64,000 bases of DNA, from positions 274,730 to 338,729 of the forward strand of contig JANQQQ010000016.1 of assembly GCA_028284935.1 (NCBI GenBank), given 5' to 3'. The notes beneath the pieces are model-generated. The model ran no database searches, was not told the DNA's origin, and saw nothing but the letters and a program-made list of their open reading frames with translations. A program made the position numbers and the translations under genes. Positions 1-64,000 of the stretch are shown one piece after another (position 1 is the first letter of the stretch; every line of letters begins with the position of its first letter). This DNA comes from Croceivirga sp. GTDB taxonomy: Bacteria; Bacteroidota; Bacteroidia; Flavobacteriales; Flavobacteriaceae.

Positions 1-269
1 AGGACGATGAAGGATATACCAAGTGGTATGTTTTACATGCAGAAGCCAATGCCATTTTGAAAGTTGCCGCTTCTACGCAATCAAGTGACGGGGCCACGCT
101 TTATGTCACACTATCACCCTGCACGGAGTGTAGCAAACTAATTCATCAATCAGGAATTAAAAGAGTGGTTTACCACACACAATATAAGGACGATTCGGGG
201 CTCAGATTTTTAGAACAGGCTGGGGTAGAAGTACTCCATATGCCCATAATTGAAGAAATGGTTGGGTAG
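1..269 (+). CDS. dCMP/cytidine-type deaminase, 3' part
   Basis: The reading frame is open from the left edge (first full codon at base 3), so the gene begins outside the window. Visible are the zinc/catalytic His-Ala-Glu triad (HAEANAI, about codons 13-19 of the visible part) and the second zinc motif PCTEC about 27 residues later. These define the cytidine/deoxycytidylate deaminase fold. The late position of HAE after a Y-x-x-H-A-E context and the short C-terminal tail suit the ComEB-type dCMP deaminases, which convert dCMP to dUMP for thymidylate synthesis. The substrate is inferred from family resemblance only; another zinc deaminase is possible. It lies about 95 bp upstream of the protease gene on the same strand. 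Confidence 0.8.
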   Translation, partial: DDEGYTKWYVLHAEANAILKVAASTQSSDGATLYVTLSPCTECSKLIHQSGIKRVVYHTQYKDDSGLRFLEQAGVEVLHMPIIEEMVG

Positions 270-364
270 CATATCTTAACCTTACAAGTTAGGTTTTGTT
301 TAAAGACAGATCTTGGATTATAATTGAATAAGTAAATAACCCCTCCCAAATCACGTAAATTGCT

Positions 365-1984
365 ATGAATAAAAAATACGGATATATATGGCCAACAGTT
401 TTGGCTTTGGTTTTGGCCATTGGCATTTTTATTGGGGGCAAACTACACTTCAACGACACGCCAGAAAGACTCTTTTCCACAAATTCAAAGAAGGATAAGC
501 TCAATAGACTTATAGACTACATTGACTATGAATATGTGGATGAGATTGATACCGATAGCATCGTTGATGTAACAGTAAACAATATTTTGGATAAACTCGA
601 CCCCCATTCCGTTTATATACCTAAAGAACAAATGGCCGCTATTGAGGAAAACATGAAGGGCGATTTTGTGGGGATAGGTATTCGCTTTAATAAGTTTCGT
701 GATACGGTCACTGTGGTCCGGACCATAAAGGATGGTCCAAGTGACAAAAAGGGACTAAAATCTGGGGATAAAATCCTAATGGCCAATGGTGACACCCTTT
801 ATGGGAAGAGAATTCCCAATAGCAGCTTGGTGGAGAAGCTCAAAGGACAGAGCGGAACCAAGGTGAGGCTAAAAGTGTTCCGTAAATCAGAAAATAGAGT
901 GTTCGACGTTACGTTAAAGCGGGATGTAGTGCCGATCCGAAGTGTGGATGCCACCTTTATGCTTACCAACGATGTGGGGTATTTGCGAATCAATCGTTTT
1001 GCTGAATCTACCTTTAAGGAATTCAAGGCTGCACTGTTCAATTTGGAAAAACGCGGGGCCAAAAAATTGGTTTTGGACCTTAGGGACAATCCGGGCGGTT
1101 ATTTGGGTATTGCTGAGAATATGGCGGATGAATTTTTGGAAGAGGGTAAGCTTATTCTTTTTACTAAAAATAAAAAGGGCAAAGTCAATAAAGCGTATGC
1201 AACGAATCGTGGTACATTTGAAAATAGACCAATATATGTTTTGATCAACGAACGTTCCGCTTCGGCCAGCGAAATCATTGCAGGGGCACTTCAGGATAAT
1301 GATGTGGGCACCATTGTAGGGCGCCGTTCCTTTGGCAAAGGTTTGGTGCAGCGCGAAATGGATTTGGGAGATGGTTCAGCAGTCCGTTTGACCGTTTCCC
1401 GGTATTACACACCAACAGGACGTTCCATCCAGAGGCCCTACAACAATGGAAATGAGGATTATTATCAGAAGTTTTTGGATCGTTATCACAGCGGGGAACT
1501 TGTTTCCGTAGATAGTATTAAAGTTGCCGATTCCCTTCGCTTTGTAACGCCAAAGGGAAAAATAGTGTACGGGGGCGGCGGGATTATACCGGATGTTTTT
1601 GTACCAATCGGTACTTTAGACGAGGAAAAAGTGGAAAGTCTGGACTCCTCAGGATTCTTTTCCGATTTTGTCTTTCGGTTCTTGGAATTGGACAGGAGCC
1701 GTTTTGATAATTATCCACAGAATGAGTTTATAGAGGAATATCGAGTGGACGATATCATTTTTGAACGCTTTATCGACTACCTCCTTAACCGTAACATCAA
1801 AATGGATTTTTACGGTAACGAAAGCAAAATAAAGACCTACTTAAAGGCAAACATTGCAGAGCAATTGTACTCTCCGGACTTGGCTTCCCAGATTAAGTCA
1901 GAACATGACCACATGTTGAAAAAAATCTTGGAGTTGGATAGGGAAGAACGGGCAATCAACCTAGAGGAGGTCCTTCAGGATTAA
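365..1984 (+). CDS. S41 C-terminal processing peptidase (Ctp/Prc type)
   Basis: A 539-aa serine protease anchored by an N-terminal hydrophobic segment (about residues 8-25), so the catalytic part probably lies in the periplasm. Next come the family motif D-P-H-S-x-Y-I-P near residue 80, a PDZ domain (about 95-185) and the S41 catalytic core. The nucleophile is Ser300 in a Ser-Ala-Ser-Glu motif and the general base is Lys325 in F-G-K-G. The 25-residue spacing is the one expected for a Ser/Lys dyad of this family. Members trim the C-termini of exported proteins. The start at 365 gives a good signal anchor. The gene is followed by a convergent gene only 2 bp away. Confidence 0.92.
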   Translation: MNKKYGYIWPTVLALVLAIGIFIGGKLHFNDTPERLFSTNSKKDKLNRLIDYIDYEYVDEIDTDSIVDVTVNNILDKLDPHSVYIPKEQMAAIEENMKGDFVGIGIRFNKFRDTVTVVRTIKDGPSDKKGLKSGDKILMANGDTLYGKRIPNSSLVEKLKGQSGTKVRLKVFRKSENRVFDVTLKRDVVPIRSVDATFMLTNDVGYLRINRFAESTFKEFKAALFNLEKRGAKKLVLDLRDNPGGYLGIAENMADEFLEEGKLILFTKNKKGKVNKAYATNRGTFENRPIYVLINERSASASEIIAGALQDNDVGTIVGRRSFGKGLVQREMDLGDGSAVRLTVSRYYTPTGRSIQRPYNNGNEDYYQKFLDRYHSGELVSVDSIKVADSLRFVTPKGKIVYGGGGIIPDVFVPIGTLDEEKVESLDSSGFFSDFVFRFLELDRSRFDNYPQNEFIEEYRVDDIIFERFIDYLLNRNIKMDFYGNESKIKTYLKANIAEQLYSPDLASQIKSEHDHMLKKILELDREERAINLEEVLQD

Positions 1985-1986
1985 AC

Positions 1987-2190
1987 CTATTTTTCCTTTA
2001 TTTTTTGTTCAATTTTTTTGGATGCCGATAAAATCAATAGCAATAAAATAGCACATACCGAGGCCAAAATGCCTATGCAGGCAATAAGGCTATCCCCCTC
2101 AAATACGTTATCAAAATCCAAAAGGGTAACATTGTAAATGGCTAGTCCCAAGGCAAGGAATAGCAGTATAATAAGAAGTTTTTTGTTCAT
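1987..2190 (-). CDS. Small two-helix membrane protein
   Basis: A 67-aa protein starting at the ATG at 2190, which places a hydrophobic segment immediately after M-N-K-K. A second hydrophobic stretch lies at about residues 35-55, followed by a lysine-rich tail, so both ends probably face the cytoplasm. An upstream start at 2208 would overlap MarC and add six non-hydrophobic residues, so it is less likely. It sits directly downstream of the marC-like gene on the same strand and is probably co-transcribed with it. No family recognised. Confidence 0.6.
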   Translation of the reverse strand: MNKKLLIILLFLALGLAIYNVTLLDFDNVFEGDSLIACIGILASVCAILLLLILSASKKIEQKIKEK

Positions 2191-2201
2191 TTTCCAAACG
2201 A

Positions 2202-2774
2202 TTAACAAAGTTGGCTCACGTTGGTGGCAAACAATTTCACGGCAATGGCCAATAAAATTACACCAAAAACCTTTCGGATAACGCTCAAGCCGTTTTTCCC
2301 TAGTACTTTTTCTATCCTTCTTGATGATTTCAGTACCAAATACACAAATAATACGTTCACCAAAATGGCAATAATAATGTTTTGAACTTCGTATTCAGCG
2401 CGTAGGGCTAAAATGGAAGTCATGGTGCCGGCACCCGCAATCAAAGGAAAGGCAATAGGGACTATGGATGCCGTTTCCGGTTCATCGTCCCTAAAAAGAG
2501 TAATGCCCAAGACCATCTCCACGGCCAAAAAGAAAATAACAAAGGCACCTGCCACTGCAAAGGAATTGACATCAATCCCAATGAGGTGAAGAATACGTTC
2601 CCCTACAAAAAGGAAGGAGATCATAATTCCTATGGCCACTAGGGAGGCCTTTTCCGATTGAATATGTCCAACTTTGTTTCGAAGTGATATAATGATAGGC
2701 ACACTTCCTAGGATATCGATTACAGCAAACAATATCATACTAGCCGTTGCAATTTCCTTAAAGCTAAATGTCAT
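2202..2774 (-). CDS. MarC family integral membrane protein
   Basis: A 190-aa protein with about six hydrophobic segments along its full length and the MarC-family stretch P-I-A-F-P-L-I-A-G-A-G-T-M-T near residues 107-120. The length matches the family (about 200 aa). MarC proteins are inner-membrane proteins of unsettled function; the old link to multiple antibiotic resistance has not held up generally, so no transport role is claimed here. It is divergent from the DUF3109 gene, with about 100 bp between them that carry the promoter of the latter. Confidence 0.85.
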   Translation of the reverse strand: MTFSFKEIATASMILFAVIDILGSVPIIISLRNKVGHIQSEKASLVAIGIMISFLFVGERILHLIGIDVNSFAVAGAFVIFFLAVEMVLGITLFRDDEPETASIVPIAFPLIAGAGTMTSILALRAEYEVQNIIIAILVNVLFVYLVLKSSRRIEKVLGKNGLSVIRKVFGVILLAIAVKLFATNVSQLC

Positions 2775-2835
2775 GATGCCATGTTTTGGTTTAAAAAAGC
2801 AGCAAATCTACGTTCAAAAAAGGAGGATTGGATGA

Positions 2836-2869
2836 TTTGATAAGAACAAAATTTCTATCCTTAATTTTG
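2836..2869 (+). promoter_or_regulatory. Bacteroidota-type promoter for the DUF3109 gene
   Basis: TTTG at 2836-2839 and TAATTTTG at 2862-2869 match the Bacteroidota -33 (TTTG) and -7 (TAnnTTTG) boxes with 22 bp between them. The start codon at 2874 follows 5 bp later, so the transcript would have a very short leader. Motif match only. Confidence 0.5.
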
Positions 2870-2873
2870 TTTC

Positions 2874-3443
2874 ATGTTTCAAATCTCCAACACTCTGATT
2901 TCAGAGGAAATTTTGGAAAACGACTTTGTTTGCAATTTAAGCGCGTGCAAAGGTGCGTGCTGTGTAGAGGGGCAGTCTGGAGCTCCCCTTGAAGAGGAGG
3001 AGACCAAGATTTTACAAGATAGCTATGAAAAGGTAAAACCTTATCTTAGGAAAGAAGGGATTGAGGCCATAGAGGCTCAGGGACCTTTTGTGAAAGGTTT
3101 GGATGGGGAATGGGAAACCCCATTGGTCAATGACAAGGAATGTGCCTATGTTACCTTTGATAATAAGGGCATTGCCAAATGTGGATTGGAAGAAGCGTAC
3201 AATACTGGGGCCACAGATTGGAAAAAGCCTATCTCCTGCCATTTATATCCCATTCGAACACGAAAATACTCAGCGTTCACGGCAGTGAACTATCATAAAT
3301 GGGCCATCTGTGACCCCGCCTGTTCGTTGGGGGAGGAACTAAAAGTACCCATCTATAAATTTGTCAAAGAGGCTTTGGTAAGAAAGTTTGGACAGGTTTG
3401 GTACAATGAACTGGAATTGGTGGCCAAGGAACATATTAAATAG
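2874..3443 (+). CDS. DUF3109 family cysteine-cluster protein
   Basis: A 189-aa soluble protein. Near residue 22 it has a cysteine cluster (C-N-L-S-A-C-K-G-A-C-C), and further cysteines occur near residues 88, 102, 121, 145 and 149. This arrangement is typical of DUF3109, related to the YkgJ putative zinc or iron-sulfur cysteine-cluster proteins. The biochemical role is unknown. The gene overlaps the convergent histidine-kinase gene by 8 bp at the 3' end, which is common in compact flavobacterial genomes. Confidence 0.85.
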   Translation: MFQISNTLISEEILENDFVCNLSACKGACCVEGQSGAPLEEEETKILQDSYEKVKPYLRKEGIEAIEAQGPFVKGLDGEWETPLVNDKECAYVTFDNKGIAKCGLEEAYNTGATDWKKPISCHLYPIRTRKYSAFTAVNYHKWAICDPACSLGEELKVPIYKFVKEALVRKFGQVWYNELELVAKEHIK

Positions 3444-5406
3444 TCGGTATTTCCAGAACAACTTTGGTGCCTTTGGCATTTCCCTCATCATCATATAAGT
3501 CGATAATCTCTACATCAAAACCGTGTTGATAGTCTTTGGCAAAATTTGCAAGACGTTCCTTGGTATTGTCAATGCCGACAGACTTTCTCTTTAGCACTCG
3601 ATTTTCCTTTATTTTTTCCGATACAGCCCGGCCCACCCCATTGTCAACGATACTAATGAGCATGTGGATATCATCTTTTTTTGAGATGTTTAACCAAAGC
3701 TTTTTTTCTCCTTCTTTTGCGGATAGGCCGTGCCAAATGGCATTTTCCAGAAAGGGCTGTAGTACCAAAGATGGAATTTTGACCCTATCCGGGTCCATGC
3801 CATCCTCAACCTTTATGCTGTAATCAATACCTTCGGAGAAACGGATGTTTTCAATATTCAAATACAGTTCAACAGTTTCCAATTCCTCAGCCAAGGTAGT
3901 TTCCCTTAGGCTGGAACCATCCAAAATTCTCCGAACCAGTTTAGAGAACTTATTGAGATAGTGCACAGCATTTTTTTTGTCGTTATTGATAATGTACAGC
4001 TTTATGGAATTTAGGGAATTGAACAGAAAATGGGGGTTCATTTGACTACGCAACATATTCTGCTCCAAGCTCATCACCTTTTTTTCGTAGTTGGATTGGT
4101 ACTGTCGATACATAATGAACAGGATGGTGCCTACCAATCCTATGACCAGTGCGCTTACTAAAATAGTGGTTTGATTACGACGCAAACGCAGTTTTACCAG
4201 TTCATTTTCGTTGGCAAGATTGGATATTTCATTATCGCGTTTTTGGGATTCATAACGCAATATCAGGTCATTGATGTAGCGAAGGTTACGTTCATCCTTA
4301 ATCTTTTTATCCAATTCTTCTGCCGATTGGTAATACTCCAACGCTTTTTCATAATTTCCTTTTTTCGTCTCGAGTCGTGAAAGAAGTCGTCTGGCATAAA
4401 CAACATTACGGGTTAACGAATTATCAGTGGACATTTTTAGGCCGCGTTGCATTTCCTTTTCCGCTTGCTTTAGGTCCCCCAGTTCCATACGTGCCCATCC
4501 GGTATTGATCAATACTACCGACCATATGAGTTTATCTTTCTCTTTTGCGACAGGTTCGGCAAGTTGTTCCAAAAGGGACAGCGCTTCTTGATAATTATCC
4601 CTTTTCAAATAAATCTGGGCGATACCATTTTTGGAAAAAACCTTTCCATAGGTGTTGTTGATTTCTTCATTGAGGGCCAAAGCCTTTTGATATTGTACAA
4701 GAGCACCGTCCAAATCCCCTTTTTGTTCCAAACAGTCTCCTATATTCTGGTTGTTTATCGCAAGCCCCAATTTGTTTTCCAACCGTCCTTCGAGTTCAAG
4801 GGCACGTTGAAATTGTGCTATGGCCAAATCATATTGCCCCAAAAGTTTATAAAGATTACCGATACTGTTGAGGGCCACATTGATGTTTCTCTTGATATGT
4901 GTCGAGGGATTTTTAATGGATTCGGCTACCTCCAAGGCTCTCTGGTTATAATCCAAAGCTGTTTTAATCGCATCCGTTCTTCTATAGACCACGCCAATCA
5001 TGTTCAGGCTAAAGACTTCGAACTCCTTGTTGTTGATTTTTTGTGCCAGTTCAAGCCCCGATTGGTGAAGTTCCAGGGCTCTTTTGAATTCTGATAAGTA
5101 GCGGTAAACGGTCCCTTTTTGGTTGATAAGGTATGAAATGACTTCGGGATGGAGGGACTCATCCAAGTTGTTCAAAATTTTATTGATGGCCACGGTATCC
5201 CTCTTAAAAGACCGTAAGGCACCATCAATTTTGGCATATGACTTTGGATTTTCCCGAAGTATTGTTTGGATGCTTTGATCGAGGGTAGGCTTTTGGGAAG
5301 TGAAAGACAGAAAACCAAAACAGGTTAATATGCAAATAAGACCAAGATTTTTTCTTGGCCTTATCTTACTATGGTAATGGATGTTGTCTTTCGATGGAAA
5401 TGGCAT
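3436..5406 (-). CDS. TPR sensor histidine kinase, LytS-type
   Basis: A 656-aa membrane kinase. A signal-like segment (about residues 20-38) precedes a long run of tetratricopeptide repeats (about 60-390) that probably sits outside the inner membrane. One transmembrane helix follows at about 408-430, then a His_kinase (LytS/YpdA) domain with the phospho-acceptor His459 in M-N-P-H-F-L-F-N-S-L-N. An HATPase domain with D-N-G-V-G closes the protein. The TPR part is proposed to sense a protein or peptide ligand (inference). The gene lies 9 bp downstream of the LytTR regulator, so the two form a two-component operon. Confidence 0.9.
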   Translation of the reverse strand: MPFPSKDNIHYHSKIRPRKNLGLICILTCFGFLSFTSQKPTLDQSIQTILRENPKSYAKIDGALRSFKRDTVAINKILNNLDESLHPEVISYLINQKGTVYRYLSEFKRALELHQSGLELAQKINNKEFEVFSLNMIGVVYRRTDAIKTALDYNQRALEVAESIKNPSTHIKRNINVALNSIGNLYKLLGQYDLAIAQFQRALELEGRLENKLGLAINNQNIGDCLEQKGDLDGALVQYQKALALNEEINNTYGKVFSKNGIAQIYLKRDNYQEALSLLEQLAEPVAKEKDKLIWSVVLINTGWARMELGDLKQAEKEMQRGLKMSTDNSLTRNVVYARRLLSRLETKKGNYEKALEYYQSAEELDKKIKDERNLRYINDLILRYESQKRDNEISNLANENELVKLRLRRNQTTILVSALVIGLVGTILFIMYRQYQSNYEKKVMSLEQNMLRSQMNPHFLFNSLNSIKLYIINNDKKNAVHYLNKFSKLVRRILDGSSLRETTLAEELETVELYLNIENIRFSEGIDYSIKVEDGMDPDRVKIPSLVLQPFLENAIWHGLSAKEGEKKLWLNISKKDDIHMLISIVDNGVGRAVSEKIKENRVLKRKSVGIDNTKERLANFAKDYQHGFDVEIIDLYDDEGNAKGTKVVLEIPTI

Positions 5407-5415
5407 TCACATAAG

Positions 5416-6150
5416 TTATAATAAATCCAGAAAATCAGATTTTTTTTGTCTGGAGACTGGGATTTTGTGGTTAGTTTTCAAAATAACGTAACCATCGGTT
5501 TTGAGGAACTCTTTTATTTTTCCCAAGTTTACGATAAAAGAATTATGTATTCTGAAAAAGGATTCCGACGGCAAGATTTGATTGACTTCCTTTAATTTTT
5601 TTGTTAAAAGGATTTTCTGCCCATCCTGAAGGTACAAGGTGCTGTAATTCCCATCAGATTCGGCATATAGAATTTCTTCGCTCTCCAAAAAAAGAAGTTT
5701 CCCATCAGTGTTTATGGTAATCTTTTTATCCAAGGATTTCGAGTTGAAATTTAATAGTATTTGCTCTAATTTTTCTGCCGTTTGGTTTTTATCATTGAAT
5801 TTTTTGATTTTGGTAATCGTGTCGTTCAAATCGTCACTGTCGATGGGTTTTAGCAAATAATCAATGGCCTGATTCTTCAAGGCTTTAAGTGCATATTGAT
5901 TATATGCGGTGGTAATTACCACCGGAAAATTTTTGTTCTTTAGGTTTTTAATGAATTGAAAACCATCCATAATGGGCATTTCAATGTCCAGGAAAAGGCA
6001 ATCGGGAGTATTTCGCTCCAAATAACCCAGCGCTTCATGGGCATCGGTAAAAGAGGCCACTACTTTAACTTCATCACTAAGATTACTTAGTTCCCAACTT
6101 AAGCTTTCCAGTGCCTTTGCCTCATCATCCACTAAGACAGCTTCCAACAT
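5416..6150 (-). CDS. LytTR family response regulator
   Basis: A 244-aa regulator with an N-terminal receiver domain (acidic pocket at residues 8-9, phospho-acceptor Asp55 in L-D-I-E-M-P, K-P near residue 102) and a C-terminal LytTR DNA-binding domain (about 140-244) with the usual F-F-R-I-H-N-S-F-I-V-N core. It is first in the operon with the TPR kinase. Targets are not visible. A TAACGTTA palindrome lies about 30 bp upstream at 6181-6188, but such short palindromes occur elsewhere in the window. Confidence 0.92.
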   Translation of the reverse strand: MLEAVLVDDEAKALESLSWELSNLSDEVKVVASFTDAHEALGYLERNTPDCLFLDIEMPIMDGFQFIKNLKNKNFPVVITTAYNQYALKALKNQAIDYLLKPIDSDDLNDTITKIKKFNDKNQTAEKLEQILLNFNSKSLDKKITINTDGKLLFLESEEILYAESDGNYSTLYLQDGQKILLTKKLKEVNQILPSESFFRIHNSFIVNLGKIKEFLKTDGYVILKTNHKIPVSRQKKSDFLDLL

Positions 6151-6429
6151 AAAAATTCAAATAATATGAGCCGATAAAAGTAACGTTAATAAGTATTGCT
6201 TGCTCAGAATTATGTGCATTTGGGCCGTTTAGGATTATAATTGGACCAAAATTGGGCAAAAATGGAATAAAACAATATTTCTACGGAATTGATGATTTCA
6301 TTGCTTCAATCATCGTCTAGATTCCATTTGTACACGTTTTTGTACCAATTATACATCGAGCAGCAGATGGAAAAGGGCCGGAAGTTAATTTTAACACTCA
6401 AAGAAGTTCGACCAAGTAACCAAACCAAA

Positions 6430-6558
6430 ATGAGAAAGTCGTTGATTTTGTTCCTTATATTTTTGGCCACATTAATTTTTGCCGCCTTGACTGAAAATAA
6501 GATAAACGGTACAGCATTGGATGCGGATACCGTGGCCATTACAACAAATAACAAATAG
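6430..6558 (+). CDS. Possible small secreted peptide
   Basis: A 42-codon frame starts at the ATG at 6430. M-R-K-S is followed by a strongly hydrophobic segment of about 15 residues and then a polar tail rich in Asn, Thr and Asp. This is the layout of a signal peptide plus a short exported piece, or of a single-helix small membrane protein. The frame is open further upstream to 6289, but that part has no protein-like character. It is divergent from the LytTR operon. No homologous family recognised, and the frame could be chance. Confidence 0.4.
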   Translation: MRKSLILFLIFLATLIFAALTENKINGTALDADTVAITTNNK

Positions 6559-7121
6559 ATATGGGATTTACCAGCCATCGTACGGCCGACCAAATATGCG
6601 TAAGCATGTGAATATACAAAATAGTTAATGTCGCTTTCTTGCCATGACCTTCTTAGGTTTCGGGGGAACTACCTGAAAGGTCGGAACAAATACAGAGCGG
6701 CATTGGCCGTACGATTTGGTGGTAGACTGGTAATGGGGACCAAGAGGAATAGTCATATATCCTACTTGGTTTTTTTGTTCTTTTTCCAAATGTTCAAAAC
6801 GTAACGATATAGGAAATAGTGGCAATAAAAAGCTTGGCCATTTTCACATTTCAACAGTAGCTGTTAAAAACTTGGGGCACGTTTTAACCGAATAAACTTC
6901 GGACTTTGGTCTCATTTATGGATCTTTGTCGATATCCCTTAAGAGCAATTTGCGGGAAGATGGAAAGCCTACGAATGACCTTATTCAAAAACGAAGAAAT
7001 TTGATGTAAAGGTTGAAAGAAATGAGCAGGCCACGGTTAGTAAAAAGTAGGTGATGCTTCGAATAAAATAATTGGCAAGCTGGAAGCCAATTTGTTAGGT
7101 GATAGTGTTTATTTAATTAAG

Positions 7122-7159
7122 GCGCCCCGAGAAGATGGTTTCTTTTTGGGGTGTTTTTT
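7122..7159 (+). terminator. Possible rho-independent terminator
   Basis: GCGCCCC pairs imperfectly with GGGGTGT across a partly paired interior (GAGAA against TTTCT) and is followed by a run of T. It could end transcripts entering from the 6.4 kb region. No intact gene lies directly upstream, so its use is uncertain. Confidence 0.35.
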
Positions 7160-7334
7160 ACCTTGAAATTTGGGTTTGGTACTATTCGGACAATTCTTTT
7201 TGTCTTGGGCGCTTACTTATTTTAAGGTAAACGAGCCGGGCCAAAAGCAGCCATATCATTTAATTGACGATTTAGGATAAATGAATAACGCGGAAAGACC
7301 CGTTTATGGTATGGAAGTAAAAACCTATTCGATA

Positions 7335-7370
7335 AAAAACCTTGCCCAATAAAAATTGGGAACGGTTTTT
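7335..7370 (-). terminator. Terminator of the locus A GMC operon
   Basis: A near-perfect hairpin: AAAAACC, then CCCAAT paired with ATTGGG, then GGTTTTT. Read on the minus strand it ends in a T run and lies 25 bp after the stop of the small-subunit gene at 7396. Confidence 0.7.
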
Positions 7371-7395
7371 ATGCCATCACAAATGAAAAAAATGG

Positions 7396-8049
7396 CTACA
7401 GGGACCATGCTTTTCCTTCGGTAAGCTCATTTAAATCACCACAGGCTATATATTCCCCGGGGACAGGGAGGTAGGCCAAAACCTCTTCCCCGACATACTC
7501 CGAGCTTTTGTAGGCCCAAATAGTAATGCCCCGTATGTTATTAGCGAATGCATAACACGCTATTTCATCATCCAATTCGGCTTCTTCGCCTTTCATAACG
7601 GCCTCCATATATTCGCCGATGGCTTCTCCTTGGGCCTCTTCTTCATCACTGGTGCGTTTGGCCAAATACTTGTCCAACAAAGGTTCAAAATCCTCTGCTT
7701 CGACATCCATCAAGGCGTCTTTGCCAGATTCGTTTAAGAGGGTATCCATGAATTTGTCCATGAGCAGTTTTGTAAAAGCTTGCTGTTCGGATGGGAGCAC
7801 CTCATTGGCATATTGGTCTATGAATAGGTGCACATTGACTTCGGTTGCCGAAGGGGTATCCGTTTTTGGTAAAATTACATCCACCATTTGTGCCAGGGCA
7901 TATCCCTTGTCCTTATCAAAAAATGAAGGAACCCATTCCGCATACTGGGGTTTTTCTTTACAGGATTGCAGAACGCTCAACAGCGTGGGTACAGCGGCGG
8001 CATAGCCGAATGCCATTCCCATATTTTTAAGTGCCGATCTTCTCTTCAT
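7396..8049 (-). CDS. Gluconate 2-dehydrogenase subunit 3-like small subunit
   Basis: A 217-aa protein of the gluconate 2-dehydrogenase subunit 3 family. Its N-terminus is a Tat-like signal (M-K-R-R-S-A-L-K-N-M-G) with a hydrophobic stretch ending in L-Q-S-C, a plausible lipobox cysteine near residue 30. In characterised FAD sugar dehydrogenases this small subunit carries the Tat signal and exports the signal-less flavoprotein with it. Here it starts 5 bp after the GMC gene ends, which supports one complex made of the two products. The physical pairing is inference from that precedent and the gene order. Confidence 0.85.
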   Translation of the reverse strand: MKRRSALKNMGMAFGYAAAVPTLLSVLQSCKEKPQYAEWVPSFFDKDKGYALAQMVDVILPKTDTPSATEVNVHLFIDQYANEVLPSEQQAFTKLLMDKFMDTLLNESGKDALMDVEAEDFEPLLDKYLAKRTSDEEEAQGEAIGEYMEAVMKGEEAELDDEIACYAFANNIRGITIWAYKSSEYVGEEVLAYLPVPGEYIACGDLNELTEGKAWSL

Positions 8050-8054
8050 AACAA

Positions 8055-9773
8055 TTAGATATTTCCTTTTTTAAGTTCATTGGCAGCATGGTTTGCCGCC
8101 CGTGCCGTGAAAGCCATGTAGGTCAGTGATGGGTTGACGCATGCCGCAGAAGTCATAAAGGCTCCATCAGTAACATAAACGTTTTTACAAGCGTGAATCT
8201 GATTGTACCCATTTAAAACCGAGGTTTTTGGGTCACGCCCCATTCGGGCGGTGCCCATTTCGTGAATGCCCAAACCTATCGCATAAGGCAAATCATGGGG
8301 TTTTACATCCCTAAGGCCCGCTTTGGTCAACATCTCAACAGCCTGTTCTTTAATGTCCTCCCTCATTTTCCATTCATTATCCCTTAACTCGGCGTCAAAG
8401 GTTACCGTCGGCAATCCCCATTGATCTAATTTGTCATAATCGAGTGTCATTCGGTTCTCTTCATAGGGCAGTACCTCACCGAAACCACCAATGCCAAAAT
8501 TCCATCCGCCTGGTTGTAGTATGGCATCTTTCAGGTCCTTTCCATGGGAAACTTCGGCAATGACATCTTCCCAATTTCCTCTACTGGCCCCACCCTGATA
8601 TCCGTAACCTCTTAGAAATTTGTCAGTGTTGGAATTTCCGCCGATATTTCGGAACCTTGGGACATAAACTCCAGCAGGTTTGCGACCTTTATAATATTTG
8701 TCTTCAAATCCGTCATATTTTCCGCTTGCACCGACATCAAGATGATGGTCCATAATATTCCTTCCCAATTGGTCGGAATCATTTCCAAGACCATCTTCAA
8801 ACCGATTCGATTTTGATTGCATCAAAATGGCCGTTGATGCAATGGCCGATGCACACAAGAAAATCACCTTGGCTTTGAACATGAACTCTTCCTTTGATAC
8901 CCTATCAATGACCTTTACCCCAGTAGCTTTTTTGGTGTCCGAGTCATATATGACCTGGTGAACGATGGAATCGGGTCGTAGTGTCATGTTTCCTGTAGCT
9001 TCTGCTGCTGGCAATGTGGACGAAAGACTACTGAAGTATGCCCCAAAAGGACATCCTCTAATACATCTATTTCGAAACTGGCAACGTACCCTACCATTGC
9101 CCTCAAAGCGCTTATCACTGTTAATGTGGGCAACCCGACCCGCTGTAATGACACGCCCGTCAAAATGTTCTGCCACTTTTTCGCGCACATGTTGTTCCAG
9201 ACAGTTGAGCTCCATCATAGGCTCAAAAATGCTGTCCGGTAATTGAGGTAAACCCAACGGTTCCCCGGATATTCCTACATATCGCTCCACATATTCGTAC
9301 CAGGGGGCAATGTCTTTATAACGTACCGGCCAATCCACCCCATATCCATCCATTTTATTGGCTTCAAAATCCAAATCGCTCCAACGGTAACTATGACGCC
9401 CCCACATAATGGACCTTCCACCTACATGATACCCTCGCATCCAGTCAAAACGTTTGGTTTCATTGTAGGGATGTTCCAAATCGTTGACAAACCAATGTTT
9501 GGATTCGGCTCGGGTGGTATACCTTGTTCTGCTCTGTTTCTCCTGTTTTTTACGGTCTTCTTGTGTGGGCTGGTTGGCATTGGGGAAGTCCCAAGTGTCC
9601 AAATTTGCGGTAACATAATCTTCACGATGCTTGACCATTCGTCCCCGTTCAAGCACTAAGGTTTTCAGTCCATTTTGGCACAGTTCCTTTGCAGCCCAGC
9701 CTCCACTGATACCAGTTCCCACTACAATGGCATCATAAGACTGATGCTCATCATCACTATAAAATGTATTCAT
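8055..9773 (-). CDS. GMC family FAD sugar dehydrogenase (locus A)
   Basis: A 572-aa flavoprotein of the glucose-methanol-choline family. Visible are the N-terminal dinucleotide fold G-T-G-I-S-G-G (about residues 19-25), the E-R-G-R FAD-contact region, the G-G-R-S-I-M-W-G-R motif near 118, H-E-M-G-T-A-R-M-G near 505 and the C-terminal V-N-P-S-L-T motif. Three cysteines, Cys231, Cys237 and Cys241 (C-x5-C-x3-C), resemble the cluster that binds [3Fe-4S] in FAD glucose dehydrogenases. No signal peptide is present; the adjacent Tat small subunit probably exports it. Probable role: oxidation of a sugar or glycoside, possibly at C3, passing electrons to a cytochrome not encoded here. Confidence 0.88.
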   Translation of the reverse strand: MNTFYSDDEHQSYDAIVVGTGISGGWAAKELCQNGLKTLVLERGRMVKHREDYVTANLDTWDFPNANQPTQEDRKKQEKQSRTRYTTRAESKHWFVNDLEHPYNETKRFDWMRGYHVGGRSIMWGRHSYRWSDLDFEANKMDGYGVDWPVRYKDIAPWYEYVERYVGISGEPLGLPQLPDSIFEPMMELNCLEQHVREKVAEHFDGRVITAGRVAHINSDKRFEGNGRVRCQFRNRCIRGCPFGAYFSSLSSTLPAAEATGNMTLRPDSIVHQVIYDSDTKKATGVKVIDRVSKEEFMFKAKVIFLCASAIASTAILMQSKSNRFEDGLGNDSDQLGRNIMDHHLDVGASGKYDGFEDKYYKGRKPAGVYVPRFRNIGGNSNTDKFLRGYGYQGGASRGNWEDVIAEVSHGKDLKDAILQPGGWNFGIGGFGEVLPYEENRMTLDYDKLDQWGLPTVTFDAELRDNEWKMREDIKEQAVEMLTKAGLRDVKPHDLPYAIGLGIHEMGTARMGRDPKTSVLNGYNQIHACKNVYVTDGAFMTSAACVNPSLTYMAFTARAANHAANELKKGNI

Positions 9774-9863
9774 TCAATAATACCACTGTTTATTTGCTAA
9801 AAGTATTAAATATTAAATTTATTTTCTACATTTAATCCTTAGTGAAATTAGGAAATTCGTACT

Positions 9864-9873
9864 ATAACGTTAT
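9864..9873. promoter_or_regulatory. Palindrome in the divergent GMC/isomerase control region
   Basis: ATAACGTTAT is a perfect 10-bp palindrome lying in the 142 bp between the divergent GMC and TIM-barrel genes. A-A-C-G-T-T centres are usual for LacI-family operators. No LacI-type gene is in the window, so binding is speculative. Confidence 0.25.
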
Positions 9874-9915
9874 CGTTACTACCAATCTTTTAATAGTCGT
9901 AAAAAGGACAAAACA

Positions 9916-10908
9916 ATGAAACGTAGAAAATTTATTAATCGATCTGCTACAATGGGAACGGGACTTCTATTTTTAGGTTCCTATGCCTGCAAACATGAAA
10001 AGAAAGCTGAAAACAGTCAAGAGGAAGAAATGGCCGAAACTATGGAATCCCCGGAACTGTTTTTTAGACTTTCGCTGGCCCAGTGGTCGATGCATAAAAT
10101 GATACGAGAGGGTGGGGTGGACCCCTATACCTTTGCTGAAAAAGCCAAAGCTTGGGGTTTTGAAGGTTTGGAATATGTTAGCGGTCTGTACTATCCGGAA
10201 TTGGAAGCAACGAATTTTTCTGATGAAGCGATGAATGCCTTTGTTGAAAAGAGCAAGGCAGAGGCAAAAAAGCAAGGGCTTGAGAACTTGCTTATTATGG
10301 TTGACGGCCAAGGGAACTTGGCTGCTGCCGATGCTACAGAACGAGATGCCGCCGTTGAAAACCACTACAAATGGGTCGATGCTGCCCAGGCCATGGGTTG
10401 TCACTCAATTCGGGTCAATCTTAGTGGAAGTGAGGAAGAGCAAGAATGGACCAAGGCTTCTATTGACGGGTTGACCAAATTGGCAACCTATGCCAAACCC
10501 ATAAACATCAATATTACGGTTGAAAACCATGGTGGCTTTTCTTCGAACGGGCAACTTTTGGCCAATGTAATGCAACAGGTGAATATGGATAATTGTGGGA
10601 CCTTACCCGATTTTGGAAACTTCTGCATGAAATGGGCCAACTGGCCTGAATGTGATGATTGGTACGATCGTTATAAAGGAATGAAGGAATTAATGCCCTA
10701 TGCCAAAGCGGTCAGTGCCAAATCACATGATTTTGATGAAAACGGGGATGAAAAGAATAGTGATTACGTCAAAATGCTTCAAATCGTCAAAGATGCCGGT
10801 TATACGGGCTACATTGGCGTGGAATATGAAGGAAGGGAATTAAGTGAAGAGGAAGGTATAAAAGCAACTCGTGATTTATTGATAAAAGCAGGAAAACAAA
10901 TTTCCTAA
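9916..10908 (+). CDS. Exported sugar phosphate isomerase/epimerase-like TIM barrel (locus A)
   Basis: A 330-aa protein with a Tat-type signal (M-K-R-R-K-F-I-N-R-S) and a cysteine near residue 25 (Y-A-C) that could be lipidated. The mature part is an AP-endonuclease-2/xylose-isomerase-like TIM barrel with the metal-site glutamates and aspartates expected for the fold (V-E-N-H near 197, G-T-L-P-D-F near 221, G-V-E-Y-E near 304). Enzymes of this fold in similar clusters include isomerases and 3-keto-glycoside-cleaving enzymes. Which reaction is catalysed cannot be read from the sequence. It is divergent from the GMC operon and heads a plus-strand run that continues to 13755. Confidence 0.82.
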   Translation: MKRRKFINRSATMGTGLLFLGSYACKHEKKAENSQEEEMAETMESPELFFRLSLAQWSMHKMIREGGVDPYTFAEKAKAWGFEGLEYVSGLYYPELEATNFSDEAMNAFVEKSKAEAKKQGLENLLIMVDGQGNLAAADATERDAAVENHYKWVDAAQAMGCHSIRVNLSGSEEEQEWTKASIDGLTKLATYAKPININITVENHGGFSSNGQLLANVMQQVNMDNCGTLPDFGNFCMKWANWPECDDWYDRYKGMKELMPYAKAVSAKSHDFDENGDEKNSDYVKMLQIVKDAGYTGYIGVEYEGRELSEEEGIKATRDLLIKAGKQIS

Positions 10909-10917
10909 TAGTGATTT

Positions 10918-11364
10918 TTGATGCGTTCATTATTTAACCAACTCTTTGACTATAATTTTTATTGCAATAGAAAGATTATAGAAAAATGCATATCGATTGA
11001 AAAGGTCCCAAAGCGGAGTATTGAACTGTTCAGCCATATTTTGAATGCCCATCACATTTGGAACAAAAGGCTTTTGGATGAAGATTGGCAATATGAAGTT
11101 TGGCAGGCCCATGAAGTAAAGGATTGGGAAGACCTCCATTATGAAAATCAGCGTACCACCTTTGAAATCATTACCAATACCGACGATTTTACCAAACGGG
11201 TAGATTACAAGACGACCGAAGGGCGGATATTTGCCAATGAATTAAAAGATATTTTGTTCCATGTCATCAACCACTCTACCCATCACCGAGGACAGATTGC
11301 AACGGAGTTCAGGAAGAACAAGATAGAACTGGAACAATTGGACTATATCTTTTACAAGAGATAA
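10918..11364 (+). CDS. DinB family protein
   Basis: A 148-aa four-helix-bundle protein of the DinB superfamily, a group of metal-dependent thiol-transferase-like proteins. It shows the conserved histidine pattern: A-H-H-I-W near residue 41, and H-S-T-H-H-R-G-Q near residue 118. These would form the metal site. It starts 9 bp after the TIM-barrel gene and is probably in the same transcript, although a sugar-pathway role is not evident. Substrate unknown. Confidence 0.85.
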   Translation: MMRSLFNQLFDYNFYCNRKIIEKCISIEKVPKRSIELFSHILNAHHIWNKRLLDEDWQYEVWQAHEVKDWEDLHYENQRTTFEIITNTDDFTKRVDYKTTEGRIFANELKDILFHVINHSTHHRGQIATEFRKNKIELEQLDYIFYKR

Positions 11365-11379
11365 CCAACGGTACCTGGT

Positions 11380-12606
11380 ATGAATTTGACCGCAAAAATC
11401 CAACTTTCCTTGATGATGTTCTTGGAATTCTTCATTTGGGGAGGTTGGTTTGTGACCTTGGGCATCTATCTTCCCAATACCTTGGAGGCGAGTGGCGTTG
11501 AAACTGCTCGCGCATATTCAAGCCAATCTTGGGGAGCAATTATTGCTCCCTTTATTATGGGGTTGATTGCCGATCGCTATTTTAATGCAGAACGTGTTCT
11601 TGGAATACTGCACTTAATAGGGGCTTTTTTGATGTACCAAATGGCAAATGCCACCGACATCTCTACATTTGTGCCCTATGTATTTGGTTATATGATTGCT
11701 TATATGCCCACTTTGGCGTTGGTCAATTCCGTCTCTTTTAACCAAATGAAGGATCCTTCCAAAGAATTTGCCTTTATTCGGGTTTTTGGGACCATTGGTT
11801 GGATTGTTGCTGGTGTGGCCATTAGTTATTTTGGTTGGGATAGCGAGCAAGGCATACAGGATGGGCTTTTACACAATACCTTTCTAATGGTGGCTGGGGC
11901 TTCTGCAGTTTTGGGACTTTTTAGTTTTACCTTACCAAAAACACCACCAAGGGTAAACAGGAATAAAGAAGTATCCTTTTCAGACATTATGGGTCTTGAT
12001 GCACTCAAGCTATTTAAGGATAAAAATTTTCTTGTTTTCTTCATTGCTTCCGTACTAATTAGTATTCCTCTGGGTTTTTACTATCAACATGCCGGACAGT
12101 TTCTTGGAGAGATTGGGGTGGCCAATCCAGCAGCAAAAATGTCCATTGGACAGGCTTCTGAAGTCCTGTTTATGCTATTGTTACCTTTCTTTTTCAGGAA
12201 ATTTGGTTTTAAAAAGACAATTTTAGTGGGGATGCTGGCTTGGTTGGTAAGGTACCTATTGTTCGCTTTCGGGAATGCTGGAGAGTTGGCCTTTATGCTT
12301 ATCATTGGGATAGCCTTACATGGTATCTGCTATGACTTCTTCTTTGTTTCCGGTCAAATTTATACCGATACGAAGGCTGGGGAAAAATATAAAAGCGCTG
12401 CCCAAGGACTGATTACCCTAGCCAATTACGGAGTGGGTATGTTGATTGGTTTCTGGATTGCGGGAATAATCACCGATGCCAATCTTATTACGGAAAATGA
12501 ACATAATTGGTCGAGAATTTGGCAGTTTCCCGCTTTCTTTGCCTTAGGGGTGGCCGTCCTGTTTTTAGTGTCGTTTAAGAATGAAAAAATAGAATATAAC
12601 GAATAA
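11380..12606 (+). CDS. MFS permease, nucleoside/H+ symporter (NupG) type
   Basis: A 408-aa inner-membrane transporter with twelve predicted hydrophobic helices and the NupG/XapB-type opening (L-S-L-M-M-F-L-E-F-F-I-W-G-G-W-F near residue 8). The family name implies nucleoside import, but its position inside a sugar oxidation locus, 15 bp after the DinB gene and 12 bp before a Gfo/Idh/MocA gene, suggests that it imports a sugar or keto-sugar product. That substrate assignment is inference. Confidence 0.85.
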   Translation: MNLTAKIQLSLMMFLEFFIWGGWFVTLGIYLPNTLEASGVETARAYSSQSWGAIIAPFIMGLIADRYFNAERVLGILHLIGAFLMYQMANATDISTFVPYVFGYMIAYMPTLALVNSVSFNQMKDPSKEFAFIRVFGTIGWIVAGVAISYFGWDSEQGIQDGLLHNTFLMVAGASAVLGLFSFTLPKTPPRVNRNKEVSFSDIMGLDALKLFKDKNFLVFFIASVLISIPLGFYYQHAGQFLGEIGVANPAAKMSIGQASEVLFMLLLPFFFRKFGFKKTILVGMLAWLVRYLLFAFGNAGELAFMLIIGIALHGICYDFFFVSGQIYTDTKAGEKYKSAAQGLITLANYGVGMLIGFWIAGIITDANLITENEHNWSRIWQFPAFFALGVAVLFLVSFKNEKIEYNE

Positions 12607-12618
12607 ATCAATCTAAAA

Positions 12619-13755
12619 ATGCCAAAAAAAATACGACTTGGAATTTTAGGGGGGGGCGGTGATTCCCTCATTGGAGTGTTGCACCGGGTTGCTGCCTATA
12701 TCAATGATAATTATGAAATCGTTGGTGCGGTTTTTAGCCCATTACATCGAGATAGCCTGGACTTTGCCGAGCAAATCGATATTCCACTCCATCGGATTTA
12801 CAAAGATTTTGAAACCCTCATCGAAAAGGAGCTACAACTTCCTGAAGACGAACGCATTCAGGTGTGTTCCGTACAGACGCCCAACTTTTTGCACTATCCC
12901 ATGGCGAAGAAGCTGTTGGATAACGGTTTTCATGTCATTTGTGAGAAACCTATGACCATGACCTATGAGGAGGCAAAATCCCTTCAAGCCTCCCATAAGG
13001 CTTCCGGTAAGGTGTTTGCTTTAACCCATACCTACACAGGATATCCCATGGTGCGCCAAATGCGCCAAATAATAAAAGCGGGTCAGCTTGGAAAAATTCA
13101 TAAAATAGACGCCCGGTACTATCAAGGGTGGATCAATCCTATCATCCATGATGAAGAAAAAAGGGCAGCTGTCTGGCGCTTGGACCCTACCAAAGCGGGT
13201 ATCAGTTCCTGTATGGGGGATATTGGGGTACATGCCTTTAACCTTTTAGAATTTACTACGGGACTAAAGGTAAAATCGCTGCTTTGTGACTTTAATTATA
13301 TGTATAAGGATAATGTGATGGATGTTGATGGTACGGTGTTGGTACGAATGGATGACCACGTAAAAGGAGTTATTCGTGCCAGTCAGGTGGCTACTGGAGA
13401 GGAAAACGGACTTGCAATCCGTATCTATGGCGAAAAAGGCGGTTTTGTATGGGAGCAGGAAAAGCCGAATTTTCTTTATTTCTTTGAAGAAGGGAAACCA
13501 CTCCAGGTATATAAACCGGGGCATCCTTACAATACCAAATTATCGTTGGATGGAACAAAATTGCCACCGGGTCATCCTGAAGGTATCTTTGACTCCATGG
13601 CCAATATTTATTGGGGTGCGGCCAAGGCAATACGTGGTGAAGCTTATGATGATGGGGAATTTCCAACCATGGAAGATGGCGTACGCGGCATGAATTTTAT
13701 TGAAAGCACGGTTCATTCCCACAAACAGGGCAATGTTTGGATTGATATGGACTAG
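12619..13755 (+). CDS. Gfo/Idh/MocA oxidoreductase (cytoplasmic)
   Basis: A 378-aa NAD(P)-dependent oxidoreductase. The N-terminal Rossmann fold begins with G-I-L-G-G-G-G near residue 8, the family E-K-P motif is at residues 109-111 (catalytic Lys110), and a C-terminal alpha/beta dimerisation domain follows. There is no signal peptide, unlike the other family member in this locus, so it probably works in the cytoplasm on material delivered by the adjacent permease. Members interconvert hydroxyl and keto groups on sugars or inositols. A strong terminator follows within 35 bp. Confidence 0.88.
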   Translation: MPKKIRLGILGGGGDSLIGVLHRVAAYINDNYEIVGAVFSPLHRDSLDFAEQIDIPLHRIYKDFETLIEKELQLPEDERIQVCSVQTPNFLHYPMAKKLLDNGFHVICEKPMTMTYEEAKSLQASHKASGKVFALTHTYTGYPMVRQMRQIIKAGQLGKIHKIDARYYQGWINPIIHDEEKRAAVWRLDPTKAGISSCMGDIGVHAFNLLEFTTGLKVKSLLCDFNYMYKDNVMDVDGTVLVRMDDHVKGVIRASQVATGEENGLAIRIYGEKGGFVWEQEKPNFLYFFEEGKPLQVYKPGHPYNTKLSLDGTKLPPGHPEGIFDSMANIYWGAAKAIRGEAYDDGEFPTMEDGVRGMNFIESTVHSHKQGNVWIDMD

Positions 13756-13788
13756 CAAGTCCTTTCTTTAAATGACGTAAAACAAAAA

Positions 13789-13810
13789 AGCACGACGGTA
13801 CTGTCGTGCT
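13789..13810. terminator. Bidirectional terminator hairpin
   Basis: A perfect 8-bp stem AGCACGAC/GTCGTGCT with a 6-nt loop, flanked by an A run on the left and TTTCTTTTTT on the right. It separates the plus-strand permease/Gfo operon from the convergent DUF1080 gene and can serve both. Confidence 0.8.
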
Positions 13811-13844
13811 TTCTTTTTTGGTTGATTATGGAGAAACCTTTCTA

Positions 13845-14648
13845 TTAAAGTTCCTTAATCTTTATATTCCGGAACCATACGTCATCCCCATGGTCCTGTA
13901 GCCCAAAATAGCCTTGAGAAGCGACATCGGCCCAATTTTCATTGAGTTCTGGGAATTTACTTCCGGCTACCATTTCGTTCCATTCCGGTGTCCATAAGTG
14001 GTATTCCACCACTTTCTCACCGTTCTGTTTGTGCCATACAGAACCCTTGTACACCATAATCTCCACTTGGTTCCATTCCCCTACGGGCTTTGCATTTTGT
14101 GGGTCAGCTGCAATAAGGTCGTACAAAGAACCCGCTTGACGATTTCCATTGGTGCCCATTTGCGCATCGGGATGTTTCTCATTATCCAAGATTTGCATTT
14201 CTGGAGCGGTCTTCCATATAAAGTCCAGATCATCAGTCTCTTGGCCTAGATAAAAAATCCCTGAATTTCCGCCTTCCGAAATCTTCCATTCCAATTTTAA
14301 ATGGAAGTTTGAAAACTCTTGGTCATAAAGAATGTCACCTCTATCCTTACCTCCTGCTTCCCCACGTCCCGAACCCGGACAGTGGATCATGCCATCTTCC
14401 ACGACCCATCCTGTTGGGAACGTATCTTTTCCAAAGCTTCTCCATCCTGCGGAGGTTTCACCATCAAAAAGGAGTTTCCATCCATCCGCCTTTTCAGCGT
14501 CACTTAAGGTATTGGGCGCCATGGCCATGTCGGTTTCTACAACCTCAGTTTCTGCTTCTTCGGTCTCGGCCGCTTTCTCTTTTTTAGCGGTATTGCATGA
14601 AAGTAATAATCCAATAAATAGTAATGATGCAATTTTTGTTCGTATCAT
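13845..14648 (-). CDS. DUF1080 lipoprotein (3-keto-glycoside hydrolase-like), locus A
   Basis: A 267-aa lipoprotein starting at the ATG at 14648. The signal M-I-R-T-K-I-A-S-L-L-F-I-G-L-L-L-S-C supplies a lipobox cysteine. After an acidic linker comes a concanavalin-like DUF1080 domain with the typical opening G-W-K-L-L-F-D-G and the G-N-S-G-I-F-Y-L-G motif. DUF1080 proteins (3-keto-disaccharide hydrolase family) act on 3-keto-glycosides in characterised systems. A TTG further upstream at 14678 would overlap the preceding gene and gives no better signal. It lies 17 bp downstream of the Tat-type Gfo/Idh gene and is probably co-transcribed with it. Confidence 0.87.
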   Translation of the reverse strand: MIRTKIASLLFIGLLLSCNTAKKEKAAETEEAETEVVETDMAMAPNTLSDAEKADGWKLLFDGETSAGWRSFGKDTFPTGWVVEDGMIHCPGSGRGEAGGKDRGDILYDQEFSNFHLKLEWKISEGGNSGIFYLGQETDDLDFIWKTAPEMQILDNEKHPDAQMGTNGNRQAGSLYDLIAADPQNAKPVGEWNQVEIMVYKGSVWHKQNGEKVVEYHLWTPEWNEMVAGSKFPELNENWADVASQGYFGLQDHGDDVWFRNIKIKEL

Positions 14649-14665
14649 CTTCAATAGGTTTTTGA

Positions 14666-16144
14666 TTAATAATTCCAACCCTCCCTGTAGGTCTTTTTCA
14701 CATAATTCTCAGCCGCTTCCTTGGCGTTCATGGTGGCAAACTTTGTATCAAAACGTGGGTCACCATCGATGACCGTGAATTTATCCGAAGTCACTACACG
14801 AATTTCATCATTATCACTAATGTTGGTGATTTTCATGTTTTCCGCATCCCATTCCAATTTACGTCGTAAATCTTGAAGGCGCACGGCCAAATTACCTGCG
14901 ACCACCGTTTCATTGAGAGGTCCTGCATAGTCGAAATTGGAACTACACTCCACACGGTTTTCCTTGTTTTCCTTACATGCACGGATCCAGTCTTTTTCAT
15001 GACCACCATTCATGGCATCCGGAATTCTTCTTAACTCATTGGTCACTGGTGGTGGATTGTTCTCACGACCTACAATGAATGGATTTGCTGCATAGGTGCT
15101 ACATACCAAAGTGCCTTTTGTACCATAAAAAATGGCTCCACCACCCCAGTCTCCAAGATGTTCTCCTGGCTTCATGCCTTCCGGGCGGTTAGGCATAAGA
15201 CCACCATCGTACCATGTAAATTCAACAGCGGGCATTTTTACCTTACCTTTCTTGGGCCGCTCACCAAAGTAATAGGTTACTTTTTCCGAAATAGGGGCAC
15301 TTTCCGTATTCAATTGCGATGAGGTTGCCTCAAATGCATAGGGAAAACCTAGTTCAAGTGCCTTGTACACGGGATCCATAATATGACAGGCCATATCACC
15401 TAGTGCTCCTGTTCCGAAATCCCACCATGCCCTCCAGTTCCAAGGCGTATAGGAAGGATGGTAAGGACGCCATTCGGCTGGTCCAATGAATAAATCCCAA
15501 TCCAATGTGGGGGGAAGTGAAGGCGTTTCAGCTGGTCTTTCCAAACCTTGCGGCCATATGGGTCGGTTGGTCCAAGCATCTACCTTGGTTACTTCACCGA
15601 TTTCCCCATTCCAAATCCACTCACATACCTTTCTCATATCATCACTGGAGTTCCCTTGGTTCCCCATCTGGGTGGCTACACCAGTTTCTTTGGCGAGTTC
15701 CCTCAGTTTTCTGGATTCATAAACGGAATGAGTCAATGGTTTTTGAACATACACGTGCTTACCCATCCTCATAGAGTCTGCCGCAGAAACATAATGCGTA
15801 TGGTCAGGAGTTGAAATCATAACGGCATCGATATCTGAACCCATTTCCTCAAGCATTTTGCGATAATCCTTGTACTTTTTGGCCTTTGGGTAATCATTAA
15901 AACACCGTTGCGCATATTTCCAATCCACATCGGCAAGTGCCACAATGTTTTCGGCCTTCATGTTGGACAGGTTCCTTCTACCCATTCCTCCTACACCTAT
16001 ACCTGCAATATTAAGCTTATCGCTAGGAGCGGTATATCCGAACCCCGCCATAACATTACTTGGTACAATAGTGATTCCCGCTAGGGCGGCACCAGACTTT
16101 TTTATAAAGTCCCTTCGTTGATTGTTTCGGTTTTTGTTGTTCAT
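14666..16144 (-). CDS. Tat-exported Gfo/Idh/MocA oxidoreductase
   Basis: A 492-aa protein with a Tat signal (N-Q-R-R-D-F-I-K-K-S-G near residues 8-18), then a Rossmann fold (G-I-G-V-G-G-M-G near 48-55) and a Q-K-P motif (residues 134-136) in place of the usual E-K-P. The C-terminal half is the family alpha/beta domain with a long insertion. Secreted members of this group carry a tightly bound NAD and interconvert hydroxyl and keto sugars without releasing the cofactor, and some cleave 3-keto-glycosides by elimination. The neighbouring DUF1080 gene makes such a role plausible here. Confidence 0.87.
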   Translation of the reverse strand: MNNKNRNNQRRDFIKKSGAALAGITIVPSNVMAGFGYTAPSDKLNIAGIGVGGMGRRNLSNMKAENIVALADVDWKYAQRCFNDYPKAKKYKDYRKMLEEMGSDIDAVMISTPDHTHYVSAADSMRMGKHVYVQKPLTHSVYESRKLRELAKETGVATQMGNQGNSSDDMRKVCEWIWNGEIGEVTKVDAWTNRPIWPQGLERPAETPSLPPTLDWDLFIGPAEWRPYHPSYTPWNWRAWWDFGTGALGDMACHIMDPVYKALELGFPYAFEATSSQLNTESAPISEKVTYYFGERPKKGKVKMPAVEFTWYDGGLMPNRPEGMKPGEHLGDWGGGAIFYGTKGTLVCSTYAANPFIVGRENNPPPVTNELRRIPDAMNGGHEKDWIRACKENKENRVECSSNFDYAGPLNETVVAGNLAVRLQDLRRKLEWDAENMKITNISDNDEIRVVTSDKFTVIDGDPRFDTKFATMNAKEAAENYVKKTYREGWNY

Positions 16145-16477
16145 AAAGGTTTGTTTTATTGAAATTCTATTTGTTCTTAAGTGGTACTATTTCAAGCCGT
16201 TAAAGAACTTTGATGAAAGTCTACATACGATTTGAAACAGAACGTTGAAAATACTTATTTTTTTGGTTTTTCGGAAATGGCAAGATACATGAAAAAAACA
16301 GTGGTTTTAAATAAAACTTTAGCGCATTTATTAAAAAAAACATAGGTATTCCTTCAGCTCTTTACACCATTTAAATTTTGCCGAAATCGAAGCCGTTAAA
16401 TTTGGAGTTATAGGGAAAAGGAAGGCATACAAAAATGGCCGCAAATTGCGGCCATTTTCCATCGGTTGAATCCAGTG
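16145..16477. other. Intergenic stretch
   Basis: About 330 bp between the Gfo/Idh gene and the alpha/beta hydrolase gene. It is AT-rich, with A and T runs but no gene-like frame. Apart from the hairpin at 16432-16458 I see no structure in it. The promoter for the minus-strand Gfo/Idh operon must lie here, but I could not identify a convincing one. Confidence 0.5.
16432..16458 (-). terminator. Terminator of the alpha/beta hydrolase gene
   Basis: A perfect 12-bp inverted repeat, AAAATGGCCGCA then TGCGGCCATTTT, with a 3-nt loop. It lies 20 bp beyond the stop of the minus-strand gene ending at 16478, and the stem ends in T residues on that strand. Confidence 0.75.
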
Positions 16478-17515
16478 TTATTCGTATTTCAACTGATGTA
16501 TAAATTTCAAAATCTCATCACAAATAAACTGTGCACTTTCCTTCAGTGAAAAAATGGTGATATGACCACCTTTTAGAAAAAACACTTCTCCATTGCTGGA
16601 ACGACTGGCCATTTCCCTTTGCATTTTGGCCCTTTCGGTTCGCAAGAAATCCGGATCATAGCCCATTTTTCGAAGTAGGGGTTCGTTTAGATTCGTACCG
16701 GCAAACACCCGAATGGGCAGGGTATCAAACTGGCTGATTTTTCTGGATAGGTCGACCAGTTCTTTGTGCTTTCTTTCTTCCTTGATATAGCCCCTCAAAT
16801 AACCACCATCAACTACATAGTCCCTATATCCTTCAATTACCTTTTTAGGTAGACCTGGGGCCCAGAGCAAAGGTCGTTTCGCTAAGCGACCGTGTAAATT
16901 CAAGATACCCAAATCACCAGCGACCGCCCCGAGATGGTACAAGGGCCTTAGGTAAGCTGGAGAGTGAGGCAATTTCAAACGTTCGCTTTCATCGGCATGC
17001 GGAGCGTCTAAAAATACCATACCGAGAACTTCATCAGGGAACAGGTGTTTATATACCCGAATATAATGCCCCCCATAGGAGTGTCCTGCCAAAATATAAG
17101 GAGGTTCTTCACCTGAATTTTTCAGTAATTGGTGTAATTCTTTGGCAATCGTTTCCGGATCCCTGGGCTGATCGCTACCCTCACTATACCCTATTCCGGC
17201 CCGGTCATAACGCACCACCCGAATACTGTCTTTGAGCAGTTCTCCCAACCAATAATAGTATTCACTGGGTGCCCCGGCACCAGATTCTATTACCAAAGTT
17301 GGTTTTGAGTTGTGTTGCCCCACAGCCTTGATGTGCAACTTAAAACCTCCAACGTCGACCAATTCGCCAGGTGGCTCTGGTTGGGAGGTGAAAAGTCGAG
17401 ATAATAATCCAGCAAGTATAAGCAGTAACAAAAGGGATCCCACGGATATCCCCATCCATTTGACAATTTTCTTTATGGTTTTCATGATGTAATTTTTAAA
17501 ATACATACCAAACAT
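16478..17515 (-). CDS. Membrane-anchored alpha/beta hydrolase
   Basis: A 345-aa serine hydrolase. A hydrophobic anchor (about residues 20-42) precedes the alpha/beta hydrolase core. The nucleophile is Ser146 in G-H-S-Y-G, an oxyanion-region strand lies at V-R-Y-D-R-A-G-I-G-Y near 105, and the catalytic histidine is in G-G-H-I-T near 321. The start at 17515 is an ATG preceded by GAGG; an internal ATG at 17485 (M-K-T-I-K-K) gives an equally good anchor. The substrate is not deducible. It is monocistronic and divergent from the second sensor kinase. Confidence 0.85.
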   Translation of the reverse strand: MFGMYFKNYIMKTIKKIVKWMGISVGSLLLLLILAGLLSRLFTSQPEPPGELVDVGGFKLHIKAVGQHNSKPTLVIESGAGAPSEYYYWLGELLKDSIRVVRYDRAGIGYSEGSDQPRDPETIAKELHQLLKNSGEEPPYILAGHSYGGHYIRVYKHLFPDEVLGMVFLDAPHADESERLKLPHSPAYLRPLYHLGAVAGDLGILNLHGRLAKRPLLWAPGLPKKVIEGYRDYVVDGGYLRGYIKEERKHKELVDLSRKISQFDTLPIRVFAGTNLNEPLLRKMGYDPDFLRTERAKMQREMASRSSNGEVFFLKGGHITIFSLKESAQFICDEILKFIHQLKYE

Positions 17516-17691
17516 AATAGCCTCATTATTAAGTAACTATTGAATATGATGAACCTAAGAAATAGTGTTTTACAAGAAATCGAAATAGGGTCCAATTGTA
17601 TTGGACAGGAAAATGGAAGCGTTGGACCACAAAAATGTTGTGTTGGTCAAAATAGGTGGTGCGGGGATATCGGTATTTCTATTTTTGCGGT

Positions 17692-18822
17692 ATGAACAAA
17701 TGGATTCCAAAAGATTACAAAACGCTTATCATCAGTGGATTGCTCGCCAGTCTAGTGCTATTGGTTTTGATTGAATTTACTTACTTCTTTTTGGATACGG
17801 GAAATATGAATATGACCCTGGTTGTCTTAAACAGGTTTTTAGAGTTATTATTTATTTGGTTCATTCTCTATTTTTTGCTGAAGAAGTATTCCATTTATAA
17901 AGCTTTGGGCATCATCTGCATATTGGTTATCGCCCAAGTGGCGGAACGTCAATTTCATATTAGTAGGAATCCCATAACCATTCCACTTACCATCTTGTTT
18001 TGGTTAGGAGTGACCTATTTGATTCTTCCCCAGTTTTTTAAAAAATATGCCAAGGGCATCCTTTTGGTCTATGGTATGGTGATCACCTATTATTTTTTCA
18101 GTTTTATTTCAACCACGGATTATGGAGGGGAGGATCGTGCGGATTTTGCGAAATACATGGTGTTACCCATCCCAGTTTTTGGGGCATTGTGGCTCTATGA
18201 GCAATGGCGTTGGGTACGTGTTTTAAAAGCGGATAGAACGCGTGCGGAACTCGCTTTATTGAAAAATCAGGTGAATCCCCATTTCTTTTTCAATACGCTC
18301 AACAATTTGTACGGATTGGTGGTGGAAAAATCCCCTCAAGCCCCCGAGGTGGTACTGCAACTATCAAACATGATGCGCTATACCATCGATATGGGGAGAG
18401 AGGATGAGGTCAGCATCTTGGATGAGATCAAGTATCTGGAAAATTACATCGCCCTGCATAAAATCCGGTATAACAAAAAGGTGGATATACGCTTTGAACA
18501 TGAAGTAGACGGTGACTTGCAGGTGGCTCCTTTGCTTTTTATCAATCTGTTGGAAAACGCCTTTAAACACGGGGTGGAATCGTTGACGGAGAATGCCTAC
18601 ATTCATATAAGCTTGGTTGCAAAGGCCAATCGTCTAAGGTTTAAGATAGTCAATAACTATGAACCCGATACTTCCAAAAAGAGCATTGGAACGGGTCTGG
18701 ACAACCTAAAAAAAAGACTGGTGCATGGATATCCCAACACCCATGAAATTCATGTGAGTAAAAAGGAAGGCACTTGTACGGTAACATTGAACTTAACTTT
18801 AAACGCAATAACACACGTATGA
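17692..18822 (+). CDS. LytS-type sensor histidine kinase (second system)
   Basis: A 376-aa kinase starting at the ATG at 17692. The N-terminal half has about four to six hydrophobic helices (residues 10-160). It is followed by a His_kinase domain with the phospho-acceptor His197 in V-N-P-H-F-F-F-N-T-L-N and a short HATPase region with G-T-G-L-D-N-L-K-K-R-L near 340. There is no TPR or other obvious sensory domain, so a membrane-embedded signal is likely. TATTTTTG at 17680-17687 resembles a -7 promoter box directly upstream. Its last codon overlaps the start of the response regulator gene (ATGA), so the two are translationally coupled. Confidence 0.9.
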   Translation: MNKWIPKDYKTLIISGLLASLVLLVLIEFTYFFLDTGNMNMTLVVLNRFLELLFIWFILYFLLKKYSIYKALGIICILVIAQVAERQFHISRNPITIPLTILFWLGVTYLILPQFFKKYAKGILLVYGMVITYYFFSFISTTDYGGEDRADFAKYMVLPIPVFGALWLYEQWRWVRVLKADRTRAELALLKNQVNPHFFFNTLNNLYGLVVEKSPQAPEVVLQLSNMMRYTIDMGREDEVSILDEIKYLENYIALHKIRYNKKVDIRFEHEVDGDLQVAPLLFINLLENAFKHGVESLTENAYIHISLVAKANRLRFKIVNNYEPDTSKKSIGTGLDNLKKRLVHGYPNTHEIHVSKKEGTCTVTLNLTLNAITHV

Positions 18823-19523
18823 CCCATTATGCCATCATCGATGACGAGCCCATAGCCCACCGCATCATTGAAGGCTACTGTGCAGAATTGCCCTATTTGA
18901 ACAAAGCGGGCAATGCCTACAACGTCTTTGAGGCCTCAGAATTACTGGCCCAGCAAAAGGTAAATCTGGTTTTTTTGGATATCAACATGCCAAAGATGAC
19001 TGGTTTTGAATGGTTGAAAACGGTCACCAATCCCCCAAAAATTATAGTGACCTCAGCCTATAAGGAGTATGCCTTGGAAGGCTACGAATTGGATATTGTG
19101 GATTATTTGCTTAAGCCTTTTTCCCTTGCACGATTTCTCAAGGCCATCAACAAAATCAATCCGTCAACCGATGTTCCGCCAATGGAAGGTCCCTTAAAGA
19201 CCACAGGGAAAAACCAATTTTTTCTAAAAGGTGACAAGCAGTACCATCAAGTTCATTTGGATACCATCTTATTTGTGGAGGCCTTGGGTAATTACACCAA
19301 AGTGCACCTAAAGGACGGCATGATCGTCAGTCATGAAAAGATTTCTGGCATGGAAGCCTTATTGCCCAAGGATGCGTTTTTTAGGGTACATAAATCCTTT
19401 ATCGTGGCTATGGAGAAAATTGAACGCATTCAAGGGAACTTGATTTATCTGAAAGAACATAAAATTCCCATAGGCCAAACCTATAAGAGCAAAATCATTG
19501 ACCTATTGAGTGGCGGTCGATAA
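18819..19523 (+). CDS. LytTR family response regulator (second system)
   Basis: A 234-aa regulator. The receiver domain has Asp8/Asp9 and the phospho-acceptor Asp54 (L-D-I-N-M-P), with K-P near 101. A LytTR DNA-binding domain occupies roughly residues 130-230 (F-F-R-V-H-K-S-F-I-V near 175). The ATG at 18819 overlaps the kinase stop codon by 4 bp. No target promoter can be assigned. The neighbouring hydrolase, ASCH and GMC genes are candidates by position only. Confidence 0.92.
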   Translation: MTHYAIIDDEPIAHRIIEGYCAELPYLNKAGNAYNVFEASELLAQQKVNLVFLDINMPKMTGFEWLKTVTNPPKIIVTSAYKEYALEGYELDIVDYLLKPFSLARFLKAINKINPSTDVPPMEGPLKTTGKNQFFLKGDKQYHQVHLDTILFVEALGNYTKVHLKDGMIVSHEKISGMEALLPKDAFFRVHKSFIVAMEKIERIQGNLIYLKEHKIPIGQTYKSKIIDLLSGGR

Positions 19524-19555
19524 AGCGGTATGTGGGGGTTTAAATAAAAGCTCGC

Positions 19556-20020
19556 TTAGCGCTCGAAGACCTTTTTAAAACGTTCAAACACCAAGATCAT
19601 GCTTTCCAGCGGCCGTTTGCCAAATTCTGCAAGTTCCCGGGTGTAATAGTCCCAATGAACAGTGCGCCAATGGTCTAGGCTTTTATCCCCTTCACCTTCC
19701 AAACGAGCGTGTTCTGCATGAATGGCGAAATAAGGGATTAATTTTACGGAGGTGGTTCGTATAATGCATTTCGCGTCCCCTTTCCAATTGGTTACCACAA
19801 AAAAATCTCCGATTTTGGGCAATGGTTCACTTCGTGATTGCAGTCCCAGTAAGGAATGCGAAGTAGCCCTTTTGATGTCTTTGAGAATCAATTCGACCAA
19901 GGCGTTGGCGTCTTTTTCGTTGTCTCCAAAATACCCGACTCCAGGAGCGGGTTCGTTGGCAAATTCTAAATGCTTGTCTAAAAAATCGCCCCAAAGACTA
20001 CGGGCCGAAGCGTTTTCCAT
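19556..20020 (-). CDS. ASCH domain protein (YhfF-like)
   Basis: A 154-aa soluble protein with the ASCH fold of YhfF-type proteins: L-W-G-D-F-L near the N-terminus, A-T-S-H-S near residue 52, and the core G-D-F-F-V-V-T-N-W near 71, followed by E-G-D-K-S-L-D-H-W near 108. ASCH domains are proposed to bind RNA or modified nucleosides. The specific function is unknown. It lies 12 bp downstream of the second GMC gene on the same strand, probably as a passenger in that transcript. Confidence 0.8.
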   Translation of the reverse strand: MENASARSLWGDFLDKHLEFANEPAPGVGYFGDNEKDANALVELILKDIKRATSHSLLGLQSRSEPLPKIGDFFVVTNWKGDAKCIIRTTSVKLIPYFAIHAEHARLEGEGDKSLDHWRTVHWDYYTRELAEFGKRPLESMILVFERFKKVFER

Positions 20021-20032
20021 ACATTTTGGTTG

Positions 20033-21739
20033 TTAAGCAAATTTACCCAATTTAAACTGTTCAGCCGCATGGTTGGCAGCTCTTGCGGTAAAGGCCATAT
20101 AGGTCAATGAGGGGTTGACACAGCTGGCGGAGGTCATAAAGGCCCCATCGGTAACGTACACATTGGGAACATCATGTAGTTGATTGTGTTTGTTGGTTAC
20201 GGAGGTTCTTGGGTTCCAACCCATACGGGCTCCACCCATCTCATGGATGCCCAACCCTGGGCCCGTTTCAGTATCATACACCCCCACTTCCTTGAAACCG
20301 GCAGCCTTGAGCATGGCTTCCGCCTCTTGTTTGATGGCCTCACGCATGTTGTATTCGTTTTCCTTGAATTCCACATCAAAATCCAGTTGGGGCAGTCCCC
20401 ACTGGTCTTTTTCCGTGGGACTTAACGAAACGCGATTGTCATGATAGGGAAGCATTTCCCCAAACCCGGTCATCCCAATTTGCCATCCTCCCGGTTTTAA
20501 AATGGCATCCTTTAATGTTTTGCCATGACCCAATTCGGCCACGGTTTCCGACCAGTTTTGCCTACTGGCGCCCCCTTGATAGCCAAAGCCCCGTAAAAAA
20601 TCCTTGCGACGGGTTCTTTCATCTAGGTTAACAAATCGTGGGATATAGAATCCGTTGGGCCGTCGGCCCTTATAGTACTTATCCAAATGGCCATCCACCT
20701 TTGCCGAAGCACCCAATTGGTAATGGTGGTCCATAATATTTCGGCCCAGTTCATCATGGTTGTTGCCCATACCGTTGGGAAATAACTTTGATTTCGACTG
20801 CCAAAGAATACCCACGGAGGCCATGGCGGAGGCACACAAAAAAACGATTCTTCCTTTGAACTCCAACTTTTCATGGGTTTCCGTATCAATGACCTTTACC
20901 CCTGTTGCTTTTTTGGTCCCTTCGTCATAGAGGATTTCATGGACAATGGAATGGGGCCTTAAGGTCATATTTCCGGTGCGTTCGGCGGCTGGGAGCGTTG
21001 ATGAGTTACTACTGAAATATCCCCCGAAAGGGCAACCCCTCCAACAGCGATTTCGGTATTGGCAAGGACTTCGACCTTCAATTCCTGCATTGGGATCCGT
21101 AATATTTGCTGTTCTTCCGATGGTCAATAATCGTCCATCATCAAATTTTTCGGACATCGATTGTTGCAGTTCCAGTTCGGCACAATTCAAGCCCATGGGA
21201 GGATGGAATTTACCATCAGGCAGTTGGGGCAGTCCTAAATTTTCACCACTTACGCCAATATATTCTTCCACGGTATCGTACCAAGGGGCAATATCGGCAT
21301 AGCGCACGGGCCAATCCACGGCAATACCCTCTTGAAGGTTGGCTTCAAAGTCAATATCGCTCCAGCGGTAGCTTTGCCTTCCCCACGTTATGGACCGCCC
21401 TCCCACATGGTACCCGCGGATCCAATCAAATCGCTTGGTCTCTTGGTAGGGATGTTCCAAATCGTTGGCAAAAAAATGCTTGACATCATCCTTCGGAGCC
21501 CACCCTACCCTTAACTGTTTGGGGTAATTTTTCTTTTCCTCTCTTGAGAGTTCCCCTTTAAAAGGGTAGTCCCACGGGTCGTCATGCATGGTGGGATAGT
21601 CTTGAACATGTTTTATCATACGGCCCCGTTCCAAAACCAAGGTTTTCAGTCCTTTTTCACAAAGTTCTTTTGCGGCCCAACCACCGGTAATTCCGGTACC
21701 TACCACAATGGCGTCATAGACGATATTTGGATTTGCCAT
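20033..21739 (-). CDS. GMC family FAD sugar dehydrogenase (locus B)
   Basis: A 568-aa protein closely similar by eye to the locus A flavoprotein along its whole length: the same G-T-G-I-T-G-G opening, G-G-R-S-I-T-W-G-R, H-E-M-G-G-A-R-M-G and V-N-P-S-L-T motifs, and the same cysteine triplet (Cys226, Cys232, Cys236). The ATG at 21739 is chosen because the dinucleotide fold begins ten residues later. It has no signal peptide, and no subunit-3 gene lies beside it, so it may share the locus A small subunit or work without one. It probably oxidises a related sugar or glycoside. Confidence 0.88.
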   Translation of the reverse strand: MANPNIVYDAIVVGTGITGGWAAKELCEKGLKTLVLERGRMIKHVQDYPTMHDDPWDYPFKGELSREEKKNYPKQLRVGWAPKDDVKHFFANDLEHPYQETKRFDWIRGYHVGGRSITWGRQSYRWSDIDFEANLQEGIAVDWPVRYADIAPWYDTVEEYIGVSGENLGLPQLPDGKFHPPMGLNCAELELQQSMSEKFDDGRLLTIGRTANITDPNAGIEGRSPCQYRNRCWRGCPFGGYFSSNSSTLPAAERTGNMTLRPHSIVHEILYDEGTKKATGVKVIDTETHEKLEFKGRIVFLCASAMASVGILWQSKSKLFPNGMGNNHDELGRNIMDHHYQLGASAKVDGHLDKYYKGRRPNGFYIPRFVNLDERTRRKDFLRGFGYQGGASRQNWSETVAELGHGKTLKDAILKPGGWQIGMTGFGEMLPYHDNRVSLSPTEKDQWGLPQLDFDVEFKENEYNMREAIKQEAEAMLKAAGFKEVGVYDTETGPGLGIHEMGGARMGWNPRTSVTNKHNQLHDVPNVYVTDGAFMTSASCVNPSLTYMAFTARAANHAAEQFKLGKFA

Positions 21740-21857
21740 AAACTGCGTTATTCGTGTTGGAATCGCTATATTTATAGCAACTCGCAAAAAACAGGATGAA
21801 GCACTTCATCCCTCTAAATATAGCGGAATAATCTGAAAACTTTTTAATTTTTGAGTT

Positions 21858-22910
21858 ATGAAGACAATAAAGGGACCTGCGGTCTTTTTAGCACAATTTG
21901 TGGATAGTAAAGCCCCGTTCAATAGCTTGGAGGGTATGTGTGAATGGGCCTCTGGTTTAGGGTATAAGGGGATACAAATCCCCACTTGGGAGCATTTTCT
22001 TATTGACTTGGATACCGCTGCCGAATCACAGGATTATTGTGATGAGTTGAAGGGCAAAATCAACTCGTACGGATTGGAAATAACGGAACTCTCCACCCAC
22101 TTGCAAGGGCAATTGGTGGCCGTGCACCCCGCTTATGACCTTATGTTTGATAATTTCGCACCGGATGCCTTAAAAGGAAAACCCAAAGAACGGACCGTTT
22201 GGGCCGTGGAAACGGTAAAGAAAGCAGCTACCGCCAGTAGGAGGTTGGGCATCACTGCCCATGCCACCTTTTCCGGAGCCCTTCTATGGCATACGGCACA
22301 TCCTTGGCCACAGCGACCAGCCGGGTTGGTCGAAATGGGTTTTGAGGAATTGGCCAATCGATGGATGCCCATCTTGAACCATTTTGATAAAGAAGGTGTG
22401 GATGTATGTTATGAAATACACCCTGGAGAAGATCTGCACGATGGAGATACGTTTGAGCGTTTTTTGGAGGCGACTGGCAATCACAAACGCGTGAATATAT
22501 TGTATGACCCCAGTCATTTTGTGCTACAGCAACTGGATTACATCGCTTACATTGACCATTACCATGAATTCATCAAATCCTTCCATGTTAAGGATTCCGA
22601 ATTCAATCCTACCGGAAAAAAAGGGGCGTTCGGGGGCTATAACGATTGGGGAAATCGAGCAGGGCGTTACCGTTCCCTAGGGGATGGCCAGATTGATTTT
22701 AAGACCATTTTCTCCAAGTTGACCCAATATGGCTGCGATGTTTGGGCGGTCATGGAATGGGAATGCTGTATTAAGAGTCCGGAACAAGGGGCTCGGGAAG
22801 GCGCAAAATTCATTGCCGATCATATCATCGAGGCTACCGAAAAGACCTTTGATGATTTCGCTGGAGCGGAAATCGATAAAGAACAACTCAAAAGAATATT
22901 GGGATTATGA
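21858..22910 (+). CDS. Sugar phosphate isomerase/epimerase-like TIM barrel (locus B)
   Basis: A 350-aa TIM-barrel protein of the AP-endonuclease-2/xylose-isomerase-like fold, without a signal peptide. Metal-site residues are visible in C-Y-E-I-H-P-G-E near residue 183, the D-P-S-H-F stretch near 216, H-V-K-D-S-E near 242 and M-E-W-E near 297. It is cytoplasmic, in contrast to the exported locus A protein of the same fold. It starts about 120 bp from the divergent GMC gene and overlaps the following DUF1080 gene by 4 bp. The exact reaction (isomerase, epimerase or lyase on a keto sugar) is unknown. Confidence 0.84.
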   Translation: MKTIKGPAVFLAQFVDSKAPFNSLEGMCEWASGLGYKGIQIPTWEHFLIDLDTAAESQDYCDELKGKINSYGLEITELSTHLQGQLVAVHPAYDLMFDNFAPDALKGKPKERTVWAVETVKKAATASRRLGITAHATFSGALLWHTAHPWPQRPAGLVEMGFEELANRWMPILNHFDKEGVDVCYEIHPGEDLHDGDTFERFLEATGNHKRVNILYDPSHFVLQQLDYIAYIDHYHEFIKSFHVKDSEFNPTGKKGAFGGYNDWGNRAGRYRSLGDGQIDFKTIFSKLTQYGCDVWAVMEWECCIKSPEQGAREGAKFIADHIIEATEKTFDDFAGAEIDKEQLKRILGL

Positions 22911-23701
22911 GAGTTACCTTAATCCTATTTGGCATTTTGGCCATGACATCATGCCAACAAAACGCACAAAATAAGACTCTCCAATCAGAGCAGGAGGTCA
23001 CTAAAAATGATGGAGAGGAACCCACAAAACCGGAAGCGACCGAATTTTATGAGCCGGTACCCCCAAAAGTTACCATAGGGGAATTTGGGGTACCCAGCGA
23101 TGCCATTGTGCTATTTGATGGCAGTGGTTTTGCGGAGTGGGTGAGCGCCGTTGACAGTACGGAGGTGCAGTGGCATTTAAATGACGACGGTAGTATGACC
23201 GTTAAGGACCAGGCAGGTGACATTCAGACCAAGCGCAATTTTGGAAGTATCCAACTGCATGTAGAATGGAAATCTCCGGCAGAGGTACAGCGAGAGGGTC
23301 AAAACCGGGCCAATAGTGGGGTGTTTCTTCAGAGTCGGTATGAAGTTCAGGTGTTGGATAACAATGATAACCCTACCTATGTAAATGGACAGGTAGGATC
23401 CATTTACAAACAATCCGTTCCTTTGGCAATGGCTTCACAAGCCACTGGGGAATGGAATGCCTATGACATCATTTTCCATGCGCCGGAGTTCAATGCAGCG
23501 GGTGAAAAAACGAAATCCGCTACGATAACGGTGTTACACAATGGGGTATTGGTTCAGGACCATTTTGAAATAGAGGGCACCACGGAATATATCGGTTGGC
23601 CCAAAAATGAGGCGCATGGCCCTGCACCCCTAAAGCTTCAGGACCATAGGGACAATAGCAGGGTGAGTTATCGTAACATCTGGGTTAGGGAGTTGGAGTA
23701 A
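22907..23701 (+). CDS. DUF1080 lipoprotein (3-keto-glycoside hydrolase-like), locus B
   Basis: A 264-aa protein with a lipoprotein signal (M-R-V-T-L-I-L-F-G-I-L-A-M-T-S-C), an acidic/proline linker and one DUF1080 domain containing the I-V-L-F-D-G opening, N-S-G-V-F-L-Q-S and a C-terminal N-I-W-V-R-E-L. The ATG overlaps the stop of the TIM-barrel gene (ATGA), so translation is coupled. It is distinct in sequence from the locus A DUF1080 protein, so the two loci may act on different linkages (inference). Confidence 0.86.
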   Translation: MRVTLILFGILAMTSCQQNAQNKTLQSEQEVTKNDGEEPTKPEATEFYEPVPPKVTIGEFGVPSDAIVLFDGSGFAEWVSAVDSTEVQWHLNDDGSMTVKDQAGDIQTKRNFGSIQLHVEWKSPAEVQREGQNRANSGVFLQSRYEVQVLDNNDNPTYVNGQVGSIYKQSVPLAMASQATGEWNAYDIIFHAPEFNAAGEKTKSATITVLHNGVLVQDHFEIEGTTEYIGWPKNEAHGPAPLKLQDHRDNSRVSYRNIWVRELE

Positions 23702-23724
23702 AGGTACCCCTTGGCTTAAGGACA

Positions 23725-23754
23725 TTTCATAAGTGGTTCCTTTTGCTAACTTTG
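23725..23754 (+). promoter_or_regulatory. Possible promoter for the yicC-gmk-nadD run
   Basis: TAACTTTG at 23747-23754 matches the TAnnTTTG -7 box. TTTC at 23725-23728 is a weak -33 box 18 bp upstream. It lies 20 bp before the YicC start codon. Motif match only. Confidence 0.4.
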
Positions 23755-23774
23755 CCAAAATCCATATATCGCCT

Positions 23775-24632
23775 ATGATTCACTCCATGACAGGCTATGG
23801 GAAGCAAGTAGTACAACTTCCTACCAAAAAGATTACCGTAGAGTTGAAATCCCTCAACAGTAAAAACCTTGACATTAATGCACGTATTCCCCAGGCCTAT
23901 CGGGATAAGGAATTGCTATTACGCAAACAAATAGCCAATAGTGTCCTCCGTGGCAAGGTGGATTTTGGATTATATGTGGAAATTACTGGAGAGGATACCA
24001 CGGCCGAAGTCAACCAAGGGGTAGTCAAAAAATATATGGAGCAATTGGCGGGTATTGCCCAAGGCGATGAGCTCAAGTTGTTGGAGCTGGCCTTGCGTAT
24101 GCCGGATACCATGAAAACGGATAAGGATGAAATTGATGCTGAGGAATTTGAGGCGATTACAAATGCCCTATCAAAAGCGATAGAGGCACTGCAACAATTT
24201 CGACTGGAAGAGGGACAAGCCTTGGAGCAGGATTTTAAGCATCGTCTCCAGCTTTTACGTCAATTGTTGGGAGATGTTATTTCCATTGATCCAGAGCGCT
24301 TGCATTCCATTCGGGAGCGACTTGAAAAGGCGGTGGCCGACCTCAAGGCAGAAGTGGATGACAACCGTTTTGAACAAGAGCTTATTTATTACTTGGAAAA
24401 GTATGACATTACGGAAGAGAAGGTACGCTTGGGCAATCATCTTGATTATTTTGAAACTACCTTAAATTCCAATGATTCCAACGGAAAGAAATTGGGTTTC
24501 ATCTGTCAGGAAATAGGAAGGGAGATCAATACCATTGGTTCCAAATCCAACTATGCGCCCATGCAACAGTTGGTGGTGCAAATGAAGGATGAACTGGAGA
24601 AAATCAAGGAACAATTATTGAACGTACTGTGA
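23775..24632 (+). CDS. YicC/YloC family endoribonuclease
   Basis: A 285-aa protein starting at the ATG at 23775, where the family signature M-I-H-S-M-T-G-Y-G begins. The N-terminal YicC domain and the C-terminal DUF1732 domain (K-L-G-F-I-C-Q-E-I-G-R-E-I-N-T-I-G-S-K near residue 240) are both intact, and the length is typical. YicC/YloC proteins have been shown to be RNA-cleaving enzymes in other bacteria. It overlaps gmk by 4 bp, an arrangement found in many bacterial genomes. Confidence 0.92.
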   Translation: MIHSMTGYGKQVVQLPTKKITVELKSLNSKNLDINARIPQAYRDKELLLRKQIANSVLRGKVDFGLYVEITGEDTTAEVNQGVVKKYMEQLAGIAQGDELKLLELALRMPDTMKTDKDEIDAEEFEAITNALSKAIEALQQFRLEEGQALEQDFKHRLQLLRQLLGDVISIDPERLHSIRERLEKAVADLKAEVDDNRFEQELIYYLEKYDITEEKVRLGNHLDYFETTLNSNDSNGKKLGFICQEIGREINTIGSKSNYAPMQQLVVQMKDELEKIKEQLLNVL

Positions 24633-25237
24633 GCAAAGGGGAAAAGTTATTGATTTTTTCTGCCCCTTCCGGCAGTGGAAAGACCACTATGGTGCGGTAC
24701 CTATTGGACCAACCAGAATTGAATTTGGCCTTTTCCGTGTCCGCTACCTCCCGACCTAGAAGGGGTAGGGAGAAGCATGGGGAACATTATTACTTTATGT
24801 CCATTTCAGAATTTAAAAAACACATCAAGAATGGTGATTTTTTGGAATGGGAAGAGGTGTACCGCGATAACTTTTACGGTACTCTAAAAAGTGAAGTGGA
24901 ACGCCTTTGGGGCGAAGGTAAAAATGTGATTTTTGATATTGATGTTGCGGGCGGGTTACGAATCAAAAGGAAGTTTCCCAAAGAGACCTTGGCCGTTTTT
25001 GTGAAACCGCCAAGCGTGGATGAGTTAAAGATTCGGTTAAAGAAACGCAGTACGGAAAGTGATGACAAAATCAATATGCGTATTGCCAAAGCTTCTGTGG
25101 AATTGGCTACTGCCCCGCAGTTTGATGTGGTCATAAAAAATTACGATTTGGAGGTTGCTTTACAGGAGGCACATCAATTGGTGGCGGATTTTGTGGGGGC
25201 AGCACAGGAGGATACCTCTGAACCAAGTAAAGACTAA
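24629..25237 (+). CDS. gmk: Guanylate kinase
   Basis: A 202-aa enzyme phosphorylating GMP to GDP. It shows the P-loop S-A-P-S-G-S-G-K-T-T near residues 10-19, the GMP-binding stretch S-A-T-S-R-P-R-R-G-R near 38-47 and H-Y-Y-F near 53. The start is GTG at 24629, overlapping the YicC stop. The next gene begins after a short hairpin (CCTCCC/GGGAGG, 25240-25259) without a T run, so read-through into nadD is likely. Confidence 0.95.
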   Translation: MSKGEKLLIFSAPSGSGKTTMVRYLLDQPELNLAFSVSATSRPRRGREKHGEHYYFMSISEFKKHIKNGDFLEWEEVYRDNFYGTLKSEVERLWGEGKNVIFDIDVAGGLRIKRKFPKETLAVFVKPPSVDELKIRLKKRSTESDDKINMRIAKASVELATAPQFDVVIKNYDLEVALQEAHQLVADFVGAAQEDTSEPSKD

Positions 25238-25274
25238 AACCTCCCCTCTTTCTGGGAGGGAAATTTCCTTGAAG

Positions 25275-25859
25275 ATGAAAAAGAACATAGGACTGTATTT
25301 TGGCACCTTTAATCCCATTCACGTGGGACATTTGGTCATTGCCAACCATATGGTAGAGTTCTCGGCCTTGGATGAGGTTTGGTTTGTGATTACCCCCAAA
25401 AGCCCTTTTAAACAAAAACAAACCTTACTTGATAACCATCACCGTTACCAAATGGTCTATGAGGCTATTCAAGAGTATCCCAAATTAAAGGCCAGTAAGA
25501 TTGAATTTGACCTCCCGCAACCCAATTACACGGTCACCACTTTGGTGCATCTTAGGGAGCGGTATGCAGAGCATACGTTCTGTTTGATTATGGGGGAAGA
25601 CAATTTAAAAAGCTTTCACAAGTGGAAAAATTATGAGGCCATTTTAGAGCACCATGACCTTTATATCTATCCAAGGATATCAAACGGTAATGAGGAACAT
25701 CAATTTAAGGACCATCCCAACATCCATACCGTGGACGCCCCCATTATGGAAATCTCCTCCACCTTTATTCGTAGGGAACACAAAGATGGTAAAAACATTA
25801 AAGCCTTGCTCCCTGAAAAGGTGTGGACCTATATGGATGAGATGAATTTTTATAGGTAG
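25275..25859 (+). CDS. nadD: Nicotinate-nucleotide adenylyltransferase
   Basis: A 194-aa enzyme of NAD synthesis (NaMN + ATP to NaAD). The nucleotidyltransferase signature G-L-Y-F-G-T-F-N-P-I-H-V-G-H is at residues 5-18 from the ATG at 25275, which fixes the start. The second motif, I-S-S-T-F-I-R near residue 160, is the usual I-S-S-T-x-I-R. Longer upstream starts would run through the end of gmk and are rejected. Confidence 0.94.
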   Translation: MKKNIGLYFGTFNPIHVGHLVIANHMVEFSALDEVWFVITPKSPFKQKQTLLDNHHRYQMVYEAIQEYPKLKASKIEFDLPQPNYTVTTLVHLRERYAEHTFCLIMGEDNLKSFHKWKNYEAILEHHDLYIYPRISNGNEEHQFKDHPNIHTVDAPIMEISSTFIRREHKDGKNIKALLPEKVWTYMDEMNFYR

Positions 25860-26032
25860 CCCTTGTTGTATTGTGTACCTCGTGGCTTTGATGACATTTG
25901 ACGGGAATTCCCTTAAAGTAAGGGTATTCATTCACTCCCAAAATGATTTTTTTGTCTGACGGAATTATCATCCCGTCAGTTTCCATAACCCTTATCGCCT
26001 TTCTTCGCAACATAATTCTTAATCCAAAAGAT

Positions 26033-27142
26033 ATGTTGAAGAAATATCCCATCCTCAAATGGAGTCTCATTGGTATTGCCACCTTGGTTTTGTTATTGTT
26101 TGGTTTTGGTTGGTGGTTTATGGGTTTGCTTCCCAAGCAAGGGGAGCGAGCGGATTGGACCCAAATACAGCCGAGTGAGTTACCCTATCTAACGCAGAAT
26201 GTTCCCCCAAATCGGGGTAGGGTGTTGGCGGTGGTCACCAGTGCCATTACCATGGGCGAAAGTGGGCAACCCACAGGGTACGAACTTACGGAGTTATCAA
26301 GGGCCTACTATGTGTTCGAAGCCAATGGATTTGCAGTAGACATTGCAAGTCCAAAAGGGGGTGAACCCCAAGTGATCATCGACGATGAGGACATGGGGGC
26401 ATTTGATTTCGCTTTTTTGAATGATAGTATTGCCCAATACAAGGCCAAGAATACGATTTCGGTTGAAGACATTATCCCATCCGATTATGAAGCGGTCTAC
26501 TTTGTTGGGGGAAAGGGGGCTATGTTTGATTTCCCTGAGAACAAGGCGATTCAACATATGGTTCGGGAACTATATCAATCCAACAAGGTGATCGGCGCCG
26601 TATGCCATGGTCCCGCCGCCTTGGTCAATGTACAATTGGATAACGGTCAACATCTTCTAAAGGATAAGACCGTGAGCGGATTTACCAATGAGGAAGAGTT
26701 GTTGCTTATCCCTGAGGCAAAAACAATATTTCCTTTCCTGTTACAGGATAAATTGGTGGCCCAAGGCGCCCAGTTCAGCGAAGGGGCCATGTATTTGGAG
26801 CATATAAGCCATGAAGCTAATTTGGTCACCGGCCAAAACCCCTGGTCCACCTGGAAAATGGCGGAGACCATGGTCTGGGAAATGGGATATTCCCCCAAAT
26901 ACAGGTCATTGACAGGGGAAGAGAACGCCGTGAAGGTACTAATGACCTACGAGGCCGAAGGCGCACAAAAAGCAAAGGCATTGATTAAAAGGATGCAGGT
27001 AGAGGAAGGACTTGAGATGGAGAGGATACTCATAGCAAAGCATGGTCTCATTGCTGCCATGCAAGGGAATATTGGGCGGTTTTTTGGATTGGTAGGCTTG
27101 ACCTCCTATGCTAAAAAAATGTCCAAAAGGAGGTCATCTTAA
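26033..27142 (+). CDS. Membrane-anchored DJ-1/PfpI family protein
   Basis: A 369-aa protein from the ATG at 26033. One N-terminal transmembrane helix (about residues 8-30) is followed by a DJ-1/PfpI class-I glutamine-amidotransferase-like domain. The nucleophilic elbow is A-V-C-H-G-P with Cys191, and the G-G-K-G-A-M region lies just upstream. The C-terminal ~100 residues are an additional helical segment. Relatives include deglycase/chaperone-like and glyoxalase-like enzymes. The activity here is not assignable. The membrane anchor is less usual for this family. Confidence 0.82.
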   Translation: MLKKYPILKWSLIGIATLVLLLFGFGWWFMGLLPKQGERADWTQIQPSELPYLTQNVPPNRGRVLAVVTSAITMGESGQPTGYELTELSRAYYVFEANGFAVDIASPKGGEPQVIIDDEDMGAFDFAFLNDSIAQYKAKNTISVEDIIPSDYEAVYFVGGKGAMFDFPENKAIQHMVRELYQSNKVIGAVCHGPAALVNVQLDNGQHLLKDKTVSGFTNEEELLLIPEAKTIFPFLLQDKLVAQGAQFSEGAMYLEHISHEANLVTGQNPWSTWKMAETMVWEMGYSPKYRSLTGEENAVKVLMTYEAEGAQKAKALIKRMQVEEGLEMERILIAKHGLIAAMQGNIGRFFGLVGLTSYAKKMSKRRSS

Positions 27143-27232
27143 AATAACAAACATAAAACCGGCGTATAGGTTCTTAACGTTTGTAGGCTTTGCCTGGATT
27201 TGTATTTTTAGTTTCGTTAAAGCATTGACTTT

Positions 27233-28288
27233 TTGAAGATTTTGGATGTGGCATTGATCGTTCTAAGCAGCGCAGGACTTCTGCACGGGATGCTCTTTGC
27301 CCTATACCTTATCTTTTTTAAAAAGAAAAAAAGCCTCCCTAATTTGCTGTTGGGTCTCATCCTGATTTTTATGGCGTTTCGGATTGGAAAATCCGTATTG
27401 CTCTACTTTGGGAAGGACTTGGAGCCTGTCTTCATTTTTGTTGGGCTGACCTTTCTGCTCTTAATTGGACCCTTGTTGCGTTGGTATTTTTTGGCCATGA
27501 CCACTCCCAATTTTAAACTTCCCGAATCCCGGTTGTTGGAATTAACTCCCTTTGGGTTGATTTTTGGTGCCAGTCTTTTTGTGACCAAAGAATGGTATGA
27601 GAACAGTACTTGGACCATAATTGTTTTTTCGAGCGGTCTTCTCTTTATTTATCTTCATTTTGCGTGTTACATTGGCCTGGCATGGGGAGTCTTTAGGACG
27701 GCCAGAAAAAAACATCCCAAAGAACAACGCACCAAATCGCAACAGGCCATATTCCGTTGGTTACGTTTGTTACTTTTCGGTTTTATACTGATTTGGGGAT
27801 CTTACGTTGTTAACATTTTGGATGAAGCCGTTCCCTATATTATTGGTCCTTTAGTGTATTCCGGAGTAGTGTACTTTTTAAGCTATAAAGCCTTTCAATT
27901 GAGGGCCATTGAATTGGATGGTGGGGTCTTTAAGCAAAACAGCAATAAGCAGCTTTTTACCGAGGTCTCCAAGTTGGTCTTGGGCAACCAATTATATCGT
28001 GAACCCGACCTTTCGTTGTCAAAATTGGGCACATTGCTGGGGAAGAGCACCCAACATATCTCCTTGGTGGTAAACGAATATGCCCAACGCAATTTCAACG
28101 ACTACCTGAACTACCACCGCGTACAGGACGCCAAACAACTGCTGTTGGACGCCGAAAACGAAAAATATACCATTTCCTCCATTGCCTTTGATGTGGGCTT
28201 TAGCAGCCTTTCGTCCTTTAACAGTGCTTTTAAAAAGTTTGAGGGGACCACCCCCTCCACATTTAGAAAGAAGGGGATGTTGAAATAA
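27233..28288 (+). CDS. AraC family regulator with membrane N-terminus
   Basis: A 351-aa protein with a TTG start at 27233. The N-terminal ~230 residues contain about six hydrophobic helices. The C-terminal ~100 residues form an AraC-type double helix-turn-helix (S-L-S-K-L-G-T-L-L-G-K-S near 260, then I-A-F-D-V-G-F-S-S-L-S-S-F-N near 320). Membrane-bound AraC regulators of this layout are common in Bacteroidota and are thought to sense signals in or near the membrane. The target is not visible. TTG is used because the hydrophobic segment starts right after it and no nearby ATG fits. Confidence 0.83.
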   Translation: MKILDVALIVLSSAGLLHGMLFALYLIFFKKKKSLPNLLLGLILIFMAFRIGKSVLLYFGKDLEPVFIFVGLTFLLLIGPLLRWYFLAMTTPNFKLPESRLLELTPFGLIFGASLFVTKEWYENSTWTIIVFSSGLLFIYLHFACYIGLAWGVFRTARKKHPKEQRTKSQQAIFRWLRLLLFGFILIWGSYVVNILDEAVPYIIGPLVYSGVVYFLSYKAFQLRAIELDGGVFKQNSNKQLFTEVSKLVLGNQLYREPDLSLSKLGTLLGKSTQHISLVVNEYAQRNFNDYLNYHRVQDAKQLLLDAENEKYTISSIAFDVGFSSLSSFNSAFKKFEGTTPSTFRKKGMLK

Positions 28289-28346
28289 ATCACTGAATAT
28301 CCAATAATTAGCCTCACCTTTGTGCTTTAGTAACTAAATAAATAAA

Positions 28347-28538
28347 ATGAGTAAAGGAACGGTAAAGTTCTTCAACAACACCAAAGGTTTTGGATTTATC
28401 AATGAGGAAGGTGTTGACAAAGAACATTTTGTGCATGTTACTGGATTAATCGACGAAATTCGCGAAGGTGACCAAGTTGAATTTGATCTAGAGCAGGGAA
28501 AAAAGGGGTTGAACGCAGTAAACGTAAGGGTTATCTAA
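28347..28538 (+). CDS. Cold shock domain protein (CspA family)
   Basis: A 63-aa single cold-shock domain. RNP1 (K-G-F-G-F-I) is near residue 13 and RNP2-like H-F-V-H-V near 27, both typical of small single-stranded nucleic acid chaperones. A terminator follows 22 bp after the stop, so it is monocistronic. A second, near-identical-length copy lies at 49609-49800. Confidence 0.93.
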   Translation: MSKGTVKFFNNTKGFGFINEEGVDKEHFVHVTGLIDEIREGDQVEFDLEQGKKGLNAVNVRVI

Positions 28539-28560
28539 CTTGATAACGTCTAATTTTTTT

Positions 28561-28587
28561 AAGCCCATCTGATTTAGGTGGGCTTTT
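28561..28587 (+). terminator. Terminator of the cold shock gene
   Basis: Hairpin AAGCCCATCT / AGGTGGGCTT (one G-T wobble), loop GATTT, followed by TTTTT. It is preceded by a T/A-rich stretch and could work in both directions. Confidence 0.8.
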
Positions 28588-28648
28588 TTATGTCCAAAAA
28601 CCCCCGGTTGGCAAATAAATCAATTACCTTATGGGCTTAAACCTATAG

Positions 28649-29098
28649 ATGGCAAAATCACAACAAACCTTTAACAAAAGGGAGAAGGAAAAGAAAAGGC
28701 AGAAAAAGCGCGAAGAAAAACAAAAGAAAAAAGAAGCGAGAAGGGCCGAGTCCAAAGAGGGCGATGGGGGCATACCCTTTGCCTACGTTGACAAGTTTGG
28801 CAATCTTACGGATGCTCCTCCCGAACCGTCGGATAATGAAGAAATAGATGCTTCAGAAATTGTTTTGGGTATTCCCCAAAAAGTAGAAGAGGAATTTGAT
28901 CCAATACGCAATGGAAAGGTGGCGTTTTTTGACCACTCCAAAGGATTTGGTTTTATCATGGATACCGAAACCCAAGAAAAACACTTTGTCCATGTTTCTG
29001 GACTGAATGATGAGATCAATGAAAATGATAAAGTGACCTTTGAGCTTGAAAAAGGGCAAAAAGGAATGAATGCGGTTCGTGTAAGTCTTCAGAAATAG
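28649..29098 (+). CDS. Cold shock domain protein with charged N-terminal arm
   Basis: A 149-aa protein. Residues ~8-40 are almost entirely Lys/Glu/Arg and predict a long charged helix or coiled coil. Next comes an acidic linker, then a C-terminal cold-shock domain (G-K-V-A-F-F-D-H-S-K-G-F-G-F-I from ~89). The arm may mediate ribosome or RNA binding or oligomerisation (inference). It has its own start and lies just after the terminator of the smaller cold-shock gene. Confidence 0.88.
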   Translation: MAKSQQTFNKREKEKKRQKKREEKQKKKEARRAESKEGDGGIPFAYVDKFGNLTDAPPEPSDNEEIDASEIVLGIPQKVEEEFDPIRNGKVAFFDHSKGFGFIMDTETQEKHFVHVSGLNDEINENDKVTFELEKGQKGMNAVRVSLQK

Positions 29099-29229
29099 TC
29101 CTTTAACATCCCGTACCCTAGGTTTTAACGTTTAAGGGGACAGCCAATTCGGTTGCACCAGCACTGGCGACACGCAGAATGATATAAGTTTACCTGTACT
29201 ATGTGTACGGCATTACCTGCCTGTAGGTG

Positions 29230-29345
29230 GGTGTGACTTGAGCTTAGGAACGAGGTGAGGCGCCGGCAAAGTTTGTACCGAATTCCCTGAAAAATTTCAT
29301 TTAAAAAAAAGGGTAATGACATTGCCAAAGGCAATCGATGCACGC
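29230..29345 (+). repeat. Intergenic repeat, copy A
   Basis: The first of three diverged copies. It shares A-C-T-T-G-A-G-C-T with copy C and a T/A-rich segment ending GGGTAATGACATTGCC with copy B. The small hairpin ATTGCC-AAA-GGCAAT (29321-29335) recurs in copy B with a different loop. The rest of the 29099-29373 gap shows no gene. Confidence 0.55.
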
Positions 29346-29373
29346 GTGGTGTTTCCTTCTTTTTCGTAAATCA

Positions 29374-30732
29374 TTAGTTCCCATTGGTTTTGGGCATGTC
29401 TGGCAAATGGATTAGAGGTTTCCTATTATTTTCAAAGGCATCCAGCTGTAAGAGCCAGAGTCCAATGCCTGCCGCTCCCTGCATCAGCCCCGTTTGTGCC
29501 GTAAGTTCATTGGGTGAAACGCGATTTTCGGCGTGCACCCATTTAATGGTCTGCCCACTTTCGGTAGCCTTGGCCAAAACCGTTTGGGTAAGCTTTTTTG
29601 AATAGACTTTATAGTTCGAATCACCGGTAATTTGGTGCATCCAAAGATAATATTCCGCTACGCTCACAGCACCGCAACATTTACCTACATTGTTCCAATA
29701 CCCTGGTGTCTGTTTGTTCTCGATGCCTTCATTTAACAAGTGATTTGCAGGGCGAATCATTTTATCCATCCAAACGGTATCACCCGTTGCTTCGTAAAGT
29801 GAGTAATAGAGTCGGGCCACACCGGAAGGCCCGTGGCACCAGCTTAAATAATATAGGTCTTCCCCGCCCGGAAAATGATGGGGAACGTAACCTTTCTCAT
29901 TGGCCAAGCGATCCAGAAAGGAGGAACCCTTGAGGGCAGCATCCAAGTATTTTGGGTTTTTTGTAGTACGGTACATTTCGGAAAGAAAATAGGCCACACC
30001 GGCCGTACCGTGGGAAAAATTATCGTAAAAACGAGGCATCATGGGTGAAAACTTCCAGCGAAAGCCTTGCAAGGTATCAATGGCCACTGCTAGCAGCCCA
30101 TTGGCCGTTTGTTGTGCCAAACGATGCGCTTTTTGATCTGCATAGGTAGCTGCTATATAATTAAAATACAACCCAATACCCGCCGCACCGTATACAATTT
30201 CATTGACCCCTGCCCAATGCATGCCTTTTTCCCCGGTGTTCAGTGTCGCTTGGACAGCAGCGTTTTCCAAGATGTCCAACGTACGTAGTACGGCCTTTTT
30301 GTGTGCTTCTTTTTTGGATAGTTTATAGGTTTCTGAAAGGGTATAGCCCACCCCGGCAATCCCAGTATACAATCCTACATTTTCGGCATCTGGAATAGTA
30401 TCCGGCAGGGTTTTTACAAGATAGTCGGCGCCTTGGGTCGCTTTCCTAAGATAGCTGCTATCTTGCGTGGTATTGAACAACTCAAGATAGAACAATACTA
30501 CACCGGGGGTACCGGCGTACAAGCTTTTATCTGCTTTGGATTCGAGACTATCGGGCAAGACTTTCCAGGCAGTACCCTGTTCCGTAGTATGAACACCCTT
30601 TTCAATAAAGCGCTCGGCTTTTTTTGCGAGGGAAACATAGGTGCTCTCTGGGTCTGCTTTCTTTGGGACATCGGTGCAAGAGCAAATGCACAGCACCGAA
30701 GATAGGGATAAGAAAAAATGCTTTAAAGTCAT
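29374..30732 (-). CDS. LanC-like lipoprotein with Cys-Cys-Gly zinc motif
   Basis: A 452-aa protein starting at the ATG at 30732. The N-terminal 19 residues are a lipoprotein signal (L-C-I-C-S-C). The remainder is the alpha/alpha toroid of the LanC family, with repeated G-x-A-G-V/I-G motifs near 125, 188, 244 and 430. Putative zinc ligands are Cys299 (W-C-H-G-P-S-G) and Cys352-Cys353 (K-C-C-G). NisC has Cys-His at the last pair; ProcM-type lanthipeptide synthetases have Cys-Cys. Known LanC cyclases form thioether rings in the cytoplasm, so an exported one is odd. No precursor peptide gene is seen nearby. It may have another thiol-related role. Confidence 0.83.
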   Translation of the reverse strand: MTLKHFFLSLSSVLCICSCTDVPKKADPESTYVSLAKKAERFIEKGVHTTEQGTAWKVLPDSLESKADKSLYAGTPGVVLFYLELFNTTQDSSYLRKATQGADYLVKTLPDTIPDAENVGLYTGIAGVGYTLSETYKLSKKEAHKKAVLRTLDILENAAVQATLNTGEKGMHWAGVNEIVYGAAGIGLYFNYIAATYADQKAHRLAQQTANGLLAVAIDTLQGFRWKFSPMMPRFYDNFSHGTAGVAYFLSEMYRTTKNPKYLDAALKGSSFLDRLANEKGYVPHHFPGGEDLYYLSWCHGPSGVARLYYSLYEATGDTVWMDKMIRPANHLLNEGIENKQTPGYWNNVGKCCGAVSVAEYYLWMHQITGDSNYKVYSKKLTQTVLAKATESGQTIKWVHAENRVSPNELTAQTGLMQGAAGIGLWLLQLDAFENNRKPLIHLPDMPKTNGN

Positions 30733-30784
30733 TGGAGTACCCTTTTTTATGGATACTAAAGATAAAAAATAGGGAAGAGGGTCT

Positions 30785-30995
30785 CTAAACAGGCTTTGGC
30801 TCGCCATGGGTAGGCTATAGTGCTGGCCAAGTTTGAACTACACTTTCTAAAAAAGCATTCTCAAAATCTTCTTTAAAAAGGTAGTGCCATTGCCGCAGGC
30901 AATCAATCAATACCAATAAGACAAATAGCAAAACATGAATAAATACTTTTACACAACTCAAGGTAAGGGGGGAGGGTAATGGGTGTGGAAAGGAT
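30785..30995 (+). repeat. Intergenic repeat, copy B (longest)
   Basis: It lies in the 359-bp gap before the 205-aa gene. The left half shares AAAATCTTCTTTAAAAAGGT with copy C and the hairpin ATTGCC-GCA-GGCAAT (30889-30903) with copy A. The right half (30943-30995), a purine-rich segment with G-G-G-G-G-G-A-G-G-G-T-A-A-T-G, recurs in copy C. Copy B therefore looks like the fullest version, with A and C as partial copies. Confidence 0.6.
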
Positions 30996-31091
30996 TTACA
31001 AAAGTAAGAATCGAAAACTCGGTGTAAAGATATTGTGACACTTAATAATGGTATAGAATTTGGTATTTAGCAAGGTATCAAAGTAGAACTG

Positions 31092-31709
31092 ATGATTGAG
31101 TTATTTAAAAAACCAGTACTATTGGTTGTTTTCCTTTGTAGTTTAAACCCTTTGGTCGCACAGAAAAAGTCATTCAATAAAGGATATATTATTGAAAAGG
31201 GCGGTGACACCATAGGGGGGCTTATCAAGGACCGTTCTCCGGAACCCTTTGTAAACCTGTACAATAAGATCAGGTTTAAGCGGGAGGGTAGAACGCGCAC
31301 AAGAAAATATGGACCTGATGATATTGCCGGTTACGGTTATGAAGACCAGCATTTTGTCACCATGCCCGTAAGGGAGGAAAATGCCTTTTTTAAGTTTAGG
31401 TATTATACGGATGCCAACGCTCCACGGGTATTTTTGAAACGCATTAAACAATCTGGGGGACTCATCTATTTTGAACAGCTCTTTGTTCATGATGATAATG
31501 ACTATTTGGATTTCATCCCATTCTTTTATCGCCCGGGCCGTTCGGATCTAGTCCGCGTCACCCAGGGTATTTTTGGGTTTCGAAAGAAGCGGCTTACGGC
31601 TTATTTTTATGATTGCCCGGCTTTGATTACCGAAATCAATAACCCAAATTCAAATATTCGAACGGTTGATGAACTGTATAGGTTCTGTACTTCCCATTGT
31701 AAGCTCTAA
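31092..31709 (+). CDS. Secreted protein of unknown function
   Basis: A 205-aa protein with a signal peptide ending in L-V-A-Q (about residues 1-23). Its mature part opens with the pattern G-Y-I-I-x-K-G-G-D-T-I-G-G-L-I, seen in a number of flavobacterial exported proteins. It is beta-rich and basic (G-R-T-R-T-R-K), with two cysteines close to the C-terminus (C-T-S-H-C). No enzymatic motif is recognised. It stands alone between repeat copies B and C. Confidence 0.7.
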   Translation: MIELFKKPVLLVVFLCSLNPLVAQKKSFNKGYIIEKGGDTIGGLIKDRSPEPFVNLYNKIRFKREGRTRTRKYGPDDIAGYGYEDQHFVTMPVREENAFFKFRYYTDANAPRVFLKRIKQSGGLIYFEQLFVHDDNDYLDFIPFFYRPGRSDLVRVTQGIFGFRKKRLTAYFYDCPALITEINNPNSNIRTVDELYRFCTSHCKL

Positions 31710-31820
31710 AAAACAAAATGCGGTTAGTTGATGTAAGGAATCCAAAGGTAAATGCGACTCCAAAGCAATTTTACATAATGTCGAATTATGGTATTACAAG
31801 ATGAACCATAATGTACCGTT

Positions 31821-31975
31821 ATGTAACTTGAGCTTTGGTAAAAGCAAAAGTTGGCACCTAACTTCATAAAAATTTCTGCTAAAAATCTTCTTTAAAAAGG
31901 TAATGGAACACTTTTTACACGACCCGAGGTAGGAGGGGAGGGTAATGTGTGTGGAATGGATTGTTCGGTAAAAAT
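31821..31975 (+). repeat. Intergenic repeat, copy C
   Basis: It lies in the 321-bp gap before the DNA methyltransferase gene. It shares ACTTGAGCT with copy A, AAAATCTTCTTTAAAAAGGT with copy B, and the right-hand element (CTTTTTACACGACCCGAGGT followed by a purine-rich G-G-A-G-G-G-T-A-A-T-G) with copy B. The middle hairpin of copies A and B is missing. Confidence 0.55.
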
Positions 31976-32030
31976 GTAATTAAACTAATTACTAAATTGC
32001 TAGTCAATCGACCACAAAGATTTAAAAGTA

Positions 32031-33599
32031 ATGCCCCAAAAAAAAAGGCAAATTCCAGTAATCGATTTGTTCGCCGGACCCGGTGGATTAGGTGAAGGGT
32101 TTTCATCGTTATTTAGAAACAGTAGGAGATTATTTGACATAAAGCTTTCTATTGAAAAGGATGAAAATGCACATAGAACGTTGGAGCTCAGAAGCTTTTA
32201 CAGGCAATTTAACCCTGATAAAGTTCCTAAGGATTACTATTCTTTATTGAAATCTAAAAGCCTGAAAGAAAGAGAAGTCTTAAAAGATAAATTATTTACC
32301 AACTATTCGGATGAGGCTAAAATTGCAGAAAAGGAAGCGTGGCATGCAGAATTGGGAGGTGATAATTTTCCAAACAACAAAGTTGATTCCAGAATTTCTC
32401 AGGCATTGAATGGAAGTAAAGAATGGGTTTTGATTGGAGGACCACCTTGCCAAGCATATTCACTGGTTGGAAGATCTAGAGTGGGGGGAATCGATGAACA
32501 AGATCATAGAGTATTCTTATATCAAGAATATTTGAGAATTATTGCCAAACATCATCCTTCCATTTTTGTAATGGAGAATGTGAAAGGGTTGCTTTCAGCA
32601 AAAATTGAAGATAAAAAGATCTTTCCTAAAATTTTGGAAGACCTCCGAAGACCCAGTCAAATATTTCCAGATTTGAATTCCCCAGATTACCAAATTTATT
32701 CGTTAGTTAAAGAAGAAGTTAAGGATGGAAGGGATTATTTGATTAAGTCAGAGAAATACGGAGTACCACAAAAAAGGCATAGGGTTATTCTTCTAGGAGT
32801 TAGAAGTGATATTGTCAATAAACCTAAAACTCTTGTCCCTTGGAAAGAGTTTACCTCCTTGGAGTCAGTGATAGGAAAATTACCAAAAGTTAGAAGTGGT
32901 CTAAATAGAAGATTTGTTAGAAGTGAGGTGCTCAAGAGTGGAAAAATCCGTAGGGTTTATGAAAAGGTAATTGATTCAAATGAAAATTGGGAAGAAACAA
33001 TTAATTCATTCAAGTCCGAAGCTTTCTATAAATATTCAGGGTTGAATGGAGAGTTTAAGTTACTTAAATCTCCGATTGATGATATGGGGGCCGAATACGT
33101 TAAATGTCCAAAATCCATAAGCAAAGACCATGTTCTAAAAGATTGGTATCTAGATAAGAGATTAGATGGTGTCTCAAACCATCAATCAAGAAGCCATCTT
33201 ATTCAAGATTTAAAAAGATACCTTTTCGCAAGCAGTTTCGCATTGGAATATAATAGTTTTCCAAGGATGGCTGATTACCACAACGAAGTATTCAATCTTC
33301 TGCCCGATCATAAAAATGTTAATTCAGGAAAATTTACAGATAGATTTAGAGTTCAAATGCCTGACATTCCAGCCACCACGATTACAAGTCATATTTCAAA
33401 AGATGGTCATTACTTTATACATTACGATCCCGAGCAATGTAGAAGTTTAACGGTAAGAGAGGCTGCAAGAGTGCAAACTTTCCCAGACAACTATCTATTC
33501 ATGGGTAGTAGAACTCAACAGTTTCACCAGGTTGGAAATGCCGTCCCCCCTTATTTAGCGAAGCAAATTGCAGAAATAGTGGAACAACTACTCAGTTAA
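32031..33599 (+). CDS. DNA (cytosine-5) methyltransferase
   Basis: A 522-aa Dcm-type enzyme. Motif I is D-L-F-A-G-P-G-G-L-G-E-G-F (~12-24), motif IV G-G-P-P-C-Q with catalytic Cys140, motif VI M-E-N-V (~180), motif VIII Q-K-R-H-R (~246) and motif X N-A-V-P-P-Y (~503). The target recognition region is between VIII and IX (~270-440). About 50-60 extra residues separate motifs I and IV. Codons are AGA-rich and AT-rich compared with neighbours, a sign of transfer. It lies 102 bp upstream of the GHKL ATPase cluster and probably protects self DNA for it (inference). Confidence 0.93.
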   Translation: MPQKKRQIPVIDLFAGPGGLGEGFSSLFRNSRRLFDIKLSIEKDENAHRTLELRSFYRQFNPDKVPKDYYSLLKSKSLKEREVLKDKLFTNYSDEAKIAEKEAWHAELGGDNFPNNKVDSRISQALNGSKEWVLIGGPPCQAYSLVGRSRVGGIDEQDHRVFLYQEYLRIIAKHHPSIFVMENVKGLLSAKIEDKKIFPKILEDLRRPSQIFPDLNSPDYQIYSLVKEEVKDGRDYLIKSEKYGVPQKRHRVILLGVRSDIVNKPKTLVPWKEFTSLESVIGKLPKVRSGLNRRFVRSEVLKSGKIRRVYEKVIDSNENWEETINSFKSEAFYKYSGLNGEFKLLKSPIDDMGAEYVKCPKSISKDHVLKDWYLDKRLDGVSNHQSRSHLIQDLKRYLFASSFALEYNSFPRMADYHNEVFNLLPDHKNVNSGKFTDRFRVQMPDIPATTITSHISKDGHYFIHYDPEQCRSLTVREAARVQTFPDNYLFMGSRTQQFHQVGNAVPPYLAKQIAEIVEQLLS

Positions 33600-33646
33600 A
33601 TAATTTACTACATAATTAATATATAGTTATTATTATATAATAAATA

Positions 33647-33676
33647 TTGACTTATATAGTATTTTTTTTAATTTAG
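33647..33676 (+). promoter_or_regulatory. Possible promoter of the GHKL ATPase operon
   Basis: TTG at 33647-33649 and TAATTTAG at 33669-33676 (one mismatch to TAnnTTTG), with 19 bp between them, lie in a very AT-rich 100-bp gap, 26 bp before the small charged-protein gene. This would let the operon be expressed separately from the methyltransferase. Confidence 0.4.
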
Positions 33677-33701
33677 TGAAAATATTTATCATAAGTGTAC
33701 T

Positions 33702-33926
33702 ATGAAGAGCAAGAGAGATAGGTTTGAAGATGTGGCCAGTAAGAGAGTTCAATATATTATCGATAAACTAGAGCTTCTTGGAAACTGCGCAAATCGAAAC
33801 AACTATGAATTCAATGAAGAAGATGTTAAAAAGATGTTTTCCGTTATTAAAGATCAATTGAAAAAGACCGAGTTAAAATTCAATGAGGAGATAGCAAAAA
33901 AAACAAAGAATACGTTTAAATTTTAA
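33702..33926 (+). CDS. Short charged protein preceding the GHKL ATPase
   Basis: A 74-aa, highly charged, mainly helical protein. It has the pattern R-F-x-x-V-A-x-x-R-V, then L-G-N-C-A-N-x-x-N-Y and E-D-V-K-K-M-F, which I associate with short helper proteins found near methylase and mobile-element genes (recollection, not verified). There is no catalytic motif. It could be an accessory or regulatory subunit of the system. It ends 10 bp before the ATPase start codon. Confidence 0.7.
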   Translation: MKSKRDRFEDVASKRVQYIIDKLELLGNCANRNNYEFNEEDVKKMFSVIKDQLKKTELKFNEEIAKKTKNTFKF

Positions 33927-33936
33927 ATTATTGGTA

Positions 33937-35904
33937 ATGTTAAAATGGGGGTCTTTTATAAAGGAAAAGGATGGTGAATGGGATGGCTTAAACAATGCTG
34001 CAATCTATAGTTTTAATAGCAATATTATCAATTCATTTGTCAGAGAAATGTTTCAAAATTCCATTGATGCAAGAGACAAAAACTTATCGCCAGATCCAAA
34101 AACTGAAAAAATACCTCCTCTAAAAATCAGAATTAATTACAAGGAAATTCTTCAGAATGAATTTCCGGATTTCAATGGTTTCTATGGGATATTCAAAAAA
34201 ATTGCTGGTTCTCAACCAAATAAACAACATGCTAAATTTTTTAATAATGCATTTAAAGTTTTGGGCGACAAGAGGAAAATACCATTGTTTGTTTTCGAAG
34301 ATTATAATACCTATGGTCTTTCGGGCTCAGATGATGATCCGGAGAGTTCTTTTAATGCCTGTGTCATATCTGAGGGTATTTCCGTAAATAAGGATGCCAC
34401 TTCTGGCGGAAGCTTTGGTATTGGCAAGAACGCCATATATGGTTTATCGAGTCTTAGAACTGTTTTCTACTCAAGTTTGGATACTAGTGGCAATTATATC
34501 TTTCAAGGGAAATCAAAACTGGCATCTTATTACGATGATAATGGCAAAACGCGTGAACATAAAATTTACTGCGGAGAAAAAAAAGATTTTCGTTCGATCA
34601 GGGATATTAAGAGTTTGAGTGACAGTAATAGGCAAATATTTTATAGGGATCAACCTGGACTTTCACAATATGCAGTGTGCCCTATTGAAAATGATAATTG
34701 GCCAGAAGAATTTGTGAAAGCAATTCTTAGAAATTATTGGATGCTTTTGGAAAAAGGAGAATTAGAAGTTGAGTTGTTACAACAAGATAAATTGAGTTAT
34801 GTTTTGGCTAAAAATTCTCTGGAAAAACTTATGACTGAGTTTTTTTCGCCAGAAAATTATGAGCCCGAAGATATTTCACCAAAAGGAAATCCATTCGAAT
34901 ACTACAACTGCTATAAAAATGGAACTTGTATACAAATGCATGACCTAGGTCAATTAGGTAATGTCCGCTTTTTTTACAACGAAATAGCAGATAGGAATAC
35001 CAATGCAATTGCATATTTACGAAATGATATGGTAGTATATGCAAAATCTGTTCATGGATTTGGGTCCATAGGATATTGTGGGGTCTTTATGTGCGATAGT
35101 AATCAGGGTAATGAAATATTGAGGGCAATGGAGCCTCCTACCCATGACTCATTCAGCCCAGATAGGCTACAGGAAAAATTAGAAGGTTACAGTTCGAGTG
35201 ATGGTCGTGAAATTTTAAATCAGATTAGATTACTTGTCAAAAGTGGACTTCAAACAATAGTAGATAAATATACCAAGCCTGTTGAAGACATCCCATGGCT
35301 GGATAATTTACTCTCATCATTGAAGGGTGCCGCTGGTATAGGAGCCGGTGACAGAACAAATGAAGAGTCAGAAAACGAAACTACTGAGAAAATAGGTAAA
35401 GATGTTAAGAAAAAATTGACGTTTAGTTCTCAAAATAGAAATTCATTAATAAATGATGACAATGGTGAAATTGAAGATAATGGTTCGGGCGATCCTGCAC
35501 CCGGTCCAGGTCCAAGACCCCCAAGGCCAGAACCAAGACCAGGACCTAAACCGGGGCCAAAACCAATTAAGAAAGCCAAAATTCGAAGTAGAATTTTTAA
35601 AACCGGAAAAGAAAAAAAGATTGGAAGCAAAAAATATGCTTCTTACAGGATTCATTTAACTTCTGAAAGGGAAATCCAAAACGCAGATATTGTTATTTCG
35701 CAACAAGGTGACACAGGAAATGTTGGAATGTTTGAGATAGGTGATGTCTTTGTTTTAGGAGGCCCACAACTTGATTTTTCTGAAGAAAAAAATAAACAAT
35801 CAGAAATAATCGCATACAGAATAAAGTCACTCACAGTTCCTAGTGTTATTGAGTTTTATGTTAATGAGCCATACAAAAGCAGTTTCAAATTAATTAATTT
35901 ATAA
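33937..35904 (+). CDS. GHKL (Hsp90/MutL-fold) ATPase with proline-rich linker
   Basis: A 655-aa protein (ATG at 33937). The GHKL ATP-binding motifs are clear: an N box R-E-M-F-Q-N-S-I-D-A with Glu37, Asn41 and Asp44; a G1-like D122-x-N-T-x-G127-L; and a G2/lid G-G-S-F-G-I-G-K (157-164). A probable S5-type transducer region follows to ~480. After a linker ending in a Gly/Pro/Arg/Lys repeat (~518-545) comes a beta-rich C-terminal domain (~550-655). It is not a sensor kinase (no H box) and lacks MutL C-terminal motifs. The closest concept is the paraMORC-type ATPases described next to DNA methylases in predicted restriction systems. Confidence 0.85.
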   Translation: MLKWGSFIKEKDGEWDGLNNAAIYSFNSNIINSFVREMFQNSIDARDKNLSPDPKTEKIPPLKIRINYKEILQNEFPDFNGFYGIFKKIAGSQPNKQHAKFFNNAFKVLGDKRKIPLFVFEDYNTYGLSGSDDDPESSFNACVISEGISVNKDATSGGSFGIGKNAIYGLSSLRTVFYSSLDTSGNYIFQGKSKLASYYDDNGKTREHKIYCGEKKDFRSIRDIKSLSDSNRQIFYRDQPGLSQYAVCPIENDNWPEEFVKAILRNYWMLLEKGELEVELLQQDKLSYVLAKNSLEKLMTEFFSPENYEPEDISPKGNPFEYYNCYKNGTCIQMHDLGQLGNVRFFYNEIADRNTNAIAYLRNDMVVYAKSVHGFGSIGYCGVFMCDSNQGNEILRAMEPPTHDSFSPDRLQEKLEGYSSSDGREILNQIRLLVKSGLQTIVDKYTKPVEDIPWLDNLLSSLKGAAGIGAGDRTNEESENETTEKIGKDVKKKLTFSSQNRNSLINDDNGEIEDNGSGDPAPGPGPRPPRPEPRPGPKPGPKPIKKAKIRSRIFKTGKEKKIGSKKYASYRIHLTSEREIQNADIVISQQGDTGNVGMFEIGDVFVLGGPQLDFSEEKNKQSEIIAYRIKSLTVPSVIEFYVNEPYKSSFKLINL

Positions 35905-35907
35905 AAT

Positions 35908-36717
35908 ATGTTTTCAGGAGGTTTTTCTTTTCCACATCCAGTTTTAGGTTTAGGAGATGATATAAGTGGGGCGTTTAATTGCTCCATGGACATTGAGAGA
36001 GATGCGAATCAAAGGGCCATCAGATTTCACAATATTAAGTTCGAAATTACCAATGACTACATAAATACTATTATTCAGGATGGGGAGGCAGGTATTTTGA
36101 TGAAAGTGTATTGTAGCTCTACTTTTAAAACATGGACTTTCCTTAACCCAAAAGACTATTTTCTTATTAATGAAAACGACCTTTACAATAAGGTTGAAAT
36201 AAGTGTTTTTGTGGTAACAAAAACTCAAATTGAACAGTACTCAGATAACAGCTTTAATAAGCAATTCGATGGATTTACCTTTGGTCTGAATGCCAAGGAA
36301 GTCTTGGCGGTAACGGGAAATATAACCATGAAGATTGAAAAAGTTGATGAGAAATTAGGCTTGGGCAATATTTTTAAATTCTTTTCCCATAGTTCTGACA
36401 AACCTCTTCAATTCACCTACCATCAAAACAAAATTCACATTATGTACCCGGTCGATATTAATGGGGAACATCCACCCAATGCCCTATTCAAAACTTCACC
36501 TTGGACCGCCTATAACATGTTTATAGTACCGGCTTTGAGCGGAGCTTTTGATTTTGTGGAAGAGGCTAGGGAAGAAGCTGAAGGATACGAGTGGTATGCT
36601 GTTATTTTAGATTTATTACCCGAAGACCAATGGCAGCGCGATTCATTCGTGAATGCGCAGCTGATCTTAAAAAAAGGGATACCAGTTCTTAATTCATATA
36701 ATGAACTAACTCAATGA
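35908..36717 (+). CDS. Unrecognised protein of the GHKL/methylase cluster
   Basis: A 269-aa protein starting 3 bp after the ATPase stop. It is mostly beta-strand-like in its first 170 residues (alternating hydrophobics, few helices), with a more conserved-looking C-terminal part containing H-P-P-N-A-L-F-K-T-S-P-W and an acidic stretch E-E-A-R-E-E-A-E. No nuclease motif (PD-(D/E)xK, HNH, GIY-YIG) is apparent. It overlaps the next gene by 4 bp. Position and tight spacing imply that it works with the ATPase, perhaps as an adaptor or DNA-structure sensor (inference). Confidence 0.8.
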   Translation: MFSGGFSFPHPVLGLGDDISGAFNCSMDIERDANQRAIRFHNIKFEITNDYINTIIQDGEAGILMKVYCSSTFKTWTFLNPKDYFLINENDLYNKVEISVFVVTKTQIEQYSDNSFNKQFDGFTFGLNAKEVLAVTGNITMKIEKVDEKLGLGNIFKFFSHSSDKPLQFTYHQNKIHIMYPVDINGEHPPNALFKTSPWTAYNMFIVPALSGAFDFVEEAREEAEGYEWYAVILDLLPEDQWQRDSFVNAQLILKKGIPVLNSYNELTQ

Positions 36718-37439
36718 GTATGAAGCAAGAGATAAAATTACTTACCAATAATTGTTGTGACAATTTATTACAATTTCAAACAGAGCCCTCTATTAGGGAA
36801 CGATATAATTCTCATAAATATCCGGAAGATTATCTTGAAAAAATGGATTTTTCAACTAAATACGGAATAGACGAGGACATAATACTTTCTCCAAAACCCG
36901 AACACGATGTAGAAAGTAGTATTGCAATATTTACTGAATTGAAAGATTTAGATAGGGTACAGGCAAATGACAGGAGATTATGGGTGTCATTAACACATGG
37001 TAGGTTTTATCATTATACCAAGGAAAGATGGGCTTATAATAAGGACTATTCTAGAAATGCTTTAATACGAAGATTCCATTTCGAAGGGTCGAGTCTAGAA
37101 GCTAGAATGAGAAATAGCATCTCAAGACTATGGTGGGCAGCCAAGATAACATACGATGAAAATCTGAATGATGCCTTTGAACTGACTAAATTACTTTGGT
37201 CTAAGCAAGACCTAATTCAGAACGTGGTGGAAAGAAGTTATGGCACCTATGAAAACGTGGTGCGTGGAATTTTAGAGATATACAAGGAAAATTCTCAACT
37301 CTCTGAAAGTGAATTAAGACACTTATATACAGGGTTGAATGCTATTGGAGGAGTTAAAATACTTTCTTTTTTAACAGTAAATGAAATAAAGGCGGAAATA
37401 AAAAATATTGCCAATTATAAAAACATAACTCTAAACTGA
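36714..37439 (+). CDS. DUF6339-like protein of the GHKL/methylase cluster
   Basis: A 241-aa, mostly helical protein. The segment L-W-V-S-L-T-H-G-R-F, the R-W and R-R-F-H-F-E-G-S-S stretch and the S-R-L-W-W-A-A-K-I-T-Y-D-E motif (~residues 84-148) match my recollection of the DUF6339 family, whose function is unknown. No nuclease or ATPase motif is seen. Its ATG overlaps the preceding stop (ATGA), and the next gene begins 1 bp after its own stop, so it is part of one translationally coupled run. Confidence 0.82.
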   Translation: MSMKQEIKLLTNNCCDNLLQFQTEPSIRERYNSHKYPEDYLEKMDFSTKYGIDEDIILSPKPEHDVESSIAIFTELKDLDRVQANDRRLWVSLTHGRFYHYTKERWAYNKDYSRNALIRRFHFEGSSLEARMRNSISRLWWAAKITYDENLNDAFELTKLLWSKQDLIQNVVERSYGTYENVVRGILEIYKENSQLSESELRHLYTGLNAIGGVKILSFLTVNEIKAEIKNIANYKNITLN

Positions 37440-37440
37440 A

Positions 37441-37698
37441 ATGACAATACAAGCAACAGCCTATAAAATGGCTCAAAGAGGTTTGGCCGATTTAAAGGTT
37501 GCAATCCATTTGATATTAAGTGAGGCACCTGAGGAAGGCTTAAGGAACGTTGATATTGGACGAATTCTAGGTGTCAATTATGGGCATAGTGGGAGGCATC
37601 AAGATCATATTCCAAGAACCATGCTAGAAATGATGAGAGCTGAAGGAGTTGTAGTCCAGGATGAAGTTTCTAAAAAATGGAAGCTAAAGAATATTTAA
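37441..37698 (+). CDS. Small winged-helix-like protein closing the cluster
   Basis: An 85-aa protein with a helix-turn-helix-like core (G-L-R-N-V-D-I-G-R-I-L-G-V-N-Y, residues ~33-47), a following helix (P-R-T-M-L-E-M-M-R-A-E-G) and a short beta wing (V-V-Q-D-E-V-S-K-K-W-K-L). This layout is that of a compact winged-helix DNA-binding protein. Within the operon it could be a transcriptional controller or a DNA-recognition subunit. It starts 1 bp after the DUF6339-like gene. Confidence 0.75.
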   Translation: MTIQATAYKMAQRGLADLKVAIHLILSEAPEEGLRNVDIGRILGVNYGHSGRHQDHIPRTMLEMMRAEGVVVQDEVSKKWKLKNI

Positions 37699-37863
37699 AG
37701 AGAATTGGCAAGAAGAAAATGCGGGCCGGCGAGGGTGTGAATTTGTGACTTAACGGAAAGAACGATTGCCCCTCGGCTTTGTGTTAGGGCATGAAATGCC
37801 CAAATAGCAAAGCTATTAAGACACAAAGAGAGCTTGGAAGCATATTTTCTTCTTGATTTTTTG

Positions 37864-37889
37864 TTTCTTTTTTATCAAGAAAAAAGAAA
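37864..37889. terminator. Inverted repeat / terminator after the cluster
   Basis: TTTCTTTTTT and AAAAAAGAAA form a 10-bp inverted repeat around ATCAAG, about 165 bp past the last cluster gene. It contains no G/C-rich stem, so termination would be weak. It may instead mark the right edge of the inserted segment. Confidence 0.35.
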
Positions 37890-37907
37890 GATTGTAATTT
37901 TAACTTA

Positions 37908-38138
37908 ATGGATTTTTGGACAATAGGAGAAAGAATACTTACAATTTCGGGACTAATAGGTCTTGTGATAACGGTGTTTTCCTATTTTAAAAAAAATCAA
38001 TTTTTCTTCATGTTACAAGTTTTTTCAAAAACACTTAAACCATTGAAAATCAGTGATATTTTGTCTATTTCTATGGACTTCCCTTTTTTAAAAAAACCTG
38101 TTGGCGCACGAAAGCACGATTATTTAAACGGATTTTAA
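37908..38138 (+). CDS. Possible truncated small membrane protein
   Basis: A 76-codon frame starts at the ATG at 37908. Residues 1-30 look like a real membrane-protein N-terminus (polar start, a helix of about 18 hydrophobic residues, then F-K-K-N). The remaining ~45 residues have no recognisable character, as if the original gene were cut and fused to unrelated DNA. It lies just after the inverted repeat. It may be a remnant or chance. The rest of the 37699-38183 gap shows only a short palindrome (GGGCATGAAATGCCC). Confidence 0.35.
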   Translation: MDFWTIGERILTISGLIGLVITVFSYFKKNQFFFMLQVFSKTLKPLKISDILSISMDFPFLKKPVGARKHDYLNGF

Positions 38139-38183
38139 GAAGTCTTACTTTTATTCTTATGTCAAATAAAATGACAACACCAT

Positions 38184-38840
38184 CTATTTTCTTGAGATAG
38201 TAAACCGATAGTTTCCAGTGATATAAAAAAACACCAACCGATTTTCTGGCATCACCACGGGGTTCCCATTGCGGTCAAGGGTATCAATGCCCTCCAAGGG
38301 TACTCCAAAGACCGCTTTCACTGCTACGGAAAAATCCCCAATGCCCAGGCCCATCTCGGGGATGACCGAGACACTTTGATTGGCTTCGGTCCGCAGGTCC
38401 CCATCCCTATCAACCACGGTTCTCGTTTCCAAAAAATTATAGCCTACGCCTATGGCCACATAGGGGTCAAAACCTTTCCATTCAAAGGTGTAGGTCGGTT
38501 TTAAAGCGATGATACTGGAATACGTCCGCTGGGGATCAATGACATTGGTACCATCCTCCAGTTCATTTGAAGTGTCCAATGCAAATAGATCCAACCGCTG
38601 AAATACGGAGGTGGACAGGTCTAGGCCCAACCCCCAGTGTTCGTTAAACCCGTAGTGCATCCCTCCCTGAAAGATAAAGCGTAAGGGTGCACGAACGGCG
38701 CTATCGGGCAAAAGCCCATCATCGGAGTTAAAGGTCCATCCCAAACCTGCTCCAAACTCGGCTTTAAGCTGCGCCGTCGTTAAAAAGGAGCTACCCAGTG
38801 CCAAGACAAGGAAGAGCCCAATTTTTGGAAAAATATTCAT
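38184..38840 (-). CDS. Outer-membrane beta-barrel protein
   Basis: A 218-aa protein with a signal peptide (cleavage after ~T-T-A-Q, residue 23). The rest is alternating hydrophobic/polar strands typical of small eight-stranded barrels (OmpA/OmpX-like fold), with G-x-G-x-G-W near the start, I-G-V-G-Y-N-F in the middle and Y-R-F-T-I-S-R at the C-terminus, close to the usual terminal aromatic motif. Function unknown. It is monocistronic, and normal base composition resumes here. Confidence 0.82.
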   Translation of the reverse strand: MNIFPKIGLFLVLALGSSFLTTAQLKAEFGAGLGWTFNSDDGLLPDSAVRAPLRFIFQGGMHYGFNEHWGLGLDLSTSVFQRLDLFALDTSNELEDGTNVIDPQRTYSSIIALKPTYTFEWKGFDPYVAIGVGYNFLETRTVVDRDGDLRTEANQSVSVIPEMGLGIGDFSVAVKAVFGVPLEGIDTLDRNGNPVVMPENRLVFFYITGNYRFTISRK

Positions 38841-39056
38841 GGTTTTAGGGGATTATTGAGAAAATCCACGCCTTGTTTTTAGTCCATTATGATTTTCCAC
38901 TTTTGCTTTTTTAGGTAAGATACACTTTGCCCGTAAAGGTTGTCATTAAGGTAAAAAACAACTCGTTGGATTGGAAAAGTGGTTTTTGAACATATTTGTT
39001 GGAAGTGACTTGCAACGGAGTCCGGTCAAAACAAGTGAAATGCGTTGATATGGATA

Positions 39057-39077
39057 GGCCGGCCTTCCGGGCCGGCC
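39057..39077 (-). terminator. GC-rich hairpin after the YiaA/B gene
   Basis: GGCCGGCC, loop TTCCG, GGCCGGCC: an 8-bp perfect stem 12 bp past the minus-strand stop at 39090. On that strand no T run follows, so it may stabilise the 3' end or terminate weakly. Confidence 0.5.
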
Positions 39078-39089
39078 ATTTTAGTGACA

Positions 39090-39551
39090 TTATTTATGGT
39101 CCATTTTTTCATCAATGAACTTTATGTCACGGGTATTTTTTTGAACCGCGACCGCTGCAAATAGACTCAGGGTGAATGACATGCCATAGAACCCCTTCTC
39201 GCTTAAATCCATATCGGCATTCCACAAACCTATGGTCAGTAGCAAGATAGCCGCTATGGTCGTAAACCAGCTAATACCATAATAGGCCTCAGTAACAGGT
39301 AACCCTTCTTGCCTATCCCTGACACTTTTTTGTACGGATACCACGGAGAACAGTCCAAATAGCAATAAGGTAAAGTAATATCCTTTTTCGTTGAGCCACA
39401 TATTGGCATTCCATAATCCTACACAGTACGAAATCATTCCAATACATAAGGCGGTCCATGAGGCAGAAACAAATGCCGAGGTTGGCCTTAGATCGAACGG
39501 TTTCCTTTTTTCAAGCAATTCCTCTTTCTCTTTAAAAGACTGATTTTCCAT
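39090..39551 (-). CDS. YiaA/YiaB family inner-membrane protein
   Basis: A 153-aa protein from the ATG at 39551. Two related halves each carry two hydrophobic helices and the family G-L-W-N-A-[ND]-M-[WD]-L-[NS]-E-K-G-[YF]-Y/G motif (near residues 49 and 112), followed by S-V-Q-K-S-V-R-D or A-V-Q-K-N-T-R-D. This internal duplication is the hallmark of YiaA/B proteins. The physiological role is unknown. An earlier in-frame start would extend it into the divergent gene and is rejected. Confidence 0.85.
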   Translation of the reverse strand: MENQSFKEKEELLEKRKPFDLRPTSAFVSASWTALCIGMISYCVGLWNANMWLNEKGYYFTLLLFGLFSVVSVQKSVRDRQEGLPVTEAYYGISWFTTIAAILLLTIGLWNADMDLSEKGFYGMSFTLSLFAAVAVQKNTRDIKFIDEKMDHK

Positions 39552-39707
39552 TATTGAAAAATTTAGAATTAATATGGGGGCAAAGTTGGAACCAATATCC
39601 TCTAGGAGAAAGACGGGATTTTTAAAAAAATTACGATATAAAATGGAAATAAATATTTTGAATATATTGTTAATCAATTTTTTATGTTGTATTAAAATAA
39701 CGATATA

Positions 39708-41168
39708 ATGAGTGAAGTAGGCACTATTTTTCAAGTACTTGCACCCGCAGAGAAAAGGGAATTCGTCTCGTTTCTGAAGAAGCGAAACAAACGCAACTCC
39801 ACCAAAAACATAGCGTTTTTGAGACTTTTGGAAGAGGGAAAAACAAAAGACCTTGATGTTGAATTGTATGGTTTTCCATCAAAGGCCGCCTTCCATGTAC
39901 TACAAAAACGGGTGAAGGATGCCTTAATTGAATTTTTGGCGAGCAAAGCTTTTGGGAAAGAGTCCTCGGAGGAAATGGAAATCTTGAAATTGCTCTTGGC
40001 AAGTAGAATTTTGTTTGAGCAAGGTGCTGTTAAGGCTGCCATACGGACATTGGACAAAGCAGAACGTAAGGCCAACTATATTGATGGGCACTCCATTCTC
40101 AATGAGATTTTCCAGACCAAGATCCAATACGCCCATTTAAACCCCAAATGGCATCTTGATCTACTTATTGAAGCGTTTGAGGCCAACCAAAGGCTTCACC
40201 AAAGGGACATTCATTTGAATATGGCCTATGCCACCATAAAGAGTGAAATGAACGCTTCGACAAGGGAATCCATTAATGAAATCATTAAGAGGGTATTCCA
40301 GGAATTTTCTTTGAAAATCAACAGCGATTTAACGTATAAATCACTCTACCAGCTCATGGTAATTACCGCATCTTCAGCAAAGCTTCAGAACGACTTTTAT
40401 ACCGTTTCGTCCTACATAGGGGATATTTTCAATGCGATGCAAGCCAAGGGCCCAATTCCCCCAAAGTACCGCTATTATCATCAGAATATGCTGTATTTGA
40501 TGGCCGTAACGGAGTTTAGGAACAAACGGTTTTTGAGTTCAAAAAAGTTGCTGCACGACCTTGAAACCATTGCCCAGCAGGGCCAAAAGAAATTTTCAGC
40601 GGTTTTTGGTGAAAAAGTAGGGGTATTGGCCGCCCTAGTCGAACTTTATACGGGCGGGATTGACCACGCCAAAAACATTTTGGTAAAGATAAAAAGACCG
40701 TCCCTGAATAAGGATTTGGTGCTCTTGATGTGCTTGTTTTTGGAAATGAAGTTTCATGAGGCTTATACTATTTGTAAGGGCTTTACCAAATCAGATGATT
40801 GGTATGAAAGGAAAATGGGTTGGACTTGGGTACTTAAAAAGAACGTTATTGAACTTCTTCTCCTCATAGAATTGGACAAACTGGAGTTGGTGATGAACAG
40901 ACTGGAGAATTTCAAAAGAAAATTTGGTAAAAAATTGGTGGAGGTCGGTGAAGGACGGGTGCTTACCTTTTTAAAGATGGTGGAACAGTTCTATGAAAAC
41001 CCTGTGGTTGTAAAAACCTCAGAATTTGAAACCCATGTAGAGCATTCATTCGAATTTATAGGCCGGGAACAGGAGGATATTTTTGTAATGAGCTTCTTTG
41101 CCTGGTTACGCTCAAAAATGCAAAATAAGAACCTATATGAGGTCACCTTGGAAATGGTCACCCTATAA
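39708..41168 (+). CDS. Large helical-repeat protein of unknown function
   Basis: A 486-aa soluble protein, almost entirely helical, with no signal peptide. It opens with a basic segment (K-K-R-N-K-R-N-S-T-K). Its regular helix pairs with A/L-x-x-x-L spacing suggest TPR-like solenoid structure, but no consensus TPR stands out. It has no catalytic motifs. It may be a scaffold or regulator. Divergent from the YiaA/B gene; no family name recognised. Confidence 0.78.
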   Translation: MSEVGTIFQVLAPAEKREFVSFLKKRNKRNSTKNIAFLRLLEEGKTKDLDVELYGFPSKAAFHVLQKRVKDALIEFLASKAFGKESSEEMEILKLLLASRILFEQGAVKAAIRTLDKAERKANYIDGHSILNEIFQTKIQYAHLNPKWHLDLLIEAFEANQRLHQRDIHLNMAYATIKSEMNASTRESINEIIKRVFQEFSLKINSDLTYKSLYQLMVITASSAKLQNDFYTVSSYIGDIFNAMQAKGPIPPKYRYYHQNMLYLMAVTEFRNKRFLSSKKLLHDLETIAQQGQKKFSAVFGEKVGVLAALVELYTGGIDHAKNILVKIKRPSLNKDLVLLMCLFLEMKFHEAYTICKGFTKSDDWYERKMGWTWVLKKNVIELLLLIELDKLELVMNRLENFKRKFGKKLVEVGEGRVLTFLKMVEQFYENPVVVKTSEFETHVEHSFEFIGREQEDIFVMSFFAWLRSKMQNKNLYEVTLEMVTL

Positions 41169-41189
41169 AAGAGGAGACTTGAACAGGAC

Positions 41190-41894
41190 TTATTCTAGAT
41201 GGTCAGTACCTAAATACTTGTCCTCCTTGTTATAGTACCACTTTCGGGTCTTGGGCATCTTGATCCCATTGATTTCTTCCATTCCACTGAGTAGAATGTA
41301 CTCCCCATCATTTTTGGATTCTTCATGATAGAACTGATAAACCTCCATGGCGTAGGTCTCTGGGTCAAAATAGAAATACCATGTATCTTCACCCACCTCG
41401 GAATCATAGGTAACTTTTACTTTAAGATACGTTTTGCCCTTAAAAGTGGTCTTGGTCACTTTGTCGTGAATTCGAGTACCCTGATCTTTGAGTTTCATGG
41501 GTAGGCCGTAGAGGTAAGTATAATAATTCCGATACATGGTGCCTCGGTCACAGCTCAGGCGAAACTTTTCCGCATCTTCCTTGGAAAAGGTTGTTGACCC
41601 ATTCAATGAAATTTCGCAATTGTCCTTTTCCAAGCGGTACGCATAGGAGTCCCCATCTTTGGATACTTCCAATACAAACTTGGAACGAGGAAGATCAATA
41701 TGCACGGTACTCCGTCGTTCCGAGGAATTGGGGGTCTCCATGGTCACATTTAGGGTTCCCGTAAAGGAGGCCCAGGTCCCATTGGGGTCATGAAAGGCAA
41801 TGGCTTTGTCCACTACTTCAGGTCCCGTGGATTCCTGTGCCAAGATGGACTGACTGATGCAAAGTACTATTAAGAAAAAGAATCCAACTTTCAT
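41190..41894 (-). CDS. DUF6503-like exported protein
   Basis: A 234-aa protein with a cleavable signal peptide (S-Q-S-I-L-A-Q). The mature part resembles the outer-membrane-lipoprotein-sorting (LolA-like) fold of DUF6503: V-V-D-K-A-I-A-F-H-D-P-N-G-T-W near residue 29, an antiparallel sheet, then D-T-W-Y-F-Y-F-D-P-E-T-Y-A-M near 168. The function is unknown. Its ATG overlaps the stop codon of the upstream phosphate-transporter gene by 4 bp, so it is coupled to that gene. Confidence 0.8.
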   Translation of the reverse strand: MKVGFFFLIVLCISQSILAQESTGPEVVDKAIAFHDPNGTWASFTGTLNVTMETPNSSERRSTVHIDLPRSKFVLEVSKDGDSYAYRLEKDNCEISLNGSTTFSKEDAEKFRLSCDRGTMYRNYYTYLYGLPMKLKDQGTRIHDKVTKTTFKGKTYLKVKVTYDSEVGEDTWYFYFDPETYAMEVYQFYHEESKNDGEYILLSGMEEINGIKMPKTRKWYYNKEDKYLGTDHLE

Positions 41895-44176
41895 ACCATA
41901 GGCTTGTTTTCGATTCGTGCAGGTTCCACGGAACTGTCGTGCTCCAAATAATACAACTCCAATAGGTCCATGGTGGCTTTGATCATATCACGACTTTCGG
42001 TAAGGAGCGTAAAATAAAGTCTCGTATTCTTTGGGCTGGATTCTTCGGTTCGCGTACGCGCCACCTGTTTTTCAATCTTGGTATTCACCAAGTCCGTGAA
42101 ATCCTTCTTGGTGGACAGCACGGAACCTATCCGTTCAAAGGCCCTGTTTTTAAAAATATCCACCGTATCTTCAAATAATCGGGATAAGTGGATGTCCAAA
42201 TCTTTCAGTTCCTTGATCTGGTTGTACTTGAGTTTTTTGTGATTGTTGTTCACATGGGTGAAACCGGTTTTGGAAATTAACTCCAGGGACTGGTCCAAAT
42301 CCTGAAGGTTGTCCAGTAAGGTGATGTAGAAGTTACTGGCACCTCCCACACTGGAATCGTCCAAATTTTTGATAAAGTAAAAGATGTTGTTCTGCAGGTC
42401 TTCCAGTTCCCTAGATATTTTGGTGACCCCTTTGTTGTTCTTTTTTAGGGCTTCCAAATCGTGGCGTGCCAAGCCATTGATGGCACCGGTATAAATTTTA
42501 CTGGTACGCTTGATCATATTACCAATATTATCAGCACTTTCTTCAATAACACCTTGAATGGAACTGCTTTCTGCCCTTCGTAAACTGTCCTCAGCTTTGA
42601 TGACCTTGGTTTTTCTATTGTGGGCCATATAATTTCGCAATAACAGGGCGCCCGCGGCAAGCAACAAAATAATGACGGAAACAATGCCTCCCAAATGCAG
42701 CAGGTAAGCGATGATGGCTGCGGCAGTAAAGGCAGAAATAGCAGTAAAAAACCATCCTCCTATTACATTTAAAACCCCAGCAACCCGATACACGGCACTT
42801 TCCGCTCCCCACGCCCGGTCCGCCAGAGAGGTACCCATGGTGACCATAAACGTAACATAGGTAGTGGACAGCGGTAGTTTCATGGAGGTGGCAATGGAGA
42901 TTAACACACTGGCCACCATTAAGTTTACGGCAGCCCTGACCATATCAAATGCCGGCATATCCTGCACCTTGCTTTTTGGAACATAGGTATAGGGGGTTTC
43001 GAACTGCTTATCGATGCGTTTGCTTATGGATGGGGGAATGATGGAAGATACATTTTCAAAAGCGGTAACGCTAAGTTTTACAATCTGTCTGGAAAGATAG
43101 TTGGGCTGAAAACGCTCTTCCCCTTCATCTTGCCTTGCCAAATCCACACTGGTTTTTACCACGCTTTTTGCTTTGGAAGAAAACCATAACGTCAATACCA
43201 TAATAACCCCAGAGGCCAATAACAGCAATGTAGGTGTTTGCACGGCTGCAGTCAAGCCTTTCATATTGAAATCGGAAGCGGGAATACCGGAGCCTTGCCA
43301 GTCTTGAAACGATTGTAGTGCAGCAATGGGCACGCCGATAAAGTTGACCAAATCATTACCGGCAAAGGCCATGGCTAGGGCAAAGGTTCCTAAAATGATA
43401 ATGATTCGATATACGTTCCAACCCAGGAATTCAGAAAAAATCCAGGAAATCAAGGTCCAGACCACAAGATTGCCAAATAAGAAGAGTTCCGTGGACTCAT
43501 AAACAAAAGCAATGATAGCTTCATCAAAAATGGCGGCACTCTTCAAGCCTTTGACCAAAATAAAGTAGATGATGGCCGAAATGGCCACTCCGCCAAATAG
43601 GGCTTCCACCCATTTCGGCTTTTCCTCAAACTTAAAGGATATCAATACCCTGGAGATATATTGGACAATGGCACCTATGGTAAAGGCAATAAACACCGAG
43701 AGCAGGATGCCAAAAATAATTTCGGTGGCCTTCTCCGTATTAATGTAGCCTCCCAAGTCCGAAAATGAGCCATCAACGGCTATAATTTTTATTAAGGAGA
43801 CGGCTACTGCCGCACCCAACAATTCAAACACAATGGAAACCGTGGTGGATGTTGGCATGCCCAAAGTATTGAAAAAGTCGAGCAGGAGAATGTCCGTGAT
43901 CATGACTGCCATGAAAATGATCATGATTTCGGCAAACACAAATTCTGTGGGATTAAAGATGCCCTTTCGGGCCACTTCCATCATTCCACTGGAAGATATC
44001 GCCCCAAAAGCAATGCCCAAACTCGCCACGATCATGATGGTCCTGAAGGAAATGGCTTTAGAACCAATGGCAGAATTCAAAAAATTGACGGCATCATTGC
44101 TCACCCCAACCACCAAATCGGTGATGGCCAGAATGGCCAATGCCACAACCATAAAAATGTAGATGTTCTCGCCCAT
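41891..44176 (-). CDS. Inorganic phosphate transporter (PiT) with PhoU-like C-terminus
   Basis: A 761-aa membrane protein. The two PiT halves each carry the family motif in modified form: V-S-N-D-A-V-N-F-L-N-S-A near residue 25 and F-A-G-N-D-L-V-N-F-I-G-V-P near 271. About 10-12 hydrophobic helices run to residue ~520. The last ~230 residues are charged and helical, resembling a PhoU-like regulatory domain fused to the transporter. It would import phosphate using a cation gradient. It is first in a two-gene operon with the DUF6503-like gene. Confidence 0.88.
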   Translation of the reverse strand: MGENIYIFMVVALAILAITDLVVGVSNDAVNFLNSAIGSKAISFRTIMIVASLGIAFGAISSSGMMEVARKGIFNPTEFVFAEIMIIFMAVMITDILLLDFFNTLGMPTSTTVSIVFELLGAAVAVSLIKIIAVDGSFSDLGGYINTEKATEIIFGILLSVFIAFTIGAIVQYISRVLISFKFEEKPKWVEALFGGVAISAIIYFILVKGLKSAAIFDEAIIAFVYESTELFLFGNLVVWTLISWIFSEFLGWNVYRIIIILGTFALAMAFAGNDLVNFIGVPIAALQSFQDWQGSGIPASDFNMKGLTAAVQTPTLLLLASGVIMVLTLWFSSKAKSVVKTSVDLARQDEGEERFQPNYLSRQIVKLSVTAFENVSSIIPPSISKRIDKQFETPYTYVPKSKVQDMPAFDMVRAAVNLMVASVLISIATSMKLPLSTTYVTFMVTMGTSLADRAWGAESAVYRVAGVLNVIGGWFFTAISAFTAAAIIAYLLHLGGIVSVIILLLAAGALLLRNYMAHNRKTKVIKAEDSLRRAESSSIQGVIEESADNIGNMIKRTSKIYTGAINGLARHDLEALKKNNKGVTKISRELEDLQNNIFYFIKNLDDSSVGGASNFYITLLDNLQDLDQSLELISKTGFTHVNNNHKKLKYNQIKELKDLDIHLSRLFEDTVDIFKNRAFERIGSVLSTKKDFTDLVNTKIEKQVARTRTEESSPKNTRLYFTLLTESRDMIKATMDLLELYYLEHDSSVEPARIENKPMV

Positions 44177-44302
44177 ACTGAATTTTGAAAGTACGCAAAA
44201 ATGATATTATAAATTGTTTGTGACGTTAAAATAAGGTTATGAAACCTTACTCATGAACCAACTTAGGGAAGTTGGCACACCACTATTCGAAGAAGAAAAG
44301 CC

Positions 44303-44692
44303 TTATTGTTTTGCTGCCTTGTCGGTTGCAATGCGTGGAGGAGTTGATGCTTCCGTCAAAAGCAAGGACTCGGTCGTTGTAGACAATGCCTGCAAAGCGG
44401 TTTCTACGAGGGCTACCTTTCCAGGGGCCACGTTGACAGAAATCTCCTTGGGTTCATAACCCAAATAGCTGACCTGAAGGATATGGGTCCCTACAGGAAT
44501 ACCGGTCATCTCAAAATTTCCATGAAAATTGGTCTGCTCGCCAATGGAGGTGCCATTAAGATTTACCGAAGCGAAAATCAGGGCTTCCCCTTCCGTATTG
44601 CCATCGGTAATCCTTCCATAAATGGAACCTGTTGCCTGACCTACCGCAACCTGGCTCAAAATGAAAGCAAAAATGAAAATGATTCTAATCAT
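44303..44692 (-). CDS. Stand-alone carboxypeptidase-regulatory-like domain protein
   Basis: A 129-aa exported protein starting at the ATG at 44692. A signal peptide (to ~V-A-V-G-Q) is followed by one CarboxypepD_reg-like beta-sandwich (G-S-I-Y-G-R-I-T-D, N-F-H-G-N-F-E-M-T-G-I-P-V-G, V-S-Y-L-G-Y-E). In Bacteroidota this domain usually begins a TonB-dependent receptor. Here the frame ends after a short Thr/Ala-rich tail, with no plug or barrel and no such sequence in the next 130 bp. It may be a truncated SusC-like N-terminus or a genuine small protein. Confidence 0.72.
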   Translation of the reverse strand: MIRIIFIFAFILSQVAVGQATGSIYGRITDGNTEGEALIFASVNLNGTSIGEQTNFHGNFEMTGIPVGTHILQVSYLGYEPKEISVNVAPGKVALVETALQALSTTTESLLLTEASTPPRIATDKAAKQ

Positions 44693-44840
44693 CAAATTTT
44701 GAAAGTGCAAATAAAAGAAAGTTACGTTAAGGAATAGTTATGTCCAGGTTAATTCAGTGCACTTATTTCCATTTACAAGGTATTCTTTACTACCGGTTTG
44801 CTGCCCTAATACTGTATCTTGCGCAGATAAATTTTTTAGG

Positions 44841-46199
44841 ATGCGTTGGGAGCAACTTTTATCATTGAAACGTTTTGGCGACACACAAAAACGTTTGCGT
44901 TCGGAACAGGATGAAACCCGTTTGGGGTTTGAGGTCGACTATGATCGCATCATCTTTTCAGCAGCCTTTAGGAGTTTGCAGGATAAGACACAAGTGGTTC
45001 CCCTTCCCATTCATATGGGGACCAACAAGGACTTTGTGCATACCCGTTTGACCCATAGTCTTGAGGTTTCCGTAGTGGGAAGAAGTCTTGGGCGCATTGC
45101 AGGGAAGGCGTTGCTCAAAAAACACCCCTATTTGAACGAACAACACGGTCATCACTTCAATGATTTTGGCGCTATTGTAGCAGCTGCTTGCTTGGCGCAC
45201 GACATTGGAAACCCTCCGTTTGGTCACAGTGGGGAAAAGGCCATTGGTGTTTTTTTCTCTTCCGGATCGGGTAAAAAATACCGGTCAGTTTTAAACGAAA
45301 AAGAATTTCAAGATTTGGTGGACTTTGAAGGGAACGCCAATGGGTTCAAGCTGTTGACCGAATCCAGGGAGGGTGTTCCCGGGGGACTTCGGTTGAGCTA
45401 CGCCACCCTAGGAGCCTTTATGAAATACCCTAAAGCATCCCTTCCCAAAAGGCCTACGGCCCATATCTCGGATAAGAAATTTGGTTTTTTTCAGTCGGAA
45501 GAGGGTCTCTTTTATGATGTTGCTGATGAATTGGGACTCAAAGAGAAGCCTATGCAAGGGGGCAGAAGTTTTTATCGCCATCCCCTTACCTATTTGGTTG
45601 AAGCGGCGGATGATATTTGCTATACCATTATTGATTTTGAGGATGGCATCAATAGGGGGTTCATCTCTGAGGATTTTGCTTTGGAATACCTCATCAAACT
45701 GGTGAAGGACCGGATAAATACGGCAAAGTATAACCAAATGGTCCACACCAAGGATCGCCTAAGCTATTTACGGGCATTGACCATCAACACCTTGGTACAG
45801 GAAGCTGTGGGTATTTTTATTGACAATGAGGAGGAGATCGCTAACGGTCATTTTTCCCAGGCCCTGTTGGACAAGAGTCAGTACGCACCACAGATTGAGG
45901 ATATCATCAAAATCAGCATCGAAAAAATTTACCAATCCCAAGAGGTGGTTGAGAAGGAACTTGCGGGTTATACGGTCATTGGCGATATTTTAGGGGTGTA
46001 CACCGAGGCATTGATTGCAAAAAAGGAGACAAGGGAAAGCTCGTATCACAAACTGCTCCTTAGAACACTTCCCCCGCCTTATCAAAATACGGAAGGGTCG
46101 CACTACCAAGTGCTATTGAATACCTGCAGTTTTGTGGCCAGTTTGTCCGATAGCGCAGCGGTACAATTGCACCAACGTATCGTTGGCGGACAATTTTAA
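44841..46199 (+). CDS. dgt: Deoxyguanosinetriphosphate triphosphohydrolase
   Basis: A 452-aa HD-domain enzyme hydrolysing dGTP to deoxyguanosine and triphosphate. The start at 44841 gives the typical opening, with R-L-R-S-E-Q-D-E-T-R-x-x-F-E-x-D-Y-D-R-I-I-F-S near residue 18. The metal motif is R-L-T-H-S-L-E-V near 71 and A-C-L-A-H-D-I-G-N-P-P-F-G-H near 115. It overlaps the convergent DUF3078 gene by 4 bp. The length suits the ~450-aa class. Confidence 0.9.
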   Translation: MRWEQLLSLKRFGDTQKRLRSEQDETRLGFEVDYDRIIFSAAFRSLQDKTQVVPLPIHMGTNKDFVHTRLTHSLEVSVVGRSLGRIAGKALLKKHPYLNEQHGHHFNDFGAIVAAACLAHDIGNPPFGHSGEKAIGVFFSSGSGKKYRSVLNEKEFQDLVDFEGNANGFKLLTESREGVPGGLRLSYATLGAFMKYPKASLPKRPTAHISDKKFGFFQSEEGLFYDVADELGLKEKPMQGGRSFYRHPLTYLVEAADDICYTIIDFEDGINRGFISEDFALEYLIKLVKDRINTAKYNQMVHTKDRLSYLRALTINTLVQEAVGIFIDNEEEIANGHFSQALLDKSQYAPQIEDIIKISIEKIYQSQEVVEKELAGYTVIGDILGVYTEALIAKKETRESSYHKLLLRTLPPPYQNTEGSHYQVLLNTCSFVASLSDSAAVQLHQRIVGGQF

Positions 46200-47272
46200 A
46201 AATTATAACCGAGCCCTATCCCCAAGACCTGCTTGAACTGAATTCTGGGAATTCCGGGGTCCGTGACTTCCCCTGCATCATTGACCACCTGGTCAAACTT
46301 GATATCATCATCATAAATAATATGGGTGCCAATGGTAGCATTGATATATTCATTGACCTTAAGATTAAAGTTGAGTTCCCAGTCCACATCCACATTGCCA
46401 AAACTTCGAATATAATCCGTATACAGGTTGATGCGATGGTTCATCACCACGTTCTTCAGGACTTTGGTAGTCCAGGTCTGCGTGAATAAAAACCCAAATT
46501 CAACAAAGGAATTCCGTCCGGAGGATACCCCAAAAGCCCCCTTGTCCGCCAATTCTTGGTCCAAGACCAAAGTCGCTTTCAATGTGGTGGGGGAGATATA
46601 AATATTCAATGAATTATCTGGTTTTATGTAGGAAGTTCCCGCTCCAAAAAAGACATATCCAGGGGCCATAAACCGGGAAATGGGTGTTTCCCTGTCGGGA
46701 TAGTTAAAACCATTTGAAAACTGGGTGTTGAATTTGGCTTTGGCCGAATAGAACCAGTTGCTTAAGGTATCCTTTCTGAATCCAAAGGTGGAGGTAAAGC
46801 GAATCAAATCTTCCGTTTTTCTGAGTTCTTGTCCTTCTTGCACATTGATGCCATACCGAAAACGCAACTCGTTTTCCCATGTCAAATACCGAAACTTATA
46901 ATTCCTAACAAAGGATAAATTAGCTAATGCCGATATGGAATTTTCCCCACCGGCGTTCCAGTTGACAAAAGCTACCTCATTGATGTTTAAGCCTAAGTTG
47001 TTCTGTTTGATCCAAAAAGTGGGAGGGATAAACTTCTTGCGTTTTTCGGTGAGGGCCTTGGTTTTGTTCAATCCTGTTTTTGGGGCAATCCTTCGAACTC
47101 CATAGGGGGTAAGCTTTAGTTTTGTCTGTGGCCATCGAATAACAATGGTATCTATTTTTATGGAATCGTTTTGAACGGCCAAGGAATCAATGGCATTGTC
47201 CTCCTGTTGACCAAACCCTAACTGCAGCCCTAAAAATGGGATCAGAAGAAAAAGTCTATAGTAGCTGCTCAA
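46196..47272 (-). CDS. DUF3078 outer-membrane protein
   Basis: A 358-aa protein with a signal peptide (to ~G-F-G-Q-Q, residue 22) and a beta-barrel-like body. The segment N-N-L-G-L-N-I-N-E-V-A-F-V-N-W-N-A-G-G-E-N-S (~90-111) is the DUF3078 signature. The function is unknown; members are common in Flavobacteriia. The frame has a TTG start at 47272, 17 bp inside dxs, and no nearby ATG would keep the signal peptide, so TTG is chosen. Confidence 0.83.
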   Translation of the reverse strand: MSSYYRLFLLIPFLGLQLGFGQQEDNAIDSLAVQNDSIKIDTIVIRWPQTKLKLTPYGVRRIAPKTGLNKTKALTEKRKKFIPPTFWIKQNNLGLNINEVAFVNWNAGGENSISALANLSFVRNYKFRYLTWENELRFRYGINVQEGQELRKTEDLIRFTSTFGFRKDTLSNWFYSAKAKFNTQFSNGFNYPDRETPISRFMAPGYVFFGAGTSYIKPDNSLNIYISPTTLKATLVLDQELADKGAFGVSSGRNSFVEFGFLFTQTWTTKVLKNVVMNHRINLYTDYIRSFGNVDVDWELNFNLKVNEYINATIGTHIIYDDDIKFDQVVNDAGEVTDPGIPRIQFKQVLGIGLGYNF

Positions 47273-49022
47273 GGTATTCTAAAATGTGGTTGCGATTCAG
47301 TGCACAAATATCATGCAATTCTGGAATAGTACCATGCTCAATAAACGTATCCGGGATACCAAAAACCTTGATGGGGGTGGTATACCCGTTTTCATTGGCA
47401 AACCCAATGACGGCCGACCCCAGGCCTCCTATTTTGCAGCCATCTTCCAAGGTGATGATATGTTCATACCTTAAAAACACATCATGCAAAAGCTGGGTGT
47501 CCAAGGGTTTCACAAAACGCACGTCGTAATGACCAAATGATGCTGGGGAAGGATGGTTTTTTATTAGTGCTATGATTTCGTTACCGATGGGGCCTAAGGT
47601 TAAAAAGGCGATGCTATCCCCCTTTTTTAGTTCCTTTCCCCTACCTATTTCAATGTGCTCAAAGGGTTGCCTCCAGTCCAAAACGGTGCCCCTGCCCCTG
47701 GGATATCGAATCGCCAAAGGGCTTTCAATTCCCTTTTGGGCCGTGTACATAATGTTTCGAAGTTCCATTGCATTCAAGGGGGAAAATAGCATCATATTGG
47801 GAATGCACCGCAAGTAAGCCAAATCAAAAACCCCATGATGGGTTGGGCCATCCTGGCCTACCAATCCCGCCCTGTCCAGGCAGAAAACTACAGGAATCCT
47901 TTGAAGGGCCACATCGTGGATAACCTGGTCGTAAGCACGCTGCAAAAATGTGGAATAGATGTTACAGAAGGGAATCAATCCTTCGGTGGCCATGCCCGCG
48001 GCAAGGGTGACCGCATGCTGTTCCGCAATGCCTACATCAAAGGCACGCTCCGGTAGCTGCTCCATCATGAACTTTAAGGAGCTGCCCGTTGGCATGGCGG
48101 GTGTGATGCCCACAATCTTTTCGTTCTTCTTGGCCAATTCAACCAGGGTATGGCCAAAGACATCTTGAAACTTGGGGGGCAACTCCCGATGTTCCCCAGC
48201 AATGCGTTCCCCGGTTTTTGAATCAAATTTTCCTGGGGCGTGATAGGTGACTTGGTTCTCTTCGGCCTGTTTTAGTCCTTTCCCTTTTGTGGTAATCACA
48301 TGCAAGAGGCGAGGGCCTTTTACATGCTTCAATCGCTGCAGTTCTTCTATTAATTTGGGCAAATCATGCCCATCGGTGGGGCCGGAATAGTTCAGGTTAA
48401 GGCATTCAAAGATATTTTCGTCCTTGGCCACACCCTTTTTTACATTGGTCAGGTACTTTTTAAGTGCCCCTACACTGGGGTCGATACCTATGGCATTGTC
48501 ATTTAGAACGATCAATACGTTGGCATCGGTTACCCCAAGATGGTTCAATCCCTCAAAAGCCATTCCACTGGCAATGGACGCATCACCGATCACAGCAATG
48601 TGTTCTTTTTTGTGGTCGCCCTTAATCTTTGAAGCCAGGGCCATCCCCAAAATAGCGGAAATGGAAGTGGAGCTATGACCGGTACCAAAATCGTCATAGG
48701 GACTTTCACTTCGTTTTGGGAATCCACTAATACCGCCCAACTGCCGGTTGGTCTCAAAGCTATCCTTTCGACCCGTTAAGATTTTATGCCCATAGGCTTG
48801 ATGGCCCACATCCCAAATCAAATTATCATTAGGGGTATCAAAAACATAATGTAGGGCAATGGTCAACTCTACTACGCCCAAACTTGCCCCCAAATGCCCT
48901 TCTTTGGCAGCTACAATATTGATAATGAACTCCCTAAGTTCTTGTGCAACATCGGGGAGTTCTTCCAATGGCAATGCCCTTACATCTTCAGGATTCTTAA
49001 TATGTGATAGTAAGGATGGCAT
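47256..49022 (-). CDS. dxs: 1-deoxy-D-xylulose-5-phosphate synthase
   Basis: A 588-aa thiamine-diphosphate enzyme, the first step of the MEP isoprenoid pathway (pyruvate + glyceraldehyde 3-phosphate). The ThDP motif G-D-A-S-I-A-S-G-M-A-F-E-G...V-L-N-D-N lies near residues 143-174. The catalytic/transketolase core and the C-terminal domain (E-D-G-C-K-I-G-G-L-G-S-A-V) are complete. The length is on the short side of the family but normal for Bacteroidota. The window also contains the start of a polyprenyl synthetase that would use the pathway's products. Confidence 0.94.
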   Translation of the reverse strand: MPSLLSHIKNPEDVRALPLEELPDVAQELREFIINIVAAKEGHLGASLGVVELTIALHYVFDTPNDNLIWDVGHQAYGHKILTGRKDSFETNRQLGGISGFPKRSESPYDDFGTGHSSTSISAILGMALASKIKGDHKKEHIAVIGDASIASGMAFEGLNHLGVTDANVLIVLNDNAIGIDPSVGALKKYLTNVKKGVAKDENIFECLNLNYSGPTDGHDLPKLIEELQRLKHVKGPRLLHVITTKGKGLKQAEENQVTYHAPGKFDSKTGERIAGEHRELPPKFQDVFGHTLVELAKKNEKIVGITPAMPTGSSLKFMMEQLPERAFDVGIAEQHAVTLAAGMATEGLIPFCNIYSTFLQRAYDQVIHDVALQRIPVVFCLDRAGLVGQDGPTHHGVFDLAYLRCIPNMMLFSPLNAMELRNIMYTAQKGIESPLAIRYPRGRGTVLDWRQPFEHIEIGRGKELKKGDSIAFLTLGPIGNEIIALIKNHPSPASFGHYDVRFVKPLDTQLLHDVFLRYEHIITLEDGCKIGGLGSAVIGFANENGYTTPIKVFGIPDTFIEHGTIPELHDICALNRNHILEYLEQLL

Positions 49023-49095
49023 AGGAATGTAAAAATACCGAATATGGCGTCGTTATTACCTATTGATTTGTAGATTTGAGCGCATCGTTTGTGCT

Positions 49096-49545
49096 ATGAA
49101 AAATCCGTTTGATGATACCTACTTTATGCGGCGCGCCCTTCAAGAGGCGGAAGCCGCCTTTGAAGCGGGGGAAGTCCCTGTGGGTGCTGTTGTTGTGGTG
49201 GACAATCGAATCATAGGACGTGCCCACAACCTCACCGAAAAACTCAATGATGTTACGGCACATGCCGAAATGCAGGCCATAACGGCGGCCTCCAATTTTT
49301 TGGGAGGCAAATACCTTCATGGATGTACGCTTTATGTTACTTTGGAGCCCTGTCAAATGTGTGCCGGGGCCCTTTACTGGAGCCAAATTTCAAGATTGGT
49401 CTATGGTGCTAGGGACCTGGAGCGGGGATTTGGGGTCATGGGAACTACCCTTCATCCAAAAACGGATGTGACCAGTGGTATTTTGGAAAATGAGGCAGCC
49501 GAATTATTGAAACGCTTCTTCATTCAAAAAAGGAATTTGAATTGA
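49096..49545 (+). CDS. tadA: tRNA adenosine(34) deaminase-type nucleoside deaminase
   Basis: A 149-aa zinc deaminase from the ATG at 49096. The catalytic H-A-E-M-Q-A-I is near residue 56, and the second zinc motif P-C-Q-M-C-A-G-A-L near 86. The sequence around them matches TadA, which converts A34 to inosine in tRNA-Arg. Guanine-deaminase-like relatives share these motifs, so the exact substrate is a family inference. It is divergent from dxs. Confidence 0.85.
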   Translation: MKNPFDDTYFMRRALQEAEAAFEAGEVPVGAVVVVDNRIIGRAHNLTEKLNDVTAHAEMQAITAASNFLGGKYLHGCTLYVTLEPCQMCAGALYWSQISRLVYGARDLERGFGVMGTTLHPKTDVTSGILENEAAELLKRFFIQKRNLN

Positions 49546-49550
49546 TTCAC

Positions 49551-49578
49551 AAAAAAACCCCGACGATACCGTCGAGGT
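49551..49578 (-). terminator. Terminator of the second cold shock gene
   Basis: A 9-bp stem (ACCCCGACG / CGTCGAGGT, one mismatch) around ATAC. Read on the minus strand it is followed by GGGTTTTTTTG, 30 bp past the stop at 49609. It also lies just after tadA. Confidence 0.65.
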
Positions 49579-49608
49579 CAATGCGTAATCAAGAATACAA
49601 TATATCTA

Positions 49609-49800
49609 TCAGATGATTTGGACCTGTCCGGCTACCAAACCTTTTCTTCCTTCTTCTTCTACATATTCTACCTTGTCTCCATCATTCAACTGTAGGCCGT
49701 TGAGTGCTGTAACATGAACAAAGATATCTTTGCCCGTTTCGTCGTTGGTAATGAACCCATACCCTTTGGATTCATTGAAAAATTTTACTGTACCAGTCAT
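49609..49800 (-). CDS. Cold shock domain protein (second copy)
   Basis: A 63-aa single cold-shock domain with F-F-N-E-S-K-G-Y-G-F-I (RNP1, ~7-17) and D-I-F-V-H-V (RNP2, ~25-30). It is very like the copy at 28347-28538 but divergent in the second half (V-E-Y-V-E-E-E-G-R-K-G-L-V-A-G-Q-V). It is monocistronic with its own terminator. Probably an RNA chaperone. Confidence 0.93.
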   Translation of the reverse strand: MTGTVKFFNESKGYGFITNDETGKDIFVHVTALNGLQLNDGDKVEYVEEEGRKGLVAGQVQII

Positions 49801-49881
49801 TAAATAAAAAAATATGTTAAAGTGCGAAAGTAACCTTTTTAACTTAGAGCAGTTTTAATTTGCCTTTAAATCCGTTAAAAA

Positions 49882-50139
49882 TTATTGATTATCAGTGTTT
49901 TTTCGCTCTTTGTTCCTCATTTTCATAATGTTTTCCTCGTTTAACATGTAATCTTTCATCTTTTTCCCCTTGCTTTCCTTGTAAAGAAACAGAGGCATGG
50001 CCACCAAAAACAACCCCATGGTTCCGAATCCAATGAATTTATGACCCAAATTGGAATCGTCATTTTTAATATTGAAACCATAGATAATGGCTGCGAAGGA
50101 AGCGAGAACGATGGCCGTAATAATGTATTTCATCTTCAT
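49882..50139 (-). CDS. Small two-helix membrane protein
   Basis: An 85-aa protein with two hydrophobic helices (residues ~3-20 and ~38-55) and a strongly charged C-terminal tail rich in Lys, Glu, Asn and Met. The start at the ATG at 50139 is preferred over an upstream TTG inside the end of the ClC gene. It lies 1 bp downstream of the ClC stop and is probably translated from the same mRNA. No family recognised. Confidence 0.68.
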   Translation of the reverse strand: MKMKYIITAIVLASFAAIIYGFNIKNDDSNLGHKFIGFGTMGLFLVAMPLFLYKESKGKKMKDYMLNEENIMKMRNKERKNTDNQ

Positions 50140-50140
50140 T

Positions 50141-51922
50141 TTAACGGGCGTAATCAATAAGTTTTCTGCGATAAGCGGTCAATAATTTGGACTTGGATAC
50201 AAAGCCCATATATGCTTCATTTCTAATTACCGGTAAGTTCCAAGCCCCACTGTCCTGAAACTTTTTCATCACCTGCTTCATACTATCCGTTTCATAAAAG
50301 ATATGTTCAGGGGCAGCATGCATGTAATCCTTAACGAAGGTACAATCATGTTTCTTGGCATCAAACATAAATTCACGGATGTCATCAAGAAGTACAATCC
50401 CCACCATCCTATTTTCCACCAAAACCGGAAAAATATTTCGGTTGGATTTGGAAACCGATTGGTGCAATAGCTCTCCCAAGGTCATTTCGGGGTGCACCGG
50501 TTTAAAATTGGTTTCGATAACATCATCCAATTGCATTAAGGTCAAGACCGCTTGGTCCTTGTCATGGGTCAAAAGGGCATTTTTTTCGGCCAGTTCCTTG
50601 GTGTAAATGGTATAGTCCAAGGTGTTTTTTGTGATGAGGTACGAAATGGATGCCGTAATCATTAGGGGGACAAAAAGTTCATAGCCTCCCGTGATTTCAG
50701 CAATAAGAAAAATAGCGGTCAGGGGGGCATGAATTACCCCGGCTATTAACCCTGCCATACCAATTAAGGTAAAATTGCTTTCGTTTACCTGAAAACCTAA
50801 TCCAAGATTATTGATGATTTGGGCCACTACATGGCCCAAGGCACTGCCCATGACCATGGTGGGAATAAATACTCCTCCAGCACCGCCAGCGGCAAAAGTG
50901 GTGGTCATGGCTATCGCCTTAAATAGGGTTATCCCAAACAAGAGGGTGATAACAATCCAAATGTTGTCCAAATACTTGTCGAAGGGTGTTTTTCCGAGCG
51001 CACTGATCGTGTTTCCGTCCAAAAGGCTATTGATAAAACCAAATCCTTCCCCGTAGAGCGGAGGAATAAAATACAACATAACGCCAATGGCGATTCCCCC
51101 CACCAATAATTTGTACTTGGGACTTCGAAACCGTTTGAAAAGGGATAAAATCCAAAAGTACATTTTTGTGAAATAGACGGAAGCAACTCCCGTACTTAGC
51201 CCCAATACAATATAGAAAAGCGTGTCGTTCAATTTGAACCCTTCGGATAGCGAAAAACTAAATAGGGTTTCATTACCGAGAAAGAAGTAGGAGGTCAGTA
51301 CCCCTGAAATGGATGCCAGTAACAAGGGCAACACCGATAACATGGTAAGGTCCAAGCTGAATACCTCCACGGCAAAAATAATGGCAGCAATGGGAGATTG
51401 AAAGATGGAGGCAATGGCCCCTGCCGATGCACAGGCAATCAATAAGGATCTTGTCTTGGCCCCGATATGAAAGAAACGACCTAGGTTGGAACTTATGGCC
51501 GCACCGGATTCCACTGCCGGACCCAAAAGTCCTACGGACCCTCCAAAACCAACGGTTAAGGGTGCAGCAATAAGTGGGGAATATATTTTCTTGAGAGCAA
51601 GGATGCCCTTGTTCTTGGAAAGGGAATAAAGAATGGACGAAATGGCATGCCCCAAGGGATGTTTGTTCACGTATTTAACATAGAGGTACACCAAGGTCAA
51701 CCCAATAACGGGTAGGATAAAATACAACTGGTTTTGGGAGATGATGATGCCACGTTCTAGCAGGGCCTCTATAAAATAGGTAAGGTTTTTAAGGGTAACC
51801 GCTACGAGCCCAGCCAAAAATCCAACCAAGACGCTCATTAACTGTATAAAGGTCTTGTTGGAGATATTTTTATATCGCCATTTTAGAAATTTTCGGAGGT
51901 AGATTTTAAGGTTGAATGCCAT
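50141..51922 (-). CDS. ClC family anion channel/transporter with CBS domains
   Basis: A 593-aa protein from the ATG at 51922 (an upstream TTG is less likely). About ten ClC helices span residues 25-430, with a tandem CBS pair at ~440-580. The usual G-S-G-I-P motif is replaced by G-H-A-I-S near 91. The G-R-E-G-P motif reads G131-L-L-G-P135, so the gating/proton glutamate is Leu133. The G-G-V-F-I-P-T-M-V-M-G motif is intact. Loss of the gating glutamate uncouples proton exchange in studied ClCs, so passive anion flow is plausible (inference). The CBS pair may sense nucleotides. Confidence 0.88.
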   Translation of the reverse strand: MAFNLKIYLRKFLKWRYKNISNKTFIQLMSVLVGFLAGLVAVTLKNLTYFIEALLERGIIISQNQLYFILPVIGLTLVYLYVKYVNKHPLGHAISSILYSLSKNKGILALKKIYSPLIAAPLTVGFGGSVGLLGPAVESGAAISSNLGRFFHIGAKTRSLLIACASAGAIASIFQSPIAAIIFAVEVFSLDLTMLSVLPLLLASISGVLTSYFFLGNETLFSFSLSEGFKLNDTLFYIVLGLSTGVASVYFTKMYFWILSLFKRFRSPKYKLLVGGIAIGVMLYFIPPLYGEGFGFINSLLDGNTISALGKTPFDKYLDNIWIVITLLFGITLFKAIAMTTTFAAGGAGGVFIPTMVMGSALGHVVAQIINNLGLGFQVNESNFTLIGMAGLIAGVIHAPLTAIFLIAEITGGYELFVPLMITASISYLITKNTLDYTIYTKELAEKNALLTHDKDQAVLTLMQLDDVIETNFKPVHPEMTLGELLHQSVSKSNRNIFPVLVENRMVGIVLLDDIREFMFDAKKHDCTFVKDYMHAAPEHIFYETDSMKQVMKKFQDSGAWNLPVIRNEAYMGFVSKSKLLTAYRRKLIDYAR

Positions 51923-51943
51923 GCCCAAATCGAATACTTAAAA

Positions 51944-52792
51944 TTACGGTAACAAAGAAGATTTTAACTCCATAATGTCCGTCAAATACATTTGATAGGG
52001 CATCTCTACATAATCATGGTCAAGTCGTAACTGGTTTTTGTAGTCGGATTCGGCTTCATTTAACATAGAAAGGGCTTCCTCTGTTTTGCCTAAATGAAAT
52101 AAACATTTAGCCAAGTAGTATTTTCCTTCGGCTGAAGAAGTGAAATGTAGCTTTATTTTATCAAAATTGGTGATGGCTTCCCTATAGTTCCCAGTTTCAT
52201 AGTATGCGATGCCTCGATAGAGAAACGCCTCCAGTTCTACCCAATCCTCGCCTGTATCCTCCGTTTCTTTTTTGATGTGCTTGTTGAAATAAGCGATGGA
52301 GTTTTCGAAGTCCTTCAATCCCAAATAAGCGATGCCCCGCCAATAATCAACACTGTGCCCTTGCGGATAATCAATGTGTGGGGTTAAGGTGTCTGAGGCA
52401 TTGAAGTCGGCAATCGCCTTTTTATAATCACGGTAAAACATGAGGTAGAGGTAGCCCCGCCACGGCTGCCAAACTTCCGGATGGTATTGAACGGCCTTAT
52501 CAAACAAAGGTTTCCACTCATGAGGCATTCCCCGTTTTAGGTAAGGAACGGAAATTTCCCTCCAAGCCGCTGCATGGGAAGAATCCAGTTTTAAAACGGA
52601 ATCCAATAAGATCATTGCTGTTGGCGACCCTTGTAGAGGGTACCCTTTATTTTCATGGAATTCCGTTTCAAACAATTGAACGGACCGTTTTCTGGCTTCC
52701 TCATCCAATATGTCTTGGGAGGTATCTTGGCAAGAAGTGCCAAAGAACAAACCTAGTGACACGCTAAGGAATAATCTCAAGAATTTGTCCAT
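51944..52792 (-). CDS. TPR lipoprotein
   Basis: A 282-aa protein from the ATG at 52792, with a lipoprotein signal ending in F-G-T-S-C (~residue 20). The body contains about five tetratricopeptide-like helix pairs (A-W-R-E-I-S near 78, G-I-A-Y-L-G-L-K-D-F-E-N-S near 156, G-I-A-Y-Y-E-T-G-N-Y-R-E-A near 195, L-A-K-C-L-F-H-L-G near 232). It probably mediates protein contacts at a membrane surface. The start lies 29 bp inside the preceding gene, so translation is coupled. Function unknown. Confidence 0.82.
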   Translation of the reverse strand: MDKFLRLFLSVSLGLFFGTSCQDTSQDILDEEARKRSVQLFETEFHENKGYPLQGSPTAMILLDSVLKLDSSHAAAWREISVPYLKRGMPHEWKPLFDKAVQYHPEVWQPWRGYLYLMFYRDYKKAIADFNASDTLTPHIDYPQGHSVDYWRGIAYLGLKDFENSIAYFNKHIKKETEDTGEDWVELEAFLYRGIAYYETGNYREAITNFDKIKLHFTSSAEGKYYLAKCLFHLGKTEEALSMLNEAESDYKNQLRLDHDYVEMPYQMYLTDIMELKSSLLP

Positions 52793-53306
52793 TTTCAATT
52801 TTTAAAATCAGATACATATAGGTGTCCACATTCTTACTCCCCTTCCAATGTTCCTTGTTCAAACATAAATGTAAAAGACCATCGACCATATCTTTTTCAA
52901 AATCCGTTTTTTTGTAGTCAAGGTTCAGCTCATTGATTTCATAATCACCTATGTTCCCCTTGCAGTCAATAAGAAATCTTATGCCCAAAAAGCCGGAGTC
53001 ACTAAAGGTGCTCTCTTTGTTAAATCTTGGAATTATGGATTCTTTAAATTGGGTGGGGTTGTTTTTGAATGCATATTTGAAGGCGCTACTGTAAAATCCA
53101 TAGGGCAAAACATCGGGATTGCAACGCCTAAATTCCTTGTCCATGTCGGGATTTGAGGGATCCAGGTATCCGATATGATGGGGATATTTTTGGTTGTTCT
53201 TTTTGCTCCCCTTAAAAACTTCGGAATACCCATTGGTTAGCATTCCTCCAATAAATAAGGTGGTTCCCAATATGGCCCAACCTGTAATTTTCCCCCATTT
53301 TTTCAT
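52764..53306 (-). CDS. TonB C-terminal-like domain protein
   Basis: A 180-aa protein with one N-terminal hydrophobic segment (~8-25). Its C-terminal ~90 residues show the TonB-C-like pattern: G-F-L-G-I-R-F-L-I-D-C-K-G-N-I-G-D-Y-E-I near 105, then a helix and a final strand ending at the C-terminus. It lacks the proline-rich spacer of true TonB, so it is more likely a small relative than an energy transducer. It is co-transcribed with the TPR lipoprotein gene, which it overlaps. Confidence 0.72.
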   Translation of the reverse strand: MKKWGKITGWAILGTTLFIGGMLTNGYSEVFKGSKKNNQKYPHHIGYLDPSNPDMDKEFRRCNPDVLPYGFYSSAFKYAFKNNPTQFKESIIPRFNKESTFSDSGFLGIRFLIDCKGNIGDYEINELNLDYKKTDFEKDMVDGLLHLCLNKEHWKGSKNVDTYMYLILKIENGQILEIIP

Positions 53307-53414
53307 GGATTAGGAAGTTAATAAGAATTTAGCTACTTCAATACACTTTGTTTTGTTCCATACGACATTCTAGACGCGATTGAGGTCTTGAATGATAGAA
53401 ATTAAACAAACTAC

Positions 53415-55166
53415 CTATTCCAAATCCAACTTCAGGTGCAGCTCTTCCAATTGGGCTGCGTCAATGGTCGCTGGGGCATCAATCATCACATCGCGTCCAC
53501 TATTATTTTTTGGGAAGGCAATAAAATCGCGAATGGTTTCCTGTCCCCCTAAAATGGCCACCAAACGGTCAAGCCCAAACGCGATACCGCCGTGGGGTGG
53601 CGCACCGTATTGGAAGGCATCCATCAAAAAACCGAACTGGGCTTTGGCTTCTTCCTGTGTAAACCCTAGATGTTTGAACATGATGGCCTGGGTTTCCTTG
53701 TCATGGATACGGATGGAGCCACCACCAATTTCGTTGCCATTCAATACCAAGTCATACGCATTGGCCCTAACAGCACCTGGATCTTGGTCGAGCAGTTCCA
53801 ATTGTCCAGGTTTTGGTGATGTAAAGGGATGGTGCATGGCATGGTAATGTCCAGTTTCCCCATCCAATTCCAACAAAGGGAAATCAACTACCCAGAGTGG
53901 GGCAAATTCATCTGGTTTTCGTAAACCCAAGCGTTCGGCCAGTTCCATACGCAAGGCACTGAGTTGAGAACGCGTTGTATTGGTTTCTCCGGAAAGCACC
54001 AAAATCAAATCCCCCGTTTCGGCTCCAGTGACTTTGGCCCAATGTGCTAGATCATCCTGGTCATAGAATTTATCTACCGATGATTTATAACTTCCATCGT
54101 CATTGCATCGGCAATAGACCATGCCCTTGGCACCCACTTGGGGTCGTTTTACCCAATCAATAAGGTTGTCAATTTCTTTACGCGTAAATGCATTTCCTCC
54201 GGGTACGGATAAACCTACTACTAATTCCGCAGAGTTGAAGACATTGAAATCCTTATGTTGGGCCACTTGATTCAATTCCCCAAATTCCATCCCAAAGCGG
54301 ATATCCGGTTTATCGTTCCCATAGCGTTTCATGGCATCATCAAAGGTCATTCTGGGGAAGCTCTCGATCTCCACTCCTTTAATTTCCTTGAGCAGGTGTT
54401 TGGTCAATCCCTCAAAGGCATTTAAAACGTCCTCTTGCTCCACGAAAGCCATCTCACAGTCGATTTGTGTAAATTCTGGCTGGCGGTCGGCCCGTAGATC
54501 CTCGTCCCTAAAACACTTTACAATTTGAAAGTACTTATCCATTCCTCCCACCATCAACAATTGCTTAAAGGTCTGAGGTGATTGGGGTAGCGCATAAAAC
54601 TGCCCTTCGTTCATTCTACTGGGTACCAAGAAGTCCCGAGCTCCCTCTGGGGTTGACTTGATTAAATAAGGGGTTTCCACTTCAATAAAGCCTTGGTCCG
54701 AAAGGTATTTCCGCACCTCCATCGTCACCTTATGACGAAAGATAAGGTTGTTTTTTACAGGATTTCGCCTAATATCCAAATAGCGGTACTGCATGCGCAG
54801 TTCTTCACCGCCATCGGTTTCATCTTCAATGGTGAAGGGCGGTAGTAGCGCTTCATTCAGTACCGTAAGTTCAGTCACCAATACCTCAATGTCGCCAGTT
54901 GGGAGGTTAGGATTTTTTGAAGCTCTTTCAATGACCTTTCCTTTTACCTGGATGACGGTTTCGCGACCCAATTTTCTGGTATTTTCCAAAAGGTCCGTTG
55001 AAGTACGTTCCTCATCAAAAACCAATTGGGTAATACCATATCTATCCCTAAGGTCGATCCATACCACAAAACCTTTGTCGCGCTGTTTTGAAATCCAACC
55101 GCTGAGTACAACATTTTTGTCAGTATGCGATAAACGAAGTTCACCGCAAGTATGGGTTCGGTACAT
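53415..55166 (-). CDS. aspS: Aspartyl-tRNA synthetase
   Basis: A 583-aa class II synthetase charging tRNA-Asp. It starts at the ATG at 55166 ([10 protein letters not shown]). The N-terminal OB anticodon-binding domain, the catalytic core with motif 2 ([18 protein letters not shown] near 215), the bacterial GAD insertion (~300-400) and motif 3 (G-G-I-A-F-G-L-D-R near 530) are intact. In-frame upstream extension to 55295 has no homology and is rejected. Essential gene. Confidence 0.95.
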
Positions 55167-55390
55167 AAAAACAAATTTTAATGGACAAAGGTAATGAGTT
55201 CCTGTCTTGTGCTGTTGAAAAAATACTAATGAAGGCGGTGTGTCATTATATCCCAATAAAAAGTATTTTATCGAGGGAGTCCAAGTGGAAAGCAAAACAT
55301 GAGAAATATCATGTTGTTGTAAATCAGTATGTTGTATTTTTAATGTAAATTAATTGTAAACAAAAAGTTTATAAAAAGTAAAATAAACTT

Positions 55391-55398
55391 TATATTTG
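55391..55398 (+). promoter_or_regulatory. Possible -7 promoter box of the MORN gene
   Basis: TATATTTG matches TAnnTTTG. It lies 42 bp upstream of the start codon at 55441 in a very AT-rich region. No clear TTTG -33 box is at the right distance, so this is a tentative call. Confidence 0.35.
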
Positions 55399-55440
55399 TG
55401 TCGTTATTGTTATTGGAACAATGTTTAAAACCCATATATT

Positions 55441-55788
55441 ATGAAAAAAGCAGTACTCATTTTGATGGCTTTTTGTTCAGCATATATGTATTCACAAGAT
55501 ACTAAACCCACCTTCGAAAAGGATGGGGAGATGGTCAAGGCAACCTATTTTCATGACAATGGGGAAATTGCCCAAGTAGGATATATGCTCAATGGAAAAT
55601 TACATGGCGATTGGATCATGTACAGTGCCGAAGGAATTAAAATCGCTTCAGGAAAGTATATCGCTGGCGTGAAACAGGGAATTTGGTATTTCTATGAAGG
55701 AGATATGGTAAAAGAAGTCGAATTTGTAGATAATAAGATTGCCGCTGTTCGCGATTGGAATGCTTCTGATGGCGTAACGGTCAATTAA
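55441..55788 (+). CDS. Exported MORN-repeat protein (YwqK-like)
   Basis: A 115-aa protein with a signal peptide (to ~Y-M-Y-S-Q, residue 20), then MORN-like repeats (Y-F-H-D-N-G-E-I-A-Q-V-G-Y, L-N-G-K-L-H-G-D-W-I, Y-S-A-E-G-I-K-I-A-S-G, Y-I-A-G-V-K-Q-G-I-W-Y-F-Y). Similar short proteins are annotated as YwqK-family antitoxins, but secretion argues against a classic antitoxin here. No toxin gene is adjacent. It is monocistronic with a strong terminator. Confidence 0.8.
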   Translation: MKKAVLILMAFCSAYMYSQDTKPTFEKDGEMVKATYFHDNGEIAQVGYMLNGKLHGDWIMYSAEGIKIASGKYIAGVKQGIWYFYEGDMVKEVEFVDNKIAAVRDWNASDGVTVN

Positions 55789-55802
55789 CGGATTAGATTC
55801 TA

Positions 55803-55840
55803 AAAAAAAGCCCCTGACCATATGATCAGGGGCTTTTTTT
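55803..55840. terminator. Bidirectional terminator
   Basis: AGCCCCTGA / TCAGGGGCT forms a perfect 9-bp stem (55809-55817 and 55826-55834), flanked by an A run on the left and a T run on the right. It serves both the MORN gene and the convergent RND efflux operon. Confidence 0.85.
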
Positions 55841-58800
55841 ATGCTGCAATATCCAGCTTTTCTTTTTTCTGTTGACTTTTGGAATGGCTTCCCCGTAGTC
55901 GAATTTTAATCCTGTAAACGATATTGAACAGTACCGGAACAATGATTAAGGTTAGGAACGTTGCTACGATGAGTCCGAAGATAACGGTCCATGCCAAGGG
56001 ACCCCAGAAAATCACGTTGTCCCCACCCACGTAGACTTGAGGGTCGAAACGGCCAAACAGGCTGATAAAGTTGATATTCAATCCCGTTGCCAAAGGGATC
56101 AATCCCAATACAGTGGTTACAGCAGTTAGGATAACAGGCCGTAGACGTGCCTTCCCCCCTTTAATAATGGATTCCGTTACTTCCTCTAAGGTCAACAGCT
56201 CGTCATCCGATATGCCTAAGGTCACTTTTTTCCGATCGATCAATATCTGTGTGTAATCTAATAAAACTACCCCGTTATTGACAACAATTCCCGCCAATGA
56301 GATAATACCCATCATGGTCATCATAATCACAAAAGGCCAGCCCGTGGCAACAAGACCACCAAAGACACCAATAAAGCTCAAGAAAATCGCCGTCATGATT
56401 ATAGCCGGTTTTGAAACGCTACCAAATTGGAATACTAAAATGAGCATGATCAAACCCAATCCAGAGAAAAAAGCACCCATTAAGAAGGTCTGTTGTTTGG
56501 CTTGTTCTTCCAACTCCCCCGTGTAGTCAATTTTAACCCCTTCAGGCATGCCCTTAAAGTTTTCCATCTCTTTTTTGATCTGGTCGACAATGATTTGGGC
56601 ATTACCACCAGGTTTTAGCCCGGAATACACCGTAACCACCCGTTCTCCATTAATATGCTTTATGGCATTGAATGAGGAGGTATTTTTTCGCGATGCAACC
56701 GCTGAAATTGGAATTTCCTTGATTTGACCTGTGGCTTGATCCCTAAAGATCATATTCTGGTTGAAGAGTGCACTGGTATTATAGCGAAGGTCTTCATTGA
56801 AACGCACATTAATATCATAATCTTCTCCGTCCTTCTTGTACACCCCAGCCTTGTCACCAAAAAGGGATCGACGTAATTGTTGTCCGACTTGCCCTACCGA
56901 TACCCCCAATTCCCCGGCTTTTTGTCGGTCAACAATGACTTCCATTCCGGGGCTGCCCTTATTGACGTCTACTTTAAGCCCTTCCATGCCATCAATGCTT
57001 TTTGAATTGATGAACGTTCGCATACGTTCCGCTACACTGATCAAGGTATCATAGTTTTGTCCTATCAGTTCAACGTTGACAGGATATCCTGCAGGCGGTC
57101 CAACGGCATCCTTTTCTACGGATATGGTCACTCCGGGATAGACATCGGCCAGGGCATTTTGAATCCTAAAACGAAGTTGTTCGGTATCCAAGCCTTCCCT
57201 AAACTTGAACTCTTGCATGGAAAGGGTAATCTTACCACGATGGGGCATTTCGGCTGCGGAACCTCCTTCGGTAAAAGGGTTTTCAGCTCCTTTACCCACC
57301 TGAGAGACCCCTGTATCCACCAAATAGTTGACACCATCCGGTTTTATATATTGCTCGTCATCTATGATATTGTAAACACGTTCTTCAATATCCTTGGTGA
57401 GCATGTTGGTCTTTTCGATATCGGTACCTTGTGGATACTCTATATATACAAAGATTTCTTTCGGTGTGTTATCAGGAAAAAACTCCACTTTTGTCCGCTG
57501 ACTTATTGTTGACCCTGCAAATGAGCCTATTGCTGCAATTAGCAATAGTATGGTTAGGCCAAAATACAAGTAAACATTTCTTCCTTTTAGGGCACCTTTC
57601 AATTGTTTTTCGTAAAGATCTTCAAATCTGGTCAATATGTTTTTCTGGAAATAGATCGACCATTTTTTCAAAAAGTATTTGTAAATCCAAAACAATCCAG
57701 CTACGACAATCATTAAGGTTCCTAAGCCTCGTATCGATCCGCCAATAAAGAAAATGAACAATCCGAATCCAACCAATATCAGTGTCAATCGAATAAGCTG
57801 TTTTCTGGTAAGTTCCTTTTCCCCTATTTCCATGAATTGGGAAACCAGCATGGAGTTCATAAAAATGGCGACGAATAACGAGGATCCCAAAACAACGGAA
57901 AGGGTTATGGGAAAATAAATCATAAACTCTCCCATGATACCTGGCCACATTCCCAGCGGCACAAAAGCTGCCACAGTCGTAGCCGTGGAGATAATGATAG
58001 GAATGGCAATTTCACCAATCCCTTTCTTGGCGGCCTCTTTTCGTGACATGCCATCTTTTTCCATCAATCGATAGACGTTTTCCACGACTACCACCCCGTT
58101 GTCCACTAACATTCCGAGCCCCATGATCAACCCAAATAAAATCATGGTGTTCATGGTATAGCCCAATGCAGAAAGGATCATGAACGACATGAACATGGAC
58201 ATGGGTATCGCAAACCCCACAAAAAGGGCATTTCTGAATCCTAGGAAGAACATCAAAACGGTGACGACCAATATGATACCGAAGATGATGTTATTCACTA
58301 AATCATCCACTTGGTTCAAGGTGCTACTGCTGCTGTCATTCGCGAAAGAAATCTGTAGGTCTTCCGGCAAATATCCTTTTTGCGCTTCGGCTACGATGTC
58401 ACGGATTTTTTCAATGGCGATGACGTCATTTTTACCCGAACGTTTTTTGATATCGAGCATGACCACACTTTGACCCATTTCTCGGGCGTAGGTGTTTTTG
58501 TCTTCTTCGGCAAACGTAACTTGGGCAATATCTTTGAGATACACCGTACCATCTTCTGATTTCACCACAAAATCGTTCAATTCTGATGGTTGCTCAATTT
58601 CACCTGTAATACGAATGGTTCTGCGCTGACCGCTGGTAATTAAATTACCGGCTGACATGGTCATGTTGCCATTACCTATGGCTTGAATGATATTGTCAAA
58701 ATTGACTTTCGCCGCCATCATTTTATTGATGTCCACGGCAACTTCCACTTCTTTGTCTTGGGCCCCACGAATATCCACTTGCTTGATTTCATCAAGATTT

Positions 58801-59342
58801 TCAATCTCATCTTCCAGATATTCAGCGTATTCCTTGAGCTTTTCAACTGGGTAATCCCCCTTGATATTCACATTAAGGATAGGAAAGGATTCGGCCAGGT
58901 TAAGGTCAAAAACATTGGGTTCTACCTTGGCACCATTGAAAACCGGCCAATCCTCACTGGCCTTTTCAACGTCCACTTCATCTTTCACCTCTTGCTTTGC
59001 ATCCTCAACAGTGATATCCTCGTCAAATTCCACTACGATCATGGAATAGTCCTCTTGTGAGGTAGAGGTCATCTCAACAAAATTGCTCACGTCCTTTAGC
59101 CTATCTTCAAGAGGATCGGTCACCAATCGCTCCATGTCCTCAGCCGTATTCCCGGGATAAATGGTGCTTACATAAATTTTGGTTTCCACCGCTTCAGGAA
59201 ATTCCTCCCTTGGCATGGCAAAGTAGGAGGATATCCCGGTGAACAAAAAGATGGCAGTCATTACATAGATAACGGAAGGGTTATCTATAGCCCAAGATGA
59301 AAGGCGAAACTCTTTGTTGGCGTTCTTTTTGGCTTTTTCCAT
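55839..59342 (-). CDS. RND family efflux permease (inner-membrane pump)
   Basis: An 1167-aa HAE1-like resistance-nodulation-division transporter. The two halves each show a periplasmic porter region and six main helices. Key charged residues include G-L-I-M-G-L-G-M-L-V-D-N-G-V-V-V-V-E-N (TM4, ~398-416). It is ~100-130 residues longer than standard AcrB-type proteins. The extra length includes a segment at ~505-560 with two additional hydrophobic helices between the halves (L-I-L-V-G-F-G-L-F-I-F-F-I-G-G). It is the last gene of a four-gene efflux operon. Substrate unknown. Confidence 0.92.
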   Translation of the reverse strand: MEKAKKNANKEFRLSSWAIDNPSVIYVMTAIFLFTGISSYFAMPREEFPEAVETKIYVSTIYPGNTAEDMERLVTDPLEDRLKDVSNFVEMTSTSQEDYSMIVVEFDEDITVEDAKQEVKDEVDVEKASEDWPVFNGAKVEPNVFDLNLAESFPILNVNIKGDYPVEKLKEYAEYLEDEIENLDEIKQVDIRGAQDKEVEVAVDINKMMAAKVNFDNIIQAIGNGNMTMSAGNLITSGQRRTIRITGEIEQPSELNDFVVKSEDGTVYLKDIAQVTFAEEDKNTYAREMGQSVVMLDIKKRSGKNDVIAIEKIRDIVAEAQKGYLPEDLQISFANDSSSSTLNQVDDLVNNIIFGIILVVTVLMFFLGFRNALFVGFAIPMSMFMSFMILSALGYTMNTMILFGLIMGLGMLVDNGVVVVENVYRLMEKDGMSRKEAAKKGIGEIAIPIIISTATTVAAFVPLGMWPGIMGEFMIYFPITLSVVLGSSLFVAIFMNSMLVSQFMEIGEKELTRKQLIRLTLILVGFGLFIFFIGGSIRGLGTLMIVVAGLFWIYKYFLKKWSIYFQKNILTRFEDLYEKQLKGALKGRNVYLYFGLTILLLIAAIGSFAGSTISQRTKVEFFPDNTPKEIFVYIEYPQGTDIEKTNMLTKDIEERVYNIIDDEQYIKPDGVNYLVDTGVSQVGKGAENPFTEGGSAAEMPHRGKITLSMQEFKFREGLDTEQLRFRIQNALADVYPGVTISVEKDAVGPPAGYPVNVELIGQNYDTLISVAERMRTFINSKSIDGMEGLKVDVNKGSPGMEVIVDRQKAGELGVSVGQVGQQLRRSLFGDKAGVYKKDGEDYDINVRFNEDLRYNTSALFNQNMIFRDQATGQIKEIPISAVASRKNTSSFNAIKHINGERVVTVYSGLKPGGNAQIIVDQIKKEMENFKGMPEGVKIDYTGELEEQAKQQTFLMGAFFSGLGLIMLILVFQFGSVSKPAIIMTAIFLSFIGVFGGLVATGWPFVIMMTMMGIISLAGIVVNNGVVLLDYTQILIDRKKVTLGISDDELLTLEEVTESIIKGGKARLRPVILTAVTTVLGLIPLATGLNINFISLFGRFDPQVYVGGDNVIFWGPLAWTVIFGLIVATFLTLIIVPVLFNIVYRIKIRLRGSHSKSQQKKEKLDIAA

Positions 59343-59345
59343 GTC

Positions 59346-60533
59346 CTAGTTGTTGACAGTTTTTGTTGAGTCAAGTACCTTTACTGGTTGATTGTCCCTA
59401 ACACTTCGGGCACCCTCAATGATGATTTGATCACCAGCTTTTAAGCCTGATACCACTTCAACGATATCCCCTTGGGTCTTGCCCAGTTGAATTATTGATC
59501 GTTGGGAAATCATACCTGTTCCGGCATTATCGGGTTTGGTAATGTACACGTATTGCTCTCCTGTGGCATTTTCTGAGACCACACTTTGTGGAATTAAAAT
59601 TGCCTCTTCACTGCTATAGTCGTTGATTTTGGCAATTGCGGTTAGATTGGGCTTGATTTGCCCATTTTTATTGGGAACCGGGATTTCAATGCGAAAGGAA
59701 CGATTTCCAGGATTAATAAAATTACCGGTTTGGCGAATCGTGGTTTGTACCGATTGGCCTAGGACCGGAAAATAAACTTCCACGGTTTTTCCTGGAATAA
59801 TGTTTCCTAAATGGGCTTCAGGGACATCAACTTCCACATGCATGTTGGAAAGGTTGACAATCCTGAAAACCTCTGATCCAGGTCCAGGGCTAACCACGGT
59901 ACCCTGATCCTTTATGATTTCATCCACAATACCGGAAAAAGGGGCACGTATGGAGGATTTGGCCACCTGACTTTCCAATTGTTTTACAGCACTTTCCTGA
60001 GCTTCAAATTGCGACTTGGCCTGTAAGTATTGGATTTCCGAACCTATGTTTTGATTCCACAACCGTTCTTGACGTTCAAAAGTTGTTTTCGCCAACGCCA
60101 GTTGTGTCTTCAATTGTGCCAATTGACTGGAAAGACCACCGTCATCTATAGATGCCAAAAGTTGCCCTTTACCAACACGCTGCCCTTCTTTCACATATAT
60201 TTTAAAAAGCGTACCCGGCATTTCTGGGTAGACCAAAACATTTTGATCGGTCATGACATCGCCCTGCAGTTCCAAGTAATGGTCAAACATTTGAGCTTGG
60301 ACATTCATGGTTGTCACTAAAGGCAATTTGGCGTTATCGTCCAATTCTGCAATGGCGTCATCCAGCAATTTGACCTGGTCTTCCAAAGACTTCAGTTCCT
60401 TGGTCAAATCTGCCCGTTTTGAACGGATGGCTTCCAAATCATTGCTGCTGACCACATCTTCCACAGAAGTGTTTCCACCTCCACACGAGACGAGGACCAT
60501 TGTTAGTGTGATAAGGGATAGTATTTTTTTCAT
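59346..60533 (-). CDS. RND efflux periplasmic adaptor (membrane fusion) lipoprotein
   Basis: A 395-aa protein with a lipoprotein signal (V-L-V-S-C-G-G-G). Next comes a coiled-coil segment near the start (~35-65), a lipoyl/biotinyl-like domain, a second helical hairpin (~130-190, Q-L-A-Q-L-K-T-Q-L-A-L-A-K-T) and the barrel and membrane-proximal domains (G-L-K-A-G-D-Q-I-I-I-E-G near 365). It bridges the pump and outer-membrane channel. Spacing is 3 bp to the pump gene. Confidence 0.92.
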   Translation of the reverse strand: MKKILSLITLTMVLVSCGGGNTSVEDVVSSNDLEAIRSKRADLTKELKSLEDQVKLLDDAIAELDDNAKLPLVTTMNVQAQMFDHYLELQGDVMTDQNVLVYPEMPGTLFKIYVKEGQRVGKGQLLASIDDGGLSSQLAQLKTQLALAKTTFERQERLWNQNIGSEIQYLQAKSQFEAQESAVKQLESQVAKSSIRAPFSGIVDEIIKDQGTVVSPGPGSEVFRIVNLSNMHVEVDVPEAHLGNIIPGKTVEVYFPVLGQSVQTTIRQTGNFINPGNRSFRIEIPVPNKNGQIKPNLTAIAKINDYSSEEAILIPQSVVSENATGEQYVYITKPDNAGTGMISQRSIIQLGKTQGDIVEVVSGLKAGDQIIIEGARSVRDNQPVKVLDSTKTVNN

Positions 60534-60543
60534 TTTGATTGAT

Positions 60544-61908
60544 TTACTTGTTTAGTATAATTTCCAATGCTGTTTTTTTATTGATGACATCCACCATGGA
60601 TTGCAAGTATTCTTGCTGGGTTGAATACAATTGGGTTTGTGCCTGTCTCAGTTCAAAACTGGTAGCCAAACCTTCAGAATACTTGACCTGGTTCTTATTT
60701 TCAATTCGTTCTGCAAGCGCTAGGTTGTCCTTAGAGGTCTGGTATTCCTCAATGGACAATATATAATCACTTTTGGCATTCTCATGTTGAAGTCGAATTT
60801 GTTCTTCCGCTTCGGTCAATTGGGTCTTTGCCTTCTCATAGGCAATCTTTGCCCGTTGGGTACTGGCACTTCGTCCTAAAGAGCTAAAAATAGGAATGTT
60901 CAAATCCACTCCGAAAGTGGAGAACCCAAACCAATCCTGGCCTTCATCAAAGAAGGTAAATTGATCGGCAAATGAAAGACCTCCGTAGTTAATAAAAGCA
61001 TTTAATGTAGGTAGTGCACGGCTTTTTGCCAATTTTAGTTCAAAGTAGCGTTGTTCATTGAGGTTATTGACCAACTTATAGTCTACATTGTTTTCCATAA
61101 TCAATTCTGAATCCAAAAAGCCGTAATCAATTTTACGTTGGGTAAGCTTATCTAAATTTTCGGTAAGCTCAGTTGGATTTTCAAGGGATATGCCCATCAT
61201 TAGATTGAGCATTTGCAAGGTTATTTTTTCCAATCTTCTTGCATTCTTCAATTGATTGTCAATAGAAGAGAGGGTAATTTGTAATTGATCCACACTTTCC
61301 TCATCACCAAGTCCGTTTTCATAGACCTTTTTGGTTTCGAACAAATTCTTTTCCAAAGTAGCCTTATTCTTTTCAAGGATAGAAACACTTTCTTCGGCCA
61401 GTAGCACATTACCATAGGCTTCTACCACGGCTTGCCTGACTTCCAAGTCTGTTTTTTCCTTGTTGTTTTTACTGTAGCTTAAAAAGGCCTTGGTTGCTTG
61501 CACCCCAACAATGTAAGACCCATCAAATAACTGTTGCCTCAAAGTTCCGGTAGCCGTCATTTGTTGTGGTGGACCAAAAACAATTGGAATAAAAACATCG
61601 GGTCCCTGTACTACTCCTGGTGGTAAGAACTCTTCCGGCACCAAAATGGAAGGAAATTGGGCTACGGGCTGCTTCAATTGGTTTTGGTAATTCACCGCAC
61701 CACTTATTTGCGGTAAGCCTGTGGCTATGGTCTCCCATTTTTGTTTTTGGGCATCCACCATATCCCTGCTGGCATTGATGGATTGATAATTATGTTCCAA
61801 TGCATAAGCCACTGCTTCATCCAAGGAAAACGAAGTTTTTGTTTCTTGTGCTGCTAGCGGAACTGACCATAATAACAGTAATATACCTAGTTTAATGATT
61901 GTTCGCAT
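60544..61908 (-). CDS. TolC family outer-membrane efflux channel
   Basis: A 454-aa exported protein (signal to ~P-L-A-A-Q, residue 20). The long alternating helical segments and internal duplication of outer-membrane efflux proteins are visible (A-V-A-Y-A-L-E-H-N-Y near 31, and S-A-S-T-Q-R-A-K-I-A-Y-E-K-A-K near 343). It forms the exit duct for the RND pump encoded next. It lies 10 bp upstream of the adaptor gene and begins directly after the tetR-like gene. Confidence 0.92.
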   Translation of the reverse strand: MRTIIKLGILLLLWSVPLAAQETKTSFSLDEAVAYALEHNYQSINASRDMVDAQKQKWETIATGLPQISGAVNYQNQLKQPVAQFPSILVPEEFLPPGVVQGPDVFIPIVFGPPQQMTATGTLRQQLFDGSYIVGVQATKAFLSYSKNNKEKTDLEVRQAVVEAYGNVLLAEESVSILEKNKATLEKNLFETKKVYENGLGDEESVDQLQITLSSIDNQLKNARRLEKITLQMLNLMMGISLENPTELTENLDKLTQRKIDYGFLDSELIMENNVDYKLVNNLNEQRYFELKLAKSRALPTLNAFINYGGLSFADQFTFFDEGQDWFGFSTFGVDLNIPIFSSLGRSASTQRAKIAYEKAKTQLTEAEEQIRLQHENAKSDYILSIEEYQTSKDNLALAERIENKNQVKYSEGLATSFELRQAQTQLYSTQQEYLQSMVDVINKKTALEIILNK

Positions 61909-62514
61909 TTATTCTTGGTTTGAATTGATGATTTCGTTTAAAATTTTTCGGCCTTTTGGAGTGACGATTCCTCTAAGGTGATATTCCAGGTAATAATCCT
62001 CAAGCTCCACTTTGGAGAACAATGTAGTAGGGAAAAGTTCAAGGTCTCCCAGACTGATTACCCCTGAAAAATAGATTCTTGCCACAAATTCCACATTTAG
62101 ATTTTCCCGATAGATGCCAATTTCAATACCTCGATTGATATTGTCCAAAACACAATCCTGCATGACCTCGAACTCTTTTTTCTTTAGGGTATCAAAGATT
62201 TTGGGATAATATTTTTGCAATTGGTACAGGGGAGAGGCCTTCTCATCTTTGAGACGGGACATGACGAATTTTTTTATTTCATAGAGTTCTTCAATGGAGT
62301 TTTTTTGTAGGGAACAAATGTGGTCAATACCATTGGAAATTTCCCAGAAGAGATTCATGGTGGTCTCTTCTACCAACTTCGTCTTGTTTTCAAAATGACT
62401 GTAAATGGTTTTCTTGGATATGCCCATTTCATGGGCGAGGTCGTCCATGGTGACGCTTTTGAAGCCAAAGTTCAAAAACAGGTCAGTGGCCTTATTTAAG
62501 ATATCATTTCTCAT
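61909..62514 (-). CDS. TetR family repressor of the efflux operon
   Basis: A 201-aa regulator. The N-terminal HTH (A-T-D-L-F-L-N-F-G-F-K-S-V-T-M-D-D-L-A-H-E-M-G-I-S-K-K-T-I-Y-x-H-F near 8-42) is canonical TetR, and the rest is a ligand-binding helical domain. It is the first gene of the operon; its stop codon is directly followed by the channel gene. The palindrome in its own promoter makes autorepression very likely. Confidence 0.92.
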   Translation of the reverse strand: MRNDILNKATDLFLNFGFKSVTMDDLAHEMGISKKTIYSHFENKTKLVEETTMNLFWEISNGIDHICSLQKNSIEELYEIKKFVMSRLKDEKASPLYQLQKYYPKIFDTLKKKEFEVMQDCVLDNINRGIEIGIYRENLNVEFVARIYFSGVISLGDLELFPTTLFSKVELEDYYLEYHLRGIVTPKGRKILNEIINSNQE

Positions 62515-62524
62515 TTCGAGGGGA

Positions 62525-62554
62525 CAAAACTATACTGGAAACTTTAAAAACAAA
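62525..62554 (-). promoter_or_regulatory. Promoter of the tetR-efflux operon
   Basis: On the minus strand, TTTG (62554-62551) and TAGTTTTG (62532-62525) match the Bacteroidota -33/-7 boxes with 18 bp between them, 10 bp upstream of the start codon at 62514. Confidence 0.6.
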
Positions 62555-62565
62555 AAAAGTTTCCA
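62536..62565. promoter_or_regulatory. TetR-type operator palindrome
   Basis: TGGAAACTTT, 10 bp, AAAGTTTCCA: a perfect 10-bp inverted repeat covering the -33 box and spacer of the efflux promoter. This is the position expected of a repressor operator for the adjacent TetR-family protein. Confidence 0.75.
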
Positions 62566-62712
62566 AAGTTTTACGTTTTTTTAACGTTATGCCAGTTATC
62601 CGATAAATTTCCTCTGATGAGACGATTAAAAAGGATGAAATTGGACCGAATTGGCGCTTTTTTGTTTGAAATGGTAAAGAACCCGCTGAACTGTAAACTT
62701 TTACTTCTCGAT

Positions 62713-63144
62713 TTAATCGACTTGCCTTTTTCCATCATTTTCATTTTTTCTTTTTACAAATTCCTTAAAGGCTGCCTCTCCCTCGGTGGACCAATACTCA
62801 TCATAGTACTTCCATTCTGAAAAATCCTTTCGCAAAGAGGAACATGATTTATTGCGCCTGGATCTAAGCCTTCTTTTTTTATGACTTTTCCCGGGGCCAT
62901 TTCCACCTCCAAAGCCAAAAATGATCTTGGCTAGGATTAAAATTCCAAAGGCCTGCCAGTAGGTAATTGTGGACAGTCCAAACAGTTCTGGCATGAGCCA
63001 ATTCCAAAGAAGCATGACAATATAGCCCACCAAGAACAGCATTGCGATTACAAACAAGGCGAAGAATACTAGCTTGACACCTTTGGTCACATGGTCTTTC
63101 ACACGGTTTTCCACGCTTTGTTCAAATTCATTTTTATATTCCAT
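62713..63144 (-). CDS. Small membrane protein paired with a sigma factor
   Basis: A 143-aa protein with two hydrophobic helices (~25-50 and ~65-85), then a strongly basic tract (H-K-K-R-R-L-R-S-R-R-N-K) and a Trp/Tyr-containing tail. The W-L-M-P-E-L-F-G-x-x-x-I-T-Y-W-Q-A-F-G motif recurs in Bacteroidota proteins encoded beside ECF-type sigma factors (recollection). It lies 11 bp downstream of the sigma gene. It may hold the sigma factor at the membrane, as an anti-sigma factor would, but it lacks a zinc anti-sigma domain. Function unproven. Confidence 0.72.
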   Translation of the reverse strand: MEYKNEFEQSVENRVKDHVTKGVKLVFFALFVIAMLFLVGYIVMLLWNWLMPELFGLSTITYWQAFGILILAKIIFGFGGGNGPGKSHKKRRLRSRRNKSCSSLRKDFSEWKYYDEYWSTEGEAAFKEFVKRKNENDGKRQVD

Positions 63145-63155
63145 AATATTTTATT

Positions 63156-63692
63156 TTAAACGTTGACTTTTTGTTCCAATTCCTTTTGCAAAAGAGACAT
63201 GGCCCGATGTCTTCTTGACATCAATGTTCCCTCAGGTATTCCGGTTTCCTCCGAAATTTCCCGGTAGGAGTATCCTTCAAAATCCACCGCCAATATGATA
63301 TCCCGATAGGCCGGTTTCAGCTCCATGATGACCGTCTTTAGTGTATTGGTAATATGCTGGGGGTAGTGGAGCTCCTCAGATTCATAGAACAGTTCCGCAA
63401 ACTCGGTCCAGAGGCGGTCCAGTTCCTCTTCTTCATACATTCGTTCCTTTTTTGTTCTCATTTTATCAATAATTCTATTCTTCAAGGTTCGATAAACAAA
63501 ACCGGGGACATTGTTTATGGGCAACGCGTCTTCCGGTCTTGAAAAGATTTTTAAGGCCACATCTTGTAAAATATCTTCAGCAGTACTTTCGGTCGTGTCA
63601 TCAATTTTTGATTTCACATACCCTTTTAATGCCAGATATTCCTCTTGGAAAAATGCCGTTATTTTTGATTGGTTGTTGTTCTCCGGATCCAT
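63156..63692 (-). CDS. ECF-type RNA polymerase sigma factor
   Basis: A 178-aa sigma-70 family factor. Region 2 includes T-A-E-D-I-L-Q-D-V-A-L-K-I-F (~39-52) and the R-T-L-K-N-R-I-I-D segment (~68-76). Region 4 carries an HTH (Y-R-E-I-S-E-E-T-G-I-P-E-G-T-L-M-S-R-R-H-R near 145-165). Its small size, with regions 2 and 4 only, is that of the extracytoplasmic-function class. It is first of the two-gene unit with the membrane protein. Its target promoters are unknown. Confidence 0.9.
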   Translation of the reverse strand: MDPENNNQSKITAFFQEEYLALKGYVKSKIDDTTESTAEDILQDVALKIFSRPEDALPINNVPGFVYRTLKNRIIDKMRTKKERMYEEEELDRLWTEFAELFYESEELHYPQHITNTLKTVIMELKPAYRDIILAVDFEGYSYREISEETGIPEGTLMSRRHRAMSLLQKELEQKVNV

Positions 63693-63835
63693 CCGTTAGC
63701 ATGTTTATGCTCCCTTCACTTATAAAGACGATGGATTTAAAATCCATTGCATTTTTTGAAGTTTTTCCGATATCTGTTGGACGTCAATAGGGGCCAATTG
63801 TAACAGGGAACGTATTTTTAACAAAAATTGAATGC

Positions 63836-64000
63836 ATGCGTGCCTTGGAATTTTATCAGAAGGAATTCATTTCATACCTCAACCAGCAAGCGTCTATAAA
63901 AGAGCCCCGCAATTTGTATGAGCCAGTGGACTATATTTTAAACCTAGGAGGGAAACGCCTTCGTCCTGTTTTGACCTTAATAGCCTCAGAGCTTTTTGGG
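63836..64000 (+). CDS. Polyprenyl synthetase, 5' part
   Basis: A frame open to the right edge, 55 codons from the ATG at 63836. The sequence Y-I-L-N-L-G-G-K-R-L-R-P-V-L-T near residue 33 is the conserved first region of long-chain isoprenyl diphosphate synthases (octaprenyl/farnesyl type), which build the side chain of menaquinone or related lipids. The aspartate-rich motifs lie beyond the window. Product chain length cannot be judged from this part. Divergent from the sigma factor gene. Confidence 0.85.
   Translation, partial: MRALEFYQKEFISYLNQQASIKEPRNLYEPVDYILNLGGKRLRPVLTLIASELFG

Follow-up and report, generated by a model that had tools for sequence, protein, structure and literature searches.

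Does a cytosine methylase followed by a GHKL-type gene and several short reading frames constitute a defence system, and how could such a system act when no restriction enzyme is recognised in it? This question is raised by a block of six genes near the middle of the window, a 64,000-nucleotide stretch of Croceivirga sp. DNA. All six ORFs that the initial annotation had placed on one strand are present, and the gaps it gave between the last five (10, 3, −4 and 1 bp) are correct. Its remark that the DNA is richer in A+T and in AGA codons than the flanks is borne out by counting: the GC content of the block is 0.349 compared with 0.391–0.461 in 189 overlapping, equally long windows from the rest of the 64 kb, and AGA makes up 53 of its 94 Arg codons, whereas nine genes in the flanks use AGA for 16 of 124 (Fisher p = 9e-12). 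The block is foreign by composition and horizontally acquired. ARAGORN found no tRNA genes in the window. A 38-bp AT-rich stretch 3' of the cluster (window 37852–37889) has one exact second copy in the genome (C35:180838–180875) and also occurs at 82% identity at C36:238853–238897.

Table 1. Positions of the genes, motifs and low-GC block in the window.
Feature	Position	Strand	Basis or remark
Foreign low-GC block	32031–37698	+	GC 0.349, AGA 56% of Arg codons
MTase, 522 aa	32031–33599	+	ORF list
S, 74-aa charged protein	33702–33926	+	ORF list
A, GHKL-type, 655 aa from ATG (657 from TTG at 33931)	33937–35904	+	ORF list
A, N box, E37 to D44	34045–34068	+	alignment; one of two search patterns
A, G box, GGSFGIGKNA, residues 157–166	34405–34434	+	alignment; one of two search patterns
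A, E399xxxH403	35131–35145	+	kept in 79/79
B, 269 aa	35908–36717	+	ORF list
C, 241 aa	36714–37439	+	ORF list
W, 85 aa	37441–37698	+	ORF list

Three of the proteins match models of a single PADLOC candidate system. A matches PDC-M33A (PDLC04582) over residues 4–620 with E 3.7e-80, B matches PDC-M33B (PDLC04583) with E 1.5e-33, and C matches PDC-M33C (PDLC04584 to PDLC04587) with a best E of 2.5e-44. The three genes lie side by side on the same strand with gaps of 3 and −4 bp; S and W are matched by no PADLOC model and the methylase matched other models. The block had been called a candidate undescribed defence system. The reading as defence has support, but "undescribed" has to be dropped. PDCs reportedly are candidates that came out of a guilt-by-embedding study, published as a preprint. 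Most of them are without experimental validation, according to the accessible text of PMC12988326. A literature search for PDC-M33 and for DUF6339, the family of C, found no paper naming either. The trio is thus an already listed candidate with a putative function in defence.

A profile scan of genome contigs matched 572 stretches, 265 of which are relatives; the best 80 of these were taken, so they are biased to the query, and together with five viral contigs they make up 85 loci. One arrangement, (S)-A-B-C with all genes on one strand, recurs across them. Among the 79 loci with an A of at least 590 aa, B is present in 76, C in 77 and S, just upstream of A, in 36. The search for the same gene order that the initial annotation had proposed as a check shows A-B-C as a tight recurring unit, related genomes included. 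Record titles with the unit include Bacteroidota, Aliifodinibius, Pseudomonadota, Bacillota, Patescibacteria, Thermosipho, Planctomycetota, Nitrospirales, Eisenbacteria, Omnitrophota, Dadabacteria, Cyanobium and Olsenella, which we take to represent more than 10 bacterial phyla, the phylum names of these taxa being in part our own assignment. Plasmid copies are found in Deinococcus, Arthrobacter and haloarchaea; in the last, A and C are matched and the intervening ORF is not matched by the B profile. The distribution is patchy: PDC-M33A occurs in 3 of 198 genomes of the window's relatives (itself included) and in 9 of 395 sampled Bacteroidota, and DUF6339 occurs in 5 of the 198. PDC-M33 genes also turn up on viral-class contigs (L128–L132), on some of which a serine-recombinase-like gene or a C5-methylase accompanies them; mobile elements may therefore be among the carriers of PDC-M33. 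Duplicated copies were also seen: a Halomicrobium plasmid has two A/C copies (L030:3884–7510 and 13902–17642) that flank a C5-methylase, with DUF1998 and PLD-type genes in the vicinity, and a Cyanobium locus (L115) has A and C twice on opposite strands, again with a C5-methylase between.

A is built of a GHKL-type part, a Pro/Gly-rich linker and a C-terminal part, and carries the motifs E37xxxN41xxD44, D122xxTxG127 and GGSFGIGK. Invariant in all 79 relatives are E37, N41, D44, D122, G127, G158, G161, G163, K164, R362, M365, E399 and H403; conservation of the N and G boxes is partly by construction, because both were search patterns, which the other residues were not. In Pfam, A has no HATPase match, and the GHKL call rests on the motifs. 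When A was compared with profiles of eight known GHKL sets, six gave E 0.007–0.053 and two gave 0.35 and 0.64 (with a shorter query); the best were MutL (E 0.007) and HtpG (E 0.015, motifs in register). Sixteen unrelated families gave E 0.11 or worse, so that six of the eight sets beat all of them and two were no better. The profile probabilities were 0.1–5.5%, compared with 94.7% for the positive control, MutL against HtpG. A set of four MzaB-like proteins aligned with A at E 0.034, in a stretch entirely outside the GHKL motifs. The profile comparison thus weakly backs A as a GHKL-type protein. Of the "GHKL ATPase" annotated earlier, the motifs hold and the profile support is weak; ATPase activity is a prediction. 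Retention of the N-box glutamate in all 79 copies presumably fits hydrolysis and not a kinase. In three loci (L041; L050, two ORFs; L111) A is broken into two or more ORFs, and these copies may be decayed or mis-sequenced.

Among described GHKL proteins, paraMORC2 shares several features with A, the likeness being judged from the published description of that family. Its hallmark, as the accessible part of Iyer 2008 (PMC2292703) states, is an ExxxH that is strongly conserved and located C-terminally within the S5 domain. A likewise combines GHKL motifs with an invariant downstream ExxxH (an S5 fold at that place is assumed by analogy), and the restriction-modification neighbourhoods given there for paraMORC2, with cytosine methylases and Vsr, resemble those of PDC-M33 loci. 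About 70% of the MORC neighbourhoods covered in the same text have SFII helicases, whereas these are no fixed part of PDC-M33 loci. Shedu type I-D VcSduA, a paraMORC3 protein, is a GHKL ATPase in defence, as A would be (PMC12137116, seen in excerpt), but VcSduA has its own DUF4263 nuclease and A has no DUF4263 match in Pfam at E up to 1. The HEF_HK/Response_reg_2 pairs are GHKL-related proteins encoded beside C5-methylases and Vsr, as here, in the available portion of PMC8011034; in Pfam, however, A has no HEF_HK match at E up to 1.

The other proteins of the block differ in how far they can be named. C is a full DUF6339 protein (PF19866, E 4.2e-48) and not merely similar to one, as had been proposed. 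Its predicted structure is mostly helical (pLDDT 94.7, pTM 0.91); that of B is beta-rich in its first part and helical at the end (pLDDT 91.9, pTM 0.67). Structure comparison gave no clear relative of either model, so the models, although confident, name no effector. In two loci C is 460–471 aa long, with ~220 extra residues (L035:7673–9052 and L040:10917–12329), and the adjoining A is ~100 residues shorter than that of the window. S, previously described just as a charged 74-aa protein, additionally forms a conserved family, with homologues encoded immediately before A in Deinococcus, Planococcus, Priestia, Arthrobacter and others; it is probably a frequent fourth member of the PDC-M33 module. 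W has two matches in the 85 loci and was seen in close relatives only, with 70% identity to a 58-aa ORF in Altibacter (L052) and 48% to a 79-aa ORF in L048. It has no match in Pfam, PADLOC or NCBIfam; the 85-aa ORF annotated as winged-helix-like is there, the fold label having been given by eye.

The 522-aa protein is a C5 DNA methylase (PF00145, E 3.4e-46), confirming the Dcm-type assignment and supplying the methylase that a type II restriction-modification system would need. Among the best 25 of its 59 PADLOC matches are DrmMII (E 1.4e-90) and MTase_II (E 2.2e-76). PCQ, ENV and QxRxR, which we take to be the catalytic motifs of C5-methyltransferases, look intact by eye. The genome has two C5-methyltransferases in 4.2 Mb, including this one. 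Family searches (Pfam, PADLOC, NCBIfam) agree with the earlier statement that the cluster has no recognisable nuclease: none was found in S, A, B or C, and no restriction endonuclease of a recognised type was found among the eight proteins at 31092–38138, the methylase's PADLOC matches being the best 25 of 59.

A C5-methyltransferase is the usual neighbour of the unit, near 61 of the 79 loci and near 41 of the 47 that are well flanked (at least 8 kb on each side); 20 of the 61 methyltransferases share the strand of the block and are no more than 200 bp from it. Restriction nucleases were recognised at 24 or more of the 47 well-flanked loci, and 21 have a methyltransferase and no recognised nuclease; unclassified neighbours, not assigned to loci, include more nucleases (HpaII, BpuJI and HNH families). 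With such nucleases at about half of the well-flanked loci, PDC-M33 may be an add-on. No C5-methyltransferase was found in 6 of the 47, and in the stretches shown of Lactococcus, Ligilactobacillus and E. faecalis plasmid copies none is annotated, the unit there having a Dam-type methylase, a type I methylase or an AIPR gene as its neighbour.

To what extent is the methylase part of the unit? Protein distances across 61 loci correlate strongly within the trio (A-B 0.77, A-C 0.81, B-C 0.74), whereas those of A, B and C correlate with distances of the linked methylase at 0.19–0.20; the A-methylase correlation, though low, exceeds all 199 permutations. A, B and C thus evolve jointly as one unit, and the methylase is a largely exchangeable partner. 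In the 28 loci with S, the correlations are 0.53 for S-A, 0.19 for S-methylase and 0.36 for A-methylase, and S probably belongs to the A-B-C unit. Among the nearest loci, the methylases in the same place are 57% (L052), 51% (L050) and 45% (L048) identical to that of the window. Compared with L048, all proteins are alike at 44–61%, but compared with L052, the methylase, S and W are 57%, 84% and 70% identical while A, B and C are 31%, 27% and 39%. On these identities, the comparison points to exchange of A-B-C within a conserved methylase-S-W frame. The set common to the window (22000–48000) and these three loci consists only of the methylase, S, A, B and C, with W in two, and within the stretches compared no restriction enzyme is common to them.

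Judged from gene content and conservation, PDC-M33 would be a putative ATP-gated DNA-engaging module coupled to restriction-modification, a reading that we place first and hold to be about as likely as not. The horizontally acquired module, S-A-B-C, follows the C5 methylase, and the small W protein closes the gene block. A would be a hydrolysing GHKL ATPase that forms an ATP-dependent dimer like MutL, Hsp90 or MORC and clamps DNA, with B, C and often S as constant members of the same complex. The linked methylase would mark self DNA by methylation, and the complex would engage DNA that lacks the mark, or that is flagged by the restriction system, and stop it. Because family searches recognise no nuclease domain in S, A, B or C, the block may consist in holding or silencing; alternatively, the DNA may be handed to a nuclease coded nearby or elsewhere. 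The stricter version, restriction entirely free of nuclease, in which 5-methylcytosine is the self mark and unmarked DNA is trapped and silenced by an ATP clamp of MORC/Hsp90 type together with two fixed partners, seems to us quite improbable.

The main competing explanation casts A as a looping or loading factor of MutL type, which would activate the nuclease encoded with its neighbouring restriction system (Vsr, EcoRII type, MutH/Sau3AI type or PLD type), in the window a nuclease acting in trans or lost. DNA looping has been proposed for MORC/paraMORC in restriction-modification operons (Iyer 2008, PMC2292703, in its accessible part), and Vsr lies within 2 kb of 31 of the 61 methyltransferases linked to A-B-C but of 5 of 30 control C5-methyltransferases (p = 0.003), a control that is small and confounded, consisting of the best-scoring Bacteroidota methyltransferases, one of which (L168) lies only a few kb from PDC-M33 in its genome. 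Neighbour clusters of the 85 loci, assigned by Pfam from one representative each, also include EcoRII-C (11), MutH-family (6) and PLD-ResIII (7) proteins, and in L049 a PLD-domain gene directly follows C. However, the nuclease type varies among loci, and the set shared with the three nearest loci includes none; all three have Vsr upstream, but the window has none at 25001–45000 and the only Vsr of the genome is ~160 kb away. We regard activation of a linked nuclease as rather unlikely.

The trio may instead be an independent defence, for example an abortive one triggered by inhibited restriction, that hitch-hikes beside restriction systems without the methylase being part of it. Such independence would account for methylase distances that hardly track A-B-C, for the loci without a C5-methyltransferase and for the divergence of the trio between the window and Altibacter, but the link itself is strong, with the methyltransferase at most well-flanked loci and often directly adjacent, and we consider this explanation unlikely. 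A role outside defence, as a repair accessory acting with Vsr or an HhH-GPD glycosylase on T:G mismatches arising from 5-methylcytosine, would fit the presence of Vsr in 33 of the 79 loci, commoner than in the control, the HhH-GPD proteins in 8 of the 85 (assigned by Pfam from one representative) and the general resemblance of A to MutL. Where the neighbour is a Dam-type or type I methylase, or no methylase is annotated, the copies have no evident 5-methylcytosine to repair, and the patchy distribution in Bacteroidota also speaks against repair, which appears highly improbable.

We found no account in print of S as a fourth protein, of the exchangeable methylase, of the match to the paraMORC2 signature or of the gene set that the nearest loci share without a restriction enzyme. 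The unit is spread over many bacterial phyla and accompanies many kinds of restriction systems, and PDC-M33 offers a clean case for studying the part that bacterial MORC-like ATPases play in restriction-modification; the question dates from 2008 (PMC2292703, in the text accessible). From the nearest loci comes a short list of genes (methylase, S, A, B, C and, in some, W) on which tests could be run with no known restriction enzyme interfering. If the nuclease-free reading were true, PDC-M33 would be a prokaryotic counterpart of MORC silencing.
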